Shown piece by piece: positions 1 to 64,000 of a DNA stretch of 64,000 nucleotides (its first letter is position 1; each line of letters begins with the position of its first letter). Source of the stretch: Gemmatimonadetes bacterium SCN 70-22 (GTDB lineage: Bacteria; Gemmatimonadota; Gemmatimonadetes; Gemmatimonadales; Gemmatimonadaceae); NCBI GenBank assembly GCA_001724275.1, contig MEDZ01000006.1, forward strand, positions 1-64,000, written 5' to 3'. The notes beneath the pieces are model-generated. The model saw nothing but the letters and a program-made list of their open reading frames with translations. It was not told the DNA's origin and ran no database searches. A program made the position numbers and the translations under genes.

Positions 1-41
1 CGCTGGTCCCCTGCGGTCTGCTTCCGTCGTGCTGCCATTGA

Positions 42-76
42 ACACCTCCGCCCTCAATTTGGGGCTGGTGAGGTGT
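42..76. terminator. Imperfect hairpin before the first gene
   Basis: Seven-base arms ACACCTC (42-48) and GAGGTGT (70-76) enclose a partly paired interior (CCC against GGG). There is no T tract. It may end a gene left of the window or be the end of a mobile element; the sequence does not decide. Confidence 0.3.
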
Positions 77-107
77 CCATCAAACCGGGTCAGGTCCAGG
101 TCGACTG

Positions 108-650
108 ATGGAGTGGCTGCTGGTAAACGCCGCGAAGCCATATGACGGCGTCGCGCGATTGATCGCGGGAGTGATGGGTACGCGAAGAACCTTCGATGCG
201 GAGTTCCGTGACCTGTACATCCGCAGGTTCAGGGAACGGTTCGACTTGGATCCGATGTTGGCGGGTACCAACAACTTCTGGCTCAGCTACGCGCACGTAC
301 TCGAGACGTCGCGGTCCACGTGGTCGCGAATCGCCAACTGGCAGACGCTCTATGGGTTCGCGCGCAATCTTGCCACAGCATTCTTCGCGGCCTTCCTATA
401 CTCGTGGTTCTGGTACCGGCTGCACCGTGACGCGTTTGTCGTTCCTGAGAGTTTCGATGTGCGGGTGTTGGCGGCATTGTCCTACGGGTATTTCCTCTTG
501 TCGCTCGTGCTCCTGCTTCGCTACTACTACCTGTATCGTGGCTACTTCACGAAATTCGTCTTTCGCGCATTCGTATACGCGTGCTCCGGAAACGTGCCGC
601 CTGTGCGCGAGAACGAGCGCCGGGATCGTGGCGACGGCGTGGGATTCTAA
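108..650 (+). CDS. Uncharacterised two-TM membrane protein
   Basis: This 180-residue protein is not one I recognise. It has a charged, aromatic N-terminal half with an Arg-rich helix around residues 31-48. Two hydrophobic segments follow at about 82-103 and 118-142, the second ending in a run of tyrosines, then a polar tail of about 30 residues. The likely topology is an N-terminal soluble domain with a two-helix membrane hairpin. The ATG at 108 is the only start after the in-frame stop at 69-71, and no clear Shine-Dalgarno sequence precedes it, so it could be the 3' part of a longer ancestral gene. It lies alone beside insertion-sequence debris. A two-TM hairpin with a soluble domain also occurs in SLATT-type effectors, but I see no motif that supports that assignment. 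Confidence 0.55.
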   Translation: MEWLLVNAAKPYDGVARLIAGVMGTRRTFDAEFRDLYIRRFRERFDLDPMLAGTNNFWLSYAHVLETSRSTWSRIANWQTLYGFARNLATAFFAAFLYSWFWYRLHRDAFVVPESFDVRVLAALSYGYFLLSLVLLLRYYYLYRGYFTKFVFRAFVYACSGNVPPVRENERRDRGDGVGF

Positions 651-912
651 GACCTTCGGTGGGTTCTAGCTGGCTGCGATGCTGCCCGTGACTGCTGCAT
701 GAGGTGGTAGTCGAGCACCGTCGACCCGAGTGCGGCAGCGTTCACACCGGCGGCCGCTGCCACGACCACGGGCCAGTCCGGGGAGAAGGACGTGTTCGTC
801 TCCCGCGAGAGGGTCGCCCCATGTGGCGGTCGAATTGATGTGCCGAGCGCAGGTGCTGCAGTCGCCAACCTACCATCTAAGATGCCGCCTGAACCGCCCC
901 GGCCTTACCGGA
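651..912. other. Gene-free stretch before IS remnant
   Basis: I see no convincing gene here. Short open frames exist on both strands, including a 73-codon minus-strand frame covering 647-868, but none has a ribosome site or recognisable motif. It is probably decayed accessory DNA, since an IS remnant follows directly. Confidence 0.4.
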
Positions 913-939
913 GGCTCCAGTCTTTAGGAGGCTGGAGCC
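913..939 (+). promoter_or_regulatory. Hairpin with Shine-Dalgarno in its loop, before transposase remnant
   Basis: Perfect 8-bp arms GGCTCCAG (913-920) and CTGGAGCC (932-939) flank an 11-base loop holding AGGAGG (926-931). The ATG of the transposase remnant follows immediately at 940. Structures that control access to the transposase start are known in several IS families; that this one does so is an inference. Confidence 0.4.
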
Positions 940-1062
940 ATGAGGAGAGCGAACCGGGCCTCGCCTGAGGTGCGTGAGCGCGCCGCCCGATGGTCACGCA
1001 CCCAAGTCCACGAGACGGTGCGCACAACTCGTAGGAGTTGCTCCCGTCGGCCACGTCATTGA
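940..1062 (+). pseudogene. IS3-family transposase OrfA remnant (5' end only)
   Basis: The first 18 codons read MRRANRASPEVRERAARW. This matches the usual opening of IS3-family OrfA proteins, with a basic start and then a SPEVRERAVRMV-type helix. The expected RMV continues only after a one-base shift (a second frame reads ATG GTC from about 990). From there the similarity is lost and the frame stops at 1062. A strong AGGAGG lies 8 bases upstream. The helix-turn-helix remainder, OrfB and the right end are all absent, so this is a 5' relic. It marks the patch as accessory DNA. Confidence 0.55.
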
Positions 1063-1106
1063 GGCGCATCGCTGCGCGGCCGCATCATGGGGAGTGTCCG
1101 CAGCAG

Positions 1107-1589
1107 ATGCCAACGTCAGGCCGACCTCGCACTGCCACGCCACGTCTCAGTTGGAGCATTACACTCGCGGTCGTCCTCCTCTCCGGATGTCGCACCACTC
1201 CGTCGTCCCGACCGACGACGGACGACTGCATCCCCGGCGACTCGGGCCCGTCACAGCCGCTCGTAACCTCAATCACGGACTCCTTGCCCCCGGGCACGCT
1301 TCTCGTCAACGTTCGGGACCGACTGACGGGCGCGGCCCTCGATGCCGCCGTATTGCGCCTCGCCTCGCCCGTTCGCCGCGCCTCGACCGACGCGCGCGGC
1401 GATTCTCGGTTCGACTCCCTGCATCCAGGCCAGTACGTCGTGACGACCCGGCGCATCGGCTATGACGCCCGTACAGATACGGTGTCGGTCGGGAATGTTG
1501 CAGACCAGCGTGTACAGATGTCGCTTCGCCGCCCTGCGATGTGCCTCAGGAGCGTCGTCTTCGTCGGCCTTCCCAAGGTCGCACGATGA
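1107..1589 (+). CDS. Lipoprotein with carboxypeptidase-regulatory-like domain
   Basis: This is a 160-residue predicted lipoprotein. The ATG at 1107 puts a basic n-region before a hydrophobic stretch ending LLSGC, with the lipidated Cys at about residue 28. A longer in-frame start at 1038 would bury this signal and is rejected. After a Ser/Thr/Pro-rich linker, residues about 60-125 form a beta-rich module containing LLVNVRDRLTG and a GQYVVTTRRIGY-type ending. These are typical of the carboxypeptidase-D regulatory-like domain that also opens many TonB-dependent receptors. No barrel or enzyme domain follows, so it probably acts as a small envelope protein of unknown role. IS remnants lie on both sides, and the gene has no operon partner. 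Confidence 0.6.
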   Translation: MPTSGRPRTATPRLSWSITLAVVLLSGCRTTPSSRPTTDDCIPGDSGPSQPLVTSITDSLPPGTLLVNVRDRLTGAALDAAVLRLASPVRRASTDARGDSRFDSLHPGQYVVTTRRIGYDARTDTVSVGNVADQRVQMSLRRPAMCLRSVVFVGLPKVAR

Positions 1590-1596
1590 GGGGTCT

Positions 1597-1644
1597 ACGA
1601 TCGTCTGATAATCCCCACCAACGATCGTCTCCAGTTCCCCACCA
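1597..1644 (+). repeat. Adjacent 24-bp direct repeat, IS21-end-like
   Basis: Two directly abutting 24-bp units occupy 1597-1620 and 1621-1644. Both begin ACGATCGTCT and end TCCCCACCA, and only the middle five bases differ. Tandem transposase-binding repeats of this length and arrangement are typical of IS21-family ends. No istA or istB gene is present, so it would be a solo end or relic. Confidence 0.45.
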
Positions 1645-1965
1645 CGTGAGACCTCACGCCTCGGGCTAAGGGGTGAGGGTGGAACGGACAAGCAACACCG
1701 TCATCGACGTCCTCGACGCCGAGGCGAAACGTGCGAGCGGCCGTCACTTCATTGACCGTGGGCTGGCTCGGTTAGGCGACGGCAGGTGACGACGCGTTCG
1801 ACTCGTCGGCCGCGCTCCAGCGGGTCGAAACTCCCCATAGCCTCCTCGTGCGAGGTCGAGTGCGGCCCCACGTCGAGAGATCCCTCGGTTAACGCCCGAT
1901 TGACGCCCGAATGGCACAGTTCGGTACCTCGTCGTTCAGCGTTAACCCTCGAGGATCACCCACCA
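1645..1965. other. Gene-free stretch before the Big2 lipoprotein
   Basis: I see no supported gene. A short frame from about 1678 with a GTG start (VERTSNTV...) stops at 1788-1790 and resembles nothing I know. The only clear signal is GAGGATC, about 10 bases before the ATG at 1966. Confidence 0.35.
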
Positions 1966-3294
1966 ATGATCGAAGAACGAAAGCTTCGCGTCGCGCCCAG
2001 TGCAGGCGCAATCGCGACCCGGCTCGCTGCCGCCGTGTCGCTGGCGCTTCTTGCCGCCGCCTGCTCCCCCGACTCCGGGCTCCCGCCGGGCTTGGTGCCG
2101 GGATCGGACGCCGCATACGCGGCCAAGGGGGGCAACCCGGCGGCCCGCGTCATCGTCTCCGTCGTCGTCACGCCCAACCCCGCCACCGTGCGGGTCGATG
2201 CCACGCAGCAGCTGACGGCGACCGCGTACAATCGCGACGGTGGCGTGGTTCAGGACGCCGTCTTCAAATGGTCCAGCAGCGACCCGACGATCGCGACCGT
2301 GAACGCCGCTGGCGTCGTCCTGGGGCGTAGGGCAGGGGGGCCCGTCACGATCACGGCCAAGACCGACATGAAGTCGGCCGCCGCCACGGTCCGCGGCGCG
2401 GCGCGGGTGACGGTGGAATCTCGTCAGCTGCAGTGGGTGGTGGTGCCGAGTCCGACCATGCAGCCGCTCCATGCCGTATGGGGCGCTGCCCCGGACGATG
2501 TCTGGGCCGTTGGCGAATACGGGACCATCCTGCACTATGATGGCGTGCAGTGGACGTCGGTGGCGAACACCATCTCCCGAAGTCTCGTCCGCGTGTGGGG
2601 CGCGAGCAGCACGGACATCTGGGCGACGGCGTACACGGTTGGTGGCGGCGGATATGCCGTCTACCACTACGACGGCCACCAATGGACGCAGTCCACGAGC
2701 GTCGGCAACGGAGGTGTCTGGGGGACCGCCTCGAACAACGTCTGGGTGGGCGGCGACGGCGGGTTCCTGATGCGCTTCGACGGAGCGCAGTGGAGCACGG
2801 TCTCGAGTCCGTTCAATCGCGCCATCGACGACTTCTCGGGGACGAGCGCCTCCGATGTCTGGGCTGTTGGCGACGCGAGCGGGGGTATCGCCACGATGCA
2901 CTACGACGGCGTCTCGTGGGCGGCTGCGCCGACACCGCCCGTCCAGCGACTCGGGACGGTATGGGCGGCCAGCGCGGCCGACGTCTGGGCGGGCGGCTAC
3001 AAGGGCTCGCCGGCGCAGCCGGTCATGCTTCGGTGGAACGGTTCCACCTGGTCGGAAGTGCCACTGCCATCGCTGGGTGGAGCCTGCTGTGTCCACAAAC
3101 TGTGGGGGAGCGCCGCGAACAGCGTCTGGGGGACGTCGTCGGGAGGGCAGATCCTGCACTTCGACGGCACGCAGTGGTCTGTCGAGGGCACGTCGACGTC
3201 ATCGACATTCGTGTCCATCTGGGGGTTCGGGGATGACGACGTCTGGGCCGTGGGCGATGGAGGGGTGATTCTCCATCGCACGTACGTGCCGTAG
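1966..3294 (+). CDS. Lipoprotein with Big2 domain and W-rich propeller-like repeats
   Basis: This 442-residue predicted surface or periplasmic lipoprotein starts at ATG 1966, preceded by GAGGATC. A signal peptide ends in LLAAAC (Cys33). The in-frame ATG at 1786 would put about 60 non-coding-like residues in front of the signal and is rejected. Residues about 64-145 form a bacterial Ig-like Big2 domain (VTPNPATVRVDATQQL opening, WSSSDPTIATVNAAGVV core). From about 155 there are seven repeats built around DVWAVG/DIWATA/NVWVGG turns, alternating with HYDG.QW strands. These are arranged like beta-propeller blades of the kelch or WD type. Such proteins usually bind ligands or carbohydrates at the surface, but no catalytic residues are visible. 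The gene stands alone and is flanked by IS-like repeats, which fits an accessory surface protein. Confidence 0.75.
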   Translation: MIEERKLRVAPSAGAIATRLAAAVSLALLAAACSPDSGLPPGLVPGSDAAYAAKGGNPAARVIVSVVVTPNPATVRVDATQQLTATAYNRDGGVVQDAVFKWSSSDPTIATVNAAGVVLGRRAGGPVTITAKTDMKSAAATVRGAARVTVESRQLQWVVVPSPTMQPLHAVWGAAPDDVWAVGEYGTILHYDGVQWTSVANTISRSLVRVWGASSTDIWATAYTVGGGGYAVYHYDGHQWTQSTSVGNGGVWGTASNNVWVGGDGGFLMRFDGAQWSTVSSPFNRAIDDFSGTSASDVWAVGDASGGIATMHYDGVSWAAAPTPPVQRLGTVWAASAADVWAGGYKGSPAQPVMLRWNGSTWSEVPLPSLGGACCVHKLWGSAANSVWGTSSGGQILHFDGTQWSVEGTSTSSTFVSIWGFGDDDVWAVGDGGVILHRTYVP

Positions 3295-3365
3295 GTGCGA
3301 GGCGAGGTCGGATCGGTGTCTACCGCACACTCTCAAAGCACCAGCCGGCGGAGCGGATCCCGGAG

Positions 3366-3408
3366 TGTGCAATTCTCGCCGGTGATCCTGTGCAATTCTG
3401 CGCCGGTG
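3366..3408 (+). repeat. Tandem 22/23-bp repeat, IS21-end-like
   Basis: Two units, 3366-3388 and 3389-3410, each start TGTGCAATTCT and continue (G)CGCCGGTG. Terminal repeats of IS21-family elements often have this TGTGCAATTC...GCCGGTG form. The pair abuts a broken minus-strand frame (from 3418), which would fit insertion into a gene followed by loss of the element's body. Confidence 0.5.
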
Positions 3409-3417
3409 CTAACACGC

Positions 3418-3543
3418 CTGCAGTCCTGGTAAGCGAAAGCCCATCAGCGCGAACGCGGCGAGCCCGCGCGCATGACATTCGGCGAGCGCGCGCTCGACCG
3501 CTTGCGGAAAGCGCAGGGCGAGGACGCCGGGGTCACGATTGAC
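3418..3543 (-). pseudogene. Possible M15-peptidase fragment
   Basis: About 42 residues on the minus strand read VNRDPGVLALRF..AVERALAECHARGL and end GFRLPGLQ. This resembles the first part of M15-type peptidase domains (RDP..L...F...V...L..C...GL....FRTP.RQ), which cleave D-Ala crosslinks in peptidoglycan. The zinc-binding His/Asp region is missing, and the frame ends at the IS21-like repeats at 3366-3408. The match is short and judged by eye, so it remains a weak call. The upstream part of the same open frame shows no family features. Confidence 0.22.
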
Positions 3544-3813
3544 CGCCAGGGCGCTGGACCAATGGCCGGCGCTCACAGGGCTCCCTCGTCGGGGTCGGAT
3601 GCGTTCGCCCACTGGTGGGCGACGATGGTAAGACCGCCCAGTCCTCGAGACCGAAGCAGGCACATGCATGGCGCAGTTGGTCAATGCCTGAGCGCCGACT
3701 TGACGAGGGCGGCAGGGATTGTAGGATTGGGCGGTCGACATGGAGCGGCGCCATCCGCTTTTGAGACGGAAGCGCCGGCCGCTGGGGAGGATGTGAAGCC
3801 ACGAGGAGGGCAT
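3544..3813. other. Gene-free stretch before the RCC1 lipoprotein
   Basis: I see no convincing gene. It contains GCCCACTGGTGGGC at 3608-3621, a perfect 14-bp palindrome too tight to form a normal hairpin. GAGGAGG lies just before the ATG at 3814. Confidence 0.35.
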
Positions 3814-5358
3814 ATGCGGCGCAGCGTCACAGGCGGGCTGGTGCTCACGGTCGTGCTTGCAGGATGCAGGGATGTGTCGACGGCCCCGGACGTGCGCGTG
3901 CGGTTACCGCTGGATCCCCCGTCACTGTCTGTCGTCCCGGACCAGTTCGCCATCTTCGCGCGAATGGTCACGCTCGCTCAGGGCTGGGTAGGCAGCGGAC
4001 TGCTGAACACCGGCCAGGGGGATGGCCTGATCGCGAAAGTCAATTCTGCCCGTGCCGCAATGGCCCACGGCAGCCAGAACCTGCCGGCCACGGCGGGAAT
4101 CCTTCAGGCGCTCGCGAACCAACTGCAGGCCTTCGTGCAGGCGGGACTGCTGACTGCCGCCCAGGCGGCGGAGCTGGTGGCGCTCGGCCAAGCCGTGACA
4201 AACAACGAGCTGCTCTTCGAGTCCATCAGTGCGGGTAGCGGTTTCGCCTGCGGGCTGGCTATTGGAGGCTATGCCTACTGCTGGGGACGAAATGACGCCG
4301 GGCAATTGGGCAACGGGACTACGATCGCGACCGTCCACCCAACGCTGGTGTCCACAAGCAAGACCTTCACGTCGATCGGTGTCGGTGAGTGGCACGGGTG
4401 TGGCCTGACCGCCGGTGGTGAGGTCTGGTGCTGGGGAGGGAATAACTCCGGCCAGTTGGGCGATGGCACGATCATTGATCGGCTCGTGCCATCGCGAGTC
4501 TCCGGTGGATGGGTCTTTGCGTCGCTCGATGTGGGTGCGTACGGCACCTGCGGTACCACGACGTCGGGAGTGGCGTACTGCTGGGGCGCAGGAGGCCGCG
4601 TCGGAGTCGACCTCGGAGGTCTCGGAGCACCGGCGCCGGCGATGTGCGCGGGCTACTACGCCGGTCCGTGGCCGTGCGCTCTCGCTCCGTTGCAGGTCTC
4701 AGGAAGTCACACATTTTCTGCCATCAGTGCAGGACTCTGGACCGCCTGCGGCTTAGCGACTGGGGGACAACCGCTCTGCTGGGGGTGGAACCAGTTGTGG
4801 CAACTCGGGAACGGCACCACTGTCAACGCGCCGAGTCCCACCCCGGTGTCGACGAGTTCTCCGTTCCAGTCCATCGCCATTGGGGCCGCTCACGCGTGCG
4901 GGATCGCGAGTGGTGGCGCGGCCTACTGCTGGGGGCCATCGGCCTTCAACTGGGGCCAGCTCGGTCACGGCACCTTCCTCGGTGCGTCGGCACCCAGCCC
5001 CGTGAGCGGCGGATTGACCTTCAGCATGATCCGACCGGCCAAGGGGAACAACATCTTCTCCTTCACGTGCGGGGTCACCACCGCAGGCGTCGCCTACTGC
5101 TGGGGGGCGAACGTGCGCGGAGAGCTGGGTGGGGTGGCCGCCGAGAGCTGCAATTCTGGCGTCTTCGCGTTCCCGTGCAGCTCGACGCCTATCGCTGTGT
5201 CCGGCGGTCACATGTTCGACGAGGTAAGCGCCGGCAACGCATTCGCATGCGGTGTGACCCCGGTCGGCGAAGGCTATTGTTGGGGTGCGAACGATGTCGG
5301 CCAGCTTGGCGACGGGAGTACTACTGACGCAAGTGCCCCGGTGCGCGTCGTCCGGTGA
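3814..5358 (+). CDS. Lipoprotein with RCC1-type repeats
   Basis: This is a 514-residue predicted lipoprotein. GAGGAGG sits 7 bases before ATG 3814, and a short signal peptide ends VVLAGC (Cys18). Starting at 3472 would add 114 residues ahead of the signal and is rejected. Residues about 30-130 form an Ala/Gln-rich helical region. From about 135 the protein is a series of roughly seven RCC1-like blades with the pattern CGL..GG.AYCWG.N..GQLG(N/D)G. Each blade carries a Cys pair, suggesting disulfides outside the cytoplasm. RCC1 folds are seven-bladed propellers used for protein binding, and in bacteria such lipoproteins are mostly uncharacterised. Base composition looks somewhat lower in GC than the rest of the window. 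It uses TTA codons (near 3904 and 4752) in contexts not seen elsewhere, consistent with acquisition. Confidence 0.78.
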   Translation: MRRSVTGGLVLTVVLAGCRDVSTAPDVRVRLPLDPPSLSVVPDQFAIFARMVTLAQGWVGSGLLNTGQGDGLIAKVNSARAAMAHGSQNLPATAGILQALANQLQAFVQAGLLTAAQAAELVALGQAVTNNELLFESISAGSGFACGLAIGGYAYCWGRNDAGQLGNGTTIATVHPTLVSTSKTFTSIGVGEWHGCGLTAGGEVWCWGGNNSGQLGDGTIIDRLVPSRVSGGWVFASLDVGAYGTCGTTTSGVAYCWGAGGRVGVDLGGLGAPAPAMCAGYYAGPWPCALAPLQVSGSHTFSAISAGLWTACGLATGGQPLCWGWNQLWQLGNGTTVNAPSPTPVSTSSPFQSIAIGAAHACGIASGGAAYCWGPSAFNWGQLGHGTFLGASAPSPVSGGLTFSMIRPAKGNNIFSFTCGVTTAGVAYCWGANVRGELGGVAAESCNSGVFAFPCSSTPIAVSGGHMFDEVSAGNAFACGVTPVGEGYCWGANDVGQLGDGSTTDASAPVRVVR

Positions 5359-5497
5359 TAGCGCGAGTGGCGAAGGCGTGGCCTCGGACCCCAGTCGTGC
5401 AGGGGAAGAGTGTCTGTGTTGCTCCTACGCCAATGGCGAATGCGGCACCGTGCGTTGTCTGGCTGCACCGCGCCGCGATGGCCGCGCACTCGAGTGA

Positions 5498-5785
5498 GCT
5501 TACGCGACGTACGCGATCGAGCTTCTCGCCTGGGACCTTCTGCTCGGCCTCGCACTCATGCTCGCGGCCGGCGCCCTGCCGGCTGACCGGACATCGCAGC
5601 GGCTGCGCCCCTGGCTCCGGGTCACCGGGGCGCTGTGCCTGGCCGGGCTGATCGGCCCCCTCGTTGGCGACATGCGGCTGCAGCTGGTCGGGGTGTTCGG
5701 GTATGCGGTCCTCCTCCCGCTGGTCGCGTGGATGCTGCGCGGCTGGTTTCGCGCGGAAGAGCGGGAGCAGCGCGTCGGCACCTAA
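5498..5785 (+). pseudogene. Fragment of a small integral membrane protein
   Basis: The frame is open from 5498 (just after a stop at 5495-5497) to 5785 and encodes three hydrophobic segments: about AIELLAWDLLLGLALML, GALCLAGLIGPLVG and LVGVFGYAVLLPLVAWML. The segment before the only ATG (5558) is already hydrophobic and continuous with what follows, so the original protein started further left and has lost its N-terminus. No ribosome site is visible at 5558. It looks like the C-terminal half of a four-TM membrane protein of unknown role, damaged by a frameshift or deletion near 5490. Confidence 0.4.
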
Positions 5786-5877
5786 CGGGCGGTGGCGCGG
5801 AGGGCTGCCCCGGAGGAACGTCTGGATCGCCGCGCACGGTCCTCGCGCTGGGCCATGGGAAGCCGGCCCCCCGGCGC

Positions 5878-6489
5878 TCAGAACAGGAAGCGCACCACCA
5901 GCATCGTCCCCAACACCGTCGTGGCCCCGCCGGCGGCGTATGCTCCGGCGCCGGTCGCCGCACCGCCCGCGATGCCCCCGGTGCACGGCGACGGCGAGCG
6001 CTGTCCCTGCACGCCGCCGATGACGGCGCCGGTCACCGCCACCGCGCCTAACGCCACGACCGCCGGGCGCACGTCGCGCCACGACCATGGGCGAGCCGGG
6101 GCGCGCTGCGCGGCGGCGCGGGCGTGCTGGTCGCGGGCGGCGCGCTCGTGGCGGCTGATGTGCCGCGTGACCAGGCCACCGATGCCGCCCAGCGCCGCCC
6201 CGGCGATCGCCCCGTGCACGGCGCTCTTCTCCGCGTGGCCGAGGCAGCGGGAGGGCGAGACGGCGCCTCCCACGAAACCGGCCAGCGCCCCCGCGCCGGC
6301 GCCGACGAGCGAGAGCCCGGCCGCGTTGAGCACACGCCCTTCGCACGTGGCCGATGCACTGAGCCAGCTGACCTCGAGGCAGCGGCGCGACGTGCTGTCG
6401 AGCGCGGCACTCGACGGGCGTTGCGATTGGGCCGCGCAGGGGAGGAGGGCGGCGAGGACGAGCGCGATACATGCGAGCGGGGGACGCAT
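5878..6489 (-). CDS. Exported glycine-zipper membrane protein
   Basis: This 203-residue protein has a cleavable signal peptide (MRPPLACIALVLAALLP, cleavage after about AQS). Two Gly/Ala-rich stretches follow, at about 55-110 (AGLSLVGAGAGALAGFVGG and HGAIAGAALGGIGGLV) and 143-203, with the G-x3-G spacing of glycine zippers. A basic, Arg/His-rich linker lies between them. Glycine-zipper proteins usually form tightly packed membrane helices in the envelope. Four cysteines occur outside the signal peptide (CLEVS, CEGRV, RCLG, SPCTG), which could pair in the periplasm. It is divergent from the MarR gene across 271 bp and has no operon partner. The function is unknown. Confidence 0.65.
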   Translation of the reverse strand: MRPPLACIALVLAALLPCAAQSQRPSSAALDSTSRRCLEVSWLSASATCEGRVLNAAGLSLVGAGAGALAGFVGGAVSPSRCLGHAEKSAVHGAIAGAALGGIGGLVTRHISRHERAARDQHARAAAQRAPARPWSWRDVRPAVVALGAVAVTGAVIGGVQGQRSPSPCTGGIAGGAATGAGAYAAGGATTVLGTMLVVRFLF

Positions 6490-6760
6490 CTGGCACCTGC
6501 TGCGGGGAGTGAGTCCGGCGCGGTGCTCCGAGCCCGATTGCAGGCCGCCACCGATGGGATCGGGGATGATCGCCCTGGGCGATTAGTTGCCGATTAGCGG
6601 GAGTGGCCGCGCCATCGCGGCTCTCCATGAGCTCCCCCCACGCGCGACCACGCCCCCGCGCCGCAGCCCGTCGCCGTCGCGCGCCCCATTGCGGCGCCCG
6701 CAGGTGCGCATTATTGTGTGTGATCAACACGGAATATCCACGACCCGGAGCGGAGAGACC

Positions 6761-7198
6761 ATGGCGGCCACGGCACGACGATACGGCACGACTCAGCAGG
6801 CGATGGTGAGCCTGCTGATGGCCTCCGGCCGCCTGCATCGCGCGCTCTCCGAGCTCATGGAGCGCCACGACGTCACGCACGACCAATACAACGTGCTGCG
6901 GATCCTCCGCGGCGCCGGGGCGGAGGGATTGCCGCGCTACGAGATCTCCGCCCGGATGATCTACCGCGCGTCCGACGTCACCCGGCTCCTCGATCGCCTG
7001 GAAGCGCGGAACCTCGTGCAGCGGCAGCGGTCGGCACAGGATCGCCGGCTCTCGCTGACGTGCATCTCCCGGAAGGGGCTCGCCCTGCTCGATGCCCTCG
7101 AGCCCGAGGTCGCTGTCGTGCACGAACGAATGACGCAGCGCTTCACGGCCGCCGAGCGCCATGAGCTGGCGCGGCTCTGCGACATGGTGACCGACTGA
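6761..7198 (+). CDS. MarR-family transcriptional regulator
   Basis: This is a 145-residue winged-helix regulator that probably works as a dimer. The ATG at 6761 has GGAGAG 5-10 bases upstream; the in-frame upstream frame is Pro/Arg-rich junk. Residues about 40-95 hold the MarR DNA-binding core: a recognition helix region (ISARMIYRASDVTRLLDRLE) followed by the wing (RQRSAQDRRLSLTCISRKG), where the DxR motif (QDRR) is intact. The ends supply the dimerisation helices. It lies 89 bp upstream of an NAD-dependent epimerase-like gene on the same strand, its likely target. The dyad GTGT-N5-ACAC at 6718-6730 could be an autoregulatory operator. No ligand can be inferred. Confidence 0.85.
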   Translation: MAATARRYGTTQQAMVSLLMASGRLHRALSELMERHDVTHDQYNVLRILRGAGAEGLPRYEISARMIYRASDVTRLLDRLEARNLVQRQRSAQDRRLSLTCISRKGLALLDALEPEVAVVHERMTQRFTAAERHELARLCDMVTD

Positions 7199-7287
7199 TC
7201 GCGACGGCTGGTGCGGCGACACCCCGCTCCGGACGCACGAACACGTGGTGGAAACATCAATAGTTCACAACTTGCAAGGAGGGGCAC

Positions 7288-8151
7288 ATGCGGGTGCTGG
7301 TGACGGGCGGGACCGGGTACATCGGGGGAGCGGTGCTGCGGGCGCTGCGAGCAGCGGGGCACGAACCGCGCGGCGTCGTACGCTCGGAGGAGGCGGCGCG
7401 GGGTGTGCGCGCGCGCGGCGGGGTGCCGGTGAACGGCGACCTGCGCGACCCACGCGGGCTGGCCGAGCTGGCGCGCGATGCCGACGCGGTGATTCACGCC
7501 GCCAGCACGCAATCGCCCGATGCGGCGGAGGCCGACATTGCCGCGTCGCGCGCCATCCGTGACGCCCTGGAGGGGAGCGGGAAGCCGTTCGTCCTCACCA
7601 GCGGCGCGTGGGTGCTCGGCGACACGGGCGATCGCATGGCCGACGAGACCTGGGCGCGCAACCCGGTGGAGTTGGTCGCCTGGCGCGGTCCGCTGGAGGA
7701 GGAGATTCTCGCGGCACCCGGAATGCGCGGCATCGTCCTCCGCCCCGGCGTGGTCTTCGGCGAGCATGGCGGGATTCCGGAGTCGGTCGCTCAGGGTGAG
7801 CTTCCCGTTGTCGGCGACGGTGCGCAGCACTGGGCGCTGGTGCATGTGCGCGATCTCGCGGACCTCTACGTACGGGCGCTCGGCGCCCCGGCCGGTGCGA
7901 TCCTCCATGGTATCGCCCTCGTCGCCACGATGCGCGACGTCGCGCTCCTCGGTGCGGCGCGGCGCGGCGGGCGTTCGTTCGAGTCGGCCACGCTCGCGCA
8001 GGCCCGCGATCGTCTGGGGGCGTTTGCCGACGCGCTCGCGATCAACCAGCGCATCTCATCGGACCGGACGCAGGCGCTGCTCGGCTGGCGCCCGAGTCGG
8101 ACCTCGCTCGTCGAGGAGTTCCTCGGCGACGGGCGGCTGGCGGCTGCCTGA
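7288..8151 (+). CDS. Extended SDR / NAD-dependent epimerase-dehydratase-like protein
   Basis: This 287-residue cytoplasmic protein has an N-terminal Rossmann fold: VLVTGGTGYIGG (residues 3-14) is the GxxGxxG cofactor motif. NGDLRDP and AVIHAAS mark the next two strands. The active-site region has TSGAWVLGD instead of a typical YxxxK motif, and no canonical Tyr-x3-Lys pair is evident. It therefore resembles the atypical NmrA-like SDRs, so it may bind NAD(P) without the usual chemistry. LRPGVVFGEHGG and VHVRDLADLYVRAL are typical of extended SDRs. AAGGAGG lies 6 bases before the ATG. It follows the MarR gene and is probably controlled by it; AGTTcacAACT in the 89-bp gap could be a half-operator. 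A hairpin terminator follows. Confidence 0.8.
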   Translation: MRVLVTGGTGYIGGAVLRALRAAGHEPRGVVRSEEAARGVRARGGVPVNGDLRDPRGLAELARDADAVIHAASTQSPDAAEADIAASRAIRDALEGSGKPFVLTSGAWVLGDTGDRMADETWARNPVELVAWRGPLEEEILAAPGMRGIVLRPGVVFGEHGGIPESVAQGELPVVGDGAQHWALVHVRDLADLYVRALGAPAGAILHGIALVATMRDVALLGAARRGGRSFESATLAQARDRLGAFADALAINQRISSDRTQALLGWRPSRTSLVEEFLGDGRLAAA

Positions 8152-8161
8152 GACAAGGCGG

Positions 8162-8194
8162 CGCACTCCCCCGGCAGCGAGCCGAGGGAGTGCG
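8162..8194 (+). terminator. Hairpin after the SDR gene
   Basis: Nine-base perfect arms CGCACTCCC (8162-8170) and GGGAGTGCG (8186-8194) flank a loop that can itself extend the stem (CGGC/GCCG). It lies 10 bases after the SDR stop. It lacks a T run, so it is a terminator-like hairpin rather than a classical intrinsic terminator. Confidence 0.5.
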
Positions 8195-8276
8195 AGGCGG
8201 GTGTCGGTCGGGGCGACGGGCGAGCGCTTCGTTGCCATGCCCCCCCCGGCAGTCGCGGGACGGTTGGCGGCCGCGC

Positions 8277-8501
8277 CTAACCCGTCGCACTCGCCACGAC
8301 GCGCCGCACGAACGGCGCGACGATGGCGACGGTGGGAAAGGCCACGGGCCACGTCGTGAGGCAGCTGCGCACCCACTGTTCAGGGAGTCCAGGATGGAAT
8401 CCACGTGAGGTGATCAGGACGAACGCCGAGACGATGCAGACCATGATGGCCGACAGCAGGGCGCTGAACAGGACGGGTGCAAAGCGGGCGGGAATGCGCA
8501 T
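8277..8501 (-). CDS. DUF2798-type two-TM membrane protein
   Basis: A 74-residue protein with two transmembrane helices, about 8-31 (FAPVLFSALLSAIMVCIVSA) and 47-68 (LTTWPVAFPTVAIVAPFVRR), matches the size and pattern of the DUF2798 family. That family's members end in an Arg-rich tail after a P-x-VRR motif. GGAGA precedes the ATG at 8501. It lies 48 bp downstream of the DUF2938 gene on the same strand, so both are probably transcribed from the MerR-type promoter at 9088-9118. The biochemical role of the family is unknown; membership is judged by pattern. Confidence 0.7.
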   Translation of the reverse strand: MRIPARFAPVLFSALLSAIMVCIVSAFVLITSRGFHPGLPEQWVRSCLTTWPVAFPTVAIVAPFVRRVVASATG

Positions 8502-8549
8502 GACGGTCTCCAGTTGGCAACGGGGAAGGGTTTCAGTCAGGTCGTGCGC

Positions 8550-9047
8550 TCAGCGCGCGGGTGACGCGAGGAGGAGTGTGGCCCATCCGGCCGCATAGAG
8601 CCCGAGGCCGAAGACGAGGTGCGTGAGGAAGCTCTGGATCCTGGCCGCGCCAGGCCTCGGGCTTCGGGAGGCGGCGACCCCCACCCCCATCCCCGGTTGC
8701 ATCAGCAGCATGGGCGCCGCCACGGTCCCGATGCCGACCGTCAGGGCAGGGCCGATGGTCGGGTGCCGCATCCATTCGGGTCCCCAGATGCCGGTGAGCA
8801 CCGCTGCGAAGGTGATGCCGATCAGGTAGTGCATCGCCCAGCCGATGACGTGCTCGCCGTGCACGGGAGGCGACGCGGCGATCGCGTCGTGGCGGAACTG
8901 GCCGCGGGGCATGTAGGCGAACCAGCGCCCCACCAGCCGGTAGTCGGGGCGAGGGAAGCCGAGCAATCGTCGGCGCGCCAGCCCCCACAGGTCCGTGACC
9001 GCGGTGGCGATGACCCCGATGGCGATCGTGCGAATGAGATAGTCCAA
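8550..9047 (-). CDS. DUF2938 integral membrane protein
   Basis: This is a membrane protein of about 165 residues with four hydrophobic segments. The opening DYLIRTIAIGVIATAVTDLW, the DYRLVGRWFAYM segment, HVIGWAMHYLIGI and APMLLMQPGMG together are characteristic of the DUF2938 family. I chose the TTG at 9047-9045 because GGAGGA lies 4 bases before it. The ATG at 9074 would fall only about 7 bases after the predicted transcription start and has no ribosome site. The gene reads away from a MerR regulator, with the promoter between them having the 19-bp spacer of MerR-activated genes, so it is a likely MerR target. DUF2798 follows in the same transcript. The function of the family is unknown. 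Confidence 0.75.
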   Translation of the reverse strand: MDYLIRTIAIGVIATAVTDLWGLARRRLLGFPRPDYRLVGRWFAYMPRGQFRHDAIAASPPVHGEHVIGWAMHYLIGITFAAVLTGIWGPEWMRHPTIGPALTVGIGTVAAPMLLMQPGMGVGVAASRSPRPGAARIQSFLTHLVFGLGLYAAGWATLLLASPAR

Positions 9048-9087
9048 GACGTCCTCCGGTCGACTGAGTTGCACTCCATGCGAAGGG

Positions 9088-9118
9088 AGTGTACAAATTG
9101 AAGTCGACTTTAGGTCAA
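9088..9118 (-). promoter_or_regulatory. MerR-type promoter with 19-bp spacer and dyad
   Basis: On the minus strand, TTGACC (9118-9113) and TACACT (9093-9088) are separated by exactly 19 bp instead of the usual 17. The spacer contains the perfect palindrome AAGTCGACTT (plus strand 9101-9110). This over-long spacer with a central dyad is the hallmark of promoters untwisted by MerR-family activators. It drives the DUF2938 gene, while the regulator gene starts 9 bp away on the other strand. Confidence 0.75.
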
Positions 9119-9127
9119 GGAGGCGGG

Positions 9128-9535
9128 ATGGACATCGGCGAGGTGGCGCGGCGGACGGGAGTGCCGGCGTCGGCGCTGCGCTACTACGAGAAGAAGGGGC
9201 TGATCCGCTCCGTCGGCCGGACGGGGCTGCGCCGCACCTTCGATGATGGGGTGCTCGAGCGGCTCGCCTTGATCGCGCTGGGGCAGTCGGCCGGCCTCAC
9301 GCTCGACGAGATCGCGCGGATGTTCGCGGCCGATGGCTCCCCTCGCGTGGACCGTGCGCTGCTCGCCGCGAGGGCGGACCAGATCGACGCGCGCATCCGC
9401 CAGATGACCGCGATGCGCGACGGCCTGCGGCACGCCGCTGCCTGCCGCGCCGCAGACCACATGGCATGCCCGAAGTTCCGCCGCCTGCTGGGACTCGCCG
9501 CGTCCAGGCGCCGGACGAGCGCGCGCGAGCCTTAG
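9128..9535 (+). CDS. MerR-family transcriptional regulator
   Basis: A 135-residue regulator whose N-terminus (MDIGEVARRTGVPASALRYY) is the standard MerR helix-turn-helix. It is followed by the EKKGLI wing and the second helix pair (FDDGVLERLALIALGQ, GLTLDEIARMF). A coiled-coil dimer helix spans about 75-110. The C-terminal effector part is short and carries CRAADHMACP, a Cys-x6-Cys pair seen in a common MerR subgroup whose inducers are mostly unknown. AAGGAGG lies 4-10 bases before ATG 9128; the in-frame ATG at 9089 falls inside the promoter and is rejected. The divergent 19-bp-spacer promoter at 9088-9118 is almost certainly its binding site. It probably activates DUF2938-DUF2798 and represses itself. 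Confidence 0.88.
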   Translation: MDIGEVARRTGVPASALRYYEKKGLIRSVGRTGLRRTFDDGVLERLALIALGQSAGLTLDEIARMFAADGSPRVDRALLAARADQIDARIRQMTAMRDGLRHAAACRAADHMACPKFRRLLGLAASRRRTSAREP

Positions 9536-9593
9536 GCGGGGGTCACGCGCGAGTCAGTCGAACAGCGCTGAACGTTGCAGCGCAACGCTTCCC

Positions 9594-10076
9594 TCACTCG
9601 CCGCCCTTCGCCCGCTCGCGCTCTCGCCGGCGCACTGCGAGCAACTCCGCGCACTCCTTCGCCAGGATCCCGCCGTGCACCTCGGGAGGGAGCGTCCCAG
9701 GAAACGCCGTGACGTCCGCGAGCAACGGCCACGTGCCGCACGCTGCGCCGACGGCGCCGGCAACGGTGCCGTAGACCACACGCGCGATGCCGGTGCGCCG
9801 GATGACGTAGGCACAGAGCACGCACGGCTCCACGGTCGTGTACAGTGTGGCCCCGGCGAGGTGGAGCGACCCGCTGGCCGTGCATGCCTCGCGTACGGCC
9901 TCGACCTCGGCGTGGGCACTGGGGTCGAGGCGCTCGCGGGTCCGCTCGCGCCCCGCGCCGAGCACGCGACCGTCGCGCACCACGAGCGCTCCCACCGGAG
10001 TCTCGTGTGCCGCCAGCGCCTGGCGTGCCAGCTCCAGGGATCGCCGCATCCAGTAGTCGTCGTCCGTGAGGCTCAT
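9594..10076 (-). CDS. CMP/dCMP-type nucleoside deaminase
   Basis: This 160-residue zinc enzyme has the cytidine-deaminase fold. AHAEVEA (HAE, zinc His and proton-shuttle Glu) and TTVEPCVLCAYV (PCxxC, two zinc Cys) form a complete active site for hydrolytic deamination of a base or nucleoside. TadA usually has PCxMCxGA, while this has PCVLCAYV, so a free nucleoside or base substrate is at least as likely as tRNA. The start at ATG 10076 lies 4 bp after the stop of the TonB-type receptor gene, which points to co-transcription. A start at 10106 would run into the receptor gene and is rejected. The C-terminus ends in an Arg/Lys/Glu-rich tail. Confidence 0.8.
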   Translation of the reverse strand: MSLTDDDYWMRRSLELARQALAAHETPVGALVVRDGRVLGAGRERTRERLDPSAHAEVEAVREACTASGSLHLAGATLYTTVEPCVLCAYVIRRTGIARVVYGTVAGAVGAACGTWPLLADVTAFPGTLPPEVHGGILAKECAELLAVRRRERERAKGGE

Positions 10077-10080
10077 TCGG

Positions 10081-12498
10081 CTAGAACTTCCAGTTGTAGC
10101 CCACACGAATGACCTGCGTCTCCAGGTAGTCCGTGCTGACGAGGCGAAAGTTGGTGCCGCGGATGGTACGCTCGACCTGGTTGGTGTTGAGCAGATCGGT
10201 GGCGTTCACGACGATCTCGCCCCTCCCTCGCAGAACGCTCTTCTTCGCGCCGGCGTCGAGGAGGTAGCGGCTCCCCATGCGCCCCTGCGGGAAGAGATCG
10301 GGGGCGAGGTAGATGTTGGAGAGCTGCAACTGCCAGTCGCGTGGAAGGGTGAGCGTCGCGTTGAGCTTGACGTTGCCCGATGTGAGCTGCTCGCGCGACG
10401 CCGTGTACGTTACCGGGACCGGGTAGCGGTTCACGACCGAGAACGCGTCGATGATGCGGCGGTAGACGTTGGCATTGGCGTTGAGCGAGAGCTGCGCCCC
10501 GACCAACTGCTGCCAGACCACTTCGCCCCCAGTGCTCCAGCTGCGCCCGGCGTTCTGGAAGACGTTGTACAGGAGCACGCTGCCAGGAGGCTGCGTGGCG
10601 ATGCGGGTGATCGTGCCGTCGACGATGCGGTGATAGGCGGCGGTGTACAGGCTCCCCGTTGCCCAGCTCGTCTTGTAGCCGAGTTCCATGGAGGTGGCAT
10701 ACTGCGGCTGGAGCCCGGGGTTGCCGACCTTGATCAGCTCCGGCTCGTCGTACTTGGGGAAGATGCGGATGTCGACCTCATTGGGGCGATCGACGCGCCG
10801 GTTGAAGAAGAGCGACAGCTTGTTGGCGTCGTCGAACTTCCAGGCGGCGCGCAGGTTGGGGAACGGCCGGAAATACCGATAGCCGTCGCTCTTGTAGGTG
10901 TTATGGCCCGGGTTGACGTCGTAGTCGACGTGCACGGCCTCGATGCGGACTCCCCCTTCGAGCTCCACGTGCTCGCTCTCGAAGACGTAGTTGCCGTACA
11001 CGGCGGGAATGGTCTCGCGGTAGGTCGCCCAGCCGCCGGCTCCCGTGTCGATGGGAGAGTTCTGGCCCGGGAAGAAGCGCATGTTCACCGGGATGGAGCG
11101 GTAGCGCCCCTTGAACCCCGCCTCCAGACGCCCCTGCCGGAGCGGCTTGACGTAGTCGGCGTTGAGGTCCACGACGTGCTCGTCGGAGAGCAGCTTGAAC
11201 GCGTCGCGCCCCGTGAAGGAAGGGAGCGTGTTGGTGAAGAAGTACTGCTCGTCCTCGCGGTGGAAGGAGTAATTGCTGGTGAAGGTCAGCGTGTGCCCGG
11301 CCTGCGGGAACCTGTGCACCAGCGAGGCGGTGCCGAACGCGGTGTACTTGACCTCGTCCTCCAGGAACTGCCACAGGCGCAAGCGGGTCTGCAACGTCTG
11401 GTCGAAGTACGGGTTGTCGCCGTAGTCGAGGATCTTCTCGCGGTTGAACAGCCCGGCGACGTGGAGCGTGTTGCGCTCATCGATGGCGTGGTCCACCCCC
11501 GCGTTGAGGGTGGCGTAGTCGGTGCGGCGGTTGCGCTTGACCTGTTGGACGATGACGGTGCCGTCGTCGTAGGTGCGGGTGGCGAACTCGTTCTTGTTGA
11601 GCGTCGGGGAATAGAGCCAGTCGGCCTGCAGGAAGGAGTTGGTCTTGCCGTTGCGGTAGTTGACGCCGACCGAGGGGTTGAACTTGGGCGTGCCCTGGTA
11701 CTGTGGGCGGATGGTGGGGAGGTTCGCCTTCTTCTCCCACAGCGCGCCCGCACCGCCCATCACGCCCAGCTTGCCGTTGAAGCCGCGCTGTTCCTCCTTG
11801 CGGAAAACGAGGTTGATGATACCGGCGCTGGCGTTGGCATCGAACTTGGCCGACGGATTGTTGATGACGTCGATGCGCTCGAGCGCCGACGCGGGGAGGT
11901 TGTCCAGGCCGGCTTGCGAGCCGAAGCCGGTGAGTGCGGTCTGCTTGCCGTCGATGAGGACGACGACCTTGTCGCTGCCGCGGAGGAGAATCTTGCCGTC
12001 CTGTCCGACGGTCACCCCCGGCACGGCGCTCATGGCCTGGAGGACGGAACCGCCCGACTGACTGATGTTGTCGGCGACGGTGAAGCTCTTGCGGTCCATG
12101 GCCGCGGAGACGGCATCGGCGCTCCCCGTGACGACGACGCCGGCCAGCGCCTGCGGCGACCGGGTCATCGCGATGGGGCCGAGGTCGAGGAAGGGACTCA
12201 GCTCACCGATCAGGACGCGCTGTCGGAGGGGCTGGTAGCCGATCGACCGGGCCACCAGGACGTATACCCCCTTCTTGAGCGCCGCGAAGGTGAAGGCGCC
12301 CTCCTGGTCGGTCAGCCCTCCTGCGACGAACGCGCTGTCCTTCTCCGCCACGAGCTGAAGCGAGAGGTAGGGGAGCGGCGCCTTCGACTCGGCGTCCTGG
12401 AGTCTGCCCGAGAGGGTGACGCCCGACGGCGTCTGGGCGGCAACGGCTAGCGGGAGGCAGAGCGAGCAGAGAAACCAACGAAGGACGCGGAGTGGCAC
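10081..12498 (-). CDS. TonB-dependent receptor-like outer-membrane barrel
   Basis: This protein of about 805 residues starts, by my reading, at the GTG at 12498 (VPLRVLRWFLCSLCLPLAVAAQ, a good signal peptide). No Met lies between it and a distant ATG at 12774 whose following residues look non-coding, and no ribosome site is visible. Residues about 28-105 are a carboxypeptidase-regulatory-like domain. About 115-230 is the plug domain (VLQAMSAVPGVTVG, LLRGSDKVVVLIDG, LERIDVINNPSAKFDA). The rest is a beta barrel of the OMP_b-brl_2 type, ending in an aromatic residue (VGYNWKF) as outer-membrane barrels do. Such receptors import large or scarce ligands using TonB energy; the ligand here is unknown. 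The deaminase gene follows after 4 bp. The region 12499-12792 holds the divergent start region shared with a lipoprotein gene. Confidence 0.85.
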   Translation of the reverse strand: MPLRVLRWFLCSLCLPLAVAAQTPSGVTLSGRLQDAESKAPLPYLSLQLVAEKDSAFVAGGLTDQEGAFTFAALKKGVYVLVARSIGYQPLRQRVLIGELSPFLDLGPIAMTRSPQALAGVVVTGSADAVSAAMDRKSFTVADNISQSGGSVLQAMSAVPGVTVGQDGKILLRGSDKVVVLIDGKQTALTGFGSQAGLDNLPASALERIDVINNPSAKFDANASAGIINLVFRKEEQRGFNGKLGVMGGAGALWEKKANLPTIRPQYQGTPKFNPSVGVNYRNGKTNSFLQADWLYSPTLNKNEFATRTYDDGTVIVQQVKRNRRTDYATLNAGVDHAIDERNTLHVAGLFNREKILDYGDNPYFDQTLQTRLRLWQFLEDEVKYTAFGTASLVHRFPQAGHTLTFTSNYSFHREDEQYFFTNTLPSFTGRDAFKLLSDEHVVDLNADYVKPLRQGRLEAGFKGRYRSIPVNMRFFPGQNSPIDTGAGGWATYRETIPAVYGNYVFESEHVELEGGVRIEAVHVDYDVNPGHNTYKSDGYRYFRPFPNLRAAWKFDDANKLSLFFNRRVDRPNEVDIRIFPKYDEPELIKVGNPGLQPQYATSMELGYKTSWATGSLYTAAYHRIVDGTITRIATQPPGSVLLYNVFQNAGRSWSTGGEVVWQQLVGAQLSLNANANVYRRIIDAFSVVNRYPVPVTYTASREQLTSGNVKLNATLTLPRDWQLQLSNIYLAPDLFPQGRMGSRYLLDAGAKKSVLRGRGEIVVNATDLLNTNQVERTIRGTNFRLVSTDYLETQVIRVGYNWKF

Positions 12499-12792
12499 GG
12501 TACGGGGAAGGGTTGGGCTCGAGGCGTGTATGGAGAACGCCCGTGTGAGGTCCGTCGGGGCGCATCGCGGTGCGCTGGCAAGTTCGCGGGGCGTCGCAGG
12601 GGCGACAAGCGGGTGCGGGATGGGCGGTCGCCGGGGTGCCGGATGGCGAGCGCCCCTCGTGGCATGGGACGCGAAGGGGGCTCCGTCGAACCGCTCGGAA
12701 GGCGTGATGCGGAACTTGACACCCCAGGCCGCGTGGCGGGAATTGGGGGCGTCCCAGCCCCGGAGTCTCGTCATGGTGATGCGTTCGTGCCG

Positions 12793-14013
12793 ATGCCCCG
12801 CATTCCGCTAACGGCGTGCGTCGCGGCGGCCGCGCTGGCCGCGTCGCTCGGGGCATGTGGTTCGCGCGACGAGACGCTCACGCGACGGATCCACGCGCAC
12901 CCGAGTATGCCACTCGACGCCACGTTGCGGCTCGCGATTGGGGCCGAAGCCGATACCAGTGAGCCCGCCGCACTACTGGCGGGCGTCGGCAACGCGATCA
13001 TCGACCAGGGGGAGCATCTCGCGATCGTGGATGGCGGCAGCAGCTCCATTCGCCTGTTCGATGCGCGCGGGCGATTCGTGCGGTCGGTGGGTCGGGACGG
13101 GAGCGGTCCGGGCGAATTCCGCCTCCCGACATGGATTGGAGGGTGCTGGGGAGGGGGCTATGCCGCGTGGGACTTCGGCCGGAAGGTCGTGTACTACGAC
13201 TCCCTGTGGAACTATCGCGACGAGGTGCCCATCCCTGCGGCGGTGACGTCCGCGAGGCCGCTGGCTTGCCTCACGGGCGGTGTCATCGTCGCGACCGTGG
13301 AGACGGGAGGTCGGGTCCCCGAAGGAGGTGGGCTCGTGCGGCTGCCCACGTCGGTCCTGCGCATCCGCCCTCGCGAAGGACGTGTGGATACGATCGCCAC
13401 CTTCGCCGGGACCGAGTACTTCTTCTCGCGCCGGTCACCCATCTTCCTCGACGTCCCCCTCGGGCGCGCGACTCGGGTGGCCGTGCGGTTGCAGGACGTC
13501 GTCGTGGCGAGCACCGACAGCACCACGTTGCACGTGCTCTCGTTGAACGGCGCGCCGGTTACCCAGTGGCCGCTGGGGCTCACGCGGCGTCACGCGAGCC
13601 TGGACGATCAGCGGCGGGCGTTCGAGGAGCGGCTGGAGGCGTTGCAGCTCCTGCGCACGCGCCGCATGCTGCGCCCCCTGCTGGAGGAACTGCCGCGTGT
13701 CGATCAGTTCCCCTACTTCGAGACCCTGGTGACGGATGACAGCGCGCGCATCTGGATCAAGACCTACGATGGCGCGGGGACGCCGTGGCGCGTGTGGCAG
13801 GTCGTCGGCGACCGCGGAGGCGTGCGCGCGACCGTACGCCTCCCTGCCAAGGCGCAGGTGACGACGATCGCGCAGGGCTGCATCGTCGCCATCGAGCGCG
13901 ACTCCGTGGGAACGGAGCGCGTGCGCGTGTACGGGATGCGCACGGGGGAGAAGGATGGCCTGATGGCCCCGTGCCCGCTCGGTCTTACCGCCCTCCCTTC
14001 GTCGACTGGATGA
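12793..14013 (+). CDS. Lipoprotein with six-bladed propeller-like fold
   Basis: The 406-residue protein begins at ATG 12793 with a lipoprotein signal (CVAAAALAASLGAC, Cys19). From about residue 50 it shows the repeats of 6-bladed (NHL-like) propellers: HLAIVDGGSSSIRLFDARGRFVRSVGRDGSGPGEF is a typical first blade in size and content, with the GxGPGEF turn widely seen in this class. Later blades are less regular. No catalytic motif is evident. The 3' end overlaps by 29 bp the convergent S10 peptidase gene (13985-15502), so the two transcripts are antisense at their ends. The ORF start at 12526 would overlap the receptor's divergent promoter and hide the signal peptide. Confidence 0.7.
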   Translation: MPRIPLTACVAAAALAASLGACGSRDETLTRRIHAHPSMPLDATLRLAIGAEADTSEPAALLAGVGNAIIDQGEHLAIVDGGSSSIRLFDARGRFVRSVGRDGSGPGEFRLPTWIGGCWGGGYAAWDFGRKVVYYDSLWNYRDEVPIPAAVTSARPLACLTGGVIVATVETGGRVPEGGGLVRLPTSVLRIRPREGRVDTIATFAGTEYFFSRRSPIFLDVPLGRATRVAVRLQDVVVASTDSTTLHVLSLNGAPVTQWPLGLTRRHASLDDQRRAFEERLEALQLLRTRRMLRPLLEELPRVDQFPYFETLVTDDSARIWIKTYDGAGTPWRVWQVVGDRGGVRATVRLPAKAQVTTIAQGCIVAIERDSVGTERVRVYGMRTGEKDGLMAPCPLGLTALPSSTG

Positions 14014-15502
14014 AGCTGGCGATGTCGCGCTTGAGCTGCGCCAACAGCGCCGGGTGGATGTACATCATGTGCCCCGCCTCGTAGTACTTCAGCGTCACCC
14101 GGTCGTGGTACGAGCGATCGTTGCCCAGGTGATCGAAGGTGTACTCGGTGGCGCCGAACGGCGTGGCGAAGTCGTAATAGCCGTTGGCCACCATCACCTC
14201 GAGGAAGGGGTTGCGCGCCATCGCCGAGCGCAGGTCCTCGACCATGTTGAGGTACCGGTTGGTGTATGGCGCGTAGTCCCACGGTTGCACCTGGCCGCTG
14301 GTGTAGTACGGCAGCTCCGACTCCCAGCGCAGCTCGCGGCGCAGGTAATCGAGGAAGAGCGCGGTGTACGGCCCCGACAGGGCGTGGTTGGAGGGGTCGA
14401 ACTCCTGTACCTCGCCGGCGGCATCGGCATCGACGCCGGTGTAGCGCCCGTCCAGGCGCCCGATGTGCACCCCCTTGTCGCGCAGCAACTCCTTGCGGAA
14501 GCGTGGGTCGGTCACGCGCAGGTTGGCCCGCTCGATGAACTCGGGAGAGAGCCCGGAGAAGCGCGCCACCTTCTGTACGATGGCGGCGCGCTCGGCGCCT
14601 TGCAGCCGCGTCCCCTTCGCCAGCGCCGTCAGGTACTCGCCGAAGGCGAAGGCGCGCGACTCGGCGACGGCGCGCTCGAGCGTCATGGCTTGCAGGTCGG
14701 CGGGGAGCTTGCGGTGGTACCAGGCCGACGCCGTGAACGACGGGAGGAAGTTGGCGTAGGGGTAGTCGTTCCCCGGGACGTATCCCTTGGTCTGGTAGTC
14801 GAGGATGGAGGAGACCAGGACGATCCCGTTCAGCTCCATCCCATGCACGCGTTGCAGCTCCGCGGCCACGCCGGCCGAGCGCATGGTGCCGTACGACTCA
14901 CCCAGGAGGTACTTGGGCGAGGGCCAGCGATTGAAGGTGGTGGTGAAGACGCGAATGAATTCCGCCACCGACTGCACGTCGCCGCGCGCGCCCAGGAAGG
15001 GGCGCATCTCCTCGCCGGCAGCGGCGCGGGAGTAGCCGGTCTGCACCGGATCGATCATGACGATGTCGGTCACGTCGAGCGGCGAGCTCTCGTTGGCCAC
15101 CAGCGTGTAGGGGGGCGCCGGCTGGAAGCCGTCGGCGGCCATCTGCACGCGCTTGGGGCCCATGAGCCCCATGTGCAGCCAGATGGACGCCGAGCCGGGG
15201 CCGCCGTTGTACGAGTAGGTGATGGGGCGGTTGGCGGCGTCCTCGCCGTCCTTGCGGTAGTAGGTGAAGAAGATGTGGGCGCGCGGCTTCCCCGCCGGCG
15301 TGCGCAGCACCAGGCGCCCCACGGTGGCGGTGTAGCGGATCTCGATGCCGCCGATGCGTGCCACGTGCGACGTCTCCACATAGCGGTGCGCGGTGTCGGT
15401 CGCAGCTGGCGGGGGCGCTCCCTGTGCCGCGGGCGCGGAGGGGGCGGGGCGGGTCTGCGCCTGGAGCGCGCCGGCGACGAGGAGGAGCGGGAGGAGACGC
15501 AT
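13985..15502 (-). CDS. Exported S10-family serine carboxypeptidase
   Basis: This 505-residue secreted hydrolase has a signal peptide MRLLPLLLVAGALQA and an alpha/beta-hydrolase fold. The family motifs are all present: NGGPGSAS (oxyanion region), LLGESYGTMR (nucleophile Ser), NGYYDFATPF (catalytic Asp) and YEAGHMMY (catalytic His). S10 enzymes remove C-terminal residues from peptides, generally at acid pH. The length matches the bacterial branch annotated as septum formation or peptidase S10. A Pro/Ala-rich linker covers about residues 16-36. It stands alone, convergent with the propeller lipoprotein, and is divergent from the trpS leader. Confidence 0.85.
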   Translation of the reverse strand: MRLLPLLLVAGALQAQTRPAPSAPAAQGAPPPAATDTAHRYVETSHVARIGGIEIRYTATVGRLVLRTPAGKPRAHIFFTYYRKDGEDAANRPITYSYNGGPGSASIWLHMGLMGPKRVQMAADGFQPAPPYTLVANESSPLDVTDIVMIDPVQTGYSRAAAGEEMRPFLGARGDVQSVAEFIRVFTTTFNRWPSPKYLLGESYGTMRSAGVAAELQRVHGMELNGIVLVSSILDYQTKGYVPGNDYPYANFLPSFTASAWYHRKLPADLQAMTLERAVAESRAFAFGEYLTALAKGTRLQGAERAAIVQKVARFSGLSPEFIERANLRVTDPRFRKELLRDKGVHIGRLDGRYTGVDADAAGEVQEFDPSNHALSGPYTALFLDYLRRELRWESELPYYTSGQVQPWDYAPYTNRYLNMVEDLRSAMARNPFLEVMVANGYYDFATPFGATEYTFDHLGNDRSYHDRVTLKYYEAGHMMYIHPALLAQLKRDIASFIQSTKGGR

Positions 15503-15715
15503 GGGTGGTGGAGAGGGGGGGCGGAAGGCGAGAGGAGGGGATGGTGCACGACGCTGCAGCCGGGAGGTCTCCCCGTCTTACGCCGGCGAGCGCCGGGCTG
15601 TTGGGAGGCGCGGGTGACGCATGGCTGAGGGACGCGTGGCGCGCGCCATGCATGGTGCCGGACGCTGCAGGTGGGGCGTCGACCCCGCCGGTTGCCTCAT
15701 GTCCAATACGACCGG

Positions 15716-15744
15716 TTGTCACGCGTCCCGGCCCAGTGTAACTT
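15716..15744 (+). promoter_or_regulatory. Promoter of the trpS leader
   Basis: TTGTCA (15716-15721) and TAACTT (15739-15744) are separated by exactly 17 bp. The predicted transcription start, 7 bases after the -10 box, coincides with the A of the leader-peptide ATG at 15751, so the leader mRNA would be leaderless. Confidence 0.65.
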
Positions 15745-15750
15745 GAATTC

Positions 15751-17164
<1,414 letters not shown>

Positions 17165-17273
17165 CGGGGCGTGCGCGCCGCAACGTTCGTCAGGCGGAGG
17201 TTTGCTGGGCGAGAGCATGAGGGCATCGGCGTGGGGGGAGGGACCTGGACACCGACTCAGGAGGATGGTGCGC

Positions 17274-19040
17274 ATGCAGGGACGTTCGGCGCTGGCGTGG
17301 ATCGTGGCGGGAGCGCTCAGCATCGGCATGGGCGCATGCGACGGCGGGCGGGTCGGCTCACGACAGTCGGCGACGCGCCCTGCGCCGGTCGACTCGCTCG
17401 CCGACGCCTACTGGGCGACGTACCTGGACATCTACCCGGAGGACGGGACCGCCTCCGGCGTGCAAACCGCCGACCACTCGCGCATCCACGACAACGGCCT
17501 GGCGGCGCTGCGCCGCGACCAGGAGCGACTCGATCGCCTGCGCGCCGCCACGCTCGCGATAGACCCGACCGTCCTGGAGGGGACGCCGCAGGAAGTCACC
17601 TACGCGGTCCTTCGCGAGGCGCTCGAGAGCGAGTACGCGCGCCGCGCCTGCCGCACGGAGCTGTGGGGGGTGGCGTCGTACGTGAACGGGTGGCAGGCGG
17701 TCTACACCGACCTTGCGCTCCTGCAGCCGGTCGGCTCCGACTCGCTTCGCGCGGCCGCCCTCGCGCGGGCGCGGGCCCTCCCGGGTTTCATCGACACGGA
17801 GATCGCCAACCTGCGTGACGGGATCCGCCTGGGCTACAGCTCACCCAAGGTCATCGTTCGCAACGTCATCGGGCAGTTGGACAACCTCCTCGCGCCGCCG
17901 CCGTCGCAGTCGCCCTTCCACTCGCCCGCCGAACGCGACCGTACGGCGTCGTTCGACTCGGCGCTGACGCGCATCATCGCCGGCGAGATCAACCCCGCCA
18001 TCCGGCGATACCGGGACTTCCTGCAGCGCGAGTACCTCCCGGGTGCGCGTGAGACGCTGGGCGTCTCGGCCAATCCGCAGGGGGCGCAGTGCTATGCCGC
18101 CGCGCTGCGCGCATTCTCGAGCGTCCCGATCAGCGCCGACTCCGTGTACACGATCGGGCTGCGGGCGATGGAGCAGGTGCAAGGCGAGATGCGGGTCATC
18201 GCCGCGCGCAGCTTTGCCGGCGAGTCGCTGGGAACGCTCCTGCCGAAGCTGCGCAGCGACCCGCGCTACACCTTCCGTACGTCGCAGGAGATCATCGACT
18301 CGTCGTCGGCGGTGATCGCGCGGGGCAAGGCGGCGATGGCGCAGTGGTTCGGGCGGCTGCCGAAGGCGGACATCGTGATCCAGCCGTATCCCGAGTTCCG
18401 GCAGAAGGCCGGGGCCCCCGGGCAGTACCAGCCAGCCCCCGACGACGGTTCCCGCCCCGCCATCTTCCTCATCAACCCGTCGGACCCGACCCACAAGCCG
18501 CGGGCGGATGCCGAGAACGTGGCGGTGCACGAGGCCATCCCCGGGCATCACCTGCAGGCGGCGATCGCGAAGGAGCGCACCGACCTCCACCCGCTGTCGC
18601 GCTACCTGTTCAACTCGGGCTTCGGCGAGGGGTGGGGGTTGTACGCCGAGCGACTCGCCGACGAGATGGGGCTCTATTCCAGCGACCTGGGGCGCATGGG
18701 GATGCTGTCGAGCGAGGCGTTCCGTGCCGCGCGCATGGTGATCGACGCCGGCATCCACACCCGGGGGTGGACCCGCCAGCAGGCGCTCGACTATCTCCTG
18801 ACGCACACCGTCCTTCCACCAGCGATCGCCGAAGGCGAGATAGACCGCTACATCTCCTGGCCCGGCCAGGCGCCGTCGTACATGATCGGCCGGATGGAGA
18901 TAGTGCGGCTACGGGAGAGGGCGCGGTCGGCGCTGGGCGAGCGTTTCGACATTCGCGCCTTCCACGACCGGGTGCTGGAAGACGGGAGCGTCCCGCTAAC
19001 CTTCCTGCGCTCGCGCATCGAGCGGTGGGTGGTGCAGTGA
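17274..19040 (+). CDS. DUF885 zinc-peptidase-like lipoprotein
   Basis: This is a 588-residue predicted lipoprotein. AGGAGG at 17259-17264 is 9 bases before ATG 17274, which therefore beats the ATG at 17265. The signal peptide ends SIGMGAC. DUF885 proteins are M32/gluzincin-like: here NVAVHEAIPGHHLQ (HEAIPGHH, about residues 419-426) supplies the zinc and catalytic residues. The downstream GFGEGWGLYAERLADE gives the third ligand region. The C-terminal part (YISWPGQAPSYMIGRMEI) is the conserved end of the family. The likely role is peptide or amino-acid-ester hydrolysis in the envelope; the substrate is not known. It lies 109 bp after trpS but beyond its own ribosome site, and a strong bidirectional hairpin ends it. 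Confidence 0.85.
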   Translation: MQGRSALAWIVAGALSIGMGACDGGRVGSRQSATRPAPVDSLADAYWATYLDIYPEDGTASGVQTADHSRIHDNGLAALRRDQERLDRLRAATLAIDPTVLEGTPQEVTYAVLREALESEYARRACRTELWGVASYVNGWQAVYTDLALLQPVGSDSLRAAALARARALPGFIDTEIANLRDGIRLGYSSPKVIVRNVIGQLDNLLAPPPSQSPFHSPAERDRTASFDSALTRIIAGEINPAIRRYRDFLQREYLPGARETLGVSANPQGAQCYAAALRAFSSVPISADSVYTIGLRAMEQVQGEMRVIAARSFAGESLGTLLPKLRSDPRYTFRTSQEIIDSSSAVIARGKAAMAQWFGRLPKADIVIQPYPEFRQKAGAPGQYQPAPDDGSRPAIFLINPSDPTHKPRADAENVAVHEAIPGHHLQAAIAKERTDLHPLSRYLFNSGFGEGWGLYAERLADEMGLYSSDLGRMGMLSSEAFRAARMVIDAGIHTRGWTRQQALDYLLTHTVLPPAIAEGEIDRYISWPGQAPSYMIGRMEIVRLRERARSALGERFDIRAFHDRVLEDGSVPLTFLRSRIERWVVQ

Positions 19041-19042
19041 GG

Positions 19043-19090
19043 CGGGCCCGGGGAGATCTCGTCGTCATGGACGAGACCTCGCCGGGCCCG
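19043..19090. terminator. Long bidirectional hairpin between convergent genes
   Basis: The outer arms CGGGCCCGG (19043-19051) and CCGGGCCCG (19082-19090) are perfect. The interior continues the stem (CTCGTC/GACGAG) around a GTCATG loop. It lies between the DUF885 stop (19040) and the DUF4242 stop (19114), so it could serve both transcripts. No T run is present. Confidence 0.65.
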
Positions 19091-19113
19091 AGTGGACACC
19101 AGCCGGGCGATGG

Positions 19114-19431
19114 TCAGGCGGCGCCCGCCGCGACCTCGTGCTTCGGCCCCCAGATCATCCCCTCTGCGGTCAGGGGGTCGATCACGCTCAGGACTTCCGT
19201 GACCTTGTCGCACGGGAAGCCCCCCAGGCGCGCGCGCTCCTTGATGAGGTCCACGTTAGGCGAGATGTACACGCAGAAGAGCTTGTCGCGGGTCACGAAG
19301 CTGTGCAGCCACTGGATGCTGGGGCCGAGGCTGGTGAGCACGCTGACGGACTGGCGTGCGACGTCCATGAGCTGTTGCGCGCTGAAGGTGCCGAGTGCGG
19401 GAATGTGGCGCTCGATGAGGTACTTGGGCAT
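19114..19431 (-). CDS. DUF4242-type small protein
   Basis: A 105-residue soluble protein opens MPKYLIERHIPALGTFSAQQL, followed by PSIQWLHSFVT.DKLFCVYISPN and a C-terminal GFPCDKVTEVLSVIDP. This is the ferredoxin-like DUF4242 pattern, which includes the nickel-binding SCO4226-like proteins. The putative metal-site His residues (RHIP, WLHSF) are present. Family membership is clear by pattern, but the function is not established. It is the last gene of a minus-strand pair, with 57 bp including a hexamer repeat (19443-19472) separating it from the upstream lipoprotein-like gene. Confidence 0.75.
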   Translation of the reverse strand: MPKYLIERHIPALGTFSAQQLMDVARQSVSVLTSLGPSIQWLHSFVTRDKLFCVYISPNVDLIKERARLGGFPCDKVTEVLSVIDPLTAEGMIWGPKHEVAAGAA

Positions 19432-19442
19432 GGAAAGGTGGC

Positions 19443-19472
19443 GAGTTGGAGTTGGAGTTGGAGTTGGAGTTG
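19443..19472 (+). repeat. Hexamer tandem repeat (GAGTTG)x5
   Basis: Five perfect copies of GAGTTG lie just upstream of the DUF4242 start (19431), between it and the preceding stop. On the coding strand this gives a CAACTC run where a 5' leader would be, so copy number changes could alter expression of the DUF4242 gene. Confidence 0.85.
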
Positions 19473-19488
19473 GTGGGAGGGGCGTGCG

Positions 19489-20322
19489 TCAGGGCGTGGC
19501 AAGCGCGCATGACACCTTGGAGTTCCACATGGCGAAAGTGCCACTCGGGTTGGATCGCCAGTTCCAGATGTGCAGCGCCCACACCCCCAGCGGCTCGTTG
19601 CGCATGAAGGGCACGCCGAGGAGTCGGGGCGGCTCGGAGTGTTGCCAGGCGGCGAACGGCACCACGTAGTCGACGCCGACGAGCTCCAGGCGGCCGTCGC
19701 GCTGTGGCTCGTACATGATGAGCTCGGGGCGCAGCAGCTCGATGATCGTGTCCACGCGTGCGGGGGCGAGATAGTGAATGCCCTGGGCGCCGGCGGGTGA
19801 CGCGGCGCACCCGGCGGGAAACTGCGAGGTGTAGCCGTCCTCCTGGGCGGCGGAGAGGGAGTGGTACTTGGCCGTTGCCATCTTCACGAGGGCGATGGCT
19901 TCGCGCTGGGCCGGGGTGAGCTGCTCCTTCTCCCGACCGACGGTTGCATTGGCCGCGCCCTGCCTCGCCTCCATCCTGACGGTCCCGGGCGAGGGGGGTT
20001 CGTAGCTGCTGGCGCACGCGGTGACAAACACCGCGAGCATGGCGATGGTCCCGGCAAGGAGCGCCAACTCGCCCCTCGCGTGACCGGTGACGCGGAGCTG
20101 CGAGAAGATGGTCGGCGCGAGGGCGCGAAAGCGCTCCGAGATGGAACGCTCGGGGCTGGTGTACGACTCCGAGTCGTCGGTGCGGCGCGACTTGCGGGGC
20201 TTGGCGCGCTCGGCCTCGCTCCGTGGCGGGGCGATACGGAAGCGCGAGGCGACGCGGACGTCGCCCTCCGGCTCGCCGCAATCGATGGCGTCGTCGGTGG
20301 GGGGAGTGGGATGCAGCGACAT
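19489..20322 (-). CDS. Uncharacterised membrane-anchored protein
   Basis: The 277-residue protein starts at ATG 20322, which has GGAGA 4-8 bases upstream. Residues 1-80 are charged and probably cytoplasmic. Then comes a single hydrophobic segment (ELALLAGTIAMLAVFVTACASS, about 86-106), which also looks like a lipobox, so a second start at a GTG near residue 81 giving a plain lipoprotein is possible. The exported part has a conserved-looking core: KYHSLSAAQEDGYTSQFPAGC, GAQGIHYLAP and LRPELIMYEP.RDGRLELVGVDY. It belongs to a widespread family of unknown function that I recognise only as a pattern. It shares a transcript with DUF4242 and is divergent from the AraC gene. Confidence 0.65.
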   Translation of the reverse strand: MSLHPTPPTDDAIDCGEPEGDVRVASRFRIAPPRSEAERAKPRKSRRTDDSESYTSPERSISERFRALAPTIFSQLRVTGHARGELALLAGTIAMLAVFVTACASSYEPPSPGTVRMEARQGAANATVGREKEQLTPAQREAIALVKMATAKYHSLSAAQEDGYTSQFPAGCAASPAGAQGIHYLAPARVDTIIELLRPELIMYEPQRDGRLELVGVDYVVPFAAWQHSEPPRLLGVPFMRNEPLGVWALHIWNWRSNPSGTFAMWNSKVSCALATP

Positions 20323-20540
20323 GGGATCTCCAGAGTGTGTGTGTGCTTGGGCGGGCGTCGTGCCCGCGACAGGAGAGTGCCACCGTCGGCCCAAGCGCCC
20401 CATGCCCGGGATGACGCATTTCTTGCCCACGCGTTCGCGGTGCGCCGCGGACTTCGCCTCGCGTACGGATTGGTTGCCCGCGCGTACGGGGGAGTGGCGC
20501 GCGCGTGCGGCGCGCGCCCTGACGCACTAACTTTTTTGGC

Positions 20541-21509
20541 ATGGACCCACTCTCGGACGTGCTGCGTGCCGTGCGGCTCGACGGCGCCTTCTTCTACCTC
20601 GTGGAAGCGGTACACCCGTGGTCGGTACACTCGGAACCGGCGGTGGAGCTCACGCCGAGGGTGCTCCCGGGCGCCGAGCACCTCATCACGTATCACATCG
20701 TGACAGAGGGGAGCTGCTGGGGAGGGGTGATTGGAGAGCCGCAAGTACTGCTCGAGGCGGGCGACGCGATCCTCTTTCCGCACGGTGACGCGCACTTCAT
20801 GTCCAGCGCGGAGGGGGGACGGGTGGATCCCTCCCTACACACGTCACGCCCCGCCCGGTATCTCGACACCGTGCGCGTGGGAGCGGTGGGGGGGAGGGGG
20901 GAGGGAATGGGGAGGCGTACGGAGTTCGTGTGCGGCTTCCTGGGGTGGGATAGCCATCCGTTCAATCCGCTGCTGCGCTCGTTGCCGCGCATGCTGCACG
21001 TCCCCCGTGCCGCGGGAGAATGGCTCTCGCTCTTCCCGCGTCAGGCGGTGGTGGAGTCGCGGCGGGAGCGTGCTGGCGGCGCCACGGTCCTCACGCGCAT
21101 GGCCGAGCTCATGTTCGTGGAGGTGTTGCGCCGCCACATGGAGTCTGTCGGCGCGAGCCGGCGGGGATGGTTGGCGGCGCTGCGCGATCCAGTGGTCGGC
21201 GCGGCGCTGGCGCAGTTGCACGAGCATCCGGCGCGCGAGTGGACGCTGGCCGATCTCTCGCGCGGTGCCAACAGCAGCCGCACCGTGCTGTCGGAGCGCT
21301 TCGCCGAGCTGGTGGGGCTCACGCCGATGCAGTACCTGGCGCAGTGGCGGCTGCAACTGGCCGCCGAGCAGCTGGCGAGCACCGCCGAGAAGGTCGCCAC
21401 GATAGGCGAGAAGGTGGGGTACGAGTCGGAGGCGGCGTTCAGCCGCGCGTTCAAGCGGGCAACGGGAGAGTCACCGGCGGCGTGGCGGAGGAAGCGGGGG
21501 ACGGGATGA
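20541..21509 (+). CDS. AraC-family regulator with cupin_6 sensor
   Basis: This 322-residue regulator has a cupin N-terminal domain (about 8-195) carrying WSVHSEPA, ITYHIVTEGSCWG and LEAGDAILFPHGDAHFMSS, as in the cupin_6 group that includes RclR. The C-terminal 100 residues are the AraC double helix-turn-helix: ADLSRGANSSRTVLSERFAELVG and KVATIGEKVGYESEAAFSRAFKRATGESPAAWRR, the second fitting the family signature closely. In RclR two cysteines sense reactive chlorine; here Cys occurs at about 54 and 133, but the equivalence is not established. It is divergent from the membrane-anchored gene at 20322 and convergent with the quinoprotein. The target is not evident. Confidence 0.85.
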   Translation: MDPLSDVLRAVRLDGAFFYLVEAVHPWSVHSEPAVELTPRVLPGAEHLITYHIVTEGSCWGGVIGEPQVLLEAGDAILFPHGDAHFMSSAEGGRVDPSLHTSRPARYLDTVRVGAVGGRGEGMGRRTEFVCGFLGWDSHPFNPLLRSLPRMLHVPRAAGEWLSLFPRQAVVESRRERAGGATVLTRMAELMFVEVLRRHMESVGASRRGWLAALRDPVVGAALAQLHEHPAREWTLADLSRGANSSRTVLSERFAELVGLTPMQYLAQWRLQLAAEQLASTAEKVATIGEKVGYESEAAFSRAFKRATGESPAAWRRKRGTG

Positions 21510-21567
21510 GCGGAGGCGAGCGCCGGATTCCGGGGCGGAGGGAGTCACTGCGTCGGCGTGGCCGCCC

Positions 21568-23622
21568 CTAGGGCAGCGCAAACGCCACATACGTCCCTCC
21601 GCTCCTGGCCCCGTTCTTCCCCCCGCCGCACGCGATCACGATGTACTGCTTCCCGTTCACCATGTAGGTGGCCGGCGTGGTGTTGCCGGCGGCGGGGAGC
21701 TCCCCTTCCCACAACAGCGTCCCCGTCGCCTTGTCGAAGGCGCGGATCTTGTTGTCGTAGGTGGTGGCGGCGATGATCAGGAGCCCGTTCTTCGTGACGA
21801 TGGCGCCGCCGTAGTTGTCGCTCCCGGTGTTCCCGAGCCCCTGGGCCACGAGTGCCGGGTACTGGCCGAAGGGGATGGACCACTTCGTCTCGCCCGAGTT
21901 GAGGTCGATGGCGTTGAGCGTCCCCCAGGGGGGCTTGATGGCGGGGTACCCCTCGTGGTCGAGGAAGATGTCGAAGGTGGTGTTGCGGTACTTGAGGAAG
22001 GTGGGGAGGTGCAGCGGGAGGATGGTGGGGGCCTGGCCGCTCACCAGGTACTCGGTGAGCTGCGCCACCCCCGAGTCGCCTAACGAGGTGGCGAAGGCCG
22101 GCATGCGCCCGGTGCCGCCGCGGATGGCATTGGCGATCTGGTCACGCGTCAGGCGCCTGGCCACCCCCGCCAGCGTCGGCCCGATGGGGGTCGACTTGGC
22201 CCCGTGACATTCGGCGCAGTACGCGCCGAACAGCGACCGCTCCTCGCGCGGGACGATCTTCAGGATCCACCCCATCTCGTTGGAGTTGACGTACATCACC
22301 CCGGTCTCGGGGTCGAAGGCCGGTCCGCCGTATTCGCCTCCGCCGTCGACGCCGGGGAAGATGATGATCCCCCGGGTGTTGGGAGGCGTCCACGGGTCGG
22401 GGGTGGGATTCTCGCGGAAGAGCTTCAGCGCCGCGGCGCGTGCCTCGGGGGTGCGGTCGGTCAGCATGTCCTCGGTGAGCTGCTGGCGCGCGAAGGGCCT
22501 GGGGAGGACGGGGAAGCGCTGCGAGTCGGCGGTCACGTCGCCCTCGAGGAGGGCCGGGGGCATCTTGCGCCACTCGCTGGGGAAGAGCTCGGCCCCGCTG
22601 TCGCGGTCCAGGACCCAGACGTGCCCGGTCTTGGTGATCTGGGCGACGGCGTCGACGGGCTTCCCGTTTCGCCTGACGGTGACGAGCGCCGGCGCGGCGG
22701 GGAAGTCGCGGTCCCACAGGTCGTGCCGCAGCCCCTGGAAGTGCCACTTCCGCTCTCCCGTGTTGGCGTCGAGCGCGACGATGGAGTTGGCGAACAGGTT
22801 GTCGCCCAGGCGGTTGGCGCCATAGAAGTCGAACGAGGCGGAGCCGGTGGCGAAGAAGACCATCCCCCGCCGCTGGTCGACGGTCACCCCGCTCCACGCG
22901 TTGGCCCCTCCCGCCACCTTCCACGCGTCCGGCGACCACGTGTCGTAGCCGAACTCGCCGGGGTGCGGGATGGTGTGAAAGCTCCAGCGGATCGTCCCCG
23001 TCCTGACGTCGTACGCCCGGATGTCGCCCGGCGCCGAGGGGAGCGCCTCGGGGACGGCGGTCCCGATGATGAGCATGTCCTTGTACACGGCGCCCGGCGT
23101 GCTGGCGCTCACCGAGAGCCCCTCCACCGGACGCCCCAGCCCCTCGCGCAGGTCGACCCACCCGCTGTCGTTCCCCCACCCCGCCGCCGGCCGCCCGGTC
23201 CTGGCGTCGAGCGAGAAGAGGCGGTGGCGATAGTTGAAGTACACGCGCCCGTCGTGCACCACCACGCCGCGGTAGCGGATGCGCGGCCCCGAGAAGTGTC
23301 CCCCGGTGGGGTCGAAGCTCCACAGCTCCTTCCCGGTCGCCGCATCCAGGGCGAAGGCCCGCTGCTTGGGCGACACGGCGTACAGCACCCCGCCGACGAC
23401 GATGGGGTTGGACTGCATCTCGGACCCCTCGAAGGCATCCTTGGTGTCGTAGCGCCACGCCACTTGCAGCTGTGCGACGTTGGCGGGCGAGATCTGCGAT
23501 AGTGTGGTGTAGTGCGTCTTCTCGTGGCTCCCCAGGTAGACGGGCCAATCGGCGTTGGCGGGGGCGCCGCAGGAGACCGCGACCGACGTGAGGATCAGGG
23601 GGACGATGAAGCGGGGGCGCAT
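21568..23622 (-). CDS. PQQ-dependent dehydrogenase-like protein with inserted haem c domain
   Basis: This 684-residue exported protein is built as a quinoprotein propeller. It starts at ATG 23622 with a signal peptide ending SVAVSC. Blades contain the tryptophan-docking signatures (ALDAATGKELWSFDP, ALDANTGERKWHFQG, WVLDRDSGAELF, AIDLNSGETKW). The region around residue 470 carries an inserted cytochrome-c-like domain with YCAECHGA (CxxCH) and a later GRMPAFATSLGD (possible Met ligand). That permits electron transfer from PQQ to haem within one chain, as in quinohaemoprotein glucose or alcohol dehydrogenases. The substrate is not predictable. Calcium and PQQ ligands were not checked. It follows the ABC permease gene on the same strand after 146 bp, so linkage is uncertain. 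Confidence 0.82.
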   Translation of the reverse strand: MRPRFIVPLILTSVAVSCGAPANADWPVYLGSHEKTHYTTLSQISPANVAQLQVAWRYDTKDAFEGSEMQSNPIVVGGVLYAVSPKQRAFALDAATGKELWSFDPTGGHFSGPRIRYRGVVVHDGRVYFNYRHRLFSLDARTGRPAAGWGNDSGWVDLREGLGRPVEGLSVSASTPGAVYKDMLIIGTAVPEALPSAPGDIRAYDVRTGTIRWSFHTIPHPGEFGYDTWSPDAWKVAGGANAWSGVTVDQRRGMVFFATGSASFDFYGANRLGDNLFANSIVALDANTGERKWHFQGLRHDLWDRDFPAAPALVTVRRNGKPVDAVAQITKTGHVWVLDRDSGAELFPSEWRKMPPALLEGDVTADSQRFPVLPRPFARQQLTEDMLTDRTPEARAAALKLFRENPTPDPWTPPNTRGIIIFPGVDGGGEYGGPAFDPETGVMYVNSNEMGWILKIVPREERSLFGAYCAECHGAKSTPIGPTLAGVARRLTRDQIANAIRGGTGRMPAFATSLGDSGVAQLTEYLVSGQAPTILPLHLPTFLKYRNTTFDIFLDHEGYPAIKPPWGTLNAIDLNSGETKWSIPFGQYPALVAQGLGNTGSDNYGGAIVTKNGLLIIAATTYDNKIRAFDKATGTLLWEGELPAAGNTTPATYMVNGKQYIVIACGGGKNGARSGGTYVAFALP

Positions 23623-23768
23623 GAGTGGTGACGCGGGGATGAACGAACGGCGCACGCGTGGGGGGCACCGCCACCGCGCACCGAAGAGGAAACGACGGGG
23701 CGAACATGGCGAGGGGGGCGGCGAGGCGCTACGCCCGTCCCGGCGGCGGTGCGCATCCGTTCGCCCGA

Positions 23769-26429
23769 CTACTCGGTGCGCAGCGCCGTCATGGGATCGA
23801 TCCGCGACGCCCGCCACGCCGGGAGCAGGGTGGACAGGAGTGCCACTCCGGCAAGCCCCGCAGAAACCATGGCAATGGTAAGGGGATCGCGGGGCGAGAT
23901 CCCGTACACCAGCGGGCGCAACGCGCTCCCCAGGAGCCACGTCCCCCCCACCCCGAGCGCGACTCCCGTCGCGGCCAGCCAACCGCCCTGGCGCAGGAAC
24001 TGGCGGAGGATCTGCTCGCGCGAGGCGCCTAACGCCGCCCGCACGCCGATTTCCCGGATCCGCTCTCCCACCATCCCCGAGAGCACCCCATAGATGCCCA
24101 CCGCCGCCAGGACGAGTGCCGAGAGCGCGAAGGCCTGGAACAGGCGTTTGGCGAAGCGGCGCTGGGCGGTGGCCTGGTCGACCAGCGCCGTCATGGTGCG
24201 GACCTCGGCGACCGGAATCCCGCTGTTCACGGCGTTCACCGCCTCACGCAGCGAGCGGATGAGCGCACCCGTTTCGAGCGTGGAATGCACGACCAGGCGC
24301 ACGTAGGAGTCGGCGAACGGGTTCTGCTCCATGGGGAGGTACAACTGCCCGCCGCCGTCGGCATCGAGCCCCGGGTGCTTCACGTCACCCACCACGCCGA
24401 CGATGGTGCGTAGCGGTGAGTCGGAAGGGCCGAACCGCAGCCGGGCGCCTAACGGGCTCTGGTCGCCAAAACGCCGACGGGCCAGTCGCTCGTTGATCAC
24501 CACCACCGGGTCGGTCCCTGCCTTGTCCCCCTCCGTGAGAAAGCGGCCACTGACGAGCCTGAGCCCCATGGTGGTGGCGTAGTCGGCCGTGACGGCGAAG
24601 CGAAAGACGTCGCCGTCGGAGGCGTGACCATCCGCGGCCGGCACCTCCCAGTGTACGCCCCACGAGTCGAAGTCGTCCGAGAGCGGGAGCTGCGATGTCA
24701 GGGCCGCCGAGGTGACACCGGGGAGGGCGCGCGCCGCCTCGTGGACGGCGCGCCACGTCTCGCGAACCATCTCGTCCGATTGGAAGCGTTCTCCGGTGGC
24801 GCTCAGTGCCAGCTCGATGCGATCGTGGGTGGCGAACCCGACGTCGACGGCGAGCAGGCGCTGGACGCTCTGCACCAGGATGCCGGCGCCGCACAGCAGC
24901 AGGAGCGCCCGCGACAGCTCGGCCACGACCAGCGTGCGCCGTACGGCGTCATGTGCGCCACGTGTCACAGTGCGCGATGCGATCGCCAACCGGGCACGAA
25001 GGGCGCGGGCGTGCATGAAGGCGCCCGGCACGAGTCCGCTGACCATGCCTAACGCCGTGGCCAGGAGGGCGGTGAACAGGGCCACCGGGACGTCGATGCG
25101 CACCTGGTCGAGGCGGGGGAGCGACGCCGGCGCGAGCGCGACAAGCCCTCCGAGGGCGGCATGGGCGATGGCGAAGCCGAACAGGCTTCCCAGTCCCGAC
25201 ACCAGGAGCGCCTCCATCAGCATGCCGCGGGCGAGGCGCCACCGGCTGGCGCCGAGCGCGGCGCGAATCGTCGACTCGCCACCGCGCTGGATGGCCCGGG
25301 CGAGGAAGAGGTTGGTGGTGTTGGCGAGCGCGATCAGGACCAGCAGCGCCGCAGCGCCAAGCAAGGCGAGCAGGGGACCGCCTGTGCGCTCGTTGAGTTG
25401 GTCGCGAAGGGGAGTGAGGACGACGCCATTCCTGCCGTACGTGGCGGGATACGCGTCGCGGAGGCGATCGAACACGCGCTCGACGTCACGCGCGGCGACG
25501 GCCATCGGGACGCCGTCCCTCAGGCGCGCGACCGCCTGCAAATGACGACAGTCGCGACATGCCGAGCCGCTGGTATCGGCGTAGCCGAGTGGGCGCAGGA
25601 TCTCCGCACCCGGACTCAGCACGCTCTCGTAATTCGCCGGGAGCACGCCAATCACGCGGTGCTTCACGTCGCCGAGCGTGATGGTACGCCCGACGATGCC
25701 GGAGTCACCTCCAAAGCGCTGCTGCCACAACCGGTGGGCGAGGAGGACGACCGTGGTGGCGTTCGGGCGGTCCTCCTCGGGCGTGAAGTCGCGACCGAAT
25801 GCGACACGGACGCCCATGACCTCGAGCCAGTTGGCGGACACGGCCAGTCCCCTGAGGCGCGACGCGCCGGACTCGTCGGTGAGCGTTGGGGCGTAGTCTC
25901 GTGCGGCGGCGACGTGGGACAGCGACGGCGTCTCGCGCCGGAGGTCGGCAATCGTTCGGTATCCGAGTCGTCCCGCGCTGGCGTCGCCGAAGCGTTCGCG
26001 GAGGGTGACGATGCGATCGGCATCGCGGAATGGAAGCGCTCCCCACAGCGCCGGCCGGGCGATCGCGACGATGGCACAGGCTGCGCCGACACCGAGGGCG
26101 AGCGTCAGGCTGGCGGCGAGGGTGAAGCCCGGGGTGCGACGCAGCCGGCGTGCCGCCAACCCGAGGTCGAAGCCGATGTCGGACATGAGCCCCCTGGTGA
26201 AGGGAATTGCCTGATGATCGCGCTCACGGCGGAGTACCGCGGCGAGTGCCTCACGCCAGAATCGGCGACGTGCCGCCCGGACCGCCTCGGGAGCGGTGGC
26301 GGCCTCGTGGAACGCCTCGACCAGGTCACCCACGAGGAACTCGCGCTCGTGTTCCGGGACGCGCCGCTCGAGGAGCCAGAGCGCGATGCGCGGAGGGCGC
26401 GGCGCGGTGCGATCCTCGGCGCGCGACAT
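23769..26429 (-). CDS. ABC transporter permease of the ADOP type
   Basis: This 886-residue permease fits the acidobacterial duplicated orphan permease group. A short N-terminal module (RIALWLLERRVPEHEREFLVGDLVEAF) is specific to these proteins. A first MacB/FtsX unit follows (TPGFTLAASLTLALGVGAA helix, periplasmic core, three C-terminal helices), then a second (AQRRFAKRLFQAFALSALVLAAVGIYGVLSGM). Both halves end in the ALGASR..I motif seen in FtsX domains. No ATPase is encoded nearby, as expected for this orphan class. The ATG at 26429 overlaps the PadR stop codon by one base (TGATG), so translation is coupled and PadR is probably its repressor. The transported substrate is unknown. Confidence 0.85.
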   Translation of the reverse strand: MSRAEDRTAPRPPRIALWLLERRVPEHEREFLVGDLVEAFHEAATAPEAVRAARRRFWREALAAVLRRERDHQAIPFTRGLMSDIGFDLGLAARRLRRTPGFTLAASLTLALGVGAACAIVAIARPALWGALPFRDADRIVTLRERFGDASAGRLGYRTIADLRRETPSLSHVAAARDYAPTLTDESGASRLRGLAVSANWLEVMGVRVAFGRDFTPEEDRPNATTVVLLAHRLWQQRFGGDSGIVGRTITLGDVKHRVIGVLPANYESVLSPGAEILRPLGYADTSGSACRDCRHLQAVARLRDGVPMAVAARDVERVFDRLRDAYPATYGRNGVVLTPLRDQLNERTGGPLLALLGAAALLVLIALANTTNLFLARAIQRGGESTIRAALGASRWRLARGMLMEALLVSGLGSLFGFAIAHAALGGLVALAPASLPRLDQVRIDVPVALFTALLATALGMVSGLVPGAFMHARALRARLAIASRTVTRGAHDAVRRTLVVAELSRALLLLCGAGILVQSVQRLLAVDVGFATHDRIELALSATGERFQSDEMVRETWRAVHEAARALPGVTSAALTSQLPLSDDFDSWGVHWEVPAADGHASDGDVFRFAVTADYATTMGLRLVSGRFLTEGDKAGTDPVVVINERLARRRFGDQSPLGARLRFGPSDSPLRTIVGVVGDVKHPGLDADGGGQLYLPMEQNPFADSYVRLVVHSTLETGALIRSLREAVNAVNSGIPVAEVRTMTALVDQATAQRRFAKRLFQAFALSALVLAAVGIYGVLSGMVGERIREIGVRAALGASREQILRQFLRQGGWLAATGVALGVGGTWLLGSALRPLVYGISPRDPLTIAMVSAGLAGVALLSTLLPAWRASRIDPMTALRTE

Positions 26430-26746
26430 CACCCATCCAACTGCGCCGACAGTCCACGCGACAGCGCCCGCATCGCCCGCCACGCCTCGGTGATCGCGAC
26501 GCGACCGGCGGGGAGCACGTCGTAGTGCCGCCGACGCCGTCCGCCGCGCTGCGGGAGCGGATCGCCGACCCGCGACCGCACGTATCCCTTTTCCTCGAGC
26601 CGGGCGAGCGCCGTGTAGACGGCGCCGAGCGTGACGTCGCGTCCGGCGCGCTCCGCGATCTCGCGCTGGACCGCCGCGCCGAAGCCGGCGTCACCGAGGC
26701 GCAGGAGCGCCAGCATCACCAGCTGTTCGACGTCGCCGAGGGGCAT
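26429..26746 (-). CDS. PadR-family transcriptional regulator
   Basis: This 105-residue winged-helix repressor has the compact PadR-s form. LGDVEQLVMLALLRLGDAGFG opens the first helix; LGAVYTALARLEEKGYVRSRVG is the recognition helix and wing, and the GRRRRHYDVLPAGR strand completes the wing. A C-terminal helix provides the dimer interface. Its stop overlaps the permease start, a very common PadR-permease arrangement in this kind of genome. An AT-rich palindrome 14 bp upstream of its ATG (26760-26775) is the probable operator, giving autoregulation of both genes. The inducing ligand is not predictable. Confidence 0.9.
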   Translation of the reverse strand: MPLGDVEQLVMLALLRLGDAGFGAAVQREIAERAGRDVTLGAVYTALARLEEKGYVRSRVGDPLPQRGGRRRRHYDVLPAGRVAITEAWRAMRALSRGLSAQLDG

Positions 26747-26749
26747 GTC

Positions 26750-26775
26750 ATATCTCCGTGATATACGAATATATC
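26750..26775 (-). promoter_or_regulatory. PadR operator overlapping the -10 region
   Basis: GATATACGAATATATC (26760-26775) is a perfect hyphenated palindrome (GATATA-CGAA-TATATC). A second arm ATATC (26750-26754) pairs with the first GATAT to extend the dyad. Read on the minus strand the site contains TATATT just upstream of the padR ATG. A repressor there would block both the regulator and the permease. Confidence 0.6.
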
Positions 26776-26814
26776 ATCCCTCGCGATCGTGCAATGGGGG
26801 AGGGAGGGGACGCC

Positions 26815-26926
26815 CGAGGCCGTCGTGCGAGGCCGTCATGCGAGGCCGTCGTGCGAGGCCGTCATGCGAGGCCGTCATGCGAGGCCGTCATGCGAGGCCG
26901 TCATGCGAGGCCGTCATGCGAGGCCG
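26815..26926 (+). repeat. 13-bp tandem repeat, eight copies plus a partial
   Basis: The unit CGAGGCCGTCATG is repeated eight times from 26815 to 26918, with A/G variation at one position in copies 1 and 3. A partial copy ends at 26926. Copies run head to tail without spacers. The unit length of 13 is not divisible by three, so it is not coding. It lies between the PadR operator and the stop of the next minus-strand gene. Confidence 0.9.
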
Positions 26927-26966
26927 CTGGCGCCGCGCCGCCGGTCGCCGAGCGGCGGCGCGGCCC

Positions 26967-28019
26967 TCAGCTGTCGCCCTTCAGCTTCCTGAACTGCGCC
27001 TCCACCGACTCGGGGACGAAGAGGTTGTCGGCAATCGCCGCCACCTCCTCCGCATCGCGCCACGCCTGCTCCAGCTGCGCCAGCTCGCCCTCCAGCGCGC
27101 GTCGCTCGGCTTCCTCGTGCAGCGCCATCTCCAGCGCCAGCCGCTGCGGCGCCGGGAGCGAGAAGAGGCCGTACTTGTTGAACTCGGCGCGTCGCGACCG
27201 CGACTTGGCAGGCGACGCTCCGGTCGTCATCGGCTTGATCGCGCCTTGCGCCTGGCGGCCGGCGTGCCGCAGGTAGCGCTCCGAGTCGCCCACCGCCTCG
27301 ATCTGCCGTACTGCGTCGGCGATCTCCGCCTGCTTCCCCCCGAACCGGTTGACCTTGGGGAGGACGATGGACGCGATGCGCTCGGCCTCGGCGCCGGCGA
27401 AGTGCGCCGAGCCGTTCTTGAAGCGCAGGAACAGGTCCAGCGCACCGTCGTCAGCTGCAGCGATGGCCGACTCGGCGAGGTGACGCCGCCGGACCTGGAT
27501 GATCCCGTGCTGCTGCGTGCGGATGCGGGCGACGACAGTTTCCGGATAGCCGTAGATGAGGCTGCGCCCCAGGAGCATGAAGCTGTAGCCGAAGGCGCCG
27601 ATCGCCACCCCCGCGGCAGCACCCGCGGCGTAGAGCGCGGTGACCGCGGCCATCCCCCCTCCGGCGGCGAGGATCGCCCGCTTGCGGCGGCGCCCGAACT
27701 GGTCGCCATAGCGCCAGGCGGCGAACTCGGGGCGTTGCGGCTGGCCGATGCGCACCAGCGTCGTCCCCTCGGGGAGCCGGGCCAGCCCGATGTTGTCGGT
27801 CGAGACGCGGCGGCGCGTGTCGCGATACAGGCGCTCGGCCTGCTCGATGGCTTCCCAGCGCTCCTCGAGCGGGGTGAGGTTCCATCGCTCGCACTGGCGG
27901 CAGACGACCCACAGACGGCCGCGCGCCGGGTCGAAGGCCAGCCGCTCGCCGACGGGGAAGGCCTCGAGCGAGTAGTTCTGGCCGAGCGGCTTGTTGCAGA
28001 AGATGCAGGTGGAGAACAT
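26967..28019 (-). CDS. Membrane protein with N-terminal zinc ribbon, unknown function
   Basis: The 350-residue protein starts at ATG 28019 after GAGGGAG. It opens with CIFCNKPLG (Cys5, Cys8), and VVCRQCERW (Cys40, Cys43) completes a four-Cys zinc site. Residues about 60-110 are soluble (STDNIGLARLPEGTTLVRIG). One or two TM helices lie at 115-151, followed by a long cytoplasmic region rich in Arg, Ala and Glu with a coiled-coil-like C-terminus (ALHEEAERRALEGELAQLEQAW). The zinc finger and helix suggest a membrane-attached sensor or adaptor, but no known domain is recognised. It is divergent from the GDSL gene across 138 bp. Its terminator region contains the 13-bp repeats. Confidence 0.6.
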   Translation of the reverse strand: MFSTCIFCNKPLGQNYSLEAFPVGERLAFDPARGRLWVVCRQCERWNLTPLEERWEAIEQAERLYRDTRRRVSTDNIGLARLPEGTTLVRIGQPQRPEFAAWRYGDQFGRRRKRAILAAGGGMAAVTALYAAGAAAGVAIGAFGYSFMLLGRSLIYGYPETVVARIRTQQHGIIQVRRRHLAESAIAAADDGALDLFLRFKNGSAHFAGAEAERIASIVLPKVNRFGGKQAEIADAVRQIEAVGDSERYLRHAGRQAQGAIKPMTTGASPAKSRSRRAEFNKYGLFSLPAPQRLALEMALHEEAERRALEGELAQLEQAWRDAEEVAAIADNLFVPESVEAQFRKLKGDS

Positions 28020-28157
28020 CGACTCCCTCTCGTCCGTCCCGAATACTACACGAGGAGACGGCGTGAGGGTTTCGCGATGCCCGGCCAACTTGCGCTGGCA
28101 GGCTCATGGGGCGAACATCGCGGGGGTTGGTCCTCACCTTCAACCTCACGCGGAGCC

Positions 28158-28868
28158 ATGCGTCGTACGACAGCGGCACTGCAGGTCGCGCTCCTCGCCT
28201 TGGCCCTCGTCGTCGCCGGGCCGGCGGCGGGTCGGGCCCAACAAGGCGACTGGGCCAACCTGGCGCGGTACCGAGAGGCCAATATCGCGCTCGGCGCCCC
28301 AGCCCCCGGCGACGCGCGAGTCGTCTTCATGGGGAACTCGATCACGGAGGGGTGGGCGCCGTATTTCGCCACGATGTTCCCCGGCAAGCAATACGTGGGG
28401 CGGGGGATCAGCGGGCAGACGACGCCGCAGATGCTGGTGCGCTTTCGCCAGGACGTGATCGCCCTCAGGCCGGCCGTGGTCGTGATCCTTGCCGGGACCA
28501 ACGACATTGCCGGCAACACGGGGCCGTCGACGCTCGAGATGATCGAGGACAACCTGGCGTCGATGGCCGAGCTGGCCCAGGCCAATGGGATCCGCGTGGT
28601 CCTCTCGTCGGTGCTCCCGGTCTGGGACTATCCGTGGAAGCGAGGGGTGGAGCCGGCGCCAAGGATCGTGGCGCTGAATGACTGGATGAGGCGCTACGCA
28701 GCGTCACGCGGCATGGTGTACCTCGACTATCACTCGGCGATGGCCGACGAGCGGAACGGGCTGCGCGCCGATCTGTCCGGCGACGGGGTGCACCCTAACG
28801 AGGCGGGATACCGGGTGATGGCGCCGTTGGCGGAAGCGGCGATCGCGGAGGCGTTGCGCTCGAAGTAG
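28158..28868 (+). CDS. Exported GDSL/SGNH esterase
   Basis: This 236-residue secreted hydrolase has a signal peptide (about residues 1-27) ending GRAQ. The four SGNH blocks are intact: FMGNSITEGW (catalytic Ser), GRGISGQTT (Gly), LAGTNDIAG (Asn) and DGVHPNEAGY (Asp and His). The family hydrolyses acyl groups on lipids or polysaccharides; the Ser block GNSITE is common among platelet-activating-factor acetylhydrolase-like and carbohydrate esterases. Substrate preference cannot be told. ATG 28158 has CGGAG 2-6 bases upstream. The open frame continues far upstream to 26631 only because of the GC-rich, repeat-containing region; that part is non-coding. Confidence 0.88.
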   Translation: MRRTTAALQVALLALALVVAGPAAGRAQQGDWANLARYREANIALGAPAPGDARVVFMGNSITEGWAPYFATMFPGKQYVGRGISGQTTPQMLVRFRQDVIALRPAVVVILAGTNDIAGNTGPSTLEMIEDNLASMAELAQANGIRVVLSSVLPVWDYPWKRGVEPAPRIVALNDWMRRYAASRGMVYLDYHSAMADERNGLRADLSGDGVHPNEAGYRVMAPLAEAAIAEALRSK

Positions 28869-29009
28869 GGGTGGCGGCGGGGCGGGGAGGCTCACGCTTC
28901 GAGCGCCATGTCCGTCGCGTTCAGGCGGCCTCGGCCTTGCGGCCATTGCGGGGAGCGGGGGAATCACGTATCAAAGGTCGCTTGCCCCCCGCGCGAGGAG
29001 GAATTCGCC

Positions 29010-30590
29010 ATGAGACTGCGTTCGCGGGTCGCTGCGCTGCTCTCGCTGTGCGGCGCGATCTCGGGCGCCGCGGCCCAGGACCACGCGCACCCGAATGCCG
29101 CCGCAGCCGAACAGCTCGGCGCGGTGCACTTCCCGACCTCATGCGCGCCCGGCGTCGCGCTCGCGTTCGATCGCGCGGTCGCCCTGCTGCACTCGTTCGA
29201 GTTCGGCGCCGCCATTCGGGCGTTCTCGCAGGTCGCGGCCGCCGACTCCAGCTGCGCCATGGCCCACTGGGGCGTTGCCATGAGCCGTTGGTCCAACCCT
29301 CTGGCACCGGGCGTGCGCGCGCCGGCCCAGCTCGAACCCGGGCTCGCGGCGGCCCGGGCGGCGGCCAGGCTGGGGGGGCGCGCCACGCCGCGCGAGCGCG
29401 CGTACATCGGCGCGATCGGCAAACTCTACGATGCGTAGGAGCGGGTAGACCAGGCCACACGCGTGGCAGCGTACGAGCGGGCCATGGACGACGTGGCCAG
29501 GGCATACCCGTCGGACACGGAAGCGAAGATCTTCCACGCGGTGGCGCTCGTGGCGTCGGCCTCACCCACGGACAAGACGTACGCCAGGCAGTTGCAGGCG
29601 GCGGAAGTCCTGGAGGCGCTCTGGAAGTCGCAGCCCAACCACCCGGGGCTCGCGCACTACATCATCCACGCCTACGACTACCCGCCGCTCGCGGCCAGGG
29701 CGCGAATGGCGGCACAGCGCTACGCGCAGATCGCCCCGTCGGCGGCGCACGCGCTGCACATGCCTTCGCACACCTTCACGCGCGTGGGGCTGTGGGAGGA
29801 GTCCATCGCAACGAACCGCAAATCGTACGAGGTCGCGCTCCGCGAGGGCTCGATTGCCGAGGCGCTGCACGCGCTGGATTACGCCACCTATGCCTATTTG
29901 CAGCTGCGTCGCGACTCGGCGGCCAGGGCGGTGGTCGACGGGCTCCCCGCACTCGCGGCGCGGTTCGACGTGCGTGCCGTGACCGGAGCGGCCCCGGGGT
30001 CGGCGGGGGTCTTCGCGCTGGCCGCGATTCCGGCGCGCTACGCGCTGGAGCGCCGCGAGTGGGAGGAGGCCGCGCGGCTCGAGCCGGTGCGAAGCGACTT
30101 CCCCTGGACGGAGGCGATGGTGTACTTCGCCCGGGCGCTGGGGGGGGCGCACAGCGGCGCGCTCGATCTCGCGCGTGCCGCCACCGACTCGCTCGCGGAG
30201 ATCCACCGCCGGCTGTCCGCCGCGGGCGAAGGCTACTGGGCGGAACAGGTCGCGATCGAGCACCTCGGGGCGCAGGCCTGGCTCGCCCATGCGGAACGAC
30301 GGGACAGCGCCGCGTTGCACCTGATGCGTGAGGGCGCGCAGCGCGAAGGCGCCACCGAGAAGTCGGCGGTGACGCCGGGGCCGCTCGTCCCGGCCCGCGA
30401 GCTGCTCGGCGACCTGCTGCTGGCGCTGGGGCGCCCGCGGGAGGCGCTCGCCGAGTACCAGGCGGCGCTCGCGAGCGAGCCCAATCGCTACCTGACGCTC
30501 GACGGGGCGCGGCGCGCAGCGGGGGCGGCCGGGGACCGCGCGCTGGAGGAGGGCTACGCCGCCCGGCTGCGCGCGCTCACGGGAAGGTGA
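29010..30590 (+). pseudogene. TPR-repeat secreted protein gene with in-frame amber stop
   Basis: The gene starts at ATG 29010, with GAGGAGG 7-13 bases upstream and an export signal ending GAAAQ. It would encode 526 residues. The reading frame is interrupted at codon 143 by TAG (29436-29438), where both sides are plainly coding in the same frame (IGAIGKLYDA, then ERVDQATRVAAYERAMDDVARAYPSD). The body is a solenoid of TPR-like helices (HSFEFGAAIRAFSQVAAADSSCAMAHWGVAMS, ALHMPSHTFTRVGLWEESIATN). The pattern matches a common family of about 500-residue TPR proteins of unknown role. It is either a one-base pseudogene or a readthrough gene. Neither fragment has a good internal start, and 29463 (GTG) has no ribosome site. 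Confidence 0.65.
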
Positions 30591-30657
30591 GCGCGCGTGA
30601 CGCGAGGAGCAGGGCGCGGTTGATACCGGCGTGCGTGGAGAGGGACCCAGCGACGAA

Positions 30658-30683
30658 CGGGAGGGAGTGACGCATCCCTCCCG
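30658..30683. terminator. Perfect hairpin between convergent genes
   Basis: Nine-base perfect arms CGGGAGGGA (30658-30666) and TCCCTCCCG (30675-30683) flank an 8-base loop. It lies between the TPR gene (stop 30590) and the minus-strand gene ending at 30716. It has no T run. Confidence 0.6.
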
Positions 30684-30715
30684 CTCGCCGTCTCGCGGCC
30701 CGGTGCACCGTGCGG

Positions 30716-31363
30716 CTACGGCGCCACGAAGGTCCCTCCGTCCCACACCCACGACAGCCGCGCCGCGAAGGCCGACGCCAGCACCTCCGCCGGGGAGTAG
30801 ACGAGGCTGAGCTCGTCGCCGAGTGTGGTGACGCCCGCGACCAGGCCGGTGATGTTCCGGAACGTCGACCACGAGACCGACGCGAGCGTCGTCGGCATCG
30901 GTACGGGCGTCGCGATGGGATAGAAGCCCGCCAGCGCCAGCTGCGGCGCGACGGCGACGAAGGCGCTGTTGGTCTGCACCGTCGCACATGCGGCGCTCGT
31001 GCACTCGATCGCGTCCCAATTCTGTGCGGCTGCGGAGGTCGATCGTGCCACGACCTCGAACGGAGCGGCGGTGCCGGCGACGCGCGCCAGCGCCATCGGG
31101 TCCGTGTCCGCATCGACCAGCGCCGTCGCTGGGACCACTTGAATCGAGCGACCCAGCCAGGGGAGCGGATCGGACGGCGGCGCCACGCCGGCCACTCCCC
31201 GTGGGAGCGGAAGTACGGGGGCCAGGAGCGGGAGGAGCGCCCCCTGTGCATGGAGCGCGGCGCGAGCCGCTTCGACGGCAGGGGCGAAGTCGCTGCGCAT
31301 GCCGAAGGAGAGGGGAATGGCGGGCTGCGATGCCCCCGCGGGGCGATCGTTGGCCAGCATCAC
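30716..31363 (-). CDS. Uncharacterised protein, probably truncated
   Basis: This 215-residue frame has strong GC at third positions throughout and reads as coding. It is Ala/Pro/Ser-rich with several short hydrophobic strands (PQLALAGFYPIATPVPMPTT, SWSTFRNITGLVAGVT) and ends WVWDGGTFVAP. No family is recognised and no signal peptide is visible at the GTG start (31363). The sequence just upstream becomes a fragment of a response regulator in another frame, so this looks like the C-terminal part of a gene whose front was lost when the two were joined. A Cys pair (CTSAAC) suggests an extracytoplasmic location. Confidence 0.45.
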   Translation of the reverse strand: MMLANDRPAGASQPAIPLSFGMRSDFAPAVEAARAALHAQGALLPLLAPVLPLPRGVAGVAPPSDPLPWLGRSIQVVPATALVDADTDPMALARVAGTAAPFEVVARSTSAAAQNWDAIECTSAACATVQTNSAFVAVAPQLALAGFYPIATPVPMPTTLASVSWSTFRNITGLVAGVTTLGDELSLVYSPAEVLASAFAARLSWVWDGGTFVAP

Positions 31364-31382
31364 CAGGCTGAGGGGGGCGCGC

Positions 31383-31511
31383 CCCGCCGTCCATCACGCC
31401 CGCGCCGTCGTGCACCGTCCCCACGACCAGGTACTCGGGTTCGAGCATCGCCCGCAGCCCCTGGCACATCAGGGGGTGATCGTCCACGACCAGCACCTTC
31501 GTCCTGCCCAC
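31383..31511 (-). pseudogene. Response-regulator receiver fragment (NarL/LuxR type)
   Basis: From the GTG at 31511 the frame reads VGRTKVLVVDDHPLMCQGLR, continuing AMLEPEYLVVGTVHDG. This is the start of a NarL-type receiver domain with the acidic pocket (VVDDH) intact. After about 43 residues the similarity stops, and the frame runs into a sequence coding in another frame (the 30716-31363 gene). The phosphoacceptor Asp, the rest of the receiver and the LuxR helix-turn-helix are absent. It is therefore a remnant cut by a deletion or rearrangement, and no partner kinase lies beside it. Confidence 0.7.
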
Positions 31512-31581
31512 GCTCCCCTCCGACCGCGCGCTCCCCAATGAGTAGGGGTGGACGCGAGGCGGTGCAACCAGCCCCGGCCGC

Positions 31582-34026
31582 TCACCCCCCGCGCATCGCC
31601 ACCACCGGTTCGATGCGTGCCGCGCGCGCCGCCGGGACCCAGCACGCGGCCACGCCGACGGCGATCATGGCGGTCCCGACCGCGGCCAGCGTGAGCGGGT
31701 CGTGTGGCGCGACGCCGAAGAGGAGCCCGCGGATGAGGCGGTTCACGATCACCGCCCCGCCCGCGCCTAACGCGACCCCTGCCGCCAGCAGCATCCCCCC
31801 CTCGCGCAGGATCATGCGCTGCACGCGCGCGGCATCGGCCCCCAGGCTCATGCGGATCCCGATCTCGTTGGTGCGCGCGCTCACCGAGAAGGCGAGGACG
31901 CCGGCAATCCCCACCGCGGCGATGATCACGGCCAGCATCCCGAAGGCCGAGACCAGGATGGCGTTGAGGCGGCGAGGGGCGACGCTCTCTTCCTTGATTT
32001 GCGAGACGGTGAGGACGTGCTCGATGGGGTCGTGGGGGACGACGTCGCGCACGACGCGCGTGGCGGCGCCGGCCAGCGCCTGTGCGTTGCCGCTGGCGCG
32101 GATCACGAGCCCCCCGGCGTAGGCGAACTCCTGCGTGAAGGGGGTGAAGACGACCCCGCGCGGCGCGGCGTCGAGCCCGCCGTCCCTGGTGTCGCCCACC
32201 ACGCCGACGATGGTGCGCCACTCGCCGCTGATCCCGATGAACTTGAGGACCTCGCCGGTCCAGGCAACGCGCAGCCCGATGGGATCGCGCCCGGGAAAGA
32301 GCTGCCTGGCCAGCGTCTGGTTGATGATGACGACCCTCTGCGACGAGTCGCGGTCCGTGCTCGTGAACTCGCGCCCCTGGAGCAGGGGGATGGCCGACGC
32401 CTTGAAGTAGTCGGGGTCGGCGGTGCGCAATTCGGCGCGCGGCTGCGGCTCGCCAGCTGCAAGCGTGTGCCCCTCTCCCTTGACGTCGAGCTGGAACGGT
32501 GTCGCGCGCAACGGCATGGTGGAGCCCACCCCCACCGCCCGCACCCCGGGGAGGGCGCGGACCGCCTCGCGCATCCGCGCGTACAGTGCCTTGGTGTCGG
32601 CGTCGCTCCGCCCCCCGCCGCTGATGGGGACTTCCATCGTGAGCACCTCCTCGGCGGTGAGCCCGCTGTCGACGCTGGACAGCCGCTGCATGGTGCGCGT
32701 CAGGAGCCCGGCCCCGGTGAGGAGGACGACGGAGACGGCGACCTGCGCCACCACCAGCGTGCGTTGCAGCCGCTGGCGCGCCAGGCTCCCGCTGGCGCGC
32801 GAGGCGCCGGCGGCGATCAGCGTCCCCAGCCGCCCCTCGGCGGCCAGGCGCGGCGCGTACGAGATGAGGATGGCGATGGCGACGGTCAGGAGGAGGGTGA
32901 AGGCGAGGACGACGCCATCGATGCGGATCTCGTTGGCGCGCGGCGAGTAGCGTTCGGCGAACGCGGCCAGGAGCCGCACCCCGCCGATGGCGATCAGGAG
33001 CCCAAGGACGGCGCCGGCCGAGGCGAGGAGGAGGTTCTCGACCAGGAGGAGGCGCCGCAGGCGGGCGGTCCCGGCGCCCAGCGCGGAGCGGATCACCAGC
33101 TCGTGCTCGCGCCTGACGCCGCGCATGAGCGAGAGGTTGGCGACGTTGGCCGCCGAGATGACCATCACGAAGGCGGCGGCCCCCATCAGGAGCCAGAGCG
33201 TGAGGCGGGCACGTTCGCCCAGCACCTCCACGAAGGGCGTCACCGTGACGCGGTATCCCGACCCGGCATCATACGCCTCGGGAAACTCGGCCTGCACACG
33301 CTTGCGGATGGTCGCCACTTCGCTGCGCGCCTGGTCCAGCGTCGCGCCGGGGGCCAGGCGGGCAATCATGTCGGTCATCCGGTGCGTGCGCCCGTGCACC
33401 ATCATCGCGCTGGTGTGGTGCTCGCTGATCACCATGTTCATCAGCGCGTCGAAGCGCTCGGGAAAGGTCGGCGCCGGCTGCAGGACGCCGACGACTTCCA
33501 CCGCGCGCCCGTCGATGCGCACCGACTTCCCGACGATCGTCGCGTCGCCGCCGAAGCGCTGGTGCCAGTAGTCGTGGGTGAGGACGACGACCGGGGGGAC
33601 CCCTGTCCCGTCGTCGCGCTCGTCGAGGACGCGCCCCAGCACCGGCGAGAGCCCCATCACCTGGAAGTAGTTGCCGGTCACCAGGCCGACCTGCATGCGC
33701 ACGGCGTCGTCCTTGCCCTGCAGCGTCAAGAGCACCCCCGAGTACTCGGCGATCCCCTGCAGCGACTTGGCGCTGTTGCGGAAGTCGAGGATCTCCGGGA
33801 CGGAGAAGCGGATGTTCTCGCCCCCCGGCCCCTCGATGCTCTGGCGCAGGTAGACGAGGCGGTCGCCCTCGCGATGCGGGAGCGGCTTGAGGAGGACGGC
33901 ACGCACCACGGAGAAGATCGCGGTGTTGGCGCCGATCCCCAGCCCGAGGGTGAGGATCACGGTCGTCGCGAAGCCGCGAGAGCGCGCCAGCGAGCGCAGG
34001 GCGAAGCGCAGGTCGGGGAGGGGCAT
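31582..34026 (-). CDS. MacB/FtsX-type ABC transporter permease (ADOP-like, short form)
   Basis: This 814-residue double-unit permease begins at ATG 34026 (MPLPDLRFALRSLARSRGF); ATG 34038 is an equally possible start. It consists of two FtsX modules, each with one N-terminal and three C-terminal helices (GFATTVILTLGLGIGANTAIF; ALGAGTARLRRLLLVENLLL; NAILVSAFGMLAVIIAAVGIAGVLAFSVSARTNEIGIRMSLGA). Large MacB-like periplasmic domains lie between them. Unlike the permease at 23769, it lacks the ADOP leader module and a PadR partner, and the ATPase is not encoded here. It probably exports a peptide, lipid or toxic compound, or works in envelope signalling; the substrate is unknown. Confidence 0.85.
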   Translation of the reverse strand: MPLPDLRFALRSLARSRGFATTVILTLGLGIGANTAIFSVVRAVLLKPLPHREGDRLVYLRQSIEGPGGENIRFSVPEILDFRNSAKSLQGIAEYSGVLLTLQGKDDAVRMQVGLVTGNYFQVMGLSPVLGRVLDERDDGTGVPPVVVLTHDYWHQRFGGDATIVGKSVRIDGRAVEVVGVLQPAPTFPERFDALMNMVISEHHTSAMMVHGRTHRMTDMIARLAPGATLDQARSEVATIRKRVQAEFPEAYDAGSGYRVTVTPFVEVLGERARLTLWLLMGAAAFVMVISAANVANLSLMRGVRREHELVIRSALGAGTARLRRLLLVENLLLASAGAVLGLLIAIGGVRLLAAFAERYSPRANEIRIDGVVLAFTLLLTVAIAILISYAPRLAAEGRLGTLIAAGASRASGSLARQRLQRTLVVAQVAVSVVLLTGAGLLTRTMQRLSSVDSGLTAEEVLTMEVPISGGGRSDADTKALYARMREAVRALPGVRAVGVGSTMPLRATPFQLDVKGEGHTLAAGEPQPRAELRTADPDYFKASAIPLLQGREFTSTDRDSSQRVVIINQTLARQLFPGRDPIGLRVAWTGEVLKFIGISGEWRTIVGVVGDTRDGGLDAAPRGVVFTPFTQEFAYAGGLVIRASGNAQALAGAATRVVRDVVPHDPIEHVLTVSQIKEESVAPRRLNAILVSAFGMLAVIIAAVGIAGVLAFSVSARTNEIGIRMSLGADAARVQRMILREGGMLLAAGVALGAGGAVIVNRLIRGLLFGVAPHDPLTLAAVGTAMIAVGVAACWVPAARAARIEPVVAMRGG

Positions 34027-34159
34027 GGGGACTCGCACGAGGGGCGTGGTGCCCGGTCCCGCTCGGGGGGTGTGAGGCCGGGCCGTTACCGCTACGTCGC
34101 GTCAGCGGGCATGGTTTCGACGTTCGAGAGGGGCGAAAATCATCGGTCGCGCCACGCCG

Positions 34160-36135
<1,976 letters not shown>

Positions 36136-36139
<4 letters not shown>

Positions 36140-36576
36140 AGGCGCGTGAGCTTGACGACCTCGAGCCAGAACCCCTCGATCGACTTCACCACGCCGAGGA
36201 ACTGCTCCAGGTCGACCGGTTTCGAGACGTAGGCATTGGCGTTGAGCTGGTAGCTCCGGAGGATGTCCTGGTCGGCGTGCGAGGTGGTGAGCACGACGAC
36301 CGGGATGCGCCGGAGGGCGTCGTCCTGCTTGATCTCCTGCAGCACCTCCAGGCCATCCTTGCGTGGAAGGTTGAGGTCGAGGAGGATCAGGTCAGGGGCC
36401 GGCGCGTTGGCGTGCCGCCCTCGGCGGTACAGGAAGTCGAGCGCCTCGACGCCGTCGACCGCCACGCTGATGTTGTTGCGCACCCGGGCATCCTTCAGCG
36501 CTTCCCTCGTCAGGCGCACGTCGGCGGGGCTGTCCTCGACCAGCAGGATCTCGATGGGTGCGGTGGCCGTGGGCAC
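36136..36576 (-). CDS. Single-domain response regulator (Rcp1-like)
   Basis: This 146-residue receiver has no output domain. EILLVEDSPADVRLTREAL (acidic pocket), DLILLDLNLPRKDGLEVL (phospho-Asp), VVLTTSHADQDI (Thr/Ser) and NAYVSKPVDLEQF (Lys) place it in the Rcp1/CheY-like group. Regulators of this group typically pair with phytochrome-type kinases and act by protein contact. It starts at a GTG at 36576, with AGGAGG 6-11 bases upstream inside the end of the kinase gene. The kinase stop is 2 bp before it, and its own stop overlaps the hybrid kinase start by 4 bp. This middle position suggests it shuttles phosphate between the two kinases. Confidence 0.9.
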
Positions 36577-36578
36577 GG

Positions 36579-38588
36579 TCAGCCCTCCTGTGGGGCGGCA
36601 AGGGTGAAGTGGAAGGTGGAGCCCGCGCCTGGCTGTGAATCCACCCAGATCCGCCCGCCGTGGCGCTCCACGATCTTCTTGCAGATGGCGAGTCCGATTC
36701 CCGTTCCCGGGTACTCGTCGCGCCCGTGGAGCCGCTGGAAGATCACGAAGATGCGGTCGAAGTACTGCGGCTCGATCCCGATGCCGTGGTCTCGCACGCT
36801 GATGACCCACTCCGCCCCCTCGCGGCGCGCGCCGACCTCGATGCGCGGCGCCGTGGGTCCCGCGAACTTCAGCGCGTTGCCGATCAGGTTGGCGAAGAGC
36901 TGCTCCAGCTGTCGCGCGTCCCCGCGCACCACCGGGAGGGGGGCGCGCGTGACCGTGGCACCCGATTCCTCGAGCGCGAGCTTGAGGTCGTCGATTGCCC
37001 GGTCGAGCACCTCGTCGGCCGGGACGGGGACGAGCTCGACCCCGTGGCTCCCCACGCGCGAGAGCGTCAGGAGGTCGTCGACCATGCGCTGCATCCGCCG
37101 CGCGCCGTCGACCACGAAGGCCATGAACTCCCGGCCGTCGGCGTCGAACCGGTCGCCGTAGCGGCGCTCCAGCAGCTGCACGTAGCTGGCCACGGTGCGG
37201 AGCGGCTCCTGGAGGTCGTGGGAGGCGACGTAGGCGAAGCGCTGCAGTTCGTCGTTGGACCGCTTCAGCTCCCGCTCGGCGTCCTTGCGGGCACTGATGT
37301 CCACCACCGAGGTGACCACGTAGGATTGGCCGTTGCGCCTGACGGGATTGAGCCCGACCACCACCGGGAACTCGCTGCCGTCGCGCCGCCGGGCGAACAG
37401 GTCGCGGTCGGCCCCCATCTCGCGCCGCTCCAGCAGGTGCATCGCGTCCCGGCGCAGCCGGGGGTGCCCCGCCGCAAAACGCTCCGGGATGAGGCGCTCC
37501 ACCGGCTGCCCCAGCAGCTCCTCGCGCCCGTAGCCGAACAGGCGCTCGACCTCATGGTTCACGAAGACCATGCGCCCGTCGGCATCGACCATCACCACGC
37601 CATTCGGCGTCCCCTCGAGGATCGCCTCGAAGCGCGCCTCCGACTCCTGGAGCGCCCCCTCGATGGGACGCGTGACGCGCCGCAGGTACGTCCACCCCAG
37701 CGCGCCCACGAGCCCGATCAGGAGGACGGCCGCAATCCCGGCGTCCCGCAAGAATCGATGCGTGCGGGCCAGCACCTCGTCACGCGGAAACTCGGCGAGC
37801 ACCACCCACGGAATGCCGCCGAGTTCGCGGGCCATGGCCAGCTGGCCACCCGTGCCGGCGCGCACATACGACAGCAGCGTCGTGTCGCCCCGCACGGGCA
37901 CCGGCGGACCGGCGACGTGCGTGGCGAAGTCGGTCCACGTGCGGTTGTCGACGCTCCCCACGTACACCCGCGCCCCCTGCCCGACGAGCCGCGAGAGGCG
38001 GTCGCGCGTCGTCGCGCTCGAGGCGACCGGCTGACGCTGCACCACGAAGCCGACCTCCCGCCGCGCCTCGTCCATGACCGGGGCGAGGATCCCGTACTCG
38101 ACCGTGTCGCGCAGGATGAGCATCGGCGTGATGGCGCCGGCGCGTCGCCCCGTGGCCCGCCCCCGCCAGTCGCGCACCACGGAATCCGCGAGCGGCGGGC
38201 GCGGCGCCCCCGCCTGCAACACCCGGCGCCCCGCGCCGTCCCAGAGTTCGAGGCTCGAGTTGCGCTCGACGTCGGCCGCGTCGAGCAGTTCGCCAACTCC
38301 GGCGCTTTCGGGAGCCGTGGTGCGGCGCAGGTACTCCACCACCTCCGGGCGAGACGCGATGCGTTCGAGGGCGGCGGTCCGCGCGCGCCCGGACTGCTCG
38401 AACATGGCGGCAAGCTGCGTCGTGACGTCGCCCAGCCGCTGCCGCGCCGCGCCGATGGCTGCCCCACGCATCTCGGCAAATGCGAAGAGCGTGACTGCGG
38501 CGATGCCGACACCGAGCGCCGCGCCGACCGCCAGTCCAAGGCGTTGGTCTACCGAGAGGGATTGCCGGCGCATCAGCGCAGACTCCAT
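36579..38588 (-). CDS. Membrane sensor histidine kinase with extracytoplasmic sensor and PAS
   Basis: This 669-residue kinase has a TM helix at about 17-40 and a periplasmic sensor of about 260 residues (cache-like by length, not confirmed). A second TM lies near 308-328 (GIAAVLLIGLVGALGW), and a PAS domain at about 345-460 (ILEGTPNGVVMVDADGRMVF, RRDGSEFPVVVGLNPV). HisKA is RFAYVASHDLQEPLRTVASYV, with the phosphorylated His in the SHDLQEPLR form of the phytochrome-like class. The HATPase has NLIGNALKF, RDHGIGIEPQYFDRIF and GTGIGLAICKKIVERHGG. It leads the operon, followed by the receiver and the hybrid kinase. The AT-rich inverted repeat at 38642-38679 lies in its promoter region. Confidence 0.9.
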   Translation of the reverse strand: MESALMRRQSLSVDQRLGLAVGAALGVGIAAVTLFAFAEMRGAAIGAARQRLGDVTTQLAAMFEQSGRARTAALERIASRPEVVEYLRRTTAPESAGVGELLDAADVERNSSLELWDGAGRRVLQAGAPRPPLADSVVRDWRGRATGRRAGAITPMLILRDTVEYGILAPVMDEARREVGFVVQRQPVASSATTRDRLSRLVGQGARVYVGSVDNRTWTDFATHVAGPPVPVRGDTTLLSYVRAGTGGQLAMARELGGIPWVVLAEFPRDEVLARTHRFLRDAGIAAVLLIGLVGALGWTYLRRVTRPIEGALQESEARFEAILEGTPNGVVMVDADGRMVFVNHEVERLFGYGREELLGQPVERLIPERFAAGHPRLRRDAMHLLERREMGADRDLFARRRDGSEFPVVVGLNPVRRNGQSYVVTSVVDISARKDAERELKRSNDELQRFAYVASHDLQEPLRTVASYVQLLERRYGDRFDADGREFMAFVVDGARRMQRMVDDLLTLSRVGSHGVELVPVPADEVLDRAIDDLKLALEESGATVTRAPLPVVRGDARQLEQLFANLIGNALKFAGPTAPRIEVGARREGAEWVISVRDHGIGIEPQYFDRIFVIFQRLHGRDEYPGTGIGLAICKKIVERHGGRIWVDSQPGAGSTFHFTLAAPQEG

Positions 38589-38641
38589 TGCAGTTCGGGT
38601 CTCTCGTCGCCTGGGGCGGCAGCCGAGCCGACAGAGTCAAA

Positions 38642-38679
38642 ATGCCGCATTCGCTATCAATATATTATACGTGCGGCAT
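38642..38679. promoter_or_regulatory. AT-rich promoter region enclosed by an 8-bp inverted repeat
   Basis: ATGCCGCA (38642-38649) and TGCGGCAT (38672-38679) are perfect inverted repeats around a 22-bp AT-rich core. Read toward the kinase operon the core contains TATAAT (38668-38663) and a second TATATT. This is the most AT-rich spot for several kb, and the repeat could hold a dimeric regulator. Confidence 0.6.
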
Positions 38680-38730
38680 CGGCGTATCGTCACGCGAGAG
38701 CGCTGCGCCACGGGCCTGCCCGCCGGGTCG

Positions 38731-38820
38731 GTTGGCGGCCGTTAACGCCAGTTTGCAGCCGTTGGCAGGCGTTTGCAGCCGTCCGCACCCGTCCGCGCCC
38801 GTTGGCCCTCGGTGGCGCGC
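38731..38820 (+). repeat. Helically phased 10-bp degenerate repeat
   Basis: Nine consecutive 10-bp units start with G(T/G) at 38731, 38741, 38751 and so on; clear ones read GTTGGCGGCC, GTTTGCAGCC (twice), GTTGGCAGGC, GTCCGCACCC and GTCCGCGCCC. Consensus is about GTTNGCRGCC. One unit per helical turn places every copy on the same face of the DNA. Confidence 0.55.
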
Positions 38821-39316
38821 GTGCGTCGGCGGCGCGCCGGTGACGCCGGCACGTGGCCCTCTTCCCTCGGGCGGCGGGAAGGGGGCACGGACTTCCATGC
38901 GGCGAGTTCCCCACCCAGCCTCCCGCTCGCCTCTGCTGTCAGAAGTTAGTCAAAGTCGTGGCGTGACCACGGATCGGAAGGGAGCGCCATCCATCCCACG
39001 CGACACCGTCCCGTTTGTGGGGAGCAGCGATGCGAGCCGCGGGCGGCGCACGGGGACTTCGGCGCACTGGCGAGAAACGCTGAGCTTCCTTGAGACTTTA
39101 TCCGGTCCTGAGGTCAGCGACCAGCTCGCCGGCCAGCCTCGCGCGCCCACCCGGTTCCCCGGACGCGGAGGATCACGCGGCTCGCCTTCGTGCACCACCT
39201 CGCGAGGTCGCCCGCGTCAGCGACATTCACCTCCCGGCTCCCTTCCCCAGTCGCTCGCTGTTGCGTGGCTCGTACTTTGCAGCAGTCCCGGCGCGGCCAG
39301 GCGAGGAGCGAGGGCA
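38821..39316. other. Long leader region before the isoprenoid-linked operon
   Basis: There is no supported gene. A plus-strand frame is open from 38588 to 40006 without a stop, but the part before 39317 is Pro/Arg/Ser-rich with no domain. A possible promoter-like AT spot is CTTCCTTGAGACTTTATCC near 39087. AGGAG precedes ATG 39317 by 10 bases. Confidence 0.4.
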
Positions 39317-40006
39317 ATGGCGAGCGCGCCACACACCATCCGGTCCGTCGAGGAACTGCGAGCCCAGGTGCCCGCTATCCTCAAGCGACTGAATGCCGAC
39401 CAGTCCCTCCTGTTGGCGGCGGCGGCGAATCCGGTTCTCGCTCTCGAGGAACTGGGGTATCGCATCCCTAACGAGCTCCACCGTGAGCTGGACCACCGCA
39501 TCCGCTTCTCGGCCACCGAGCGAGAACGCCTGGCTACGCTCGTCGCCCGCATGCACGAGATCGCCACCGTCCCGTTCGATCCGGATGATCCCGCCGATCT
39601 CGAGCGTATCCTGTTCACGCGACTCGAGCTCCCCGAACTCGCGGCGTCGCCGGTGCGGATAGCTATCACGGGAGCAGCAGGCGCAACGGAGGGGGCGAAG
39701 GAGATGTCGTCGCGCCGCAGCGGCACGCGGGAGCAGTCGCAGAGCGGCCCCATGTCCATCGCGCCGACGATCCTGCAACACCGGCTCGCGGTGCGATACC
39801 ACGCCACGGCGGCGGGACCGGAGCCGGACGTGCTCCTGGCGCTCGCGGGAACGCACCCCATCGTCGAGCCCCTCCTGGAGTACCGCGCCATCGTCGCGCG
39901 CCACGCGCCGTTCGCGCCGCGCGCGCTGTACGAGCGTGTGCGCCGGGGCGCCATCGGTGGAGTCTCGCTCAAGCTGCGCGCCCGCCTCCATCGCCGGGAG
40001 GTGTGA
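39317..40006 (+). CDS. Unknown protein with NHLP/Nif11-leader-like helical start
   Basis: The 229-residue protein starts at ATG 39317 after AGGAG. Residues about 18-62 (ILKRLNADQSLLLAAAANP, then ALEELGYRIPNELHREL) resemble the NHLP/Nif11 leader-type helices of RiPP precursors and nitrile-hydratase-like proteins, which carry NPxxALEELG. The similarity is seen by eye only. Residues 63-110 are charged and helical. The last 70 residues (LQHRLAVRYHATAAGPEPDVLLALAGTHPIVEPL) look like a small separate domain, with a basic tail (LKLRARLHRREV). There is no signal peptide, TM helix or Cys-rich core peptide, so it is not an ordinary RiPP precursor. It is the first gene of a five-gene operon and ends 3 bp before the next ATG. 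Confidence 0.6.
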   Translation: MASAPHTIRSVEELRAQVPAILKRLNADQSLLLAAAANPVLALEELGYRIPNELHRELDHRIRFSATERERLATLVARMHEIATVPFDPDDPADLERILFTRLELPELAASPVRIAITGAAGATEGAKEMSSRRSGTREQSQSGPMSIAPTILQHRLAVRYHATAAGPEPDVLLALAGTHPIVEPLLEYRAIVARHAPFAPRALYERVRRGAIGGVSLKLRARLHRREV

Positions 40007-40009
40007 GCC

Positions 40010-43000
40010 ATGCCTGACCTGGGCGGCTTCGAGGTCGTGGGCGAACTTGCCGTCGCCACGCTGAACGAGATCCTCAAGGGGGCATGGGACAACAACATCG
40101 TTCCACACTCCGTGGACATCGCGGCGGGAACCGCCTTTGGCCCCTACCAGCTCGCCGACGGCGTCATCGACATCGCGCGCGATACCTTGCACCTGGACAT
40201 GGACGTCCCGGTCAACGGCGTGCGCATCACGGTGCCCGCCGTGTGCCAGGTCGAGATCGCCAACGCACCGATTCCCAGCGCGCGCTTCTTCGACCTGACC
40301 ACCGACGTCGTCGCACGCGTGCCGATCGGGGTGCTTCCCGGCACGATACACGTGGCGGCGCTGCTCGGCGGCATCCCCCGCTCCTCGGTCTCGGCGACGG
40401 TGACCAGTGGCGATCCGATCCCGGCCCTGACGTTGACGTCGGTCGCGGAGTTCGTGCACGCCAAGTATGCCGACGGCACCATTCCGCACACCGTGACGCA
40501 GAACGGCGTAGGGCTCGGTGTCTTCTCGGCCGATGCGTTCATCGAGCTGTTCGACGACGCCACGCATCCCACGCACGCGATCACCGTCACGCAACCGGCC
40601 CCCACGCAGGTGGTCGTGCGCATCCCGTTCCACCTGAAGCTTGCCAACCTATCGGCGGGGCTCTCGCCATGCGGTGTCGTCGGCAAGTTGGTGCTCACGA
40701 GCGACCTGGTCGTGGTGCCGGGGTCAGTGACCACGCATCTCGCCACGGCCGCGATCACGCTCGAGGACTATGCCCCCTCGCCGGCAAGCGACGCGCTCGG
40801 GAGCCATGACAGCGAGGGAAGCAACTACACGTTCAACAACACCGCGTCCGGAGGGCTGCTGGAGAATGCGGTCAAGGCACAGCTCACGGCCCGGGCCAAT
40901 GCGGTGAAGGCGGCGGTTGGCAACATGACCGTCCCGGTGCCAACGCTGGCGCAGATCGAGTCGTTCATCGCCGACCAGGCGCACGCGGCCATCACCGGCC
41001 GTGGGGACATTGGACTCTGGACGCCCACCCCTCCACCCGATGGTGGGGTGACGGTGACCGACGTCAGGCCGCTGGCGCTCACCGACGCGATCGCCTTCTG
41101 CCTGAACAATCCCGGGGGGAACACCGGCGCGATCACGAACTTCATTCCGCCGGCCCGCTCGTGCGCCATCGCCATCGACGGCGCCAAGGTCATTGCGCTC
41201 ATCCACGATCAGATCGACAAGCCGGAGGCCGAGGGGGGCTTCGGGGGAATCCCGCACACTTTCCACGACGTCGACGGCCACACGGCGCGGCTCACACGCC
41301 TGACGGCATCGCTGCGCTCGGGCTCGATCCATATAGAAGGCGATGTCACCGTCATCGACGCGATCGCCGACAGCATCGACGTGGACGCGTCGTTCGAGGC
41401 CGAAGTGGGGCTGGAATGGGTCGACCAGCCGGATGGGACGCAGATGCTGCGTCCCTTCGTGATCAGCCAGGATGTGGATCTCTCGCTCCTCGCCTGGATC
41501 CTGAGCTTCCTGCTGGGCTTCATCACGTTGGGTATCGTGGGGGGGATCATCGCCCTCGTCATCGTGGCGGTGGTGGAAGGGGTCGCGGAGAAGGTGGGCG
41601 GGGTCATCATCCGCGACGAGGTGACGGGGCAGGTGAAGGGGATCGGTGCGTGGCCACAGCAACTGGAGGGGATCGGCGATGTGACCGCCCGATTCGAGAA
41701 TCCGGTGCTGATCGATCCGCAGAGCGTGATGTTCCCGGACGCGTACGTCGTGACGGCAACCTTCGCGTCGGTCCCCGATGCCCTCGCGCAGGCGAATGGT
41801 CCGTACGTCGTGCCCGAGGGCGCCGAGGTGACATTCCAGGGCGGGCCACTTACGCCGAACACCACGTACTCATGGGCGTTCGGCGACGGCGCGGTCGCCC
41901 ACACGCGGGTGGCTACGCACCGCTACGCCGACAACGGACTCTACATCGCCAAGTTCACGACGGCCGTGAACGAAGTGGGGGGCGTCGTGACGCGGCACTT
42001 TGCCGCCGTACGCGTGGACAACGTAGCCGCCAGCGTCGATGCCGGAGCTCCACTGACCATCGACGAGGGTCAGGAGGTGGACTTCGTCGCCACCTTCACC
42101 GATCCGGGGTGGCCCGACACGCACACGGCAGTCTTCGACTTCGGCGACCGCCAGCTGCCCGCCATCGGGGTGGTACAGGAGAAGCACGACGCGCCGCTCG
42201 GCACCGGGACGGCCAGCGCCGCCCACGCGTACTGCGACAACGGGACATACACGGTGACCGTGCGCGTGATGGACGATGACGGCGGCGTGGGTGTGGACAC
42301 CCGGACAGTCACGGTCCGCAACGTGCCGCCGACGGTGGATGCAGGGGAGGACATGTTCGCGTACCGCTGCACACCGATCACGCTCGTCGCCCGCTTCACC
42401 GACCCCGGCTGGTGCGACACGCACACGGGGATCTGGGACTTCGGCGACTGCACGCCGGCGATACCGGCGACGGTGCGCGAGCGCCATGAACCACCCGCCG
42501 GGTGCGGGCTCGTGGCCGCGACGCATCGCTACGAGTGCTGCGGCGACTTCGTTGCGGCCGTGACGGTATCCGACGACGACGGCGGCGTAGGGCGCGATTC
42601 GCTGGTGGTACGCGTGGTGGACGTGGTGAACGGCGACTTCGAAGGGGGATTCCGGTCACTCGACGCGGGCCTGGTGGCGAATGGGTGGGAACCGTACGCC
42701 GTGGGGAAGGGGGCGGTCGCACGATTCGACGCCGACGAGTTTGTGGTGCACGCGGGACAGCGTGCGCAACGCGTGACGTGTGGAGGTGCGACAGCGCGTG
42801 CGGGGCTCATGCAACATGTCGGGGCCAATCGTGACTGGGATTACCAACTCGTCGCGTGGTTCCATGCGCGCGAGCATTCGGGGGCGCGTTACCGCCTCGG
42901 CATCGACCCGGCCGGGGGAACCAACCCTGATGGTGCGACCGTCGTATGGGGCGAATCCCGCGACGACCATCGCTGGACCGTCCTCGCGGTGCGCGCGACG

Positions 43001-43606
43001 GCGACGGCGCGACGGCTGACCATCTTTCTCGAGGCGTTCGTGGACGCGAATGCTACGAGGGAGGGGACGGCGTGGTTCGACGACGTGTCGCTACTACCGT
43101 ATCCCTGTCCCCTGGGCGACGCGCCCCCGTGTCGGCCGCCGCGTGAACGGGAGGTGTGCATCGACTGGCGGGAGGAGCCGAGGCCGCGTGTGATCGGCGT
43201 CACGTTCCGTGATCGGGGTTTCACGTTCACCTCCATCGGGCAGGATCCCCTTCGCATCGTCGTGTGGGGGCCCCCCGCGAACACCGGCAAGCTGCAGCTG
43301 CCGCGCAAGCAGATGGTGGTGGAGCTCCCGTACGCGGCGAGTACCGTGACGGCCCACGTCACGGCGAGCACATCCGTACCGATCGTCATGCGGGGAAGGA
43401 CCACTGGAGGGAACACGGAACCGGTGGCATCTTCGGGAGTCCAGGGGGCGATCGAAGCGCTGACGCTCCGCGGGACAGGCATTACGCAGTTGGAGTTCGC
43501 CGGGGGAGGCGGTGAGGGACTGCTGGTCGATCTCTGCATCGCCGACGCACAGCAAGGGACGGACGCGCCACCTGACACCACTCCGAGGGGAGCACGCCAT
43601 GGCTGA
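40010..43606 (+). CDS. Large PKD-domain protein without signal peptide, unknown function
   Basis: This 1198-residue protein has no N-terminal signal peptide. Residues 1-485 are beta-rich with regular amphipathic strands (ITVPAVCQVEIANAP, VVVRIPFHLKLANLSAG), reminiscent of two tandem lipid-binding (TULIP-like) modules; that is only an inference. Residues about 490-530 are a hydrophobic hairpin (LSLLAWILSFLLGFITLGIV, GGIIALVIVAVVEGVAEKVG). Three PKD-type Ig modules lie at about 598-670, 675-768 and 770-870 (YSWAFGDGA, AVFDFGD, GIWDFGD turns), the third richer in Cys. A carbohydrate-binding-like beta domain spans about 875-1030, and another beta sandwich ends the protein. Its stop overlaps the next gene by 8 bp. 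Context suggests a membrane-attached scaffold for an isoprenoid. Confidence 0.75.
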   Translation: MPDLGGFEVVGELAVATLNEILKGAWDNNIVPHSVDIAAGTAFGPYQLADGVIDIARDTLHLDMDVPVNGVRITVPAVCQVEIANAPIPSARFFDLTTDVVARVPIGVLPGTIHVAALLGGIPRSSVSATVTSGDPIPALTLTSVAEFVHAKYADGTIPHTVTQNGVGLGVFSADAFIELFDDATHPTHAITVTQPAPTQVVVRIPFHLKLANLSAGLSPCGVVGKLVLTSDLVVVPGSVTTHLATAAITLEDYAPSPASDALGSHDSEGSNYTFNNTASGGLLENAVKAQLTARANAVKAAVGNMTVPVPTLAQIESFIADQAHAAITGRGDIGLWTPTPPPDGGVTVTDVRPLALTDAIAFCLNNPGGNTGAITNFIPPARSCAIAIDGAKVIALIHDQIDKPEAEGGFGGIPHTFHDVDGHTARLTRLTASLRSGSIHIEGDVTVIDAIADSIDVDASFEAEVGLEWVDQPDGTQMLRPFVISQDVDLSLLAWILSFLLGFITLGIVGGIIALVIVAVVEGVAEKVGGVIIRDEVTGQVKGIGAWPQQLEGIGDVTARFENPVLIDPQSVMFPDAYVVTATFASVPDALAQANGPYVVPEGAEVTFQGGPLTPNTTYSWAFGDGAVAHTRVATHRYADNGLYIAKFTTAVNEVGGVVTRHFAAVRVDNVAASVDAGAPLTIDEGQEVDFVATFTDPGWPDTHTAVFDFGDRQLPAIGVVQEKHDAPLGTGTASAAHAYCDNGTYTVTVRVMDDDGGVGVDTRTVTVRNVPPTVDAGEDMFAYRCTPITLVARFTDPGWCDTHTGIWDFGDCTPAIPATVRERHEPPAGCGLVAATHRYECCGDFVAAVTVSDDDGGVGRDSLVVRVVDVVNGDFEGGFRSLDAGLVANGWEPYAVGKGAVARFDADEFVVHAGQRAQRVTCGGATARAGLMQHVGANRDWDYQLVAWFHAREHSGARYRLGIDPAGGTNPDGATVVWGESRDDHRWTVLAVRATATARRLTIFLEAFVDANATREGTAWFDDVSLLPYPCPLGDAPPCRPPREREVCIDWREEPRPRVIGVTFRDRGFTFTSIGQDPLRIVVWGPPANTGKLQLPRKQMVVELPYAASTVTAHVTASTSVPIVMRGRTTGGNTEPVASSGVQGAIEALTLRGTGITQLEFAGGGGEGLLVDLCIADAQQGTDAPPDTTPRGARHG

Positions 43607-43841
43607 CAACGGCACCACCACGATTCACATCGCGAGCTGGCCCAAGGAGCCGGCCGCCGTCAACATGTCGATGGACTCGGCGCTCACGCTCAAGTCGGAG
43701 GTGCCGTTATGCATCCGGCTGTGCGAACCGATCTGTGCGAAGAGCGACTACAGCATCGGCATCACCATCTTCGACCGTCCGGTCGCGACGATCGCCATCT
43801 CGGGCGTGACGCGCTTGTTCAACTGCGACGAGAAGCGGTAA
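43599..43841 (+). CDS. Small Cys-containing conserved-looking protein
   Basis: The 80-residue protein starts at ATG 43599, overlapping the PKD gene by 8 bp, and ends 3 bp before the GTG of the next gene, so it is translationally coupled on both sides. GAGGGGAG precedes the start. The N-terminal half is polar. The C-terminal half (PLCIRLCEPICAKSDYSIGI, TIFDRPVATIAISGVTRLFN) has a C-x3-C-x3-C group and a final Cys before DEKR. The sequence is compact, with alternating beta strands, like a small beta-sandwich or metal-binding module. It contains a rare TTA Leu codon outside the usual context. I do not recognise a family; no signal peptide is present. Confidence 0.6.
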   Translation: MADNGTTTIHIASWPKEPAAVNMSMDSALTLKSEVPLCIRLCEPICAKSDYSIGITIFDRPVATIAISGVTRLFNCDEKR

Positions 43842-43844
43842 TCC

Positions 43845-44708
43845 GTGGCGGCGCGGAAGAAGGCGAAGGCCGCGGCGCCCAAGGCACGACGGCGCAAGGC
43901 GCGACCGGCGAAACAGGTGGAGGAGGCTCCGGCTCCTCCGGCCAACGAGGACACAGCGATGAAGGCAGCCTCCCGCGATGCCGCGGCGTTCCGTGAATCG
44001 GCGGAACGGCTCGCGGGCCTCTCGAAGCGTGCCACACGGGCGGCGTCCGCGACGGCGTTGGGCGCGTCGCGCAGCGCGATGGCCGCGGCGCCCGCCGTGG
44101 TCGTCAAGGCGGCGACCATCCTCGAGGAGGAAATCGCTATCACGCTCGGCGCCGTGAAGCGAATCGAGCAGCGATTCATCGACGTTGATGCCATGCGCAA
44201 GCACGCTCCCGACGCGGTGATGGCCAAGTTCCGGCGTGACGCGCATGATGCCGTGGACATCATTCTCGACGTGCTCACCGCCGCCGCGCAGACCGTCGGG
44301 GCGCAGGCGGGGAGGTTCGTGAACGTCACGGCGGGGGCGTCCGCACCGTCGGCTGGGCAATCCGATGGGGCGCCGGCCGGGTTGCAGGTGCCGGCATTGC
44401 GCATCCCCGGCACGGTGACGGCCGGGAGGGCGGGGGTGGTGGCCATGGCGCTGGAGAATCCTTCGGATGTCGGCACCGCGAGCTTCACGCTGCACGCGTC
44501 GGACCTGGTGAGTGCGTCGGGCACGCGCATCGAGTCGCAGCACGTGGTGTTCACGCCGGCAAGCCTGAGCGTGGGGCCCCGTCAGGCTGGACGCGTGGAG
44601 GTGAGCGTCGCGGTCCCACCGGGGACGCCGGCCGGCACCTACGAAGGTCTCGTGCGGGCCACCCAGATGGAAAACCTGCGGGCCATGCTTGCGGTCGTCG
44701 TCGCGTAG
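43845..44708 (+). CDS. Phasin-like coiled protein with C-terminal Ig-like domain
   Basis: This 287-residue protein starts at a GTG (43845) 3 bp after the previous stop. Residues 1-30 are Lys/Arg/Ala-rich (KKAKAAAPKARRRKARP), as in polybasic DNA- or granule-binding tails. Residues about 40-155 are Ala-rich amphipathic helices (FRESAERLAGLSKRATRAAS, AATILEEEIAITLGAVKRIE) resembling phasins, which coat storage granules. Residues about 185-287 form an Ig-like domain (ALENPSDVGTASFTLHASDL, VSVAVPPGTPAGTYEGLVRA), similar to the domains appended to exported or surface proteins. No signal peptide is present. The combination is unusual; with the prenyl synthase directly downstream it could attach to a lipid or polyisoprenoid body, but this is inference. 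Confidence 0.6.
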   Translation: MAARKKAKAAAPKARRRKARPAKQVEEAPAPPANEDTAMKAASRDAAAFRESAERLAGLSKRATRAASATALGASRSAMAAAPAVVVKAATILEEEIAITLGAVKRIEQRFIDVDAMRKHAPDAVMAKFRRDAHDAVDIILDVLTAAAQTVGAQAGRFVNVTAGASAPSAGQSDGAPAGLQVPALRIPGTVTAGRAGVVAMALENPSDVGTASFTLHASDLVSASGTRIESQHVVFTPASLSVGPRQAGRVEVSVAVPPGTPAGTYEGLVRATQMENLRAMLAVVVA

Positions 44709-44775
44709 CGTGGGTACGCCGATTCTGGACAGCCCCGCGCGCTCGCGTGTCGCGACCCGGCGCCGGCGCAGGGCC

Positions 44776-45792
44776 ATGGTGGAGCGCTGGCTCGGCGAGT
44801 ACAAGCGAGAGACCATCGACGCCCTGCTGACCTACCTGCCCAATACCGAGCCGAGGCGGTATCTGTACGATTTGGTGCCGCAGTATCCCCTGCGGGCGGG
44901 GAAGGGGCTACGCCCCGGACTGTGCATGGCCACCTGTGCCGCCTTTGGCGGGAGGCGAGCATCCGCGCTCAACTCCGCCGTCGCGCTGGAGCTCTTCCAC
45001 AACGCCTTTCTCGTGCACGACGACGTGGAAGACGGCAGCCTGAATCGGCGCGGACTGCCCACGCTGGCCGCCGAGCACGGCCTTGCGATCGCCGTGAACG
45101 TGGGCGATGCGATGAATGTCCTGAGTATCGAGCCTCTCATGCGGAACCTCGAGGCGCTCGGCCCAGAGGTCACCTGGAAGGTGTTCTGCGAGATCCAGCA
45201 CATGGCCCGGCAGTCGGTGGAAGGACAGGCGATGGAGCTGGGTTGGGTGCGCGACAACGTCGTGGACCTGGCAGACGCCGACTACCTGCGCATGACCCTC
45301 AAGAAGACGTGCTGGTACACCTGCATTCACCCGTGCCGTATCGGCGCGATCGTCGCGAGCCGTGGGGCGATCGATGCGGACCGGTTCAACCGATTCGGCT
45401 ACTTCATGGGGGCGGCCTTCCAGATCCAGGATGACGTGCTCAACCTGGTGGCCGACGAGGCGAAGTATGGGAAGGAGATCAACGGCGACATCTGGGAAGG
45501 AAAGCGCACGCTGATGCTGATCCACCTGCTCGCCAACGCGACCAGCACGGAGCGCGAGCGGCTGCGGACCTTCCTGGCGACACCGCGCGTCGCACGCCGT
45601 GAACGCCAGGTAGCGTGGGTACGCGCGAGGATGGACGCCTACGGGAGTATTGCCCATGCGCGGGCGTGCGCGCACGAGCTCGCGGTGGCGGCGCTTTCCG
45701 AATTCCAGCTGGCATTTGCCGACGCGCCACCAACCCCCGAGAAGTCGTTCATCGAGGGGATCGTCCTCTACATGATCGAGCGCGAGCTGTAA
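44776..45792 (+). CDS. Polyprenyl (short-chain isoprenyl) diphosphate synthase
   Basis: This 338-residue all-helical enzyme condenses isopentenyl diphosphate onto an allylic primer in the cytoplasm. Both Asp-rich motifs are visible: VHDDVED (first) and FQIQDDVLNL (second, DDxxN rather than DDxxD). KGLRPGL (binding Lys/Arg) and GDIWEGKRTLMLIHLL are in place. NTEPRRYLYDLVPQYPLRAGKG is the typical start of one family branch. No aromatic residue decides chain length with confidence, so the product (C15-C20 or longer) is open. I chose ATG 44776; a GTG at 44710, one base after the previous stop, would add 22 residues and is also possible. It is the last gene of the operon and converges with the reductase gene. 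Confidence 0.88.
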   Translation: MVERWLGEYKRETIDALLTYLPNTEPRRYLYDLVPQYPLRAGKGLRPGLCMATCAAFGGRRASALNSAVALELFHNAFLVHDDVEDGSLNRRGLPTLAAEHGLAIAVNVGDAMNVLSIEPLMRNLEALGPEVTWKVFCEIQHMARQSVEGQAMELGWVRDNVVDLADADYLRMTLKKTCWYTCIHPCRIGAIVASRGAIDADRFNRFGYFMGAAFQIQDDVLNLVADEAKYGKEINGDIWEGKRTLMLIHLLANATSTERERLRTFLATPRVARRERQVAWVRARMDAYGSIAHARACAHELAVAALSEFQLAFADAPPTPEKSFIEGIVLYMIEREL

Positions 45793-45823
45793 CCCGGACT
45801 TTCGCGACAGCGCTGCGGCGCAG

Positions 45824-47386
45824 TCACGATGGCGGTGCGGGAAGGGTGAGACGCACCGCGCCTGGCGCCCCGGGGGCGGCGTGATCGCGTGGCGTCATCG
45901 CTCGCAGGTAGCTGCGAGTGGCCTCCGCCGCGAGCTCGCCGCCCTGCATCACGACAGCGGTGAGCCACGTCAGCAGCCCGGCCGGGTCGCGGGCCAGCGC
46001 CGCCGCCGCGTCGCGCACCACAGCGGCGCCCGAGCTGGTCCGGGTGAGCACTGCGCGCGGTCCCCGCAGCAGGGTCCAACCCGCGGCCAGGACGCCGGAG
46101 AAGAGGGCCTGATCGATCGTGCGCCCGATGATGTGCGGGCTGAGCGCGTGGTGAGACGGAATGAGTCCGGCCAGCACGGCGCCGCAGACGTCGGCATAGC
46201 GGGGGTCCACACGCGCGCGCGCCGCGATCACCTTGAGCAGTTGCAACCAGAGGGTGTTGAGATGCCGATTGCGGATGCACTCGACGATCAACCCGGCAAA
46301 GGCCATGTCGTAGCGCAACTCGCGGTTGACGCGGTCGGCATAGGGCTGCAGGGCGGCCGCCTCGCATGCGTCATGCGCCAGGCACGGCGCCGCGTGCTCC
46401 GCCGCCCAGCGCCCGCTGAGGAGGGCGTACTGGATCCCCTCGCCGTTGAGCGGATTGATGAAGCCCGCCGCGTCTCCGACGAGCATGATGCGGTCACCGA
46501 CGAGGGGGAGCGACGGATCGTAGGTGGACAGGGGCCAGCCGACGATCTTGCCCACGATGCGCGCCGCTCCCAGGCGCTGACGGAGCGCTGGGTCGCTCTC
46601 CACCAGGCGTAGCATCATGTCCCGCAGGTGGTCGGTCTGCGGGGGAAATGTCTCGAGGACCATCCCGACGCCCACATTGGCGATGCCCCTCCCCGTGGGA
46701 AAGAGCCAGTAGTATCCGGGGAAGCTCTCGGCCGAGAAGTAGAGATCCGACTGGTCCTCAGGGCCCGCGTCGCCCTCGTAGTAGGCGCGCACGGCGATGA
46801 TGCGCGAGGCATCCGGCGGTGGCGCGCCGCGCAGCGCGCGGGCGACCGTGGAGCTGCTGCCGTCGGCGCCAACGACCAGCCGCGCGGTGAGGGCACGTTC
46901 GCCGTCGGGCGTGCGGACGCGCACGGTGGCCACTGCGCCGCTGCTGTCCACGCCCAGCACGCTGGTGCGCTCGAGCACGCGTGCGCCGGCGTCGCGGGCC
47001 GCGCCGAGAATCCAGGCGTCGAGCTGGAGGCGGGGAATGCAGCGCCCATAGTCGGGGAGCCCGTCGAGCGCCGGCATCGGGCGGGCGATGAGGGGCTTGC
47101 CGTCGGCGTAGAGAGCGGCGCGACGGATGATGTTGGAGGCACGGTAGTCGGCGCGCGTGGTCACGCCTAACGCCGCCAGCTCCTCGAGCGCCACCGGCCC
47201 CACGAAGTCGCCGCAAACCTTGTCCCGAGGAAAGGCCTGACGGTCGAGCAGCAACACCTGCCACCCGGCGCGGGCCAGGTGTGCGGCCGCGGCCGCGCCA
47301 GACGGGCCGCCACCGACCACGATCACGTCGGAGTCGACGCGGGGCGCCAGGGTTATGCGCACCGCGCCGGCGGAGTTCGCGTGCAT
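45824..47386 (-). CDS. Geranylgeranyl-reductase-family flavoprotein
   Basis: The 520-residue FAD-dependent oxidoreductase has an N-terminal dinucleotide fold (VIVVGGGPSGAAAAAHLARAG, Gx(G)xxG). LDRQAFPRDKVCGDFVGP is the characteristic second motif of the geranylgeranyl-reductase/FixC branch, and VGDAAGFINPLNGEGIQYAL is the FAD-binding DG motif. Members reduce prenyl double bonds in lipids or quinones, or hydroxylate other substrates. An inserted and C-terminal region (about 380-520) is Ala-rich, without TM helices. Convergent to the prenyl synthase (stops at 45792 and 45824), it is not in its operon, but the pairing of a prenyl synthase with a GGR is typical of reduced-isoprenoid lipid pathways. 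ATG 47386 has AGGTGCG 4-10 bases upstream. Confidence 0.85.
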   Translation of the reverse strand: MHANSAGAVRITLAPRVDSDVIVVGGGPSGAAAAAHLARAGWQVLLLDRQAFPRDKVCGDFVGPVALEELAALGVTTRADYRASNIIRRAALYADGKPLIARPMPALDGLPDYGRCIPRLQLDAWILGAARDAGARVLERTSVLGVDSSGAVATVRVRTPDGERALTARLVVGADGSSSTVARALRGAPPPDASRIIAVRAYYEGDAGPEDQSDLYFSAESFPGYYWLFPTGRGIANVGVGMVLETFPPQTDHLRDMMLRLVESDPALRQRLGAARIVGKIVGWPLSTYDPSLPLVGDRIMLVGDAAGFINPLNGEGIQYALLSGRWAAEHAAPCLAHDACEAAALQPYADRVNRELRYDMAFAGLIVECIRNRHLNTLWLQLLKVIAARARVDPRYADVCGAVLAGLIPSHHALSPHIIGRTIDQALFSGVLAAGWTLLRGPRAVLTRTSSGAAVVRDAAAALARDPAGLLTWLTAVVMQGGELAAEATRSYLRAMTPRDHAAPGAPGAVRLTLPAPPS

Positions 47387-47602
47387 GAACGCACCTCGAG
47401 TCCAGTGAAGACCGCGCCTGCGGTTGCAGCACCCGAGGCGAGTTTAATGATGGCGTGCCCCGGCCGTCCAGCGTGGCCCGCCGGCACGCGGTGCCCGCGG
47501 CCCACACCCGGGTGGCGTCGAACTCGACCATTGCACGGAGCGAGACCACCCTGAGGGCGGTGCGGCGCCATGACGAGATCCCGCGTCACGGCCGGGTGCG
47601 TC

Positions 47603-48094
47603 CTACCGCGTCACGGCAATCGCCTCGATCTCGATCATCCAGTCCGGGCGCGCGAGGCGCGAGACCTGGACGAAAGTGCTGGCAGGCGTGTGCGTGGCGG
47701 AGATGTATCGCGACCGCACGTCGCGCACGACGGCGATTTGCGTGGCATCGGTGACGTAGTAGTTGGCCTTGACCACGTCGGCAAAGGTGGCCCCTCCGGC
47801 GGCGAGGGCGCGCCGGAGGTTCTCGAAGACCTGCTCGGCCTGGGCGCGAAGGTCGCCCGCCCCCACCAGCGTCCCGGTGGAATCCATCGACACCTGCCCG
47901 GAGATGTACAGGGTGCGCCCCCCGGTCGCCTCGACCACGTGGGTGTAGCCGCTGGGGGTGAAAAGTGTGGCGGGGTTGAGGCGGCGGATGACCGGGGAGC
48001 GTTGCGCCTGGGGGATCGTCGGTTGCGCGCGGCCGGTCGAGACGACGACGCAGGAGGCAGCGAGCGTGATCAGGATGCGCGTGATGTGTGACAT
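47603..48094 (-). CDS. Exported RidA-family protein
   Basis: The 163-residue protein starts with a signal peptide (MSHITRILITLAASCVVVSTGRA) followed by a RidA/YjgF domain. VVEATGGRTLYISGQVSMDS, DLRAQAEQVFENLRRALAAGGATFADVVK and the final DWMIEIEAIAVTR, with the conserved E-x-E-A-V/I-A, are family hallmarks. Cytosolic RidA hydrolyses reactive imines, and its active-site Arg is normally in the TR(S/P)R region. Here SRYISATHTPASTFVQVSRLARPDW contains Arg at the corresponding place. Secretion is unusual, though exported members occur in several phyla. It stands alone between the GGR gene and a DUF2238 remnant. Confidence 0.85.
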   Translation of the reverse strand: MSHITRILITLAASCVVVSTGRAQPTIPQAQRSPVIRRLNPATLFTPSGYTHVVEATGGRTLYISGQVSMDSTGTLVGAGDLRAQAEQVFENLRRALAAGGATFADVVKANYYVTDATQIAVVRDVRSRYISATHTPASTFVQVSRLARPDWMIEIEAIAVTR

Positions 48095-48203
48095 GGGACG
48101 GAGGTGGTGTGGTCGGCGGGTGCGTCGAGGGACAAGGACAGTGCGCGCACGGCGCGCCGCGCGCGAGGGGCTGGCTCGCGGCGGCCATGTGAAGGGGAGG
48201 AAG

Positions 48204-48416
48204 ATGCTCGCGTTCGTCTGCCTCTCGATCGCGATGGCGATCAGCGCCTGCTACGAGCTGGTGGAGTGGGGGGCGGCGGCGGCGTCGGGGCAGGGGGCCG
48301 AGGAGTTCCTGGGGACCCAGGGCTACGTATGGGACACGCAGTCGGAGATGTGGTACGCGCTACTCGGCGCCAGCGCCTCACTGATCCTTAGTGGAGGAGG
48401 AGGTCGCCGCCGGTGA
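48204..48416 (+). pseudogene. DUF2238 (YjdF-like) C-terminal fragment
   Basis: Seventy residues with two hydrophobic helices contain AISACYELVEWGAAAASGQGAEEFLGTQG and VWDTQSEMWYALLGASASLIL. This is the C-terminal signature of the DUF2238/YjdF membrane family (YELIEW...FLGTQGDVWDTQWDM). The full family has about 200 residues and six TM helices. Upstream in-frame sequence is Arg-rich and lacks the N-terminal helices, so the gene is truncated at its 5' end. GGGAGG precedes ATG 48204, so it might still be translated. It is divergent from the RidA gene. Confidence 0.6.
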
Positions 48417-48475
48417 CAGCGATGGTCACCCTGGGGAGACGCCGGTCGACGCACGATCGCGTGTGCGCACCGAGC

Positions 48476-48748
48476 TCAGCGCAGGAAGCGCCGCGCCACC
48501 TGCTCCAGACGCTCGTCCTTCGCGCGCTCCGCCTCGGCGAGCACCTCTTCCACGTACGGCCTCAGCGCTGGCTCCCCCCACAGATAGCCAGTCGCGCGCT
48601 CGGCGAGCTGGGTCTCGTTCACGCGCGCTGCCTCGAGGAGGGCACGGGCGGCCGCGCGGTCGAATCCCGGGGCGTCCCGATCGGGTAAGTCGTAGTGGCG
48701 GCGGGGCATCTCCCCTTCCGCGTCGTCTCTCAAGAATGCTCGTGACAT
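48476..48748 (-). CDS. Small conserved hypothetical protein
   Basis: This 90-residue soluble, acidic/basic-patterned protein opens MSRAFLRDDAEGEMPRRHYD, continuing LPDRDAPGFDRAAARALLEAAR. That pattern recurs in short proteins encoded near GreA-like genes in several phyla; recognition is by pattern only. The middle and end form helices rich in Ala, Glu and Arg. There is no signal peptide or Cys. It ends 59 bp from the DUF2238 fragment's stop (convergent). The function is unknown. Confidence 0.6.
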   Translation of the reverse strand: MSRAFLRDDAEGEMPRRHYDLPDRDAPGFDRAAARALLEAARVNETQLAERATGYLWGEPALRPYVEEVLAEAERAKDERLEQVARRFLR

Positions 48749-49048
48749 GCATGCCCTCCCATCAGACTCCTCAGTGACGCGTACCGAGGGAATGCCGACA
48801 AGTTACTGCCTCCCCCCCGCGCCTGGGGGCGGACTTCGACGTCGTGGGCCATCGGGGGGCATCGCGCGGCCGGTGCAGACACGAGGAAGGGTCGACACTC
48901 CCGTCCACGGCCCCTTCCGTCCGCCAAATCCCTACTTCCTCCCCCGCCTATCCCCTCCACCACAAGACACCCCCCATCACCTAGCGTAGAAGTGTAGACA
49001 CCACCGGACCGTCGTTGGCCCGGCCAGCACACCTTGCAGCGAGGCTCC
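48749..49048. other. Leader region before the V/A-ATPase operon
   Basis: No gene is visible. It is GC-rich with C-tracts (for example around 48800-48815). The shortest AT-rich spot, CTAGCGTAGAAGTGTAGAC near 48980, lies at a suitable distance to serve the ATPase operon as a promoter. GAGG precedes the first ATG. Confidence 0.35.
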
Positions 49049-49432
49049 ATGGGTAGTCGGCTCGGTCCACACGTCCCAGGCGGAAGCCAGGACGGGAGTG
49101 CGCTCGAGGCGCTCCTGTCTGCGGAGCGAGCGATCGCCGAGCGCCTCGCCCAGGCCGAGGCCGAGAGCGCCCGCATCGTCGGCGAGGCGCGCGCCCGCCT
49201 CGAGCAGCAGCGCTCGGAGGCCCGCGCCGCCCTGCAGGACGAACTCGGCGCTGCCGACCGCGCCCAGCGCGCCGCCGCTGCACGTGACGAGTCTGCCGCC
49301 GCCGAGCACGACGCTCGCGAACGGCACCGGCTCGACAGCGTCACCGACGCCGAGCTGCTTGCCCTCGCCGATACGGCCCTGGCCCTCGTGCTGGGGCTGC
49401 AGCGCGACGCGACGATGGGGCGCGCGCCATGA
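49049..49432 (+). CDS. V/A-type ATPase peripheral-stalk subunit (G/H)
   Basis: This is a 127-residue helical protein with a continuous Ala/Glu/Arg coiled coil from about 20 to 95 (LLSAERAIAERLAQAEAESA, EQQRSEARAALQDELGAADR). The composition and length match the subunit G/H (AtpH/VatG) that runs along the outside of V-type ATPases with subunit E. The ATG at 49049 with GAGG 4 bases upstream is preferred to 49034. Its stop overlaps the subunit I start by 4 bp (ATGA). It opens a complete nine-gene operon. Confidence 0.75.
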   Translation: MGSRLGPHVPGGSQDGSALEALLSAERAIAERLAQAEAESARIVGEARARLEQQRSEARAALQDELGAADRAQRAAAARDESAAAEHDARERHRLDSVTDAELLALADTALALVLGLQRDATMGRAP

Positions 49433-51312
49433 TCATTCCCATGGCCAAGGTCCGCGTCCTCGGGCCGCGCGAACAGCTCGACGACACGCTGCGTGTGCTG
49501 CAGGACTTCGGGCTCCTTCACCTCAACGATGCATCGGGGCATGGGGGGCTCGTGGCCCCCTCGTCCGACCCGCGCGCTGTGCGCCACCGGCGACAGCTGG
49601 CCCACGCGATCGAGGACATCGACCAGGCCCTGGCGATCCTCGGCGTACGACCGTTGCCGCTGGCGGTTGGGCCGGCGAATGCGGGCATGCTGCCTCGCTG
49701 CGTCGCACTGGCTCGGCGCGCGCGACGGCAGGCGCAGCGAAACGCGGCGCGCGAGGCGCACCTGAACGAGGAGCGCGCGCTCATCGAGCGCTATCGCGAC
49801 TTCTTCCAGGCGGTGCTCCCCACGGTGCGCCGGCTCGCCGACACTCCGCGCCTGACGAGCTACGCGGTGATCGTCCCGGCGGCCCAGGCCGGGCGGCTGG
49901 CCGAGGCCGAGGCATCGCTTCGCGAGGAGATCGGCCCCGCGTTCGCGCTCACCGCGCGTCCCCTGGCCGGGGGTGACGTGGCGGTGCTCCTCGTCCTCCC
50001 GCGCGAGTTCGCCAGTCGCCTCGAGGCGCGGCTCTCCGAGGCACGCGTGCCCGAGGTGCCGCTGCCCGGCGAATACGCCGGGCTCCCGCTCGAGCAGGCG
50101 ATTCCGCGCATGATGGAGCGCCTGGCCGTGATTCCGGCGGAGTTGCAGGAGTGCGCACGCGAGCGAAGGGAGCTCTGGACGCGTCATGGCAAGGCGCTCA
50201 CCGAGGCCTCGGCGGCGATGCACGACGTGCTCGCCCGCGACGAGGCCCGCGCGCGCGTCGGCGTGACGGCGCACGCCTTTGCGCTGGAAGGGTGGCTACC
50301 GGAGCGCAACATCAGCGAGCTCTCCACGCGGTTGCGACCGGCGGGGAGCGAGCCGGTCGTGGTGGAGCAGGTGGGGCGCGAGGAATGGCGCGCCGAAGAT
50401 GCGCCGGTCGTGCTCAACAACCCGCGCTTCTTCCGCCCCTTCGAGTCGATCGTCAAGCTCCTCCCCCTACCGCGCTACGGCACCATCGACCCGACGCCGT
50501 TCGTCGCCGTCTTCTTTCCCATGATCTTCGGGATGATGCTGGGTGACGTCGGCTATGCCCTCGTCCTCGCGATCATCGGCGTGATCCTGCATCGCGGGTC
50601 GCGGCCCGACACGCTGGCGCGCACCGTCGCCGGGATCGCCGGCCCGTGCGCGGCCTTCAGCGCGATCTTCGGCGTGCTGTACGGTGAATTCTTCGGCACC
50701 CTGGGGCGCCACCTGTTCGGCATGCGCGCCCTGGCCATCGATCGCGAGGAATCGGTGACGGCCGCCCTCATCATCGCCGTGGCGCTGGGCGCCGTGCACG
50801 TCCTGCTGGGCCTCGTGCTCGGGGTCGTCAGCGCGTGGCGCCACGAACGACGGCACGCGCTGGGGAGCGGGGTCTCGGCCCTGATGGTCGTCCTGATCGT
50901 CCTGGTCCTTCTCGCCGCCTTCGAGGTGCTCCCGAAGGCGCTCTTCTCGCCGATGGTGATCGCCCTCCTCGTGGCCTTTCCGATCCTGGTGCTGCTGGAG
51001 GGGTTCATCGCCCCCATCGAACTGCTCGCCACGTTAGGCAACATCCTCTCGTATGCGCGCATCATGGCCATCGGCACGGCGTCGGTGATGCTCGCCGTGG
51101 TCGCCAACCAGATGGTCGGGGCGTTGGGGAGCACCGTCGTGGGGGTGATGTTCGCCCTCCTGTTCCACCTGGTGAACTTCGCCATCGGGGTCTTCAGCCC
51201 CAGCATCCACGCCATGCGCCTCCATTTCGTGGAGTTCTTCGGAAAGTTCTACAGCCCGGGGGGGCATGCCTACGAGCCGTTCTCGCACTGGCGCCCCACC
51301 TCGGGACATTGA
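49429..51312 (+). CDS. ntpI: V/A-type ATPase subunit I (a)
   Basis: This 627-residue stator subunit carries the ion channel half-sites. Residues 1-330 are the cytoplasmic part (VRVLGPREQLDDTLRVLQDFGLLHL, coiled-coil segments). Residues about 345-620 hold seven to eight TM helices: TPFVAVFFPMIFGMMLGDVGYALVL, ALIIAVALGAVHVLLGLVLG, LLATLGNILSYARIMAIGTASVML and HLVNFAIGVFSPSIHAMRLHFVEFFGKFY. The last carries the essential Arg (MRLHFVEF) expected of the a subunit. It starts at ATG 49429 overlapping the G/H stop. The length and architecture agree with archaeal-type I subunits, supporting an A/V-type enzyme and not an F-type one. Confidence 0.92.
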   Translation: MIIPMAKVRVLGPREQLDDTLRVLQDFGLLHLNDASGHGGLVAPSSDPRAVRHRRQLAHAIEDIDQALAILGVRPLPLAVGPANAGMLPRCVALARRARRQAQRNAAREAHLNEERALIERYRDFFQAVLPTVRRLADTPRLTSYAVIVPAAQAGRLAEAEASLREEIGPAFALTARPLAGGDVAVLLVLPREFASRLEARLSEARVPEVPLPGEYAGLPLEQAIPRMMERLAVIPAELQECARERRELWTRHGKALTEASAAMHDVLARDEARARVGVTAHAFALEGWLPERNISELSTRLRPAGSEPVVVEQVGREEWRAEDAPVVLNNPRFFRPFESIVKLLPLPRYGTIDPTPFVAVFFPMIFGMMLGDVGYALVLAIIGVILHRGSRPDTLARTVAGIAGPCAAFSAIFGVLYGEFFGTLGRHLFGMRALAIDREESVTAALIIAVALGAVHVLLGLVLGVVSAWRHERRHALGSGVSALMVVLIVLVLLAAFEVLPKALFSPMVIALLVAFPILVLLEGFIAPIELLATLGNILSYARIMAIGTASVMLAVVANQMVGALGSTVVGVMFALLFHLVNFAIGVFSPSIHAMRLHFVEFFGKFYSPGGHAYEPFSHWRPTSGH

Positions 51313-51347
51313 CGCCCCACGCAGGAACCACCTCAGGGAGGAACTGA

Positions 51348-51572
51348 ATGGACACGATGTGGATCGCCATCAGCGCCGCGGCCGTGCTCGGCATCTCAGC
51401 CGTGGCCACGGCATGGGCCCAATCGAAGATCGGCGCCGCCGGGGCCGCGACCCTCGCCGAAAAGCCGGAACTGAGCGGCACCATCATCATTCTCGTGGCC
51501 ATTCCCGAAACCATGGTGATCCTCGGCTTCGTGGTGGCCGTGCTCATCATCCTGCGCGGCGGCGGGGGGTGA
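51348..51572 (+). CDS. ntpK: V/A-type ATPase subunit K (c, proteolipid)
   Basis: This 74-residue two-helix proteolipid is the rotor ring subunit. Helix 1 spans about 4-27 and helix 2 about 44-69, joined by the polar loop around LAEKPE. The ion-binding carboxylate is Glu54 in IPETMVILG. The single-hairpin size equals the bacterial F-type and small A-type c subunit, unlike the double hairpin (about 150 residues) of Enterococcus NtpK. AGGGAGG lies before ATG 51348. Glu54-Thr55 with Gln25 in helix 1 is suggestive of Na+ coordination but the equivalence of positions was not tested, so H+ or Na+ is open. Confidence 0.9.
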   Translation: MDTMWIAISAAAVLGISAVATAWAQSKIGAAGAATLAEKPELSGTIIILVAIPETMVILGFVVAVLIILRGGGG

Positions 51573-51583
51573 GGGAGACCCAC

Positions 51584-52168
51584 ATGAGCGCCACACCCCT
51601 CACCGAGCAGCTGTTCCGTGACGCCGACGCCGAGGTGGCGCGGCGCCTCGCCGCGGCGCGCGCCGAGGCCGCCCGCCTCGAAGCGGAAGGCGCCGCCGCG
51701 CTCGACGCCGAGCGGCGCGAGGCCCTCGCGCGCCGCGCCAGGGCGTTAGGCGCTGAACTGGACGGCGAGCGCGCGGCGCGGGACCGCCGTCGCCACTTCG
51801 ACCTCCTGTCGGCGCAGCGCCGCCTGGTCGAGCGCGCCCTCGAGGTGGCCATGCGGCGCGCGCCGGAGCTCGTCGTACGCGACGACGTGGCCGAGGCGCT
51901 GCGACAGATGCTCCGCCGCGCGCTGGCGTACCTGCCCGAGGGTGATGGCGCCGTCCGGTGCCATCCGCTCGTGCTGTCGGCGTTGCACGGGACGGACGAT
52001 CTCCGCGGCGCGACGATCGGGGGCGACGAGGCGCTCGCCTTCGGCTTTGTCGCCGAGTCGCGCGACCGGCGCGTGCGCATCGACGCCACGCTCGAGACCC
52101 TGGTGGCGCGCGAGCGGGAGGCGCTGTCGATCGCGCTCGTCAGGCGCCACGCGGAGGGGCGGCCGTGA
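51584..52168 (+). CDS. ntpE: V/A-type ATPase subunit E
   Basis: The 194-residue peripheral-stalk protein has a helical N-terminal half rich in Ala, Arg and Glu (DAEVARRLAAARAEAARLEA) that pairs with subunit G/H. The C-terminal domain (DAVRCHPLVLSALHG-like region around residues 120-190, ending VDATLETLVARERE-type) fits the globular end that caps the A3B3 head. The match is by context and shape; E subunits vary. Start ATG 51584 is 12 bp after the K stop, with GAGGGAGA upstream. Its stop overlaps the GTG of subunit C. Confidence 0.8.
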   Translation: MSATPLTEQLFRDADAEVARRLAAARAEAARLEAEGAAALDAERREALARRARALGAELDGERAARDRRRHFDLLSAQRRLVERALEVAMRRAPELVVRDDVAEALRQMLRRALAYLPEGDGAVRCHPLVLSALHGTDDLRGATIGGDEALAFGFVAESRDRRVRIDATLETLVAREREALSIALVRRHAEGRP

Positions 52169-53169
52169 GCGACTGGGGCGACCTCGTGGCCCGCGTGCGC
52201 GGGCTCTCCACGCACCTGCTGGGCGCCGGGCAACTGCGCGCCATCGCCGGCAGCGGTGGGCTGGCCCAGCTCTCGGCGGCGATCGCCCAGGCCGGCGTGA
52301 TCCCGGCGCCGCTCGAGCGGGCGGGGGTCCGCCTGCTGGAGCAGGGCATTCGCCGGCACGCCGCCCGCCAGCTGCACCTCGTGTGGCGGTGGGCGGGCGA
52401 CCGGACGTCCCGGCTGGCGCCGCTCGTGGAGGACGAGGATCGCCGCAGCATCCGGGCGATGCTGCGGGGCGCCGCGTCGGGCACCCCGCCCGAGGCGCGG
52501 CTGGCCGGCCTGGTCGCGACGCCGTCGCTCCCCGAGCGCGCGCTGCTCGAGCTGGCGCGGCGGGGCGACGTGGCGTCGGTCGCATCACAGCTGGCGGCGA
52601 TGGGATGTCCGTACGCGAGTGCGATCCTCGAGGAGGCGTCCCGGCAGTATCCCGACCTGTTGCGGCTGGAGTGCGCCCTCAACACCAGGTTCGCGGCGCG
52701 CGCCACGGCGGCCGCGGCACGCGCCGACGCCCCCATGCGTGCGCACGTGTCGAGCGTCCTCGACGTCGAGAACTGCTGGACGGCGCGCCTCCTGCCGGTG
52801 AACGGGTCGCCGGCCGACGTGGCCGACTACTTCGTCGAGGGAGGGGCGGAGCTGTCGCGCGATCGCTGGTTGGCCGCCGCGACCGCCCCGACCGTCGTGG
52901 CCCGCGAGGCGATCCTGCAGCAGACGGCCGCATCGCCGTGGCTGCGGGCCGCGGCGGCGGGCACGGCGCGTGTCGAGGACGCGGTGTTGCAGGCGACGAT
53001 CGCCCACCAGCACGGGCTCGCCCGACAGGACCCGCTCGGCACGGCGCCGATCATCGAGTACGTGCTGCGCCTTCGCGCGGAAGTGCGGGCGCTGCAGCGG
53101 ATGGCGTGGAGCGTGTCGCTGCGGGTGCCGGCGGCGGCGATCGCCCAGGCGCTGGAGCCGGTTCCATGA
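52165..53169 (+). CDS. ntpC: V/A-type ATPase subunit C (d, AC39)
   Basis: The 334-residue helical protein is the central-stalk connector that sits on the K ring and holds the D/F axle. It is all-helical (ARVRGLSTHLLGAGQLRAIA, SVLDVENCWTARLLPVN, DPLGTAPIIEYVLRLRAEVRAL). The last stretch matches the AC39 pattern of a final helix (IIEYVLRLRAEVRALQR). GTG 52165 overlaps the E stop by 4 bp (GTGA). The family assignment rests on shape, length and operon position between E and F. It is acidic-basic balanced without signal or TM. Confidence 0.85.
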   Translation: MSDWGDLVARVRGLSTHLLGAGQLRAIAGSGGLAQLSAAIAQAGVIPAPLERAGVRLLEQGIRRHAARQLHLVWRWAGDRTSRLAPLVEDEDRRSIRAMLRGAASGTPPEARLAGLVATPSLPERALLELARRGDVASVASQLAAMGCPYASAILEEASRQYPDLLRLECALNTRFAARATAAAARADAPMRAHVSSVLDVENCWTARLLPVNGSPADVADYFVEGGAELSRDRWLAAATAPTVVAREAILQQTAASPWLRAAAAGTARVEDAVLQATIAHQHGLARQDPLGTAPIIEYVLRLRAEVRALQRMAWSVSLRVPAAAIAQALEPVP

Positions 53170-53495
53170 GGGGGACCGTTCATGCCGTCGCCTCGCCCGC
53201 CGTGGCGACGGGCTTTCGCCTGGCGGGGGTTCCCGCGACCGAGGCCGAGGACGGGGTTGCGGCCACGGCGGTGCTTCAGCGGCTGGCCGCGATGCACGAC
53301 TGTGGCATCCTGCTGGTGGAGCAGTCGCTCCTGGCGGGGATTCCCGACGAGGCGCGCGCGGGGCTGGAGCGCAGCGCCGTCCCCCTCGTCGTCCCCGTCC
53401 CCGCGCCGTCGTGGGGTGAGGAGGCGCGCGGCGGCGAGGACTACATCCTCGCGCTGCTGCAGCGCGCCATCGGCTACCGCGTGAGGCTCCAATGA
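53166..53495 (+). CDS. ntpF: V/A-type ATPase subunit F
   Basis: The 109-residue protein has a small alpha/beta fold of the kind used by subunit F (ATGFRLAGVPATEAEDGVAA with the G-F-x-LAG motif, then MHDCGILLVEQSLLAGIPDE). VPLVVPVPAP is the typical strand next to the rotor contact. Subunit F couples to the axle subunit D at the base of the head. Its ATG at 53166 overlaps the C stop by 4 bp, and its stop overlaps the A start. Confidence 0.88.
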   Translation: MRGTVHAVASPAVATGFRLAGVPATEAEDGVAATAVLQRLAAMHDCGILLVEQSLLAGIPDEARAGLERSAVPLVVPVPAPSWGEEARGGEDYILALLQRAIGYRVRLQ

Positions 53496-55282
53496 CCGGG
53501 GGCGCCCGCATCACGCGCATCGCCGGGTCGCTGGTCGAGGCCACGCCCCTCACCGGTTCGCTCTACGAGCTGGCCTTCGTCGGGACGCGCCGCCTCCTCG
53601 GGGAGGTGATCCGGCAGGAGGGATCGCGCGCCACGCTCCAGGTGTACGAAGACACCACTGGCCTCGCGCTCGGCGAGCCGGTCGCCACCACCGGCGGGTC
53701 GTTAGGCGTGACACTCGGCCCCGGCCTGTTGGGCAGCGTCCTCGACGGCGTGGGGCGCCCGCTGGCGCGCGTCGCCGCCGCCACCGGCGACTTCATCACG
53801 CCGGGGGCCACGGCCGCCACGCTCGACGAGGACGCGCGCTGGACCTTTGCGCCGCGCGTCGCCGCCGGCGACACCGTGCGCGCCGGCGACGTGCTGGGGA
53901 CCGTGGACGAGAAGCCCGGACTCCCCCACCGGATCCTCGTCCCGCACGGCGTCGAGGGAGTCGTGCGCCGCCTGGAGGCCGGGGCGTACACGGTGCGCGA
54001 CGCGGTCGGTGAGCTCGAGGATGGCACGCCGCTTCGCCTCTCGCATGCCTGGCCCGTGCGCGTGCCGCGGCCGTTTCACCGGCGGCTCCCGCCGTCCCGG
54101 CCGTTCATCACCGGGCAGCGCGTCTTCGACCTCCTCTTCCCCGTGGCCGAAGGCGGGGCCTGCATCGTCCCCGGCGGCTTCGGCACGGGGAAGACCATCG
54201 TGCAGCAGTCGCTCGCCAAGTTCGCCGAGGCCGACGTGGTGGTGTACGTGGGGTGCGGCGAACGCGGCAATGAGATGACCGACGTGCTCACCGAGTTCCC
54301 GGCCCTCATCGACCCGCGCACCACGCGACCGGTGATGGATCGCGCCGTGCTCGTGGTGAATACCTCGAACATGCCCGTTGCAGCTCGCGAGGCGTCGATC
54401 TACCTCGGCGTCACGATCGCCGAGTACTACCGAGACATGGGGTACCGGGTGGCGCTGATGGTCGACAGCACCTCGCGTTGGGCAGAGGCACTGCGCGAGA
54501 TGGCGGCGCGGCTGCAGGAGATGCCGGGCGAGGAGGGATATCCCACGTACCTCGCCAGCCGGCTCGGGCAGTTCATGGAACGCGCGGGTCGCGTGCAGGC
54601 GGCCGGGGCCCCGGAGCGGCACGGGGCAGTCACCATCATCAGCGCCATCTCTCCGCCCGGCGGGGATTTCTCGGAGCCGGTGACGCAGGCGGCGTTGCGT
54701 GTGGCGGGGGCGATGTGGGCACTCGACGCCTCGCTGGCGCACCAGCGCCACTACCCGGCCGTCGACTGGGACACGTCGTTCTCCCTCTTCGCGTCGCACG
54801 TGCGCGACCACTTTGCCGAGGCCGGTGGGAGCGACTGGGATGCGCTGCGCGCCGAGATGGTGGCGCTGCTGCAGCGGGAGCGCGAGTTGCGAGACATCGC
54901 CAGTCTCGTGGGACCCGATGCGCTCGAGGATGCCGATCGGCTGGCGATGGACGTCGCCGCGCTGGTGCGCGAGGTGATCCTGCGCCAGAACGCCTTCCAC
55001 CCCAACGACGCCGTCTCGTCGGTCGCGCGCACCTACGCCCTGGCCTCGGTTGCGGTGGCGCTGCATCGCGCCGCGACCGACGCGCTCGCCGATGGTGTCC
55101 CGCTGGCCCGGCTCGACCTGGTGGCTCCGCGCCGTGCGCTGGCCGCCCTGCGCGATGGTGACGAGGGCGACGTCGCGGCGCTCGCCGCCGCCGCGCGTGA
55201 GGCGGTGCGCGAGGTGGCGCCGCGCACGTACCCGCCGAGCGCGCCCGACGCCACGCCATCCACGCGAGGATCCGTCGCATGA
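53492..55282 (+). CDS. ntpA: V/A-type ATPase catalytic subunit A
   Basis: The 596-residue catalytic subunit carries the P-loop GGFGTGKT (about 228-235). GERGNEMTDVLTEFP is the catalytic-Glu-containing segment, with an A-type insertion at about 115-190 (VEGVVRRLEAGAYTVRDAVGE) that F-type beta lacks. MVDSTSRWAEALREMAARL and PGGDFSEPVTQAALR are Walker B and later motifs. The family length is about 590. The start overlaps the F stop by 4 bp (ATGA). The order A, B, D follows the usual V/A operon. Confidence 0.96.
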   Translation: MTGGARITRIAGSLVEATPLTGSLYELAFVGTRRLLGEVIRQEGSRATLQVYEDTTGLALGEPVATTGGSLGVTLGPGLLGSVLDGVGRPLARVAAATGDFITPGATAATLDEDARWTFAPRVAAGDTVRAGDVLGTVDEKPGLPHRILVPHGVEGVVRRLEAGAYTVRDAVGELEDGTPLRLSHAWPVRVPRPFHRRLPPSRPFITGQRVFDLLFPVAEGGACIVPGGFGTGKTIVQQSLAKFAEADVVVYVGCGERGNEMTDVLTEFPALIDPRTTRPVMDRAVLVVNTSNMPVAAREASIYLGVTIAEYYRDMGYRVALMVDSTSRWAEALREMAARLQEMPGEEGYPTYLASRLGQFMERAGRVQAAGAPERHGAVTIISAISPPGGDFSEPVTQAALRVAGAMWALDASLAHQRHYPAVDWDTSFSLFASHVRDHFAEAGGSDWDALRAEMVALLQRERELRDIASLVGPDALEDADRLAMDVAALVREVILRQNAFHPNDAVSSVARTYALASVAVALHRAATDALADGVPLARLDLVAPRRALAALRDGDEGDVAALAAAAREAVREVAPRTYPPSAPDATPSTRGSVA

Positions 55283-56670
55283 TCGCCCTCGAACGCCGTT
55301 ACCGGGGCGCCTCGTATGCCGCCGGCCCTCTCCTCTTCGTCGAGCAGGTCCGGGGGGTCGCGCTGGGGGAGTGGGTGGTGATCCGCGACGCAGGACACGC
55401 CGACCGTCGCGGGCAGGTGATCGAGACGTCGGAGTCGGTGACGGTGGTGCAGCTCCTCGACGAGAGCATCGGCCTCGCCCCCCACGCCGTCGACATTGCC
55501 TTTACCGGCCGGGTGGCGACCACCCCGGTGGGGCGGGACTTGTTAGGCAGGGCATTCGATGGGCACGGGGCCCCGGTCGATGGGCTCCCGGCGCCGATCG
55601 GCGAGGCGGTGCGATCGGTCAACGGCGCCCCGCTCAACCCGGTGCGCCGCCGCCCCCCATCCGACTTCATCGAGACGGGGATGTCGGCGATCGACGCGAT
55701 GAACACGCTGGTGCGCGGGCAGAAGCTCCCGATCTTCTCGGGTCCCGGCTTGCCCGCGCTCGAGATCGCCGCCCGCATCGTGGAGGGGGCGCGTGCCCCG
55801 CGCGACGAGCCCTTCGCCGTGGTCATGGCCGGCGTGGGGATCACGGCGCGCGAGTCGGGGGAGTTCCTCGACCGCGTGCGCGCGAGCGGCGTGCTGCCGC
55901 GCACCCTGCTGTACATCAACGAAGCATCACATCCCGCCGTCGAGCGCCTCAACGCCCCGCGCCTTGCCCTCACCAGCGCCGAGTTCCTGGCGTTCGAGGC
56001 CGGGATCCACGTCCTGGTCGTCATCGCCGACATGACGCACTACTGCGAGGCCCTCCGCGAGATTGCCACCGCGCGCGAGGAGATCCCCGGGCGACGCGGC
56101 TACCCGGGCTACATGTACACCGACCTCGCGAGCATCTACGAGCGCGCCGGGCTGGTGCAGGGGCGCGAGGGCTCGATCACCCAGATCCCGATCCTGACGA
56201 TGCCCGACGAGGACATCACGCATCCGATTCCCGACCTCACCGGCTACATCACCGAGGGGCAGGTGGTGCTGAGCCGCGAGCTGCAACGGCGCGGGGTCAA
56301 CCCGCCGATCGACGTGTTGCCGAGCCTGAGCCGGCTGATGAGCGCCGGGATCGGGAAGGGGAAGACGCGCGCGGAGCACCGGCAGTGGTCGGATCAGCTG
56401 TACGCCAGCTACGCGCGCGGACGCGAGGCGCGCACGATGGCCGCGATCGTCGGCGCCAGCGGCCTCGCCGAGGCCGACCGACGGGCGCTGGATTTCGCCG
56501 ACCGCTTCGAGCGGGAGTTCGTGAACCAGGGGGCGGGACGGCGCACCATCGATGAGACGTTCGAGATCGGCTGGACGCTGCTGGGACAGCTTCCGCGCGA
56601 GGACCTGGTGCGCATCGACGATGCGACGTGGGCCGCCCGCGCGGCGCCCGTGACGCCGCCGTCGCCATGA
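55279..56670 (+). CDS. ntpB: V/A-type ATPase regulatory subunit B
   Basis: The 463-residue non-catalytic nucleotide-binding subunit lacks the P-loop: the equivalent segment reads KLPIFSGPGLPALEIAARI. The family signatures IDAMNTLVRGQKLPIF, VVIADMTHYCEALREIATAREEIPGRRGYPGYMYTDLA and INPLSRL-like PPIDVLPSLSRLM are clear. Together with A it forms the alternating hexamer. Its ATG overlaps the A stop, and its own stop overlaps the D start by 4 bp (ATGA). Confidence 0.96.
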   Translation: MIALERRYRGASYAAGPLLFVEQVRGVALGEWVVIRDAGHADRRGQVIETSESVTVVQLLDESIGLAPHAVDIAFTGRVATTPVGRDLLGRAFDGHGAPVDGLPAPIGEAVRSVNGAPLNPVRRRPPSDFIETGMSAIDAMNTLVRGQKLPIFSGPGLPALEIAARIVEGARAPRDEPFAVVMAGVGITARESGEFLDRVRASGVLPRTLLYINEASHPAVERLNAPRLALTSAEFLAFEAGIHVLVVIADMTHYCEALREIATAREEIPGRRGYPGYMYTDLASIYERAGLVQGREGSITQIPILTMPDEDITHPIPDLTGYITEGQVVLSRELQRRGVNPPIDVLPSLSRLMSAGIGKGKTRAEHRQWSDQLYASYARGREARTMAAIVGASGLAEADRRALDFADRFEREFVNQGAGRRTIDETFEIGWTLLGQLPREDLVRIDDATWAARAAPVTPPSP

Positions 56671-57299
56671 GCCAGCGCGAACGCCTCGCCGCCACCCGCA
56701 TCAACCTGCTGCGCGCGCGCAAGGAGCTGGCGCGCGTGCAGAAGGGGGCGTCGCTCGTCAGGCGCAAGCGCGAGGCGCTGGTGGCCGAGCTGTTCCGGAT
56801 CGCCCGGCCGGCCATGGACGTCCGCTCGCGCATCGCCGCCGCCGCGCGCGAGGCGTCCGAGTCCCTCGTCGACGCACTGGGCGTCCACGGGGCAGGGGAG
56901 CTCGAGCGCATGTCGTGGCCCGTACGCGAGGTCGTCGTCGAGTTGCAGCCGGCGACCGTCTGGGGGATCCCCGTGTCGGACGTGACGGCGAGGCCGCAGC
57001 TGCGCCGGAGCCTGGCCGCGCGCGCCCTCGCCCCGGCCACCGCCGGCCCCGCCGCGTCGAACGCCGCCTCGCGCTTCGAGGCGCTGGCCGACCTCCTGAT
57101 CGACGCCGCGCCGCGCGAACAGCGCGTGCGGCGGCTCGGCGAGGCGGTCTCGCGCGCGAGCCGTCAACTTCGCACCCTCGAGCACCAGCTCGCCCCCCGT
57201 GTTGCCCGGCAGATCGCCGCCGTGCGCCAGCAGCTCGACGAGCGCGAGCGCGAGGAACGGCTCCGGCTCAAGCACGTGCAGCACCGGCGGTCGAGGTAG
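56667..57299 (+). CDS. ntpD: V/A-type ATPase rotor subunit D
   Basis: The 210-residue rotor axle is made of two long antiparallel helices (ATRINLLRARKELARVQKGA, then RRKREALVAELFRIARP; and LGEAVSRASRQLRTLEHQL, then PRVARQIAAVRQQLDERERE). A short central domain contains the VELQPATVWGIPV region. The Lys/Arg start and the Arg-rich C-terminal helix (RLRKLKHVQ-like) are typical. It ends the operon; the 14-bp repeats follow after 50 bp. ATG 56667 overlaps the B stop, and the in-frame 56628 start is rejected. Confidence 0.92.
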   Translation: MSQRERLAATRINLLRARKELARVQKGASLVRRKREALVAELFRIARPAMDVRSRIAAAAREASESLVDALGVHGAGELERMSWPVREVVVELQPATVWGIPVSDVTARPQLRRSLAARALAPATAGPAASNAASRFEALADLLIDAAPREQRVRRLGEAVSRASRQLRTLEHQLAPRVARQIAAVRQQLDEREREERLRLKHVQHRRSR

Positions 57300-57349
57300 G
57301 TGCCGCCGGCGAGGCGAGTGCGAGGGGGGCGGCCCCGCCTGTCCAGAGT

Positions 57350-57391
57350 CGATGCGACGGCGCCGATGCGACGGCGTCGATGCGACGGCGC
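57350..57391 (+). repeat. 14-bp tandem repeat, three copies
   Basis: The unit CGATGCGACGGCG(C/T) occupies 57350-57363, 57364-57377 and 57378-57391, followed by a partial CGACACG. It sits between the subunit D stop and the stop of the apaG-like gene on the other strand, and is not coding. A role in transcript end formation is possible but not shown. Confidence 0.85.
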
Positions 57392-57406
57392 CGACACGCG
57401 GTGCGG

Positions 57407-57820
57407 TCAGCCTCCCCACCCCCCGTTGCTCTCCGCCACCAGCGCAAAGCGCGGAACGATCGCGTCGAACTCCGACCCGTCGTCGCGCACGAAGTGGTAG
57501 CTCCCCTCCATCCATCCCACCGGCGAGGTGAGGACGCAGGTCGACGAGTACTCGTGCGCCGTGCCGGGCGCGATGCGAGGCTGCTCGCCGACGACGCCGT
57601 CGCCCTCGACGACGGTGTCGGGTGCCCCCTCGTCGTGGATCAGCCAGCGGCGCGTCAGGAGGCGCGCCGCTGGCGCGCCGATGTTCTCGATGCGGATGCG
57701 ATACGAGAAGACGAAGTGCCCCGCCCCTGGATTCGACCGCCCGGCCACGTACGCGGGGCGGGCGGTAATCCGGATGCCGTCGGTGATGCGGTGGTGCAGG
57801 GCGACCCTGGCGGCGGCCAT
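57407..57820 (-). CDS. apaG: ApaG-family protein
   Basis: The 137-residue beta-sandwich protein carries the ApaG core. GHFVFSYRIRIENIGAPAARLLTRRW, then VVGEQPRIAPGTAHEYSSTCVL and SPVGWMEGSYHFVRDDG, are the conserved strands and the GxxPxLxPG-like turn. The family is a fibronectin-III-like fold implicated in divalent-cation or diadenosine-nucleotide homeostasis; the exact reaction is not known. ATG 57820 is used because the longer frame upstream shows no similarity, but no clear ribosome site precedes it. It is convergent with the ATPase operon and next to a TetR gene on the same strand (75 bp). Confidence 0.85.
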   Translation of the reverse strand: MAAARVALHHRITDGIRITARPAYVAGRSNPGAGHFVFSYRIRIENIGAPAARLLTRRWLIHDEGAPDTVVEGDGVVGEQPRIAPGTAHEYSSTCVLTSPVGWMEGSYHFVRDDGSEFDAIVPRFALVAESNGGWGG

Positions 57821-57894
57821 TCGTGGAGGCTGAGGGGAGTGGGTGACGGCGACGCACCGCGTGCCATGCATGGGAGCTATCAACGAAACGCCGC

Positions 57895-58596
57895 TCACTC
57901 CACCGCGGTTTCGCCTCGCTCGTAGGTCCCGAGATATCCGAACATCGCGCGACGCAACTCTTCCATGTAGCGCGAGCGCTGCTTCGGCGCCGAACGGGCC
58001 ATCTGGGTCGTGATCGCTTCGCCGATCACCATCAGGATCTCGACGCGCCGGGCACACTCTCCCCGCGTGGCCGCCGGGTCTCGCATGCCGAGCAACGCGA
58101 CCAGCGCCTTCCCCATGGCCTCGCGCGCCGCCGCGTCCTTCATGGAGGGCGCCGATTCCATGCCGTGAAGGACGAAGTACGCCGGGGTGCGCGCCATGAA
58201 GTCGGCGAGGAGGGCGAGCAGGCGATCCACGAATGCCGCGAAGGGAAGCCGTGACCACTCGCTCGCCTGAGCCTGGATCCGAGCGGCCATCGCGTGCCCC
58301 TCGGCGGCGTACCGCCGGCGCAGCGCCTCGAAGATGGCATCCTTCGTCGGGAAGAAGTGGTACATCGACCCGACCGACGCCCCGGCGCGACGCGCCAGCT
58401 CGTGGACCGAGCAGGCCGATGGGCCCGCCTCGATGATGAGCGCCTCGGCGGCGTCGAGGATCTCGTCGACGCGTCGCCGTCCGCGCTCCTGCCGGGGGAG
58501 GCGCTGTGCCAGCCCCTCGCTCCCCTCGTCGGCCACGGACGCCGACGCCAGCGGCGTCGTGCGTCCGCGACCCTTCGCTGGCGGCTCAACGGTCAT
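57895..58596 (-). CDS. TetR-family transcriptional regulator
   Basis: This 233-residue repressor has an N-terminal TetR helix-turn-helix: VDEILDAAEALIIEAGPSACSVHELARRAGASVGSMYHFFPTKDAIFEALRRR. The signature includes the GxSxGSxYxHFxxK motif as GASVGSMYHFFPTK. The rest is an all-helical ligand-binding core (AARIQAQASEWSRLPFAAFVDRLLALL). About 40 residues of Ala/Glu/Arg-rich tail precede the domain, so the start could be at an internal codon. It is divergent from the RND operon with 136 bp between them, and the palindromes at 58658-58671 in the efflux promoter make it the likely repressor of that pump. Confidence 0.88.
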   Translation of the reverse strand: MTVEPPAKGRGRTTPLASASVADEGSEGLAQRLPRQERGRRRVDEILDAAEALIIEAGPSACSVHELARRAGASVGSMYHFFPTKDAIFEALRRRYAAEGHAMAARIQAQASEWSRLPFAAFVDRLLALLADFMARTPAYFVLHGMESAPSMKDAAAREAMGKALVALLGMRDPAATRGECARRVEILMVIGEAITTQMARSAPKQRSRYMEELRRAMFGYLGTYERGETAVE

Positions 58597-58652
58597 CGGC
58601 GTGCGGATTCGGCCCGGCGAGCGGGCAGTGGCGACCGGCGTTCATACTAGGA

Positions 58653-58681
58653 TTGACATTCTAGAATATTCGTTCTTAAAT
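58653..58681 (+). promoter_or_regulatory. RND operon promoter with overlapping TetR operator
   Basis: TTGACA (58653-58658) and TTAAAT (58676-58681) have the standard 17-bp spacer. The spacer holds two overlapping perfect palindromes, ATTCTAGAAT (58658-58667) and GAATATTC (58664-58671). A repressor bound here would occlude the promoter. The AT richness contrasts with the flanks. Confidence 0.7.
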
Positions 58682-58732
58682 TGCAAGCGGAACTCGCATG
58701 CCACTTGCCACTCCCCGGACGAGCCATTGCCC

Positions 58733-60370
58733 GTGTCCATTCATCGCCCTCCCCGTCGCGGGAGCATCCGGCGTCGCCCTGCCTGCGCGGCCGTCGTCCC
58801 CGAGCAGCGCGCGCCACGCCGCGTCGCGAGTGTCCTGGTGGCCACGGTCCTGGCACTTGCCGCCCTCACGCCGGTGCTCGCCGGCGCGCAGTCCGGCCGC
58901 GCCGCCAGCGTCGCCGCCCCTCCTGCTGCGGCATCGGGCGAGGCGGCGTCGGCGGCCGTTGCTCGTCAGGCACGCGCGGGCGCCGACAGCATCCCGCTCA
59001 CGCTCGAGCAGGCGCTCGCCCGCGCACTCGGCGAGAGCCAGGAGGTGCGCCTGGCCCGCGCGCAGGTCTCGCTGGCCGATGCGCAGGTCACCGCCGTGCG
59101 CGCGCAGGCGCTCCCGCAGATCGACGCGTCGCTCTCGTACACCCGGACCTATCGATCGCCGTTCAACACCGGGGGGATGGCGATCCCCGATTCGATGAAG
59201 TTCGAGCCCGACTCGACCGGAACGGTGCTCGAGCGATTGAAGTACCTCGAGGAGAACGCCGAGAAGGCCGGGTTGGGGGGACTCGGGTCGCTGTTCAGCG
59301 GGCTCCCCTTCGGCCGCCCGAACACCTACGTCGGGACCATCACCGGGTCGCAGGTGCTCTACTCCGGCGGGCGCGTCGGCGCGGCGCTGCGGATTGCCTC
59401 CGCGTACCGCGACATGGCGAGCCTGGACTATCGCGAGCATGTGTCCGAGGTGGGGCTGCAGGTGCGGCGCGCCTATGTGCGGGCGGCGCTGTCGCAGCAA
59501 CTGGAGCAGATTGCCCAGGCGGCGCTCGACCAGGCCGAGCGCTTCCTGGCGCAGGAGCGCCTGCGGCTGCAGGCAGGGACGGCGTCGGAGCTGGAAGTCC
59601 TCCGTGCCGAGGTGGCGGCGGAGAACCTGCGGCCGCAGCTGGTCGAGGCCCGCAACGGCGCCGAGGTGTCGCTCCTCGACCTCAAGCGTCTCGTCGACCT
59701 TCCGCTGACGCAGCCCGTGCGCCTGACGACTGCCCTCGTGGCGCCGGCCAGCGTCGACACGCTCGCCGATCCCGATCCCGTGCGCGTGGCCGATGAGCGC
59801 GCGGCCGTGGCCGCGGCCGATCGCCAGGTCTCGATCCGCGAACGGCAGGTGACGATTGCCCGCGGGAATTTCCTCCCCTCGGTGGGACTGCGCGTGAACT
59901 ACGGCGGCCAGCGCTTCCCGAACACCGTGTGGGGGCTCGGCGGGGCGCCGCTGCGGCGCGACGTCTCGGCGACGATCGGCATCCAGCTCCCGCTCTTCAC
60001 CGGCTTCCGGCGTTCGGCCGAGCTGAACCAGGCGCAGGTGGAACTGGAGCGCTCCCGATTGCAGCTGGGACAGCTGCGCGAGGGGGTGCAGGTGGAGTAC
60101 CAGCGCGCGCGCGGCGAGCGGGCGCGAGCGCTGGCGAGCATCGCCGCGCGGACGCGCAACGTGGAGCAGGCGCAGCGCGTGCACGACCTCACCGTCCTGC
60201 GGTACGAACAGGGGCTGGCCACGCAGCTCGAAGTGTCCGACGGGCGGCTCGCCCTCCTGCAGGCGCGCACGAACCTGGCCCAGGCGACGGCCGACTTCCT
60301 CCTTGCCGACGCGAGCGTCGACCGCGCCCTCGGGCGCGTTCCCGCAGTCGTTGCCGGCCGCCAGCGGTGA
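58733..60370 (+). CDS. TolC-family outer-membrane efflux channel
   Basis: The 545-residue outer-membrane protein has a signal peptide (about residues 22-45, VLVATVLALAALTPVLAGAQ). The two OEP repeats include LTLEQALARALGESQEVRLA at the start of the first and IRERQVTIARGNFLPSVGLRVNY in the second, with long coiled-coil helices (QLEQIAQAALDQAERFLAQE) between. Such proteins form trimers that span outer membrane and periplasm. I chose the GTG at 58733, about 52 bp after the -10 box; no ATG is available in this frame near the signal. It is the first gene of the operon, and the adaptor and permease follow. Confidence 0.88.
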   Translation: MSIHRPPRRGSIRRRPACAAVVPEQRAPRRVASVLVATVLALAALTPVLAGAQSGRAASVAAPPAAASGEAASAAVARQARAGADSIPLTLEQALARALGESQEVRLARAQVSLADAQVTAVRAQALPQIDASLSYTRTYRSPFNTGGMAIPDSMKFEPDSTGTVLERLKYLEENAEKAGLGGLGSLFSGLPFGRPNTYVGTITGSQVLYSGGRVGAALRIASAYRDMASLDYREHVSEVGLQVRRAYVRAALSQQLEQIAQAALDQAERFLAQERLRLQAGTASELEVLRAEVAAENLRPQLVEARNGAEVSLLDLKRLVDLPLTQPVRLTTALVAPASVDTLADPDPVRVADERAAVAAADRQVSIRERQVTIARGNFLPSVGLRVNYGGQRFPNTVWGLGGAPLRRDVSATIGIQLPLFTGFRRSAELNQAQVELERSRLQLGQLREGVQVEYQRARGERARALASIAARTRNVEQAQRVHDLTVLRYEQGLATQLEVSDGRLALLQARTNLAQATADFLLADASVDRALGRVPAVVAGRQR

Positions 60371-60474
60371 CTGCCATGCGCCTCACGCCGCACCCCTTGC
60401 ACCTGACCGCACGCCCCGGCGCCGCCCGACACGCGCCGTGCGTCCCGACTCCCGACCTTTCCGACGAGCGCACG

Positions 60475-61683
60475 ATGTCACGCCGATTGCAGATTGTTCC
60501 GCCCCTCCACCTGTCCCCCCGGGGCGGCTCGGCCCGCGTCAGCACGGTGCGGATGATGGGGATCGTCGGCGCGGTGGTCTTCCTTGCCGCGTGCGGCGCT
60601 TCGGGCGGGGAGGGGGCGTCGGCGTCCGCCGCGAAGGGCGAGGCGCCGGGCGCCTCCGACACGCGCGCCAAGGCGCTGCTCGTCTTGACGTCGCAGGACC
60701 TGGTGGTCGCCAGGTCGGCCGAGATCGGCGACGCCGTCGTGCTGAGCGGCCCCCTGCAGCCCAAGGAGGTCGTGGCGCTCCGCGCGCGCGTGGGCGGGAC
60801 GATCACCGGGCTGCGGGTCGACCGCGGCTCGCCGGTGCGGGGCGGGGAGCGCCTGGCGACGATTCGCGCCGCTGGGATCGTGAGCCAGGCGGCGGGGGCC
60901 AAGGCGTCGGTCGCCGCCGCCGAGGCGAACCGCGCGCTGGCGCAGCAGCGGCTGGAGGCCGCGCGCTCGCTCTTTGCCGCCGGCGCGATGTCGGCGATCG
61001 AGCGCCAGAGTGCCGAGGCGGCGTACGAGGCCGCCGTGGCGCAGGTGGCGGCGGCGAAGGCGCAGGAGACGAGCGCCAGCGAGGCCGCCGACTACACCAG
61101 CGTGGTCTCGCCGATCGATGGCGTGGTCAGCGCCCGCACGAGGCGCGACGGTGAGAGCGTCGCGCCTAACGATGAGATCCTGACCGTCGTGAGCGGGCGC
61201 ACCCTCGACCTCGCGGGGCAGATCGGCGTCGACGATGCGGCGCGCGTGCGCGCGGGGCAATCGGTGACCTTCACCCTCGACGCCTTCCCGGGTGAGGTGT
61301 TCCGCGGGCGGGTAGCGCGCGTGGACCCGGTCGCCGATCCCGGTACCCGGCAGGTCGGGGTGCACGTCGAACTGCCGAATCCCGGGGGGCGCATCGTCGG
61401 CGGGCAGTTTGCGCGCGGGCGCATCGCGCTCGGCAGCGTGACGGCCATCGTCATCCCCATGACGGCGGTGCAGGGAGGGGCGCTCGACGGCAAGGGCGGG
61501 TATGTGTACGTCGTGGCCAACGGGCGAATCAGCCGCCGCGCGGTCACGCTGGGCGTGCGCGACGAGGCGGCTGGCACCGTCGCCGTGACCAGCGGCCTGG
61601 CCGCCGGTGAACAGGTGATCGCCACCCCCACCACGGACGTGGTCGACGGCGCGGCGGTCCGCGTCGTGGCCCCGAAGGAGTAG
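60475..61683 (+). CDS. RND efflux periplasmic adaptor (membrane fusion protein)
   Basis: This protein of about 402 residues is a predicted lipoprotein. VRMMGIVGAVVFLAACGAS (Cys at about residue 40) is a strong lipobox, and the start could also be an internal codon closer to it or ATG 60376. The adaptor domains follow: lipoyl-like (VALRARVGGTITGLRVDRGSPV and SPIDGVVSARTRRDGESV), a coiled-coil hairpin (AAAEANRALAQQRLEAARSL) and a beta-barrel (LAGQIGVDDAARVRAGQSVTF). The C-terminal membrane-proximal part is VYVVANGRISRRAVTLGVRDE. It connects the RND pump to TolC and shares the operon (105 bp after TolC, 6 bp before the permease). Confidence 0.9.
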   Translation: MSRRLQIVPPLHLSPRGGSARVSTVRMMGIVGAVVFLAACGASGGEGASASAAKGEAPGASDTRAKALLVLTSQDLVVARSAEIGDAVVLSGPLQPKEVVALRARVGGTITGLRVDRGSPVRGGERLATIRAAGIVSQAAGAKASVAAAEANRALAQQRLEAARSLFAAGAMSAIERQSAEAAYEAAVAQVAAAKAQETSASEAADYTSVVSPIDGVVSARTRRDGESVAPNDEILTVVSGRTLDLAGQIGVDDAARVRAGQSVTFTLDAFPGEVFRGRVARVDPVADPGTRQVGVHVELPNPGGRIVGGQFARGRIALGSVTAIVIPMTAVQGGALDGKGGYVYVVANGRISRRAVTLGVRDEAAGTVAVTSGLAAGEQVIATPTTDVVDGAAVRVVAPKE

Positions 61684-61688
61684 CGGCG

Positions 61689-64000
61689 ATGTCCAGCGGC
61701 TCACCGGGCGGAGCGGGGCTCAGCGCCCTCGCCATCCGTCGCCCCGTCTTCACGACGATGATGATGCTGGCGCTCGTCGTGCTGGGGATCTTCAGCTATC
61801 GCGGGCTGGCCATCGACCAGTTCCCGAACGTCGACATCCCCATCGTGACGGTGCAGACCGTCTATCCCGGGGCGAGCGCGGAGACCGTCGAGCGCGAGGT
61901 CTCGCGGCGCATGGAAGAGGCGTTCAACCCCGTGCAGGGGGTGGACAAGATCACCTCGGTGTCGCTGGAGGGAGTGTCGCAGGTCATCGTGGAGTTCGAC
62001 CTCGAGCGCGACGGCGACGTGGCGGCGCAGGACATCCGGACGAAGATCGAGACGATTCGCCGCGACCTCCCGGGCGACATCGACCCGCCGATCGTGCAGA
62101 AGCTCGACCCCGGCGCCCTGCCGATCCTCTCGCTCGGGCTCTCCAGCCAGGCGACGCCGCTGGTGGAGTTGACGACCCTCGCCGATGAGGACGTACGGCG
62201 CAAGCTGGAGTCGGTGTCGGGCGTGGGCGAGGTGCGTCTCTCGGGTGGGCTCAGGCGCGAGATCCGCGTCAACCTTATCCCCGGCAAGCTGCAAGCGTTG
62301 GGCGTGACCGTGCCCGAGGTGATGGGGGCGCTGCAGCGGCAGAACCTCGAGATCCCCGCGGGGCGCGTGGAGCAGGGGCCCAACGAGCGCATCGTGCGCG
62401 TGACCGGGCGCATCACGGACCCACGCCAGTTCGACGAGGTGATCGTCGCCACGCGGGGGGGGAGCCCCGTGCGCCTGCGGGAGGTCGCGCGCGTCGAGGT
62501 CGGGAACGAGGAGGAGCGCTCGCTCGCCCTGCTCGGGAACGAGCGCACGGTGGCCCTGGACGTCATCAAGGTCTCGGGCGCCAACACCGTCGCCGTCGCC
62601 GACGGCGTGCAGGAGGCGCTGGCCGAGCTGCGCGGGACGCTCCCCGATGGGGTGGAGCTGTCGGTCATCCGCGACAACTCGGTGCAGATCCGGCACTCGG
62701 TGGAAGACGTGATCAAGGAGCTGATGATCGGCGCCGTGCTGACGATCATCATCGTCATGCTCTTCCTCAACGACTGGAAGGCGACGGCGATCACCTCGCT
62801 CGCCCTCCCGGTCTCGGTGATCTCGTCGTTCATCCTCATGGGTGCGCTGGGCTTCACGCTCAACATGCTCACGCTGATGGCGCTCTCGCTGTCGATCGGG
62901 ATCCTGATCGACGATGCCATCGTGGTGGTGGAGAACATCGTCCGCCATCGGGAGATGGGGCGCGACCACTTCACGGCCGCGGGGACGGCCACCCGCGAGA
63001 TCGCGCTCGCCGTGATGGCGACGACGTTCGCGATCGTGGCGGTCTTCGCGCCGGTGGCCTTCATGAAGGGGATCATCGGACGGTTCTTCTACCAGTTCGG
63101 CCTCACCGTGTCGTGGGCGGTGCTCGTCTCGCTGTTCGTCTCGTTCACGCTCACCCCGATGTTGAGCGCGTGGTGGGGAGTGAACCCCCATGGTGGCGAG
63201 GGCGGTAACGCCATCACGCGCGCGATCGGCACGTTCAATCGCTGGTTCGACCGGCAGGCCGAGGGGTACCGGGGCGTCATCACCTGGGCCCTCCGGCACC
63301 GCCGCTCCACCATGGGGCTCGCCGTCGCGAGCCTGGTGGGGGCGCTGGCGCTGGTCCCCTTCATCGGCGGGAGCTTCCAGCCCGATACCGACAAGGGGGA
63401 GTTCGTGGTGCAGGTCGAGGCACCGGCGGGACAGAGCCTGGCGTACACGCGGGGCAAGGTGGAGCAGGCCATCGCCACGCTCGAGGCGCTGCCGGAGGTG
63501 AACTACGTGTACACCACCGTGGGCTCGGGGGCCACCGGGACGGTGACGACCGGCGAGCTGTACGTGAAGTTGCACCCGGCGGCCCGGCGCACGCGGTCGC
63601 AGCAGGAGGTGATGGTCGCGGCTCGCGCGGCGCTGGCGCCCATCCACGGGTTGCGCACCGGCGTGTACATCGCCAGCGACATCGGGGGGATCCGTCCCCC
63701 GCTGGCGATCGAGGTCCGTGGGCCCGAGACGTCGGAGCTGGCGCGCATCGCGAGCCTGGTGCTGCGCGAGGCGGGGCAGGTGCCGGGGGTCGTGGACCTC
63801 AAGTCGTCGCTGGGCGATCCCAAGCCCGAGTACCGCATCGCCCTCGATCGCGACGTGGCCAACCGGATCGGGATCGATGTGGGCCAGGCGGCGGCGACCA
63901 TTCGCCCCCTGATGGCGGGCGAGACGGCGACGCGCTGGGAGGATCCGTCGGGTGAGGAGCGTGATGTCGTGGTGCAACTCGCCCCCGAGTTCCGCCGCTC
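61689..64000 (+). CDS. RND efflux permease (AcrB/HAE1 type), 3' end outside window
   Basis: From ATG 61689 the frame stays open to the window edge, giving 770 codons of a permease whose family length is about 1020-1060. LSALAIRRPVFTTMMMLALVVLG is the first TM helix, and VPIVTVQTVYPGASAETVE-like IVTVQTVYPGASAETVE opens the porter domain. Helices 2-6 follow (KELMIGAVLTIIIVMLFLND). Motif A reads SIGILIDDAIVVVENI, containing the two essential Asp residues of the proton relay, and VFAPVAFMKGIIGRFF ends it. The second half begins at about 450. RRHMGL/RRSTMGLAVASL leads the next helix. The substrates are not predictable. The 5' part of the C-terminal half is present, but the last 250-300 codons are missing. 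Confidence 0.92.
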   Translation, partial: MSSGSPGGAGLSALAIRRPVFTTMMMLALVVLGIFSYRGLAIDQFPNVDIPIVTVQTVYPGASAETVEREVSRRMEEAFNPVQGVDKITSVSLEGVSQVIVEFDLERDGDVAAQDIRTKIETIRRDLPGDIDPPIVQKLDPGALPILSLGLSSQATPLVELTTLADEDVRRKLESVSGVGEVRLSGGLRREIRVNLIPGKLQALGVTVPEVMGALQRQNLEIPAGRVEQGPNERIVRVTGRITDPRQFDEVIVATRGGSPVRLREVARVEVGNEEERSLALLGNERTVALDVIKVSGANTVAVADGVQEALAELRGTLPDGVELSVIRDNSVQIRHSVEDVIKELMIGAVLTIIIVMLFLNDWKATAITSLALPVSVISSFILMGALGFTLNMLTLMALSLSIGILIDDAIVVVENIVRHREMGRDHFTAAGTATREIALAVMATTFAIVAVFAPVAFMKGIIGRFFYQFGLTVSWAVLVSLFVSFTLTPMLSAWWGVNPHGGEGGNAITRAIGTFNRWFDRQAEGYRGVITWALRHRRSTMGLAVASLVGALALVPFIGGSFQPDTDKGEFVVQVEAPAGQSLAYTRGKVEQAIATLEALPEVNYVYTTVGSGATGTVTTGELYVKLHPAARRTRSQQEVMVAARAALAPIHGLRTGVYIASDIGGIRPPLAIEVRGPETSELARIASLVLREAGQVPGVVDLKSSLGDPKPEYRIALDRDVANRIGIDVGQAAATIRPLMAGETATRWEDPSGEERDVVVQLAPEFRR

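Follow-up and report, generated by a model that had tools for sequence, protein, structure and literature searches.

A cluster of genes at positions 39317-45792 of the 64,000-nucleotide stretch analysed here (the window) ends in a prenyl synthase, and the question it raises is what such an enzyme does behind four genes, g1-g4, to which Pfam and NCBIfam assign no recognised pathway role. A sequence-only reading had proposed a five-gene coupled operon that makes or stores a (reduced) polyisoprenoid. The coupling is confirmed by the open reading frames (ORFs) and their spacing: the genes lie on one strand with gaps of 3, -8, 3 and 1 bp (Table 1), the last value taking GTG 44710 as the start of g5. 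This GTG is in frame, one base past the g4 stop, and is most likely the true start; the start at about 44776 given previously would leave 67 bp. The same five genes occur in identical order in two further Gemmatimonadaceae and two Bacteroidota genomes, and since all five recur with their order unchanged at these four other loci in two phyla, the operon is not a product of chance. Identity across the phyla is 44% for g2 and 62-65% for g5. Overall, g2 is 44-64% identical to its homologues, while g1, with homologues at loci L034, L035, L036 and L037, evolves fastest of the five (27-41% identity).

Table 1. Features of the operon and of the gene convergent on it (positions in the window; aa, amino acids)
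Feature	Position	Strand	Evidence
g1, helical accessory protein, 229 aa	39317..40006	+	ORF, translation, homologues
g1 residues 64-108, first DNA-polymerase-A thumb-like segment	39506..39640	+	Pfam DNA_pol_A; profile A3 against PDB
g1 residues about 170-197, second thumb-like segment (HPIVEPLLEYR)	39824..39907	+	Profile A3 alignment to Taq polymerase residues 516-543
g2, multidomain protein, 1198 aa	40010..43606	+	ORF, homologues
g2 residues 1-485, TULIP-like lipid-binding region	40010..41464	+	AlphaFold model, Foldseek, VIA, repeat test
g2 residues 487-529, hydrophobic helical segment (hairpin)	41468..41596	+	Kyte-Doolittle; helix in model
g2 residues about 594-869, three PKD domains	41789..42616	+	Pfam PKD_4 3.9e-30, three stretches
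g2 residues 874-1034, MAM/carbohydrate-binding-type domain	42629..43111	+	Pfam MAM, below cut-off
g2 residues 1046-1184, carbohydrate-binding-module-like beta-sandwich	43145..43561	+	Homology to Bacteroidota g3 C-terminal domain
g3, 80 aa, four invariant Cys (38, 42, 46, 76)	43599..43841	+	ORF, homologues
g4, 287 aa, basic N-terminus, helical segment, C-terminal NEW3-type Ig domain	43845..44708	+	ORF, homologues, Pfam
g5, short-chain trans-prenyl diphosphate synthase, 360 aa from GTG 44710	44710..45792	+	PF00348, start, clade
GGR-family flavoprotein, convergent on g5, accessory	45824..47386	-	TIGR02032

The system is real but rare, and we are aware of no carrier in culture. A query with the whole of g2 brings up mainly unrelated PKD proteins, and domain profiles were therefore used for the g2 searches. 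Against 395 Gemmatimonadota and 395 Bacteroidota genomes, the profile of the g2 N-terminal region finds only the operon copies and one weak match (genome G471, E 6e-4, in a 92-aa frame). Every operon copy includes a prenyl synthase, and no convincing copy of g1-g4 is found without one. Two other candidates were rejected: a weak g3 match in G500, unconfirmed in context, and a g4 match in G035 that is confined to the C-terminal, Ig-type portion of g4 and lies in a different kind of protein, neither having a synthase of the g5 clade nearby. Plasmid searches gave no relatives of g3, g2 residues 1-586, the g2 C-terminal domain or a g4-g3 fusion (L067), none were found in a scan of viral contigs, and a literature search found the operon nowhere described. 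Rfam gives no match within 38400-47600, and sites resembling promoters or terminators do not exceed chance at the operon. A known anti-phage defence system was rejected, as PADLOC gives no match for g1-g5; the GGR-family protein has one weak generic flavoprotein match.

The largest protein is g2. A lipid-binding fold had been suggested for its residues 1-485, and structure prediction supports a resemblance of this first half to TULIP lipid-binding proteins. All six Foldseek rows under 0.001 are TULIP proteins (OrfX3, CETP, OrfX2, LBP, BPIFA1 and P47), as are the first 16 rows from VIA, where Z reaches 9.5 over 150 residues (BPIFA1 9.5, Der p 7 8.7, BPI 8.6, JHBP 8.4, YceB 8.4). Because confidence in the AlphaFold model is low (mean pLDDT 50, pTM 0.38), as are the TM-scores, the assignment rests on this agreement of the top matches. 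Units one and two of the region form a weak internal repeat (hhalign E about 0.002); a third repeat, at residues 383-490, found no support in profile comparison and was rejected. A BFVD fold search gave no match under 0.001, and Pfam, searched up to E 1, gave no OrfX/P47 family match for g2 or its homologue at L036.

Beyond this region, the hydrophobic hairpin and PKD domains of the sequence-only reading are both recovered, the former as one strongly hydrophobic segment with a Kyte-Doolittle peak of 2.93 at residue 504 (19-residue window) and a helix at 491-529 in the low-confidence model. The Pfam MAM model stays below its cut-off in the L035 protein (8e-5) as well as in that of the window (0.025). 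The C-terminal beta-sandwich is homologous to the C-terminal domain of the Bacteroidota g3, which is modelled at a pLDDT of about 90 and matches a carbohydrate-binding module (VIA Z 13.1). By sequence inspection only, no operon protein has a signal-peptide-like N-terminus, as had been stated.

The g5 protein scores 180 bits against PF00348 (polyprenyl_synt; cut-off 27) and has the Asp-rich motifs HDDVED and QDDVLN, the last Asp of the second being Asn throughout its clade. Relative to the first motif, position -5 is Ala and position -4 is Phe, which points to a C15/C20 product (PMC9729869) and not to a long chain; the polyisoprenoid proposed earlier is not supported. Since the genome already encodes two further prenyl synthases (one is IspA, which lies next to xse and dxs genes), g5 is an extra synthase. 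Its clade is distinct and set apart from the outgroups (99/99). Other members have as neighbours encapsulin shells, FAD oxidoreductases, g4-like proteins and DUF3237 or acetoacetate-decarboxylase-like proteins; neighbours at L056 and L068 considered as CrtC-like and SCP2-like were not confirmed by Pfam and were dropped. Among the nearest relatives of g5 outside the operon are synthases whose genes adjoin family 1 encapsulin shell genes, and the best NCBIfam score of g5 itself is to the family 2 encapsulin cargo model NF041169, at 172 bits, far below the cut-off of 450. No encapsulin model matches g1-g4.

The reduced isoprenoid of the sequence-only reading can hold for Gemmatimonadota only. The FAD protein that converges on g5 does pass TIGR02032 (212.2 bits, cut-off 158.8), and the GGR gene adjoins g5 at L034, L035 and L054, but neither Bacteroidota carrier (G404, G405) has a GGR relative at E <= 1e-20.

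The smaller proteins are less easily placed. For g3 itself, sequence and structure searches gave nothing, and the g3 part of the Bacteroidota model has a pLDDT under 60. The description of g4 as phasin-like is not borne out by Pfam, which gives no phasin match up to E 1 in three homologues; the protein instead combines a helical segment with a NEW3-type Ig domain (NPCBM_assoc, 2e-4 in the L036 homologue, below cut-off). At L067, a g4-type helical segment is fused to a g3 domain directly upstream of g5, and the g4 profile matches neighbours of g5-clade synthases in Ruegeria (3.8e-10), at L056 (6.8e-7) and in Kitasatospora (9.5e-7). Pfam DNA_pol_A values for g1 are below cut-off in the window protein (0.0058) and in the Bacteroidota proteins (6.9e-6 and 1.1e-5). 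Profile A3 of g1, compared with the PDB, has family A polymerases throughout among the matches listed (best E 6e-9).

The explanation that fits best is that the operon encodes a dedicated assembly for making and carrying an isoprenoid, in which a short-chain synthase is held in place and a TULIP protein binds its product; we put this forward tentatively, at somewhat less than an even chance. Judging from its family and motifs, g5 would make a C15-C20 chain from IPP and an allylic diphosphate, while g3 and g4, which in relatives are fused together or adjoin g5, could form the scaffold that holds it. The folds of g2 would allow its TULIP region to take up the hydrophobic product or a lipid derived from it, its hydrophobic segment to attach to the surface of a membrane or lipid or to dip into it, and the PKD and carbohydrate-binding-type domains to serve as a rigid outer arm or coat. 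In Gemmatimonadota, the GGR-family enzyme may saturate the chain. Several points count against this explanation, the low confidence of the TULIP model among them. PKD, MAM and carbohydrate-binding-type domains are usually found outside the cell and fit poorly with a scaffold for a cytoplasmic synthase; GGR is missing in the Bacteroidota carriers; and the operon includes no prenyltransferase, terpene cyclase or other next-step enzyme.

The domain content of g2, with three PKD, one MAM-like and one CBM-like domain, would be more at home in an exported or released lipid-carrying surface complex. Here g2, like OrfX/P47-type TULIPs, would exit without a signal peptide, its outer domains would bind polysaccharide or another cell, and the synthase would supply the lipid. 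The presence of OrfX3, OrfX2 and P47 among the best fold matches agrees with this, and the invariant Cys residues (eight in the C-terminal half of g2, as well as those of g3) could form disulphides. Such a complex is nevertheless unlikely: besides the missing signal peptide, no secretion gene is seen in or adjoining the operon, a toxin-like partner is absent, and the encapsulin-linked relatives of g5 suggest the cytoplasm.

Those relatives, together with the NF041169 score, would also be consistent with a protein-coated compartment in which g1-g4 replace the encapsulin as shell or scaffold around the synthase, with little true lipid carriage. This is more doubtful still, as the operon lacks an encapsulin, g1-g4 match no shell family and the TULIP region would be left without a role. 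It is very improbable that g5 merely supplies ordinary isoprenoids and became linked to a surface-protein operon with which it has nothing to do. In favour of this, prenyl synthases are widespread and no pathway role is recognised for g1-g4; against it, g5 closes the operon in both phyla, g4-like proteins neighbour its clade elsewhere, and two other synthases are already present.

The operon may belong to a wider family of clusters in which one clade of short-chain prenyl synthases and g3/g4-type scaffolds are combined with varying partners: here a carrier of the TULIP-PKD type, elsewhere an encapsulin shell or further proteins that bind hydrophobic ligands. Each would make and package its own isoprenoid, and together they would be a new class of bacterial machinery for handling isoprenoids, a generalisation that we consider rather doubtful. 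The linkage of the same synthase clade to encapsulin shells does suggest a wider, undescribed confinement of isoprenoid synthesis in dedicated assemblies. To our knowledge, few bacterial TULIP families are known and their cargo is mostly unclear; a conserved operon in which a TULIP protein is paired with a prenyl synthase of its own would point to a likely class of ligand and open the cargo question to direct test.

Both g1 segments can be aligned, in the same order, with the thumb of Taq polymerase, but g1 has only 229 aa and lacks palm, fingers and catalytic motifs. The flavoprotein scores above the geranylgeranyl reductase family cut-off, yet is only an accessory here. The best PDB match of g5 is the Thermus GGPP synthase 1wmw, and it shares a DDxxD first motif with GGPP synthases (Thermus/archaeal type, type III); it differs in a second motif ending in Asn (DDxLN), in the residues at -4 and -5, and in the clade signature KKTCWYT...HPCRIG. 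As with the encapsulin-linked polyprenyl transferases (family 2 cargo, PMC8346489; family 1 clusters in Ruegeria, L057), same-clade or related synthases are encoded beside assembly-forming proteins, whereas here there is no encapsulin and g5 falls short of the family 2 cargo model. A survey of bacterial TULIPs (PMC6791001) mentions neither 'prenyl' nor 'operon'. With the TULIP superfamily (BPI/LBP/CETP, PLUNC, Takeout/JHBP, YceB, OrfX2/OrfX3/P47), g2 residues 1-485 share the predicted pattern of a helix and then long strands, arranged as repeated units; unlike its members, g2 has no sequence match to any Pfam TULIP family, and its TULIP-like region shares the protein with PKD and carbohydrate-binding-type domains and is encoded in an operon with a prenyl synthase.

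The five genes run in one direction with spacers of 3, -8, 3 and 1 bp, the last counted from the GTG start of g5, and a flavoprotein gene passing the geranylgeranyl reductase family model (GGR, TIGR02032) converges on g5 across 31 bp. This five-gene operon is a real, conserved unit. The 80-residue g3, used as a query against genome contigs, retrieved four loci, and all four, two in Gemmatimonadaceae (L034, L035) and two in one family of Bacteroidota (L036, L037), contain the five genes in the same order. Across the phyla, identity is 62-65% for g5, 44% for g2 and only 27% for g1. Another Gemmatimonadota genome (G263) has g4, g5 and GGR at the end of a contig (L054). The unit is rare: in an even draw of 395 genomes from each phylum, a profile of g2 residues 1-586 detected the operon in two Gemmatimonadota genomes and in one from Bacteroidota, where there was also a weak match. 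Neither g4 (searched for in 210 Gemmatimonadota genomes) nor g3 (in 198 Bacteroidota genomes) turned up convincingly without a g5-clade synthase, and the first four genes are therefore not seen to be widespread without a prenyl synthase, in agreement with the sequence-only reading.

Third-codon-position GC is 0.83-0.85 in four of the operon genes, 0.91 in g3 and 0.88-0.94 in the neighbours tested; the slightly lower values would fit gene transfer but are no proof alone. About 700 bp between a divergent histidine kinase gene and g1 hold no convincing gene and no Rfam match. A divergent Band 7/SPFH gene lies upstream of both Bacteroidota operons, perhaps merely as shared synteny, both being from one family.

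Locations of the operon genes and associated features
Feature	Location	Strand
g1	window 39317-40006	plus
g1 thumb-like segments	window 39506-39907	
g2	window 40010-43606	plus
g3	window 43599-43841	plus
g4	window 43845-44708	plus
g5	window 44710-45792	plus
Flavoprotein gene (GGR)	window 45824-47386	minus
Region upstream of g1	window 38588-39317	
Band 7/SPFH genes	L036:4389-5255; L037:4388-5254	
Encapsulin-type clusters	L057:1808-9873; L045, L046 ~4833-13008	
YHDHNWG-type clusters	L056:4205-10142; L068:5974-9674	
g4-g3 fusion cluster	L067:6129-9356	

Beyond g5, the genome encodes two further prenyl synthases, one of them IspA adjoining xse and dxs genes, which makes g5 an extra copy. A tree of 17 sequences places g5 within a clade of 12 (support 99/99) whose hallmarks are the HNAFLVHDDVED and QDDxLNL motifs. 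The clade includes synthases from L055 and L056, a synthase from Kitasatospora that follows a g4-like helical protein, and plasmid-borne Ruegeria synthases adjoining a family 1 encapsulin and DUF3237, with an FAD oxidoreductase also alongside in one of two records as annotated. It also includes a fused FAD oxidoreductase-synthase, again adjoining encapsulin and DUF3237 (L057), from a genome that carries the L034 operon as well (G013). The L067 and L068 clusters, detected later by profile search, lie outside the tree. Independently, the g4 profile matched neighbours in Ruegeria, L056 and Kitasatospora. Almost all members keep Ala and Phe at -5 and -4, respectively, relative to the first motif, and a study of a type III GGPP synthase links an aromatic residue at -4 to FPP or FPP/GGPP products (PMC9729869). 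These residues argue for a C15/C20 product and against a long chain, a polyisoprenoid having been proposed previously. Reduction of that product, also proposed, is at most a Gemmatimonadota add-on, since L034, L035 and L054 each have a GGR relative (57-60% identity) convergent with g5, and neither Bacteroidota carrier has one at E <= 1e-20.

Ruegeria plasmids (L045, L046) and a Gemmatimonadota genome (G013, L057) share a cluster that encodes an adenylate/guanylate cyclase, a family 1 encapsulin, DUF3237, an amine-oxidase-type FAD oxidoreductase and a prenyl synthase, the last two as a fusion in L057; no published description of it was found. A second type, shared by Gemmatimonadota and Bacteroidota, comprises a g5-clade synthase, a NEW3-type protein, a YHDHNWG-motif protein and a small downstream protein, the latter two lacking a convincing Pfam match. 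In L067 (G501), the g5-clade synthase comes after a g4-g3 fusion and an Amidohydro_2 protein that contains a long hydrophobic insertion, and there is no TULIP gene.

The N-terminal half of g2 had been expected to adopt a lipid-binding fold, and its best structural matches are indeed TULIP proteins. A model of residues 1-586, built from five sequences and of low confidence (mean pLDDT 50), gave six Foldseek matches with E < 0.001, all OrfX3, CETP or OrfX2 chains, with LBP, BPIFA1 and P47 next in rank. With a second aligner, the first 16 rows were all TULIP proteins of several families, including BPIFA1/SPLUNC1 (Z 9.5), Der p 7, BPI, juvenile hormone binding protein, YceB, latherin and OrfX3. 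It is this agreement among distant families, not any single score, that makes the assignment credible; at the sequence level g2 matches neither a known TULIP family nor any solved structure. Residues 5-128 and 133-262 form a weak internal repeat (hhalign E ~0.002), in which the IPH[ST] motifs line up. The hydrophobic helical segment at 487-529 is followed by three PKD domains, a MAM-like domain and a C-terminal domain which, modelled via the homologue ending Bacteroidota g3 (pLDDT ~90), matches carbohydrate-binding modules (Z 13.1 and 12.5).

That homologue extends g3 in Bacteroidota; g3 itself has four invariant cysteines, and in L067 it follows a g4-type helical segment within one fused protein. 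The protein formerly called phasin-like, g4, matches no phasin model and combines a basic tail and a helical segment with a NEW3-type Ig domain. Profile comparison aligns g1 with two successive segments of the family A DNA polymerase thumb; as g1 has no catalytic part, we read the likeness as a helical module, borrowed or convergent. These segments, resembling the DNA polymerase I thumb, occur in a small protein away from any replication context.

A literature search found no description of the operon, which is weak evidence of novelty as most subscription journals lay outside it; a bacterial TULIP survey (PMC6791001) and an encapsulin survey (PMC8346489) do not mention one in the sections consulted. 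What can most safely be said of function is that gene linkage ties a dedicated short-chain prenyl synthase to proteins of scaffold type and to a predicted TULIP-type lipid carrier. The likeliest mechanism, offered tentatively, is that g2 would take up the predicted g5 product close to a membrane or lipid surface. A non-encapsulin compartment is improbable, less so than g5 as a mere supply enzyme, and both are less likely than such capture or a released surface complex. The last, which would behave like OrfX/P47, is the main rival, though itself rather unlikely: PKD domains, carbohydrate-binding-type domains and conserved cysteines suggest an outside location.
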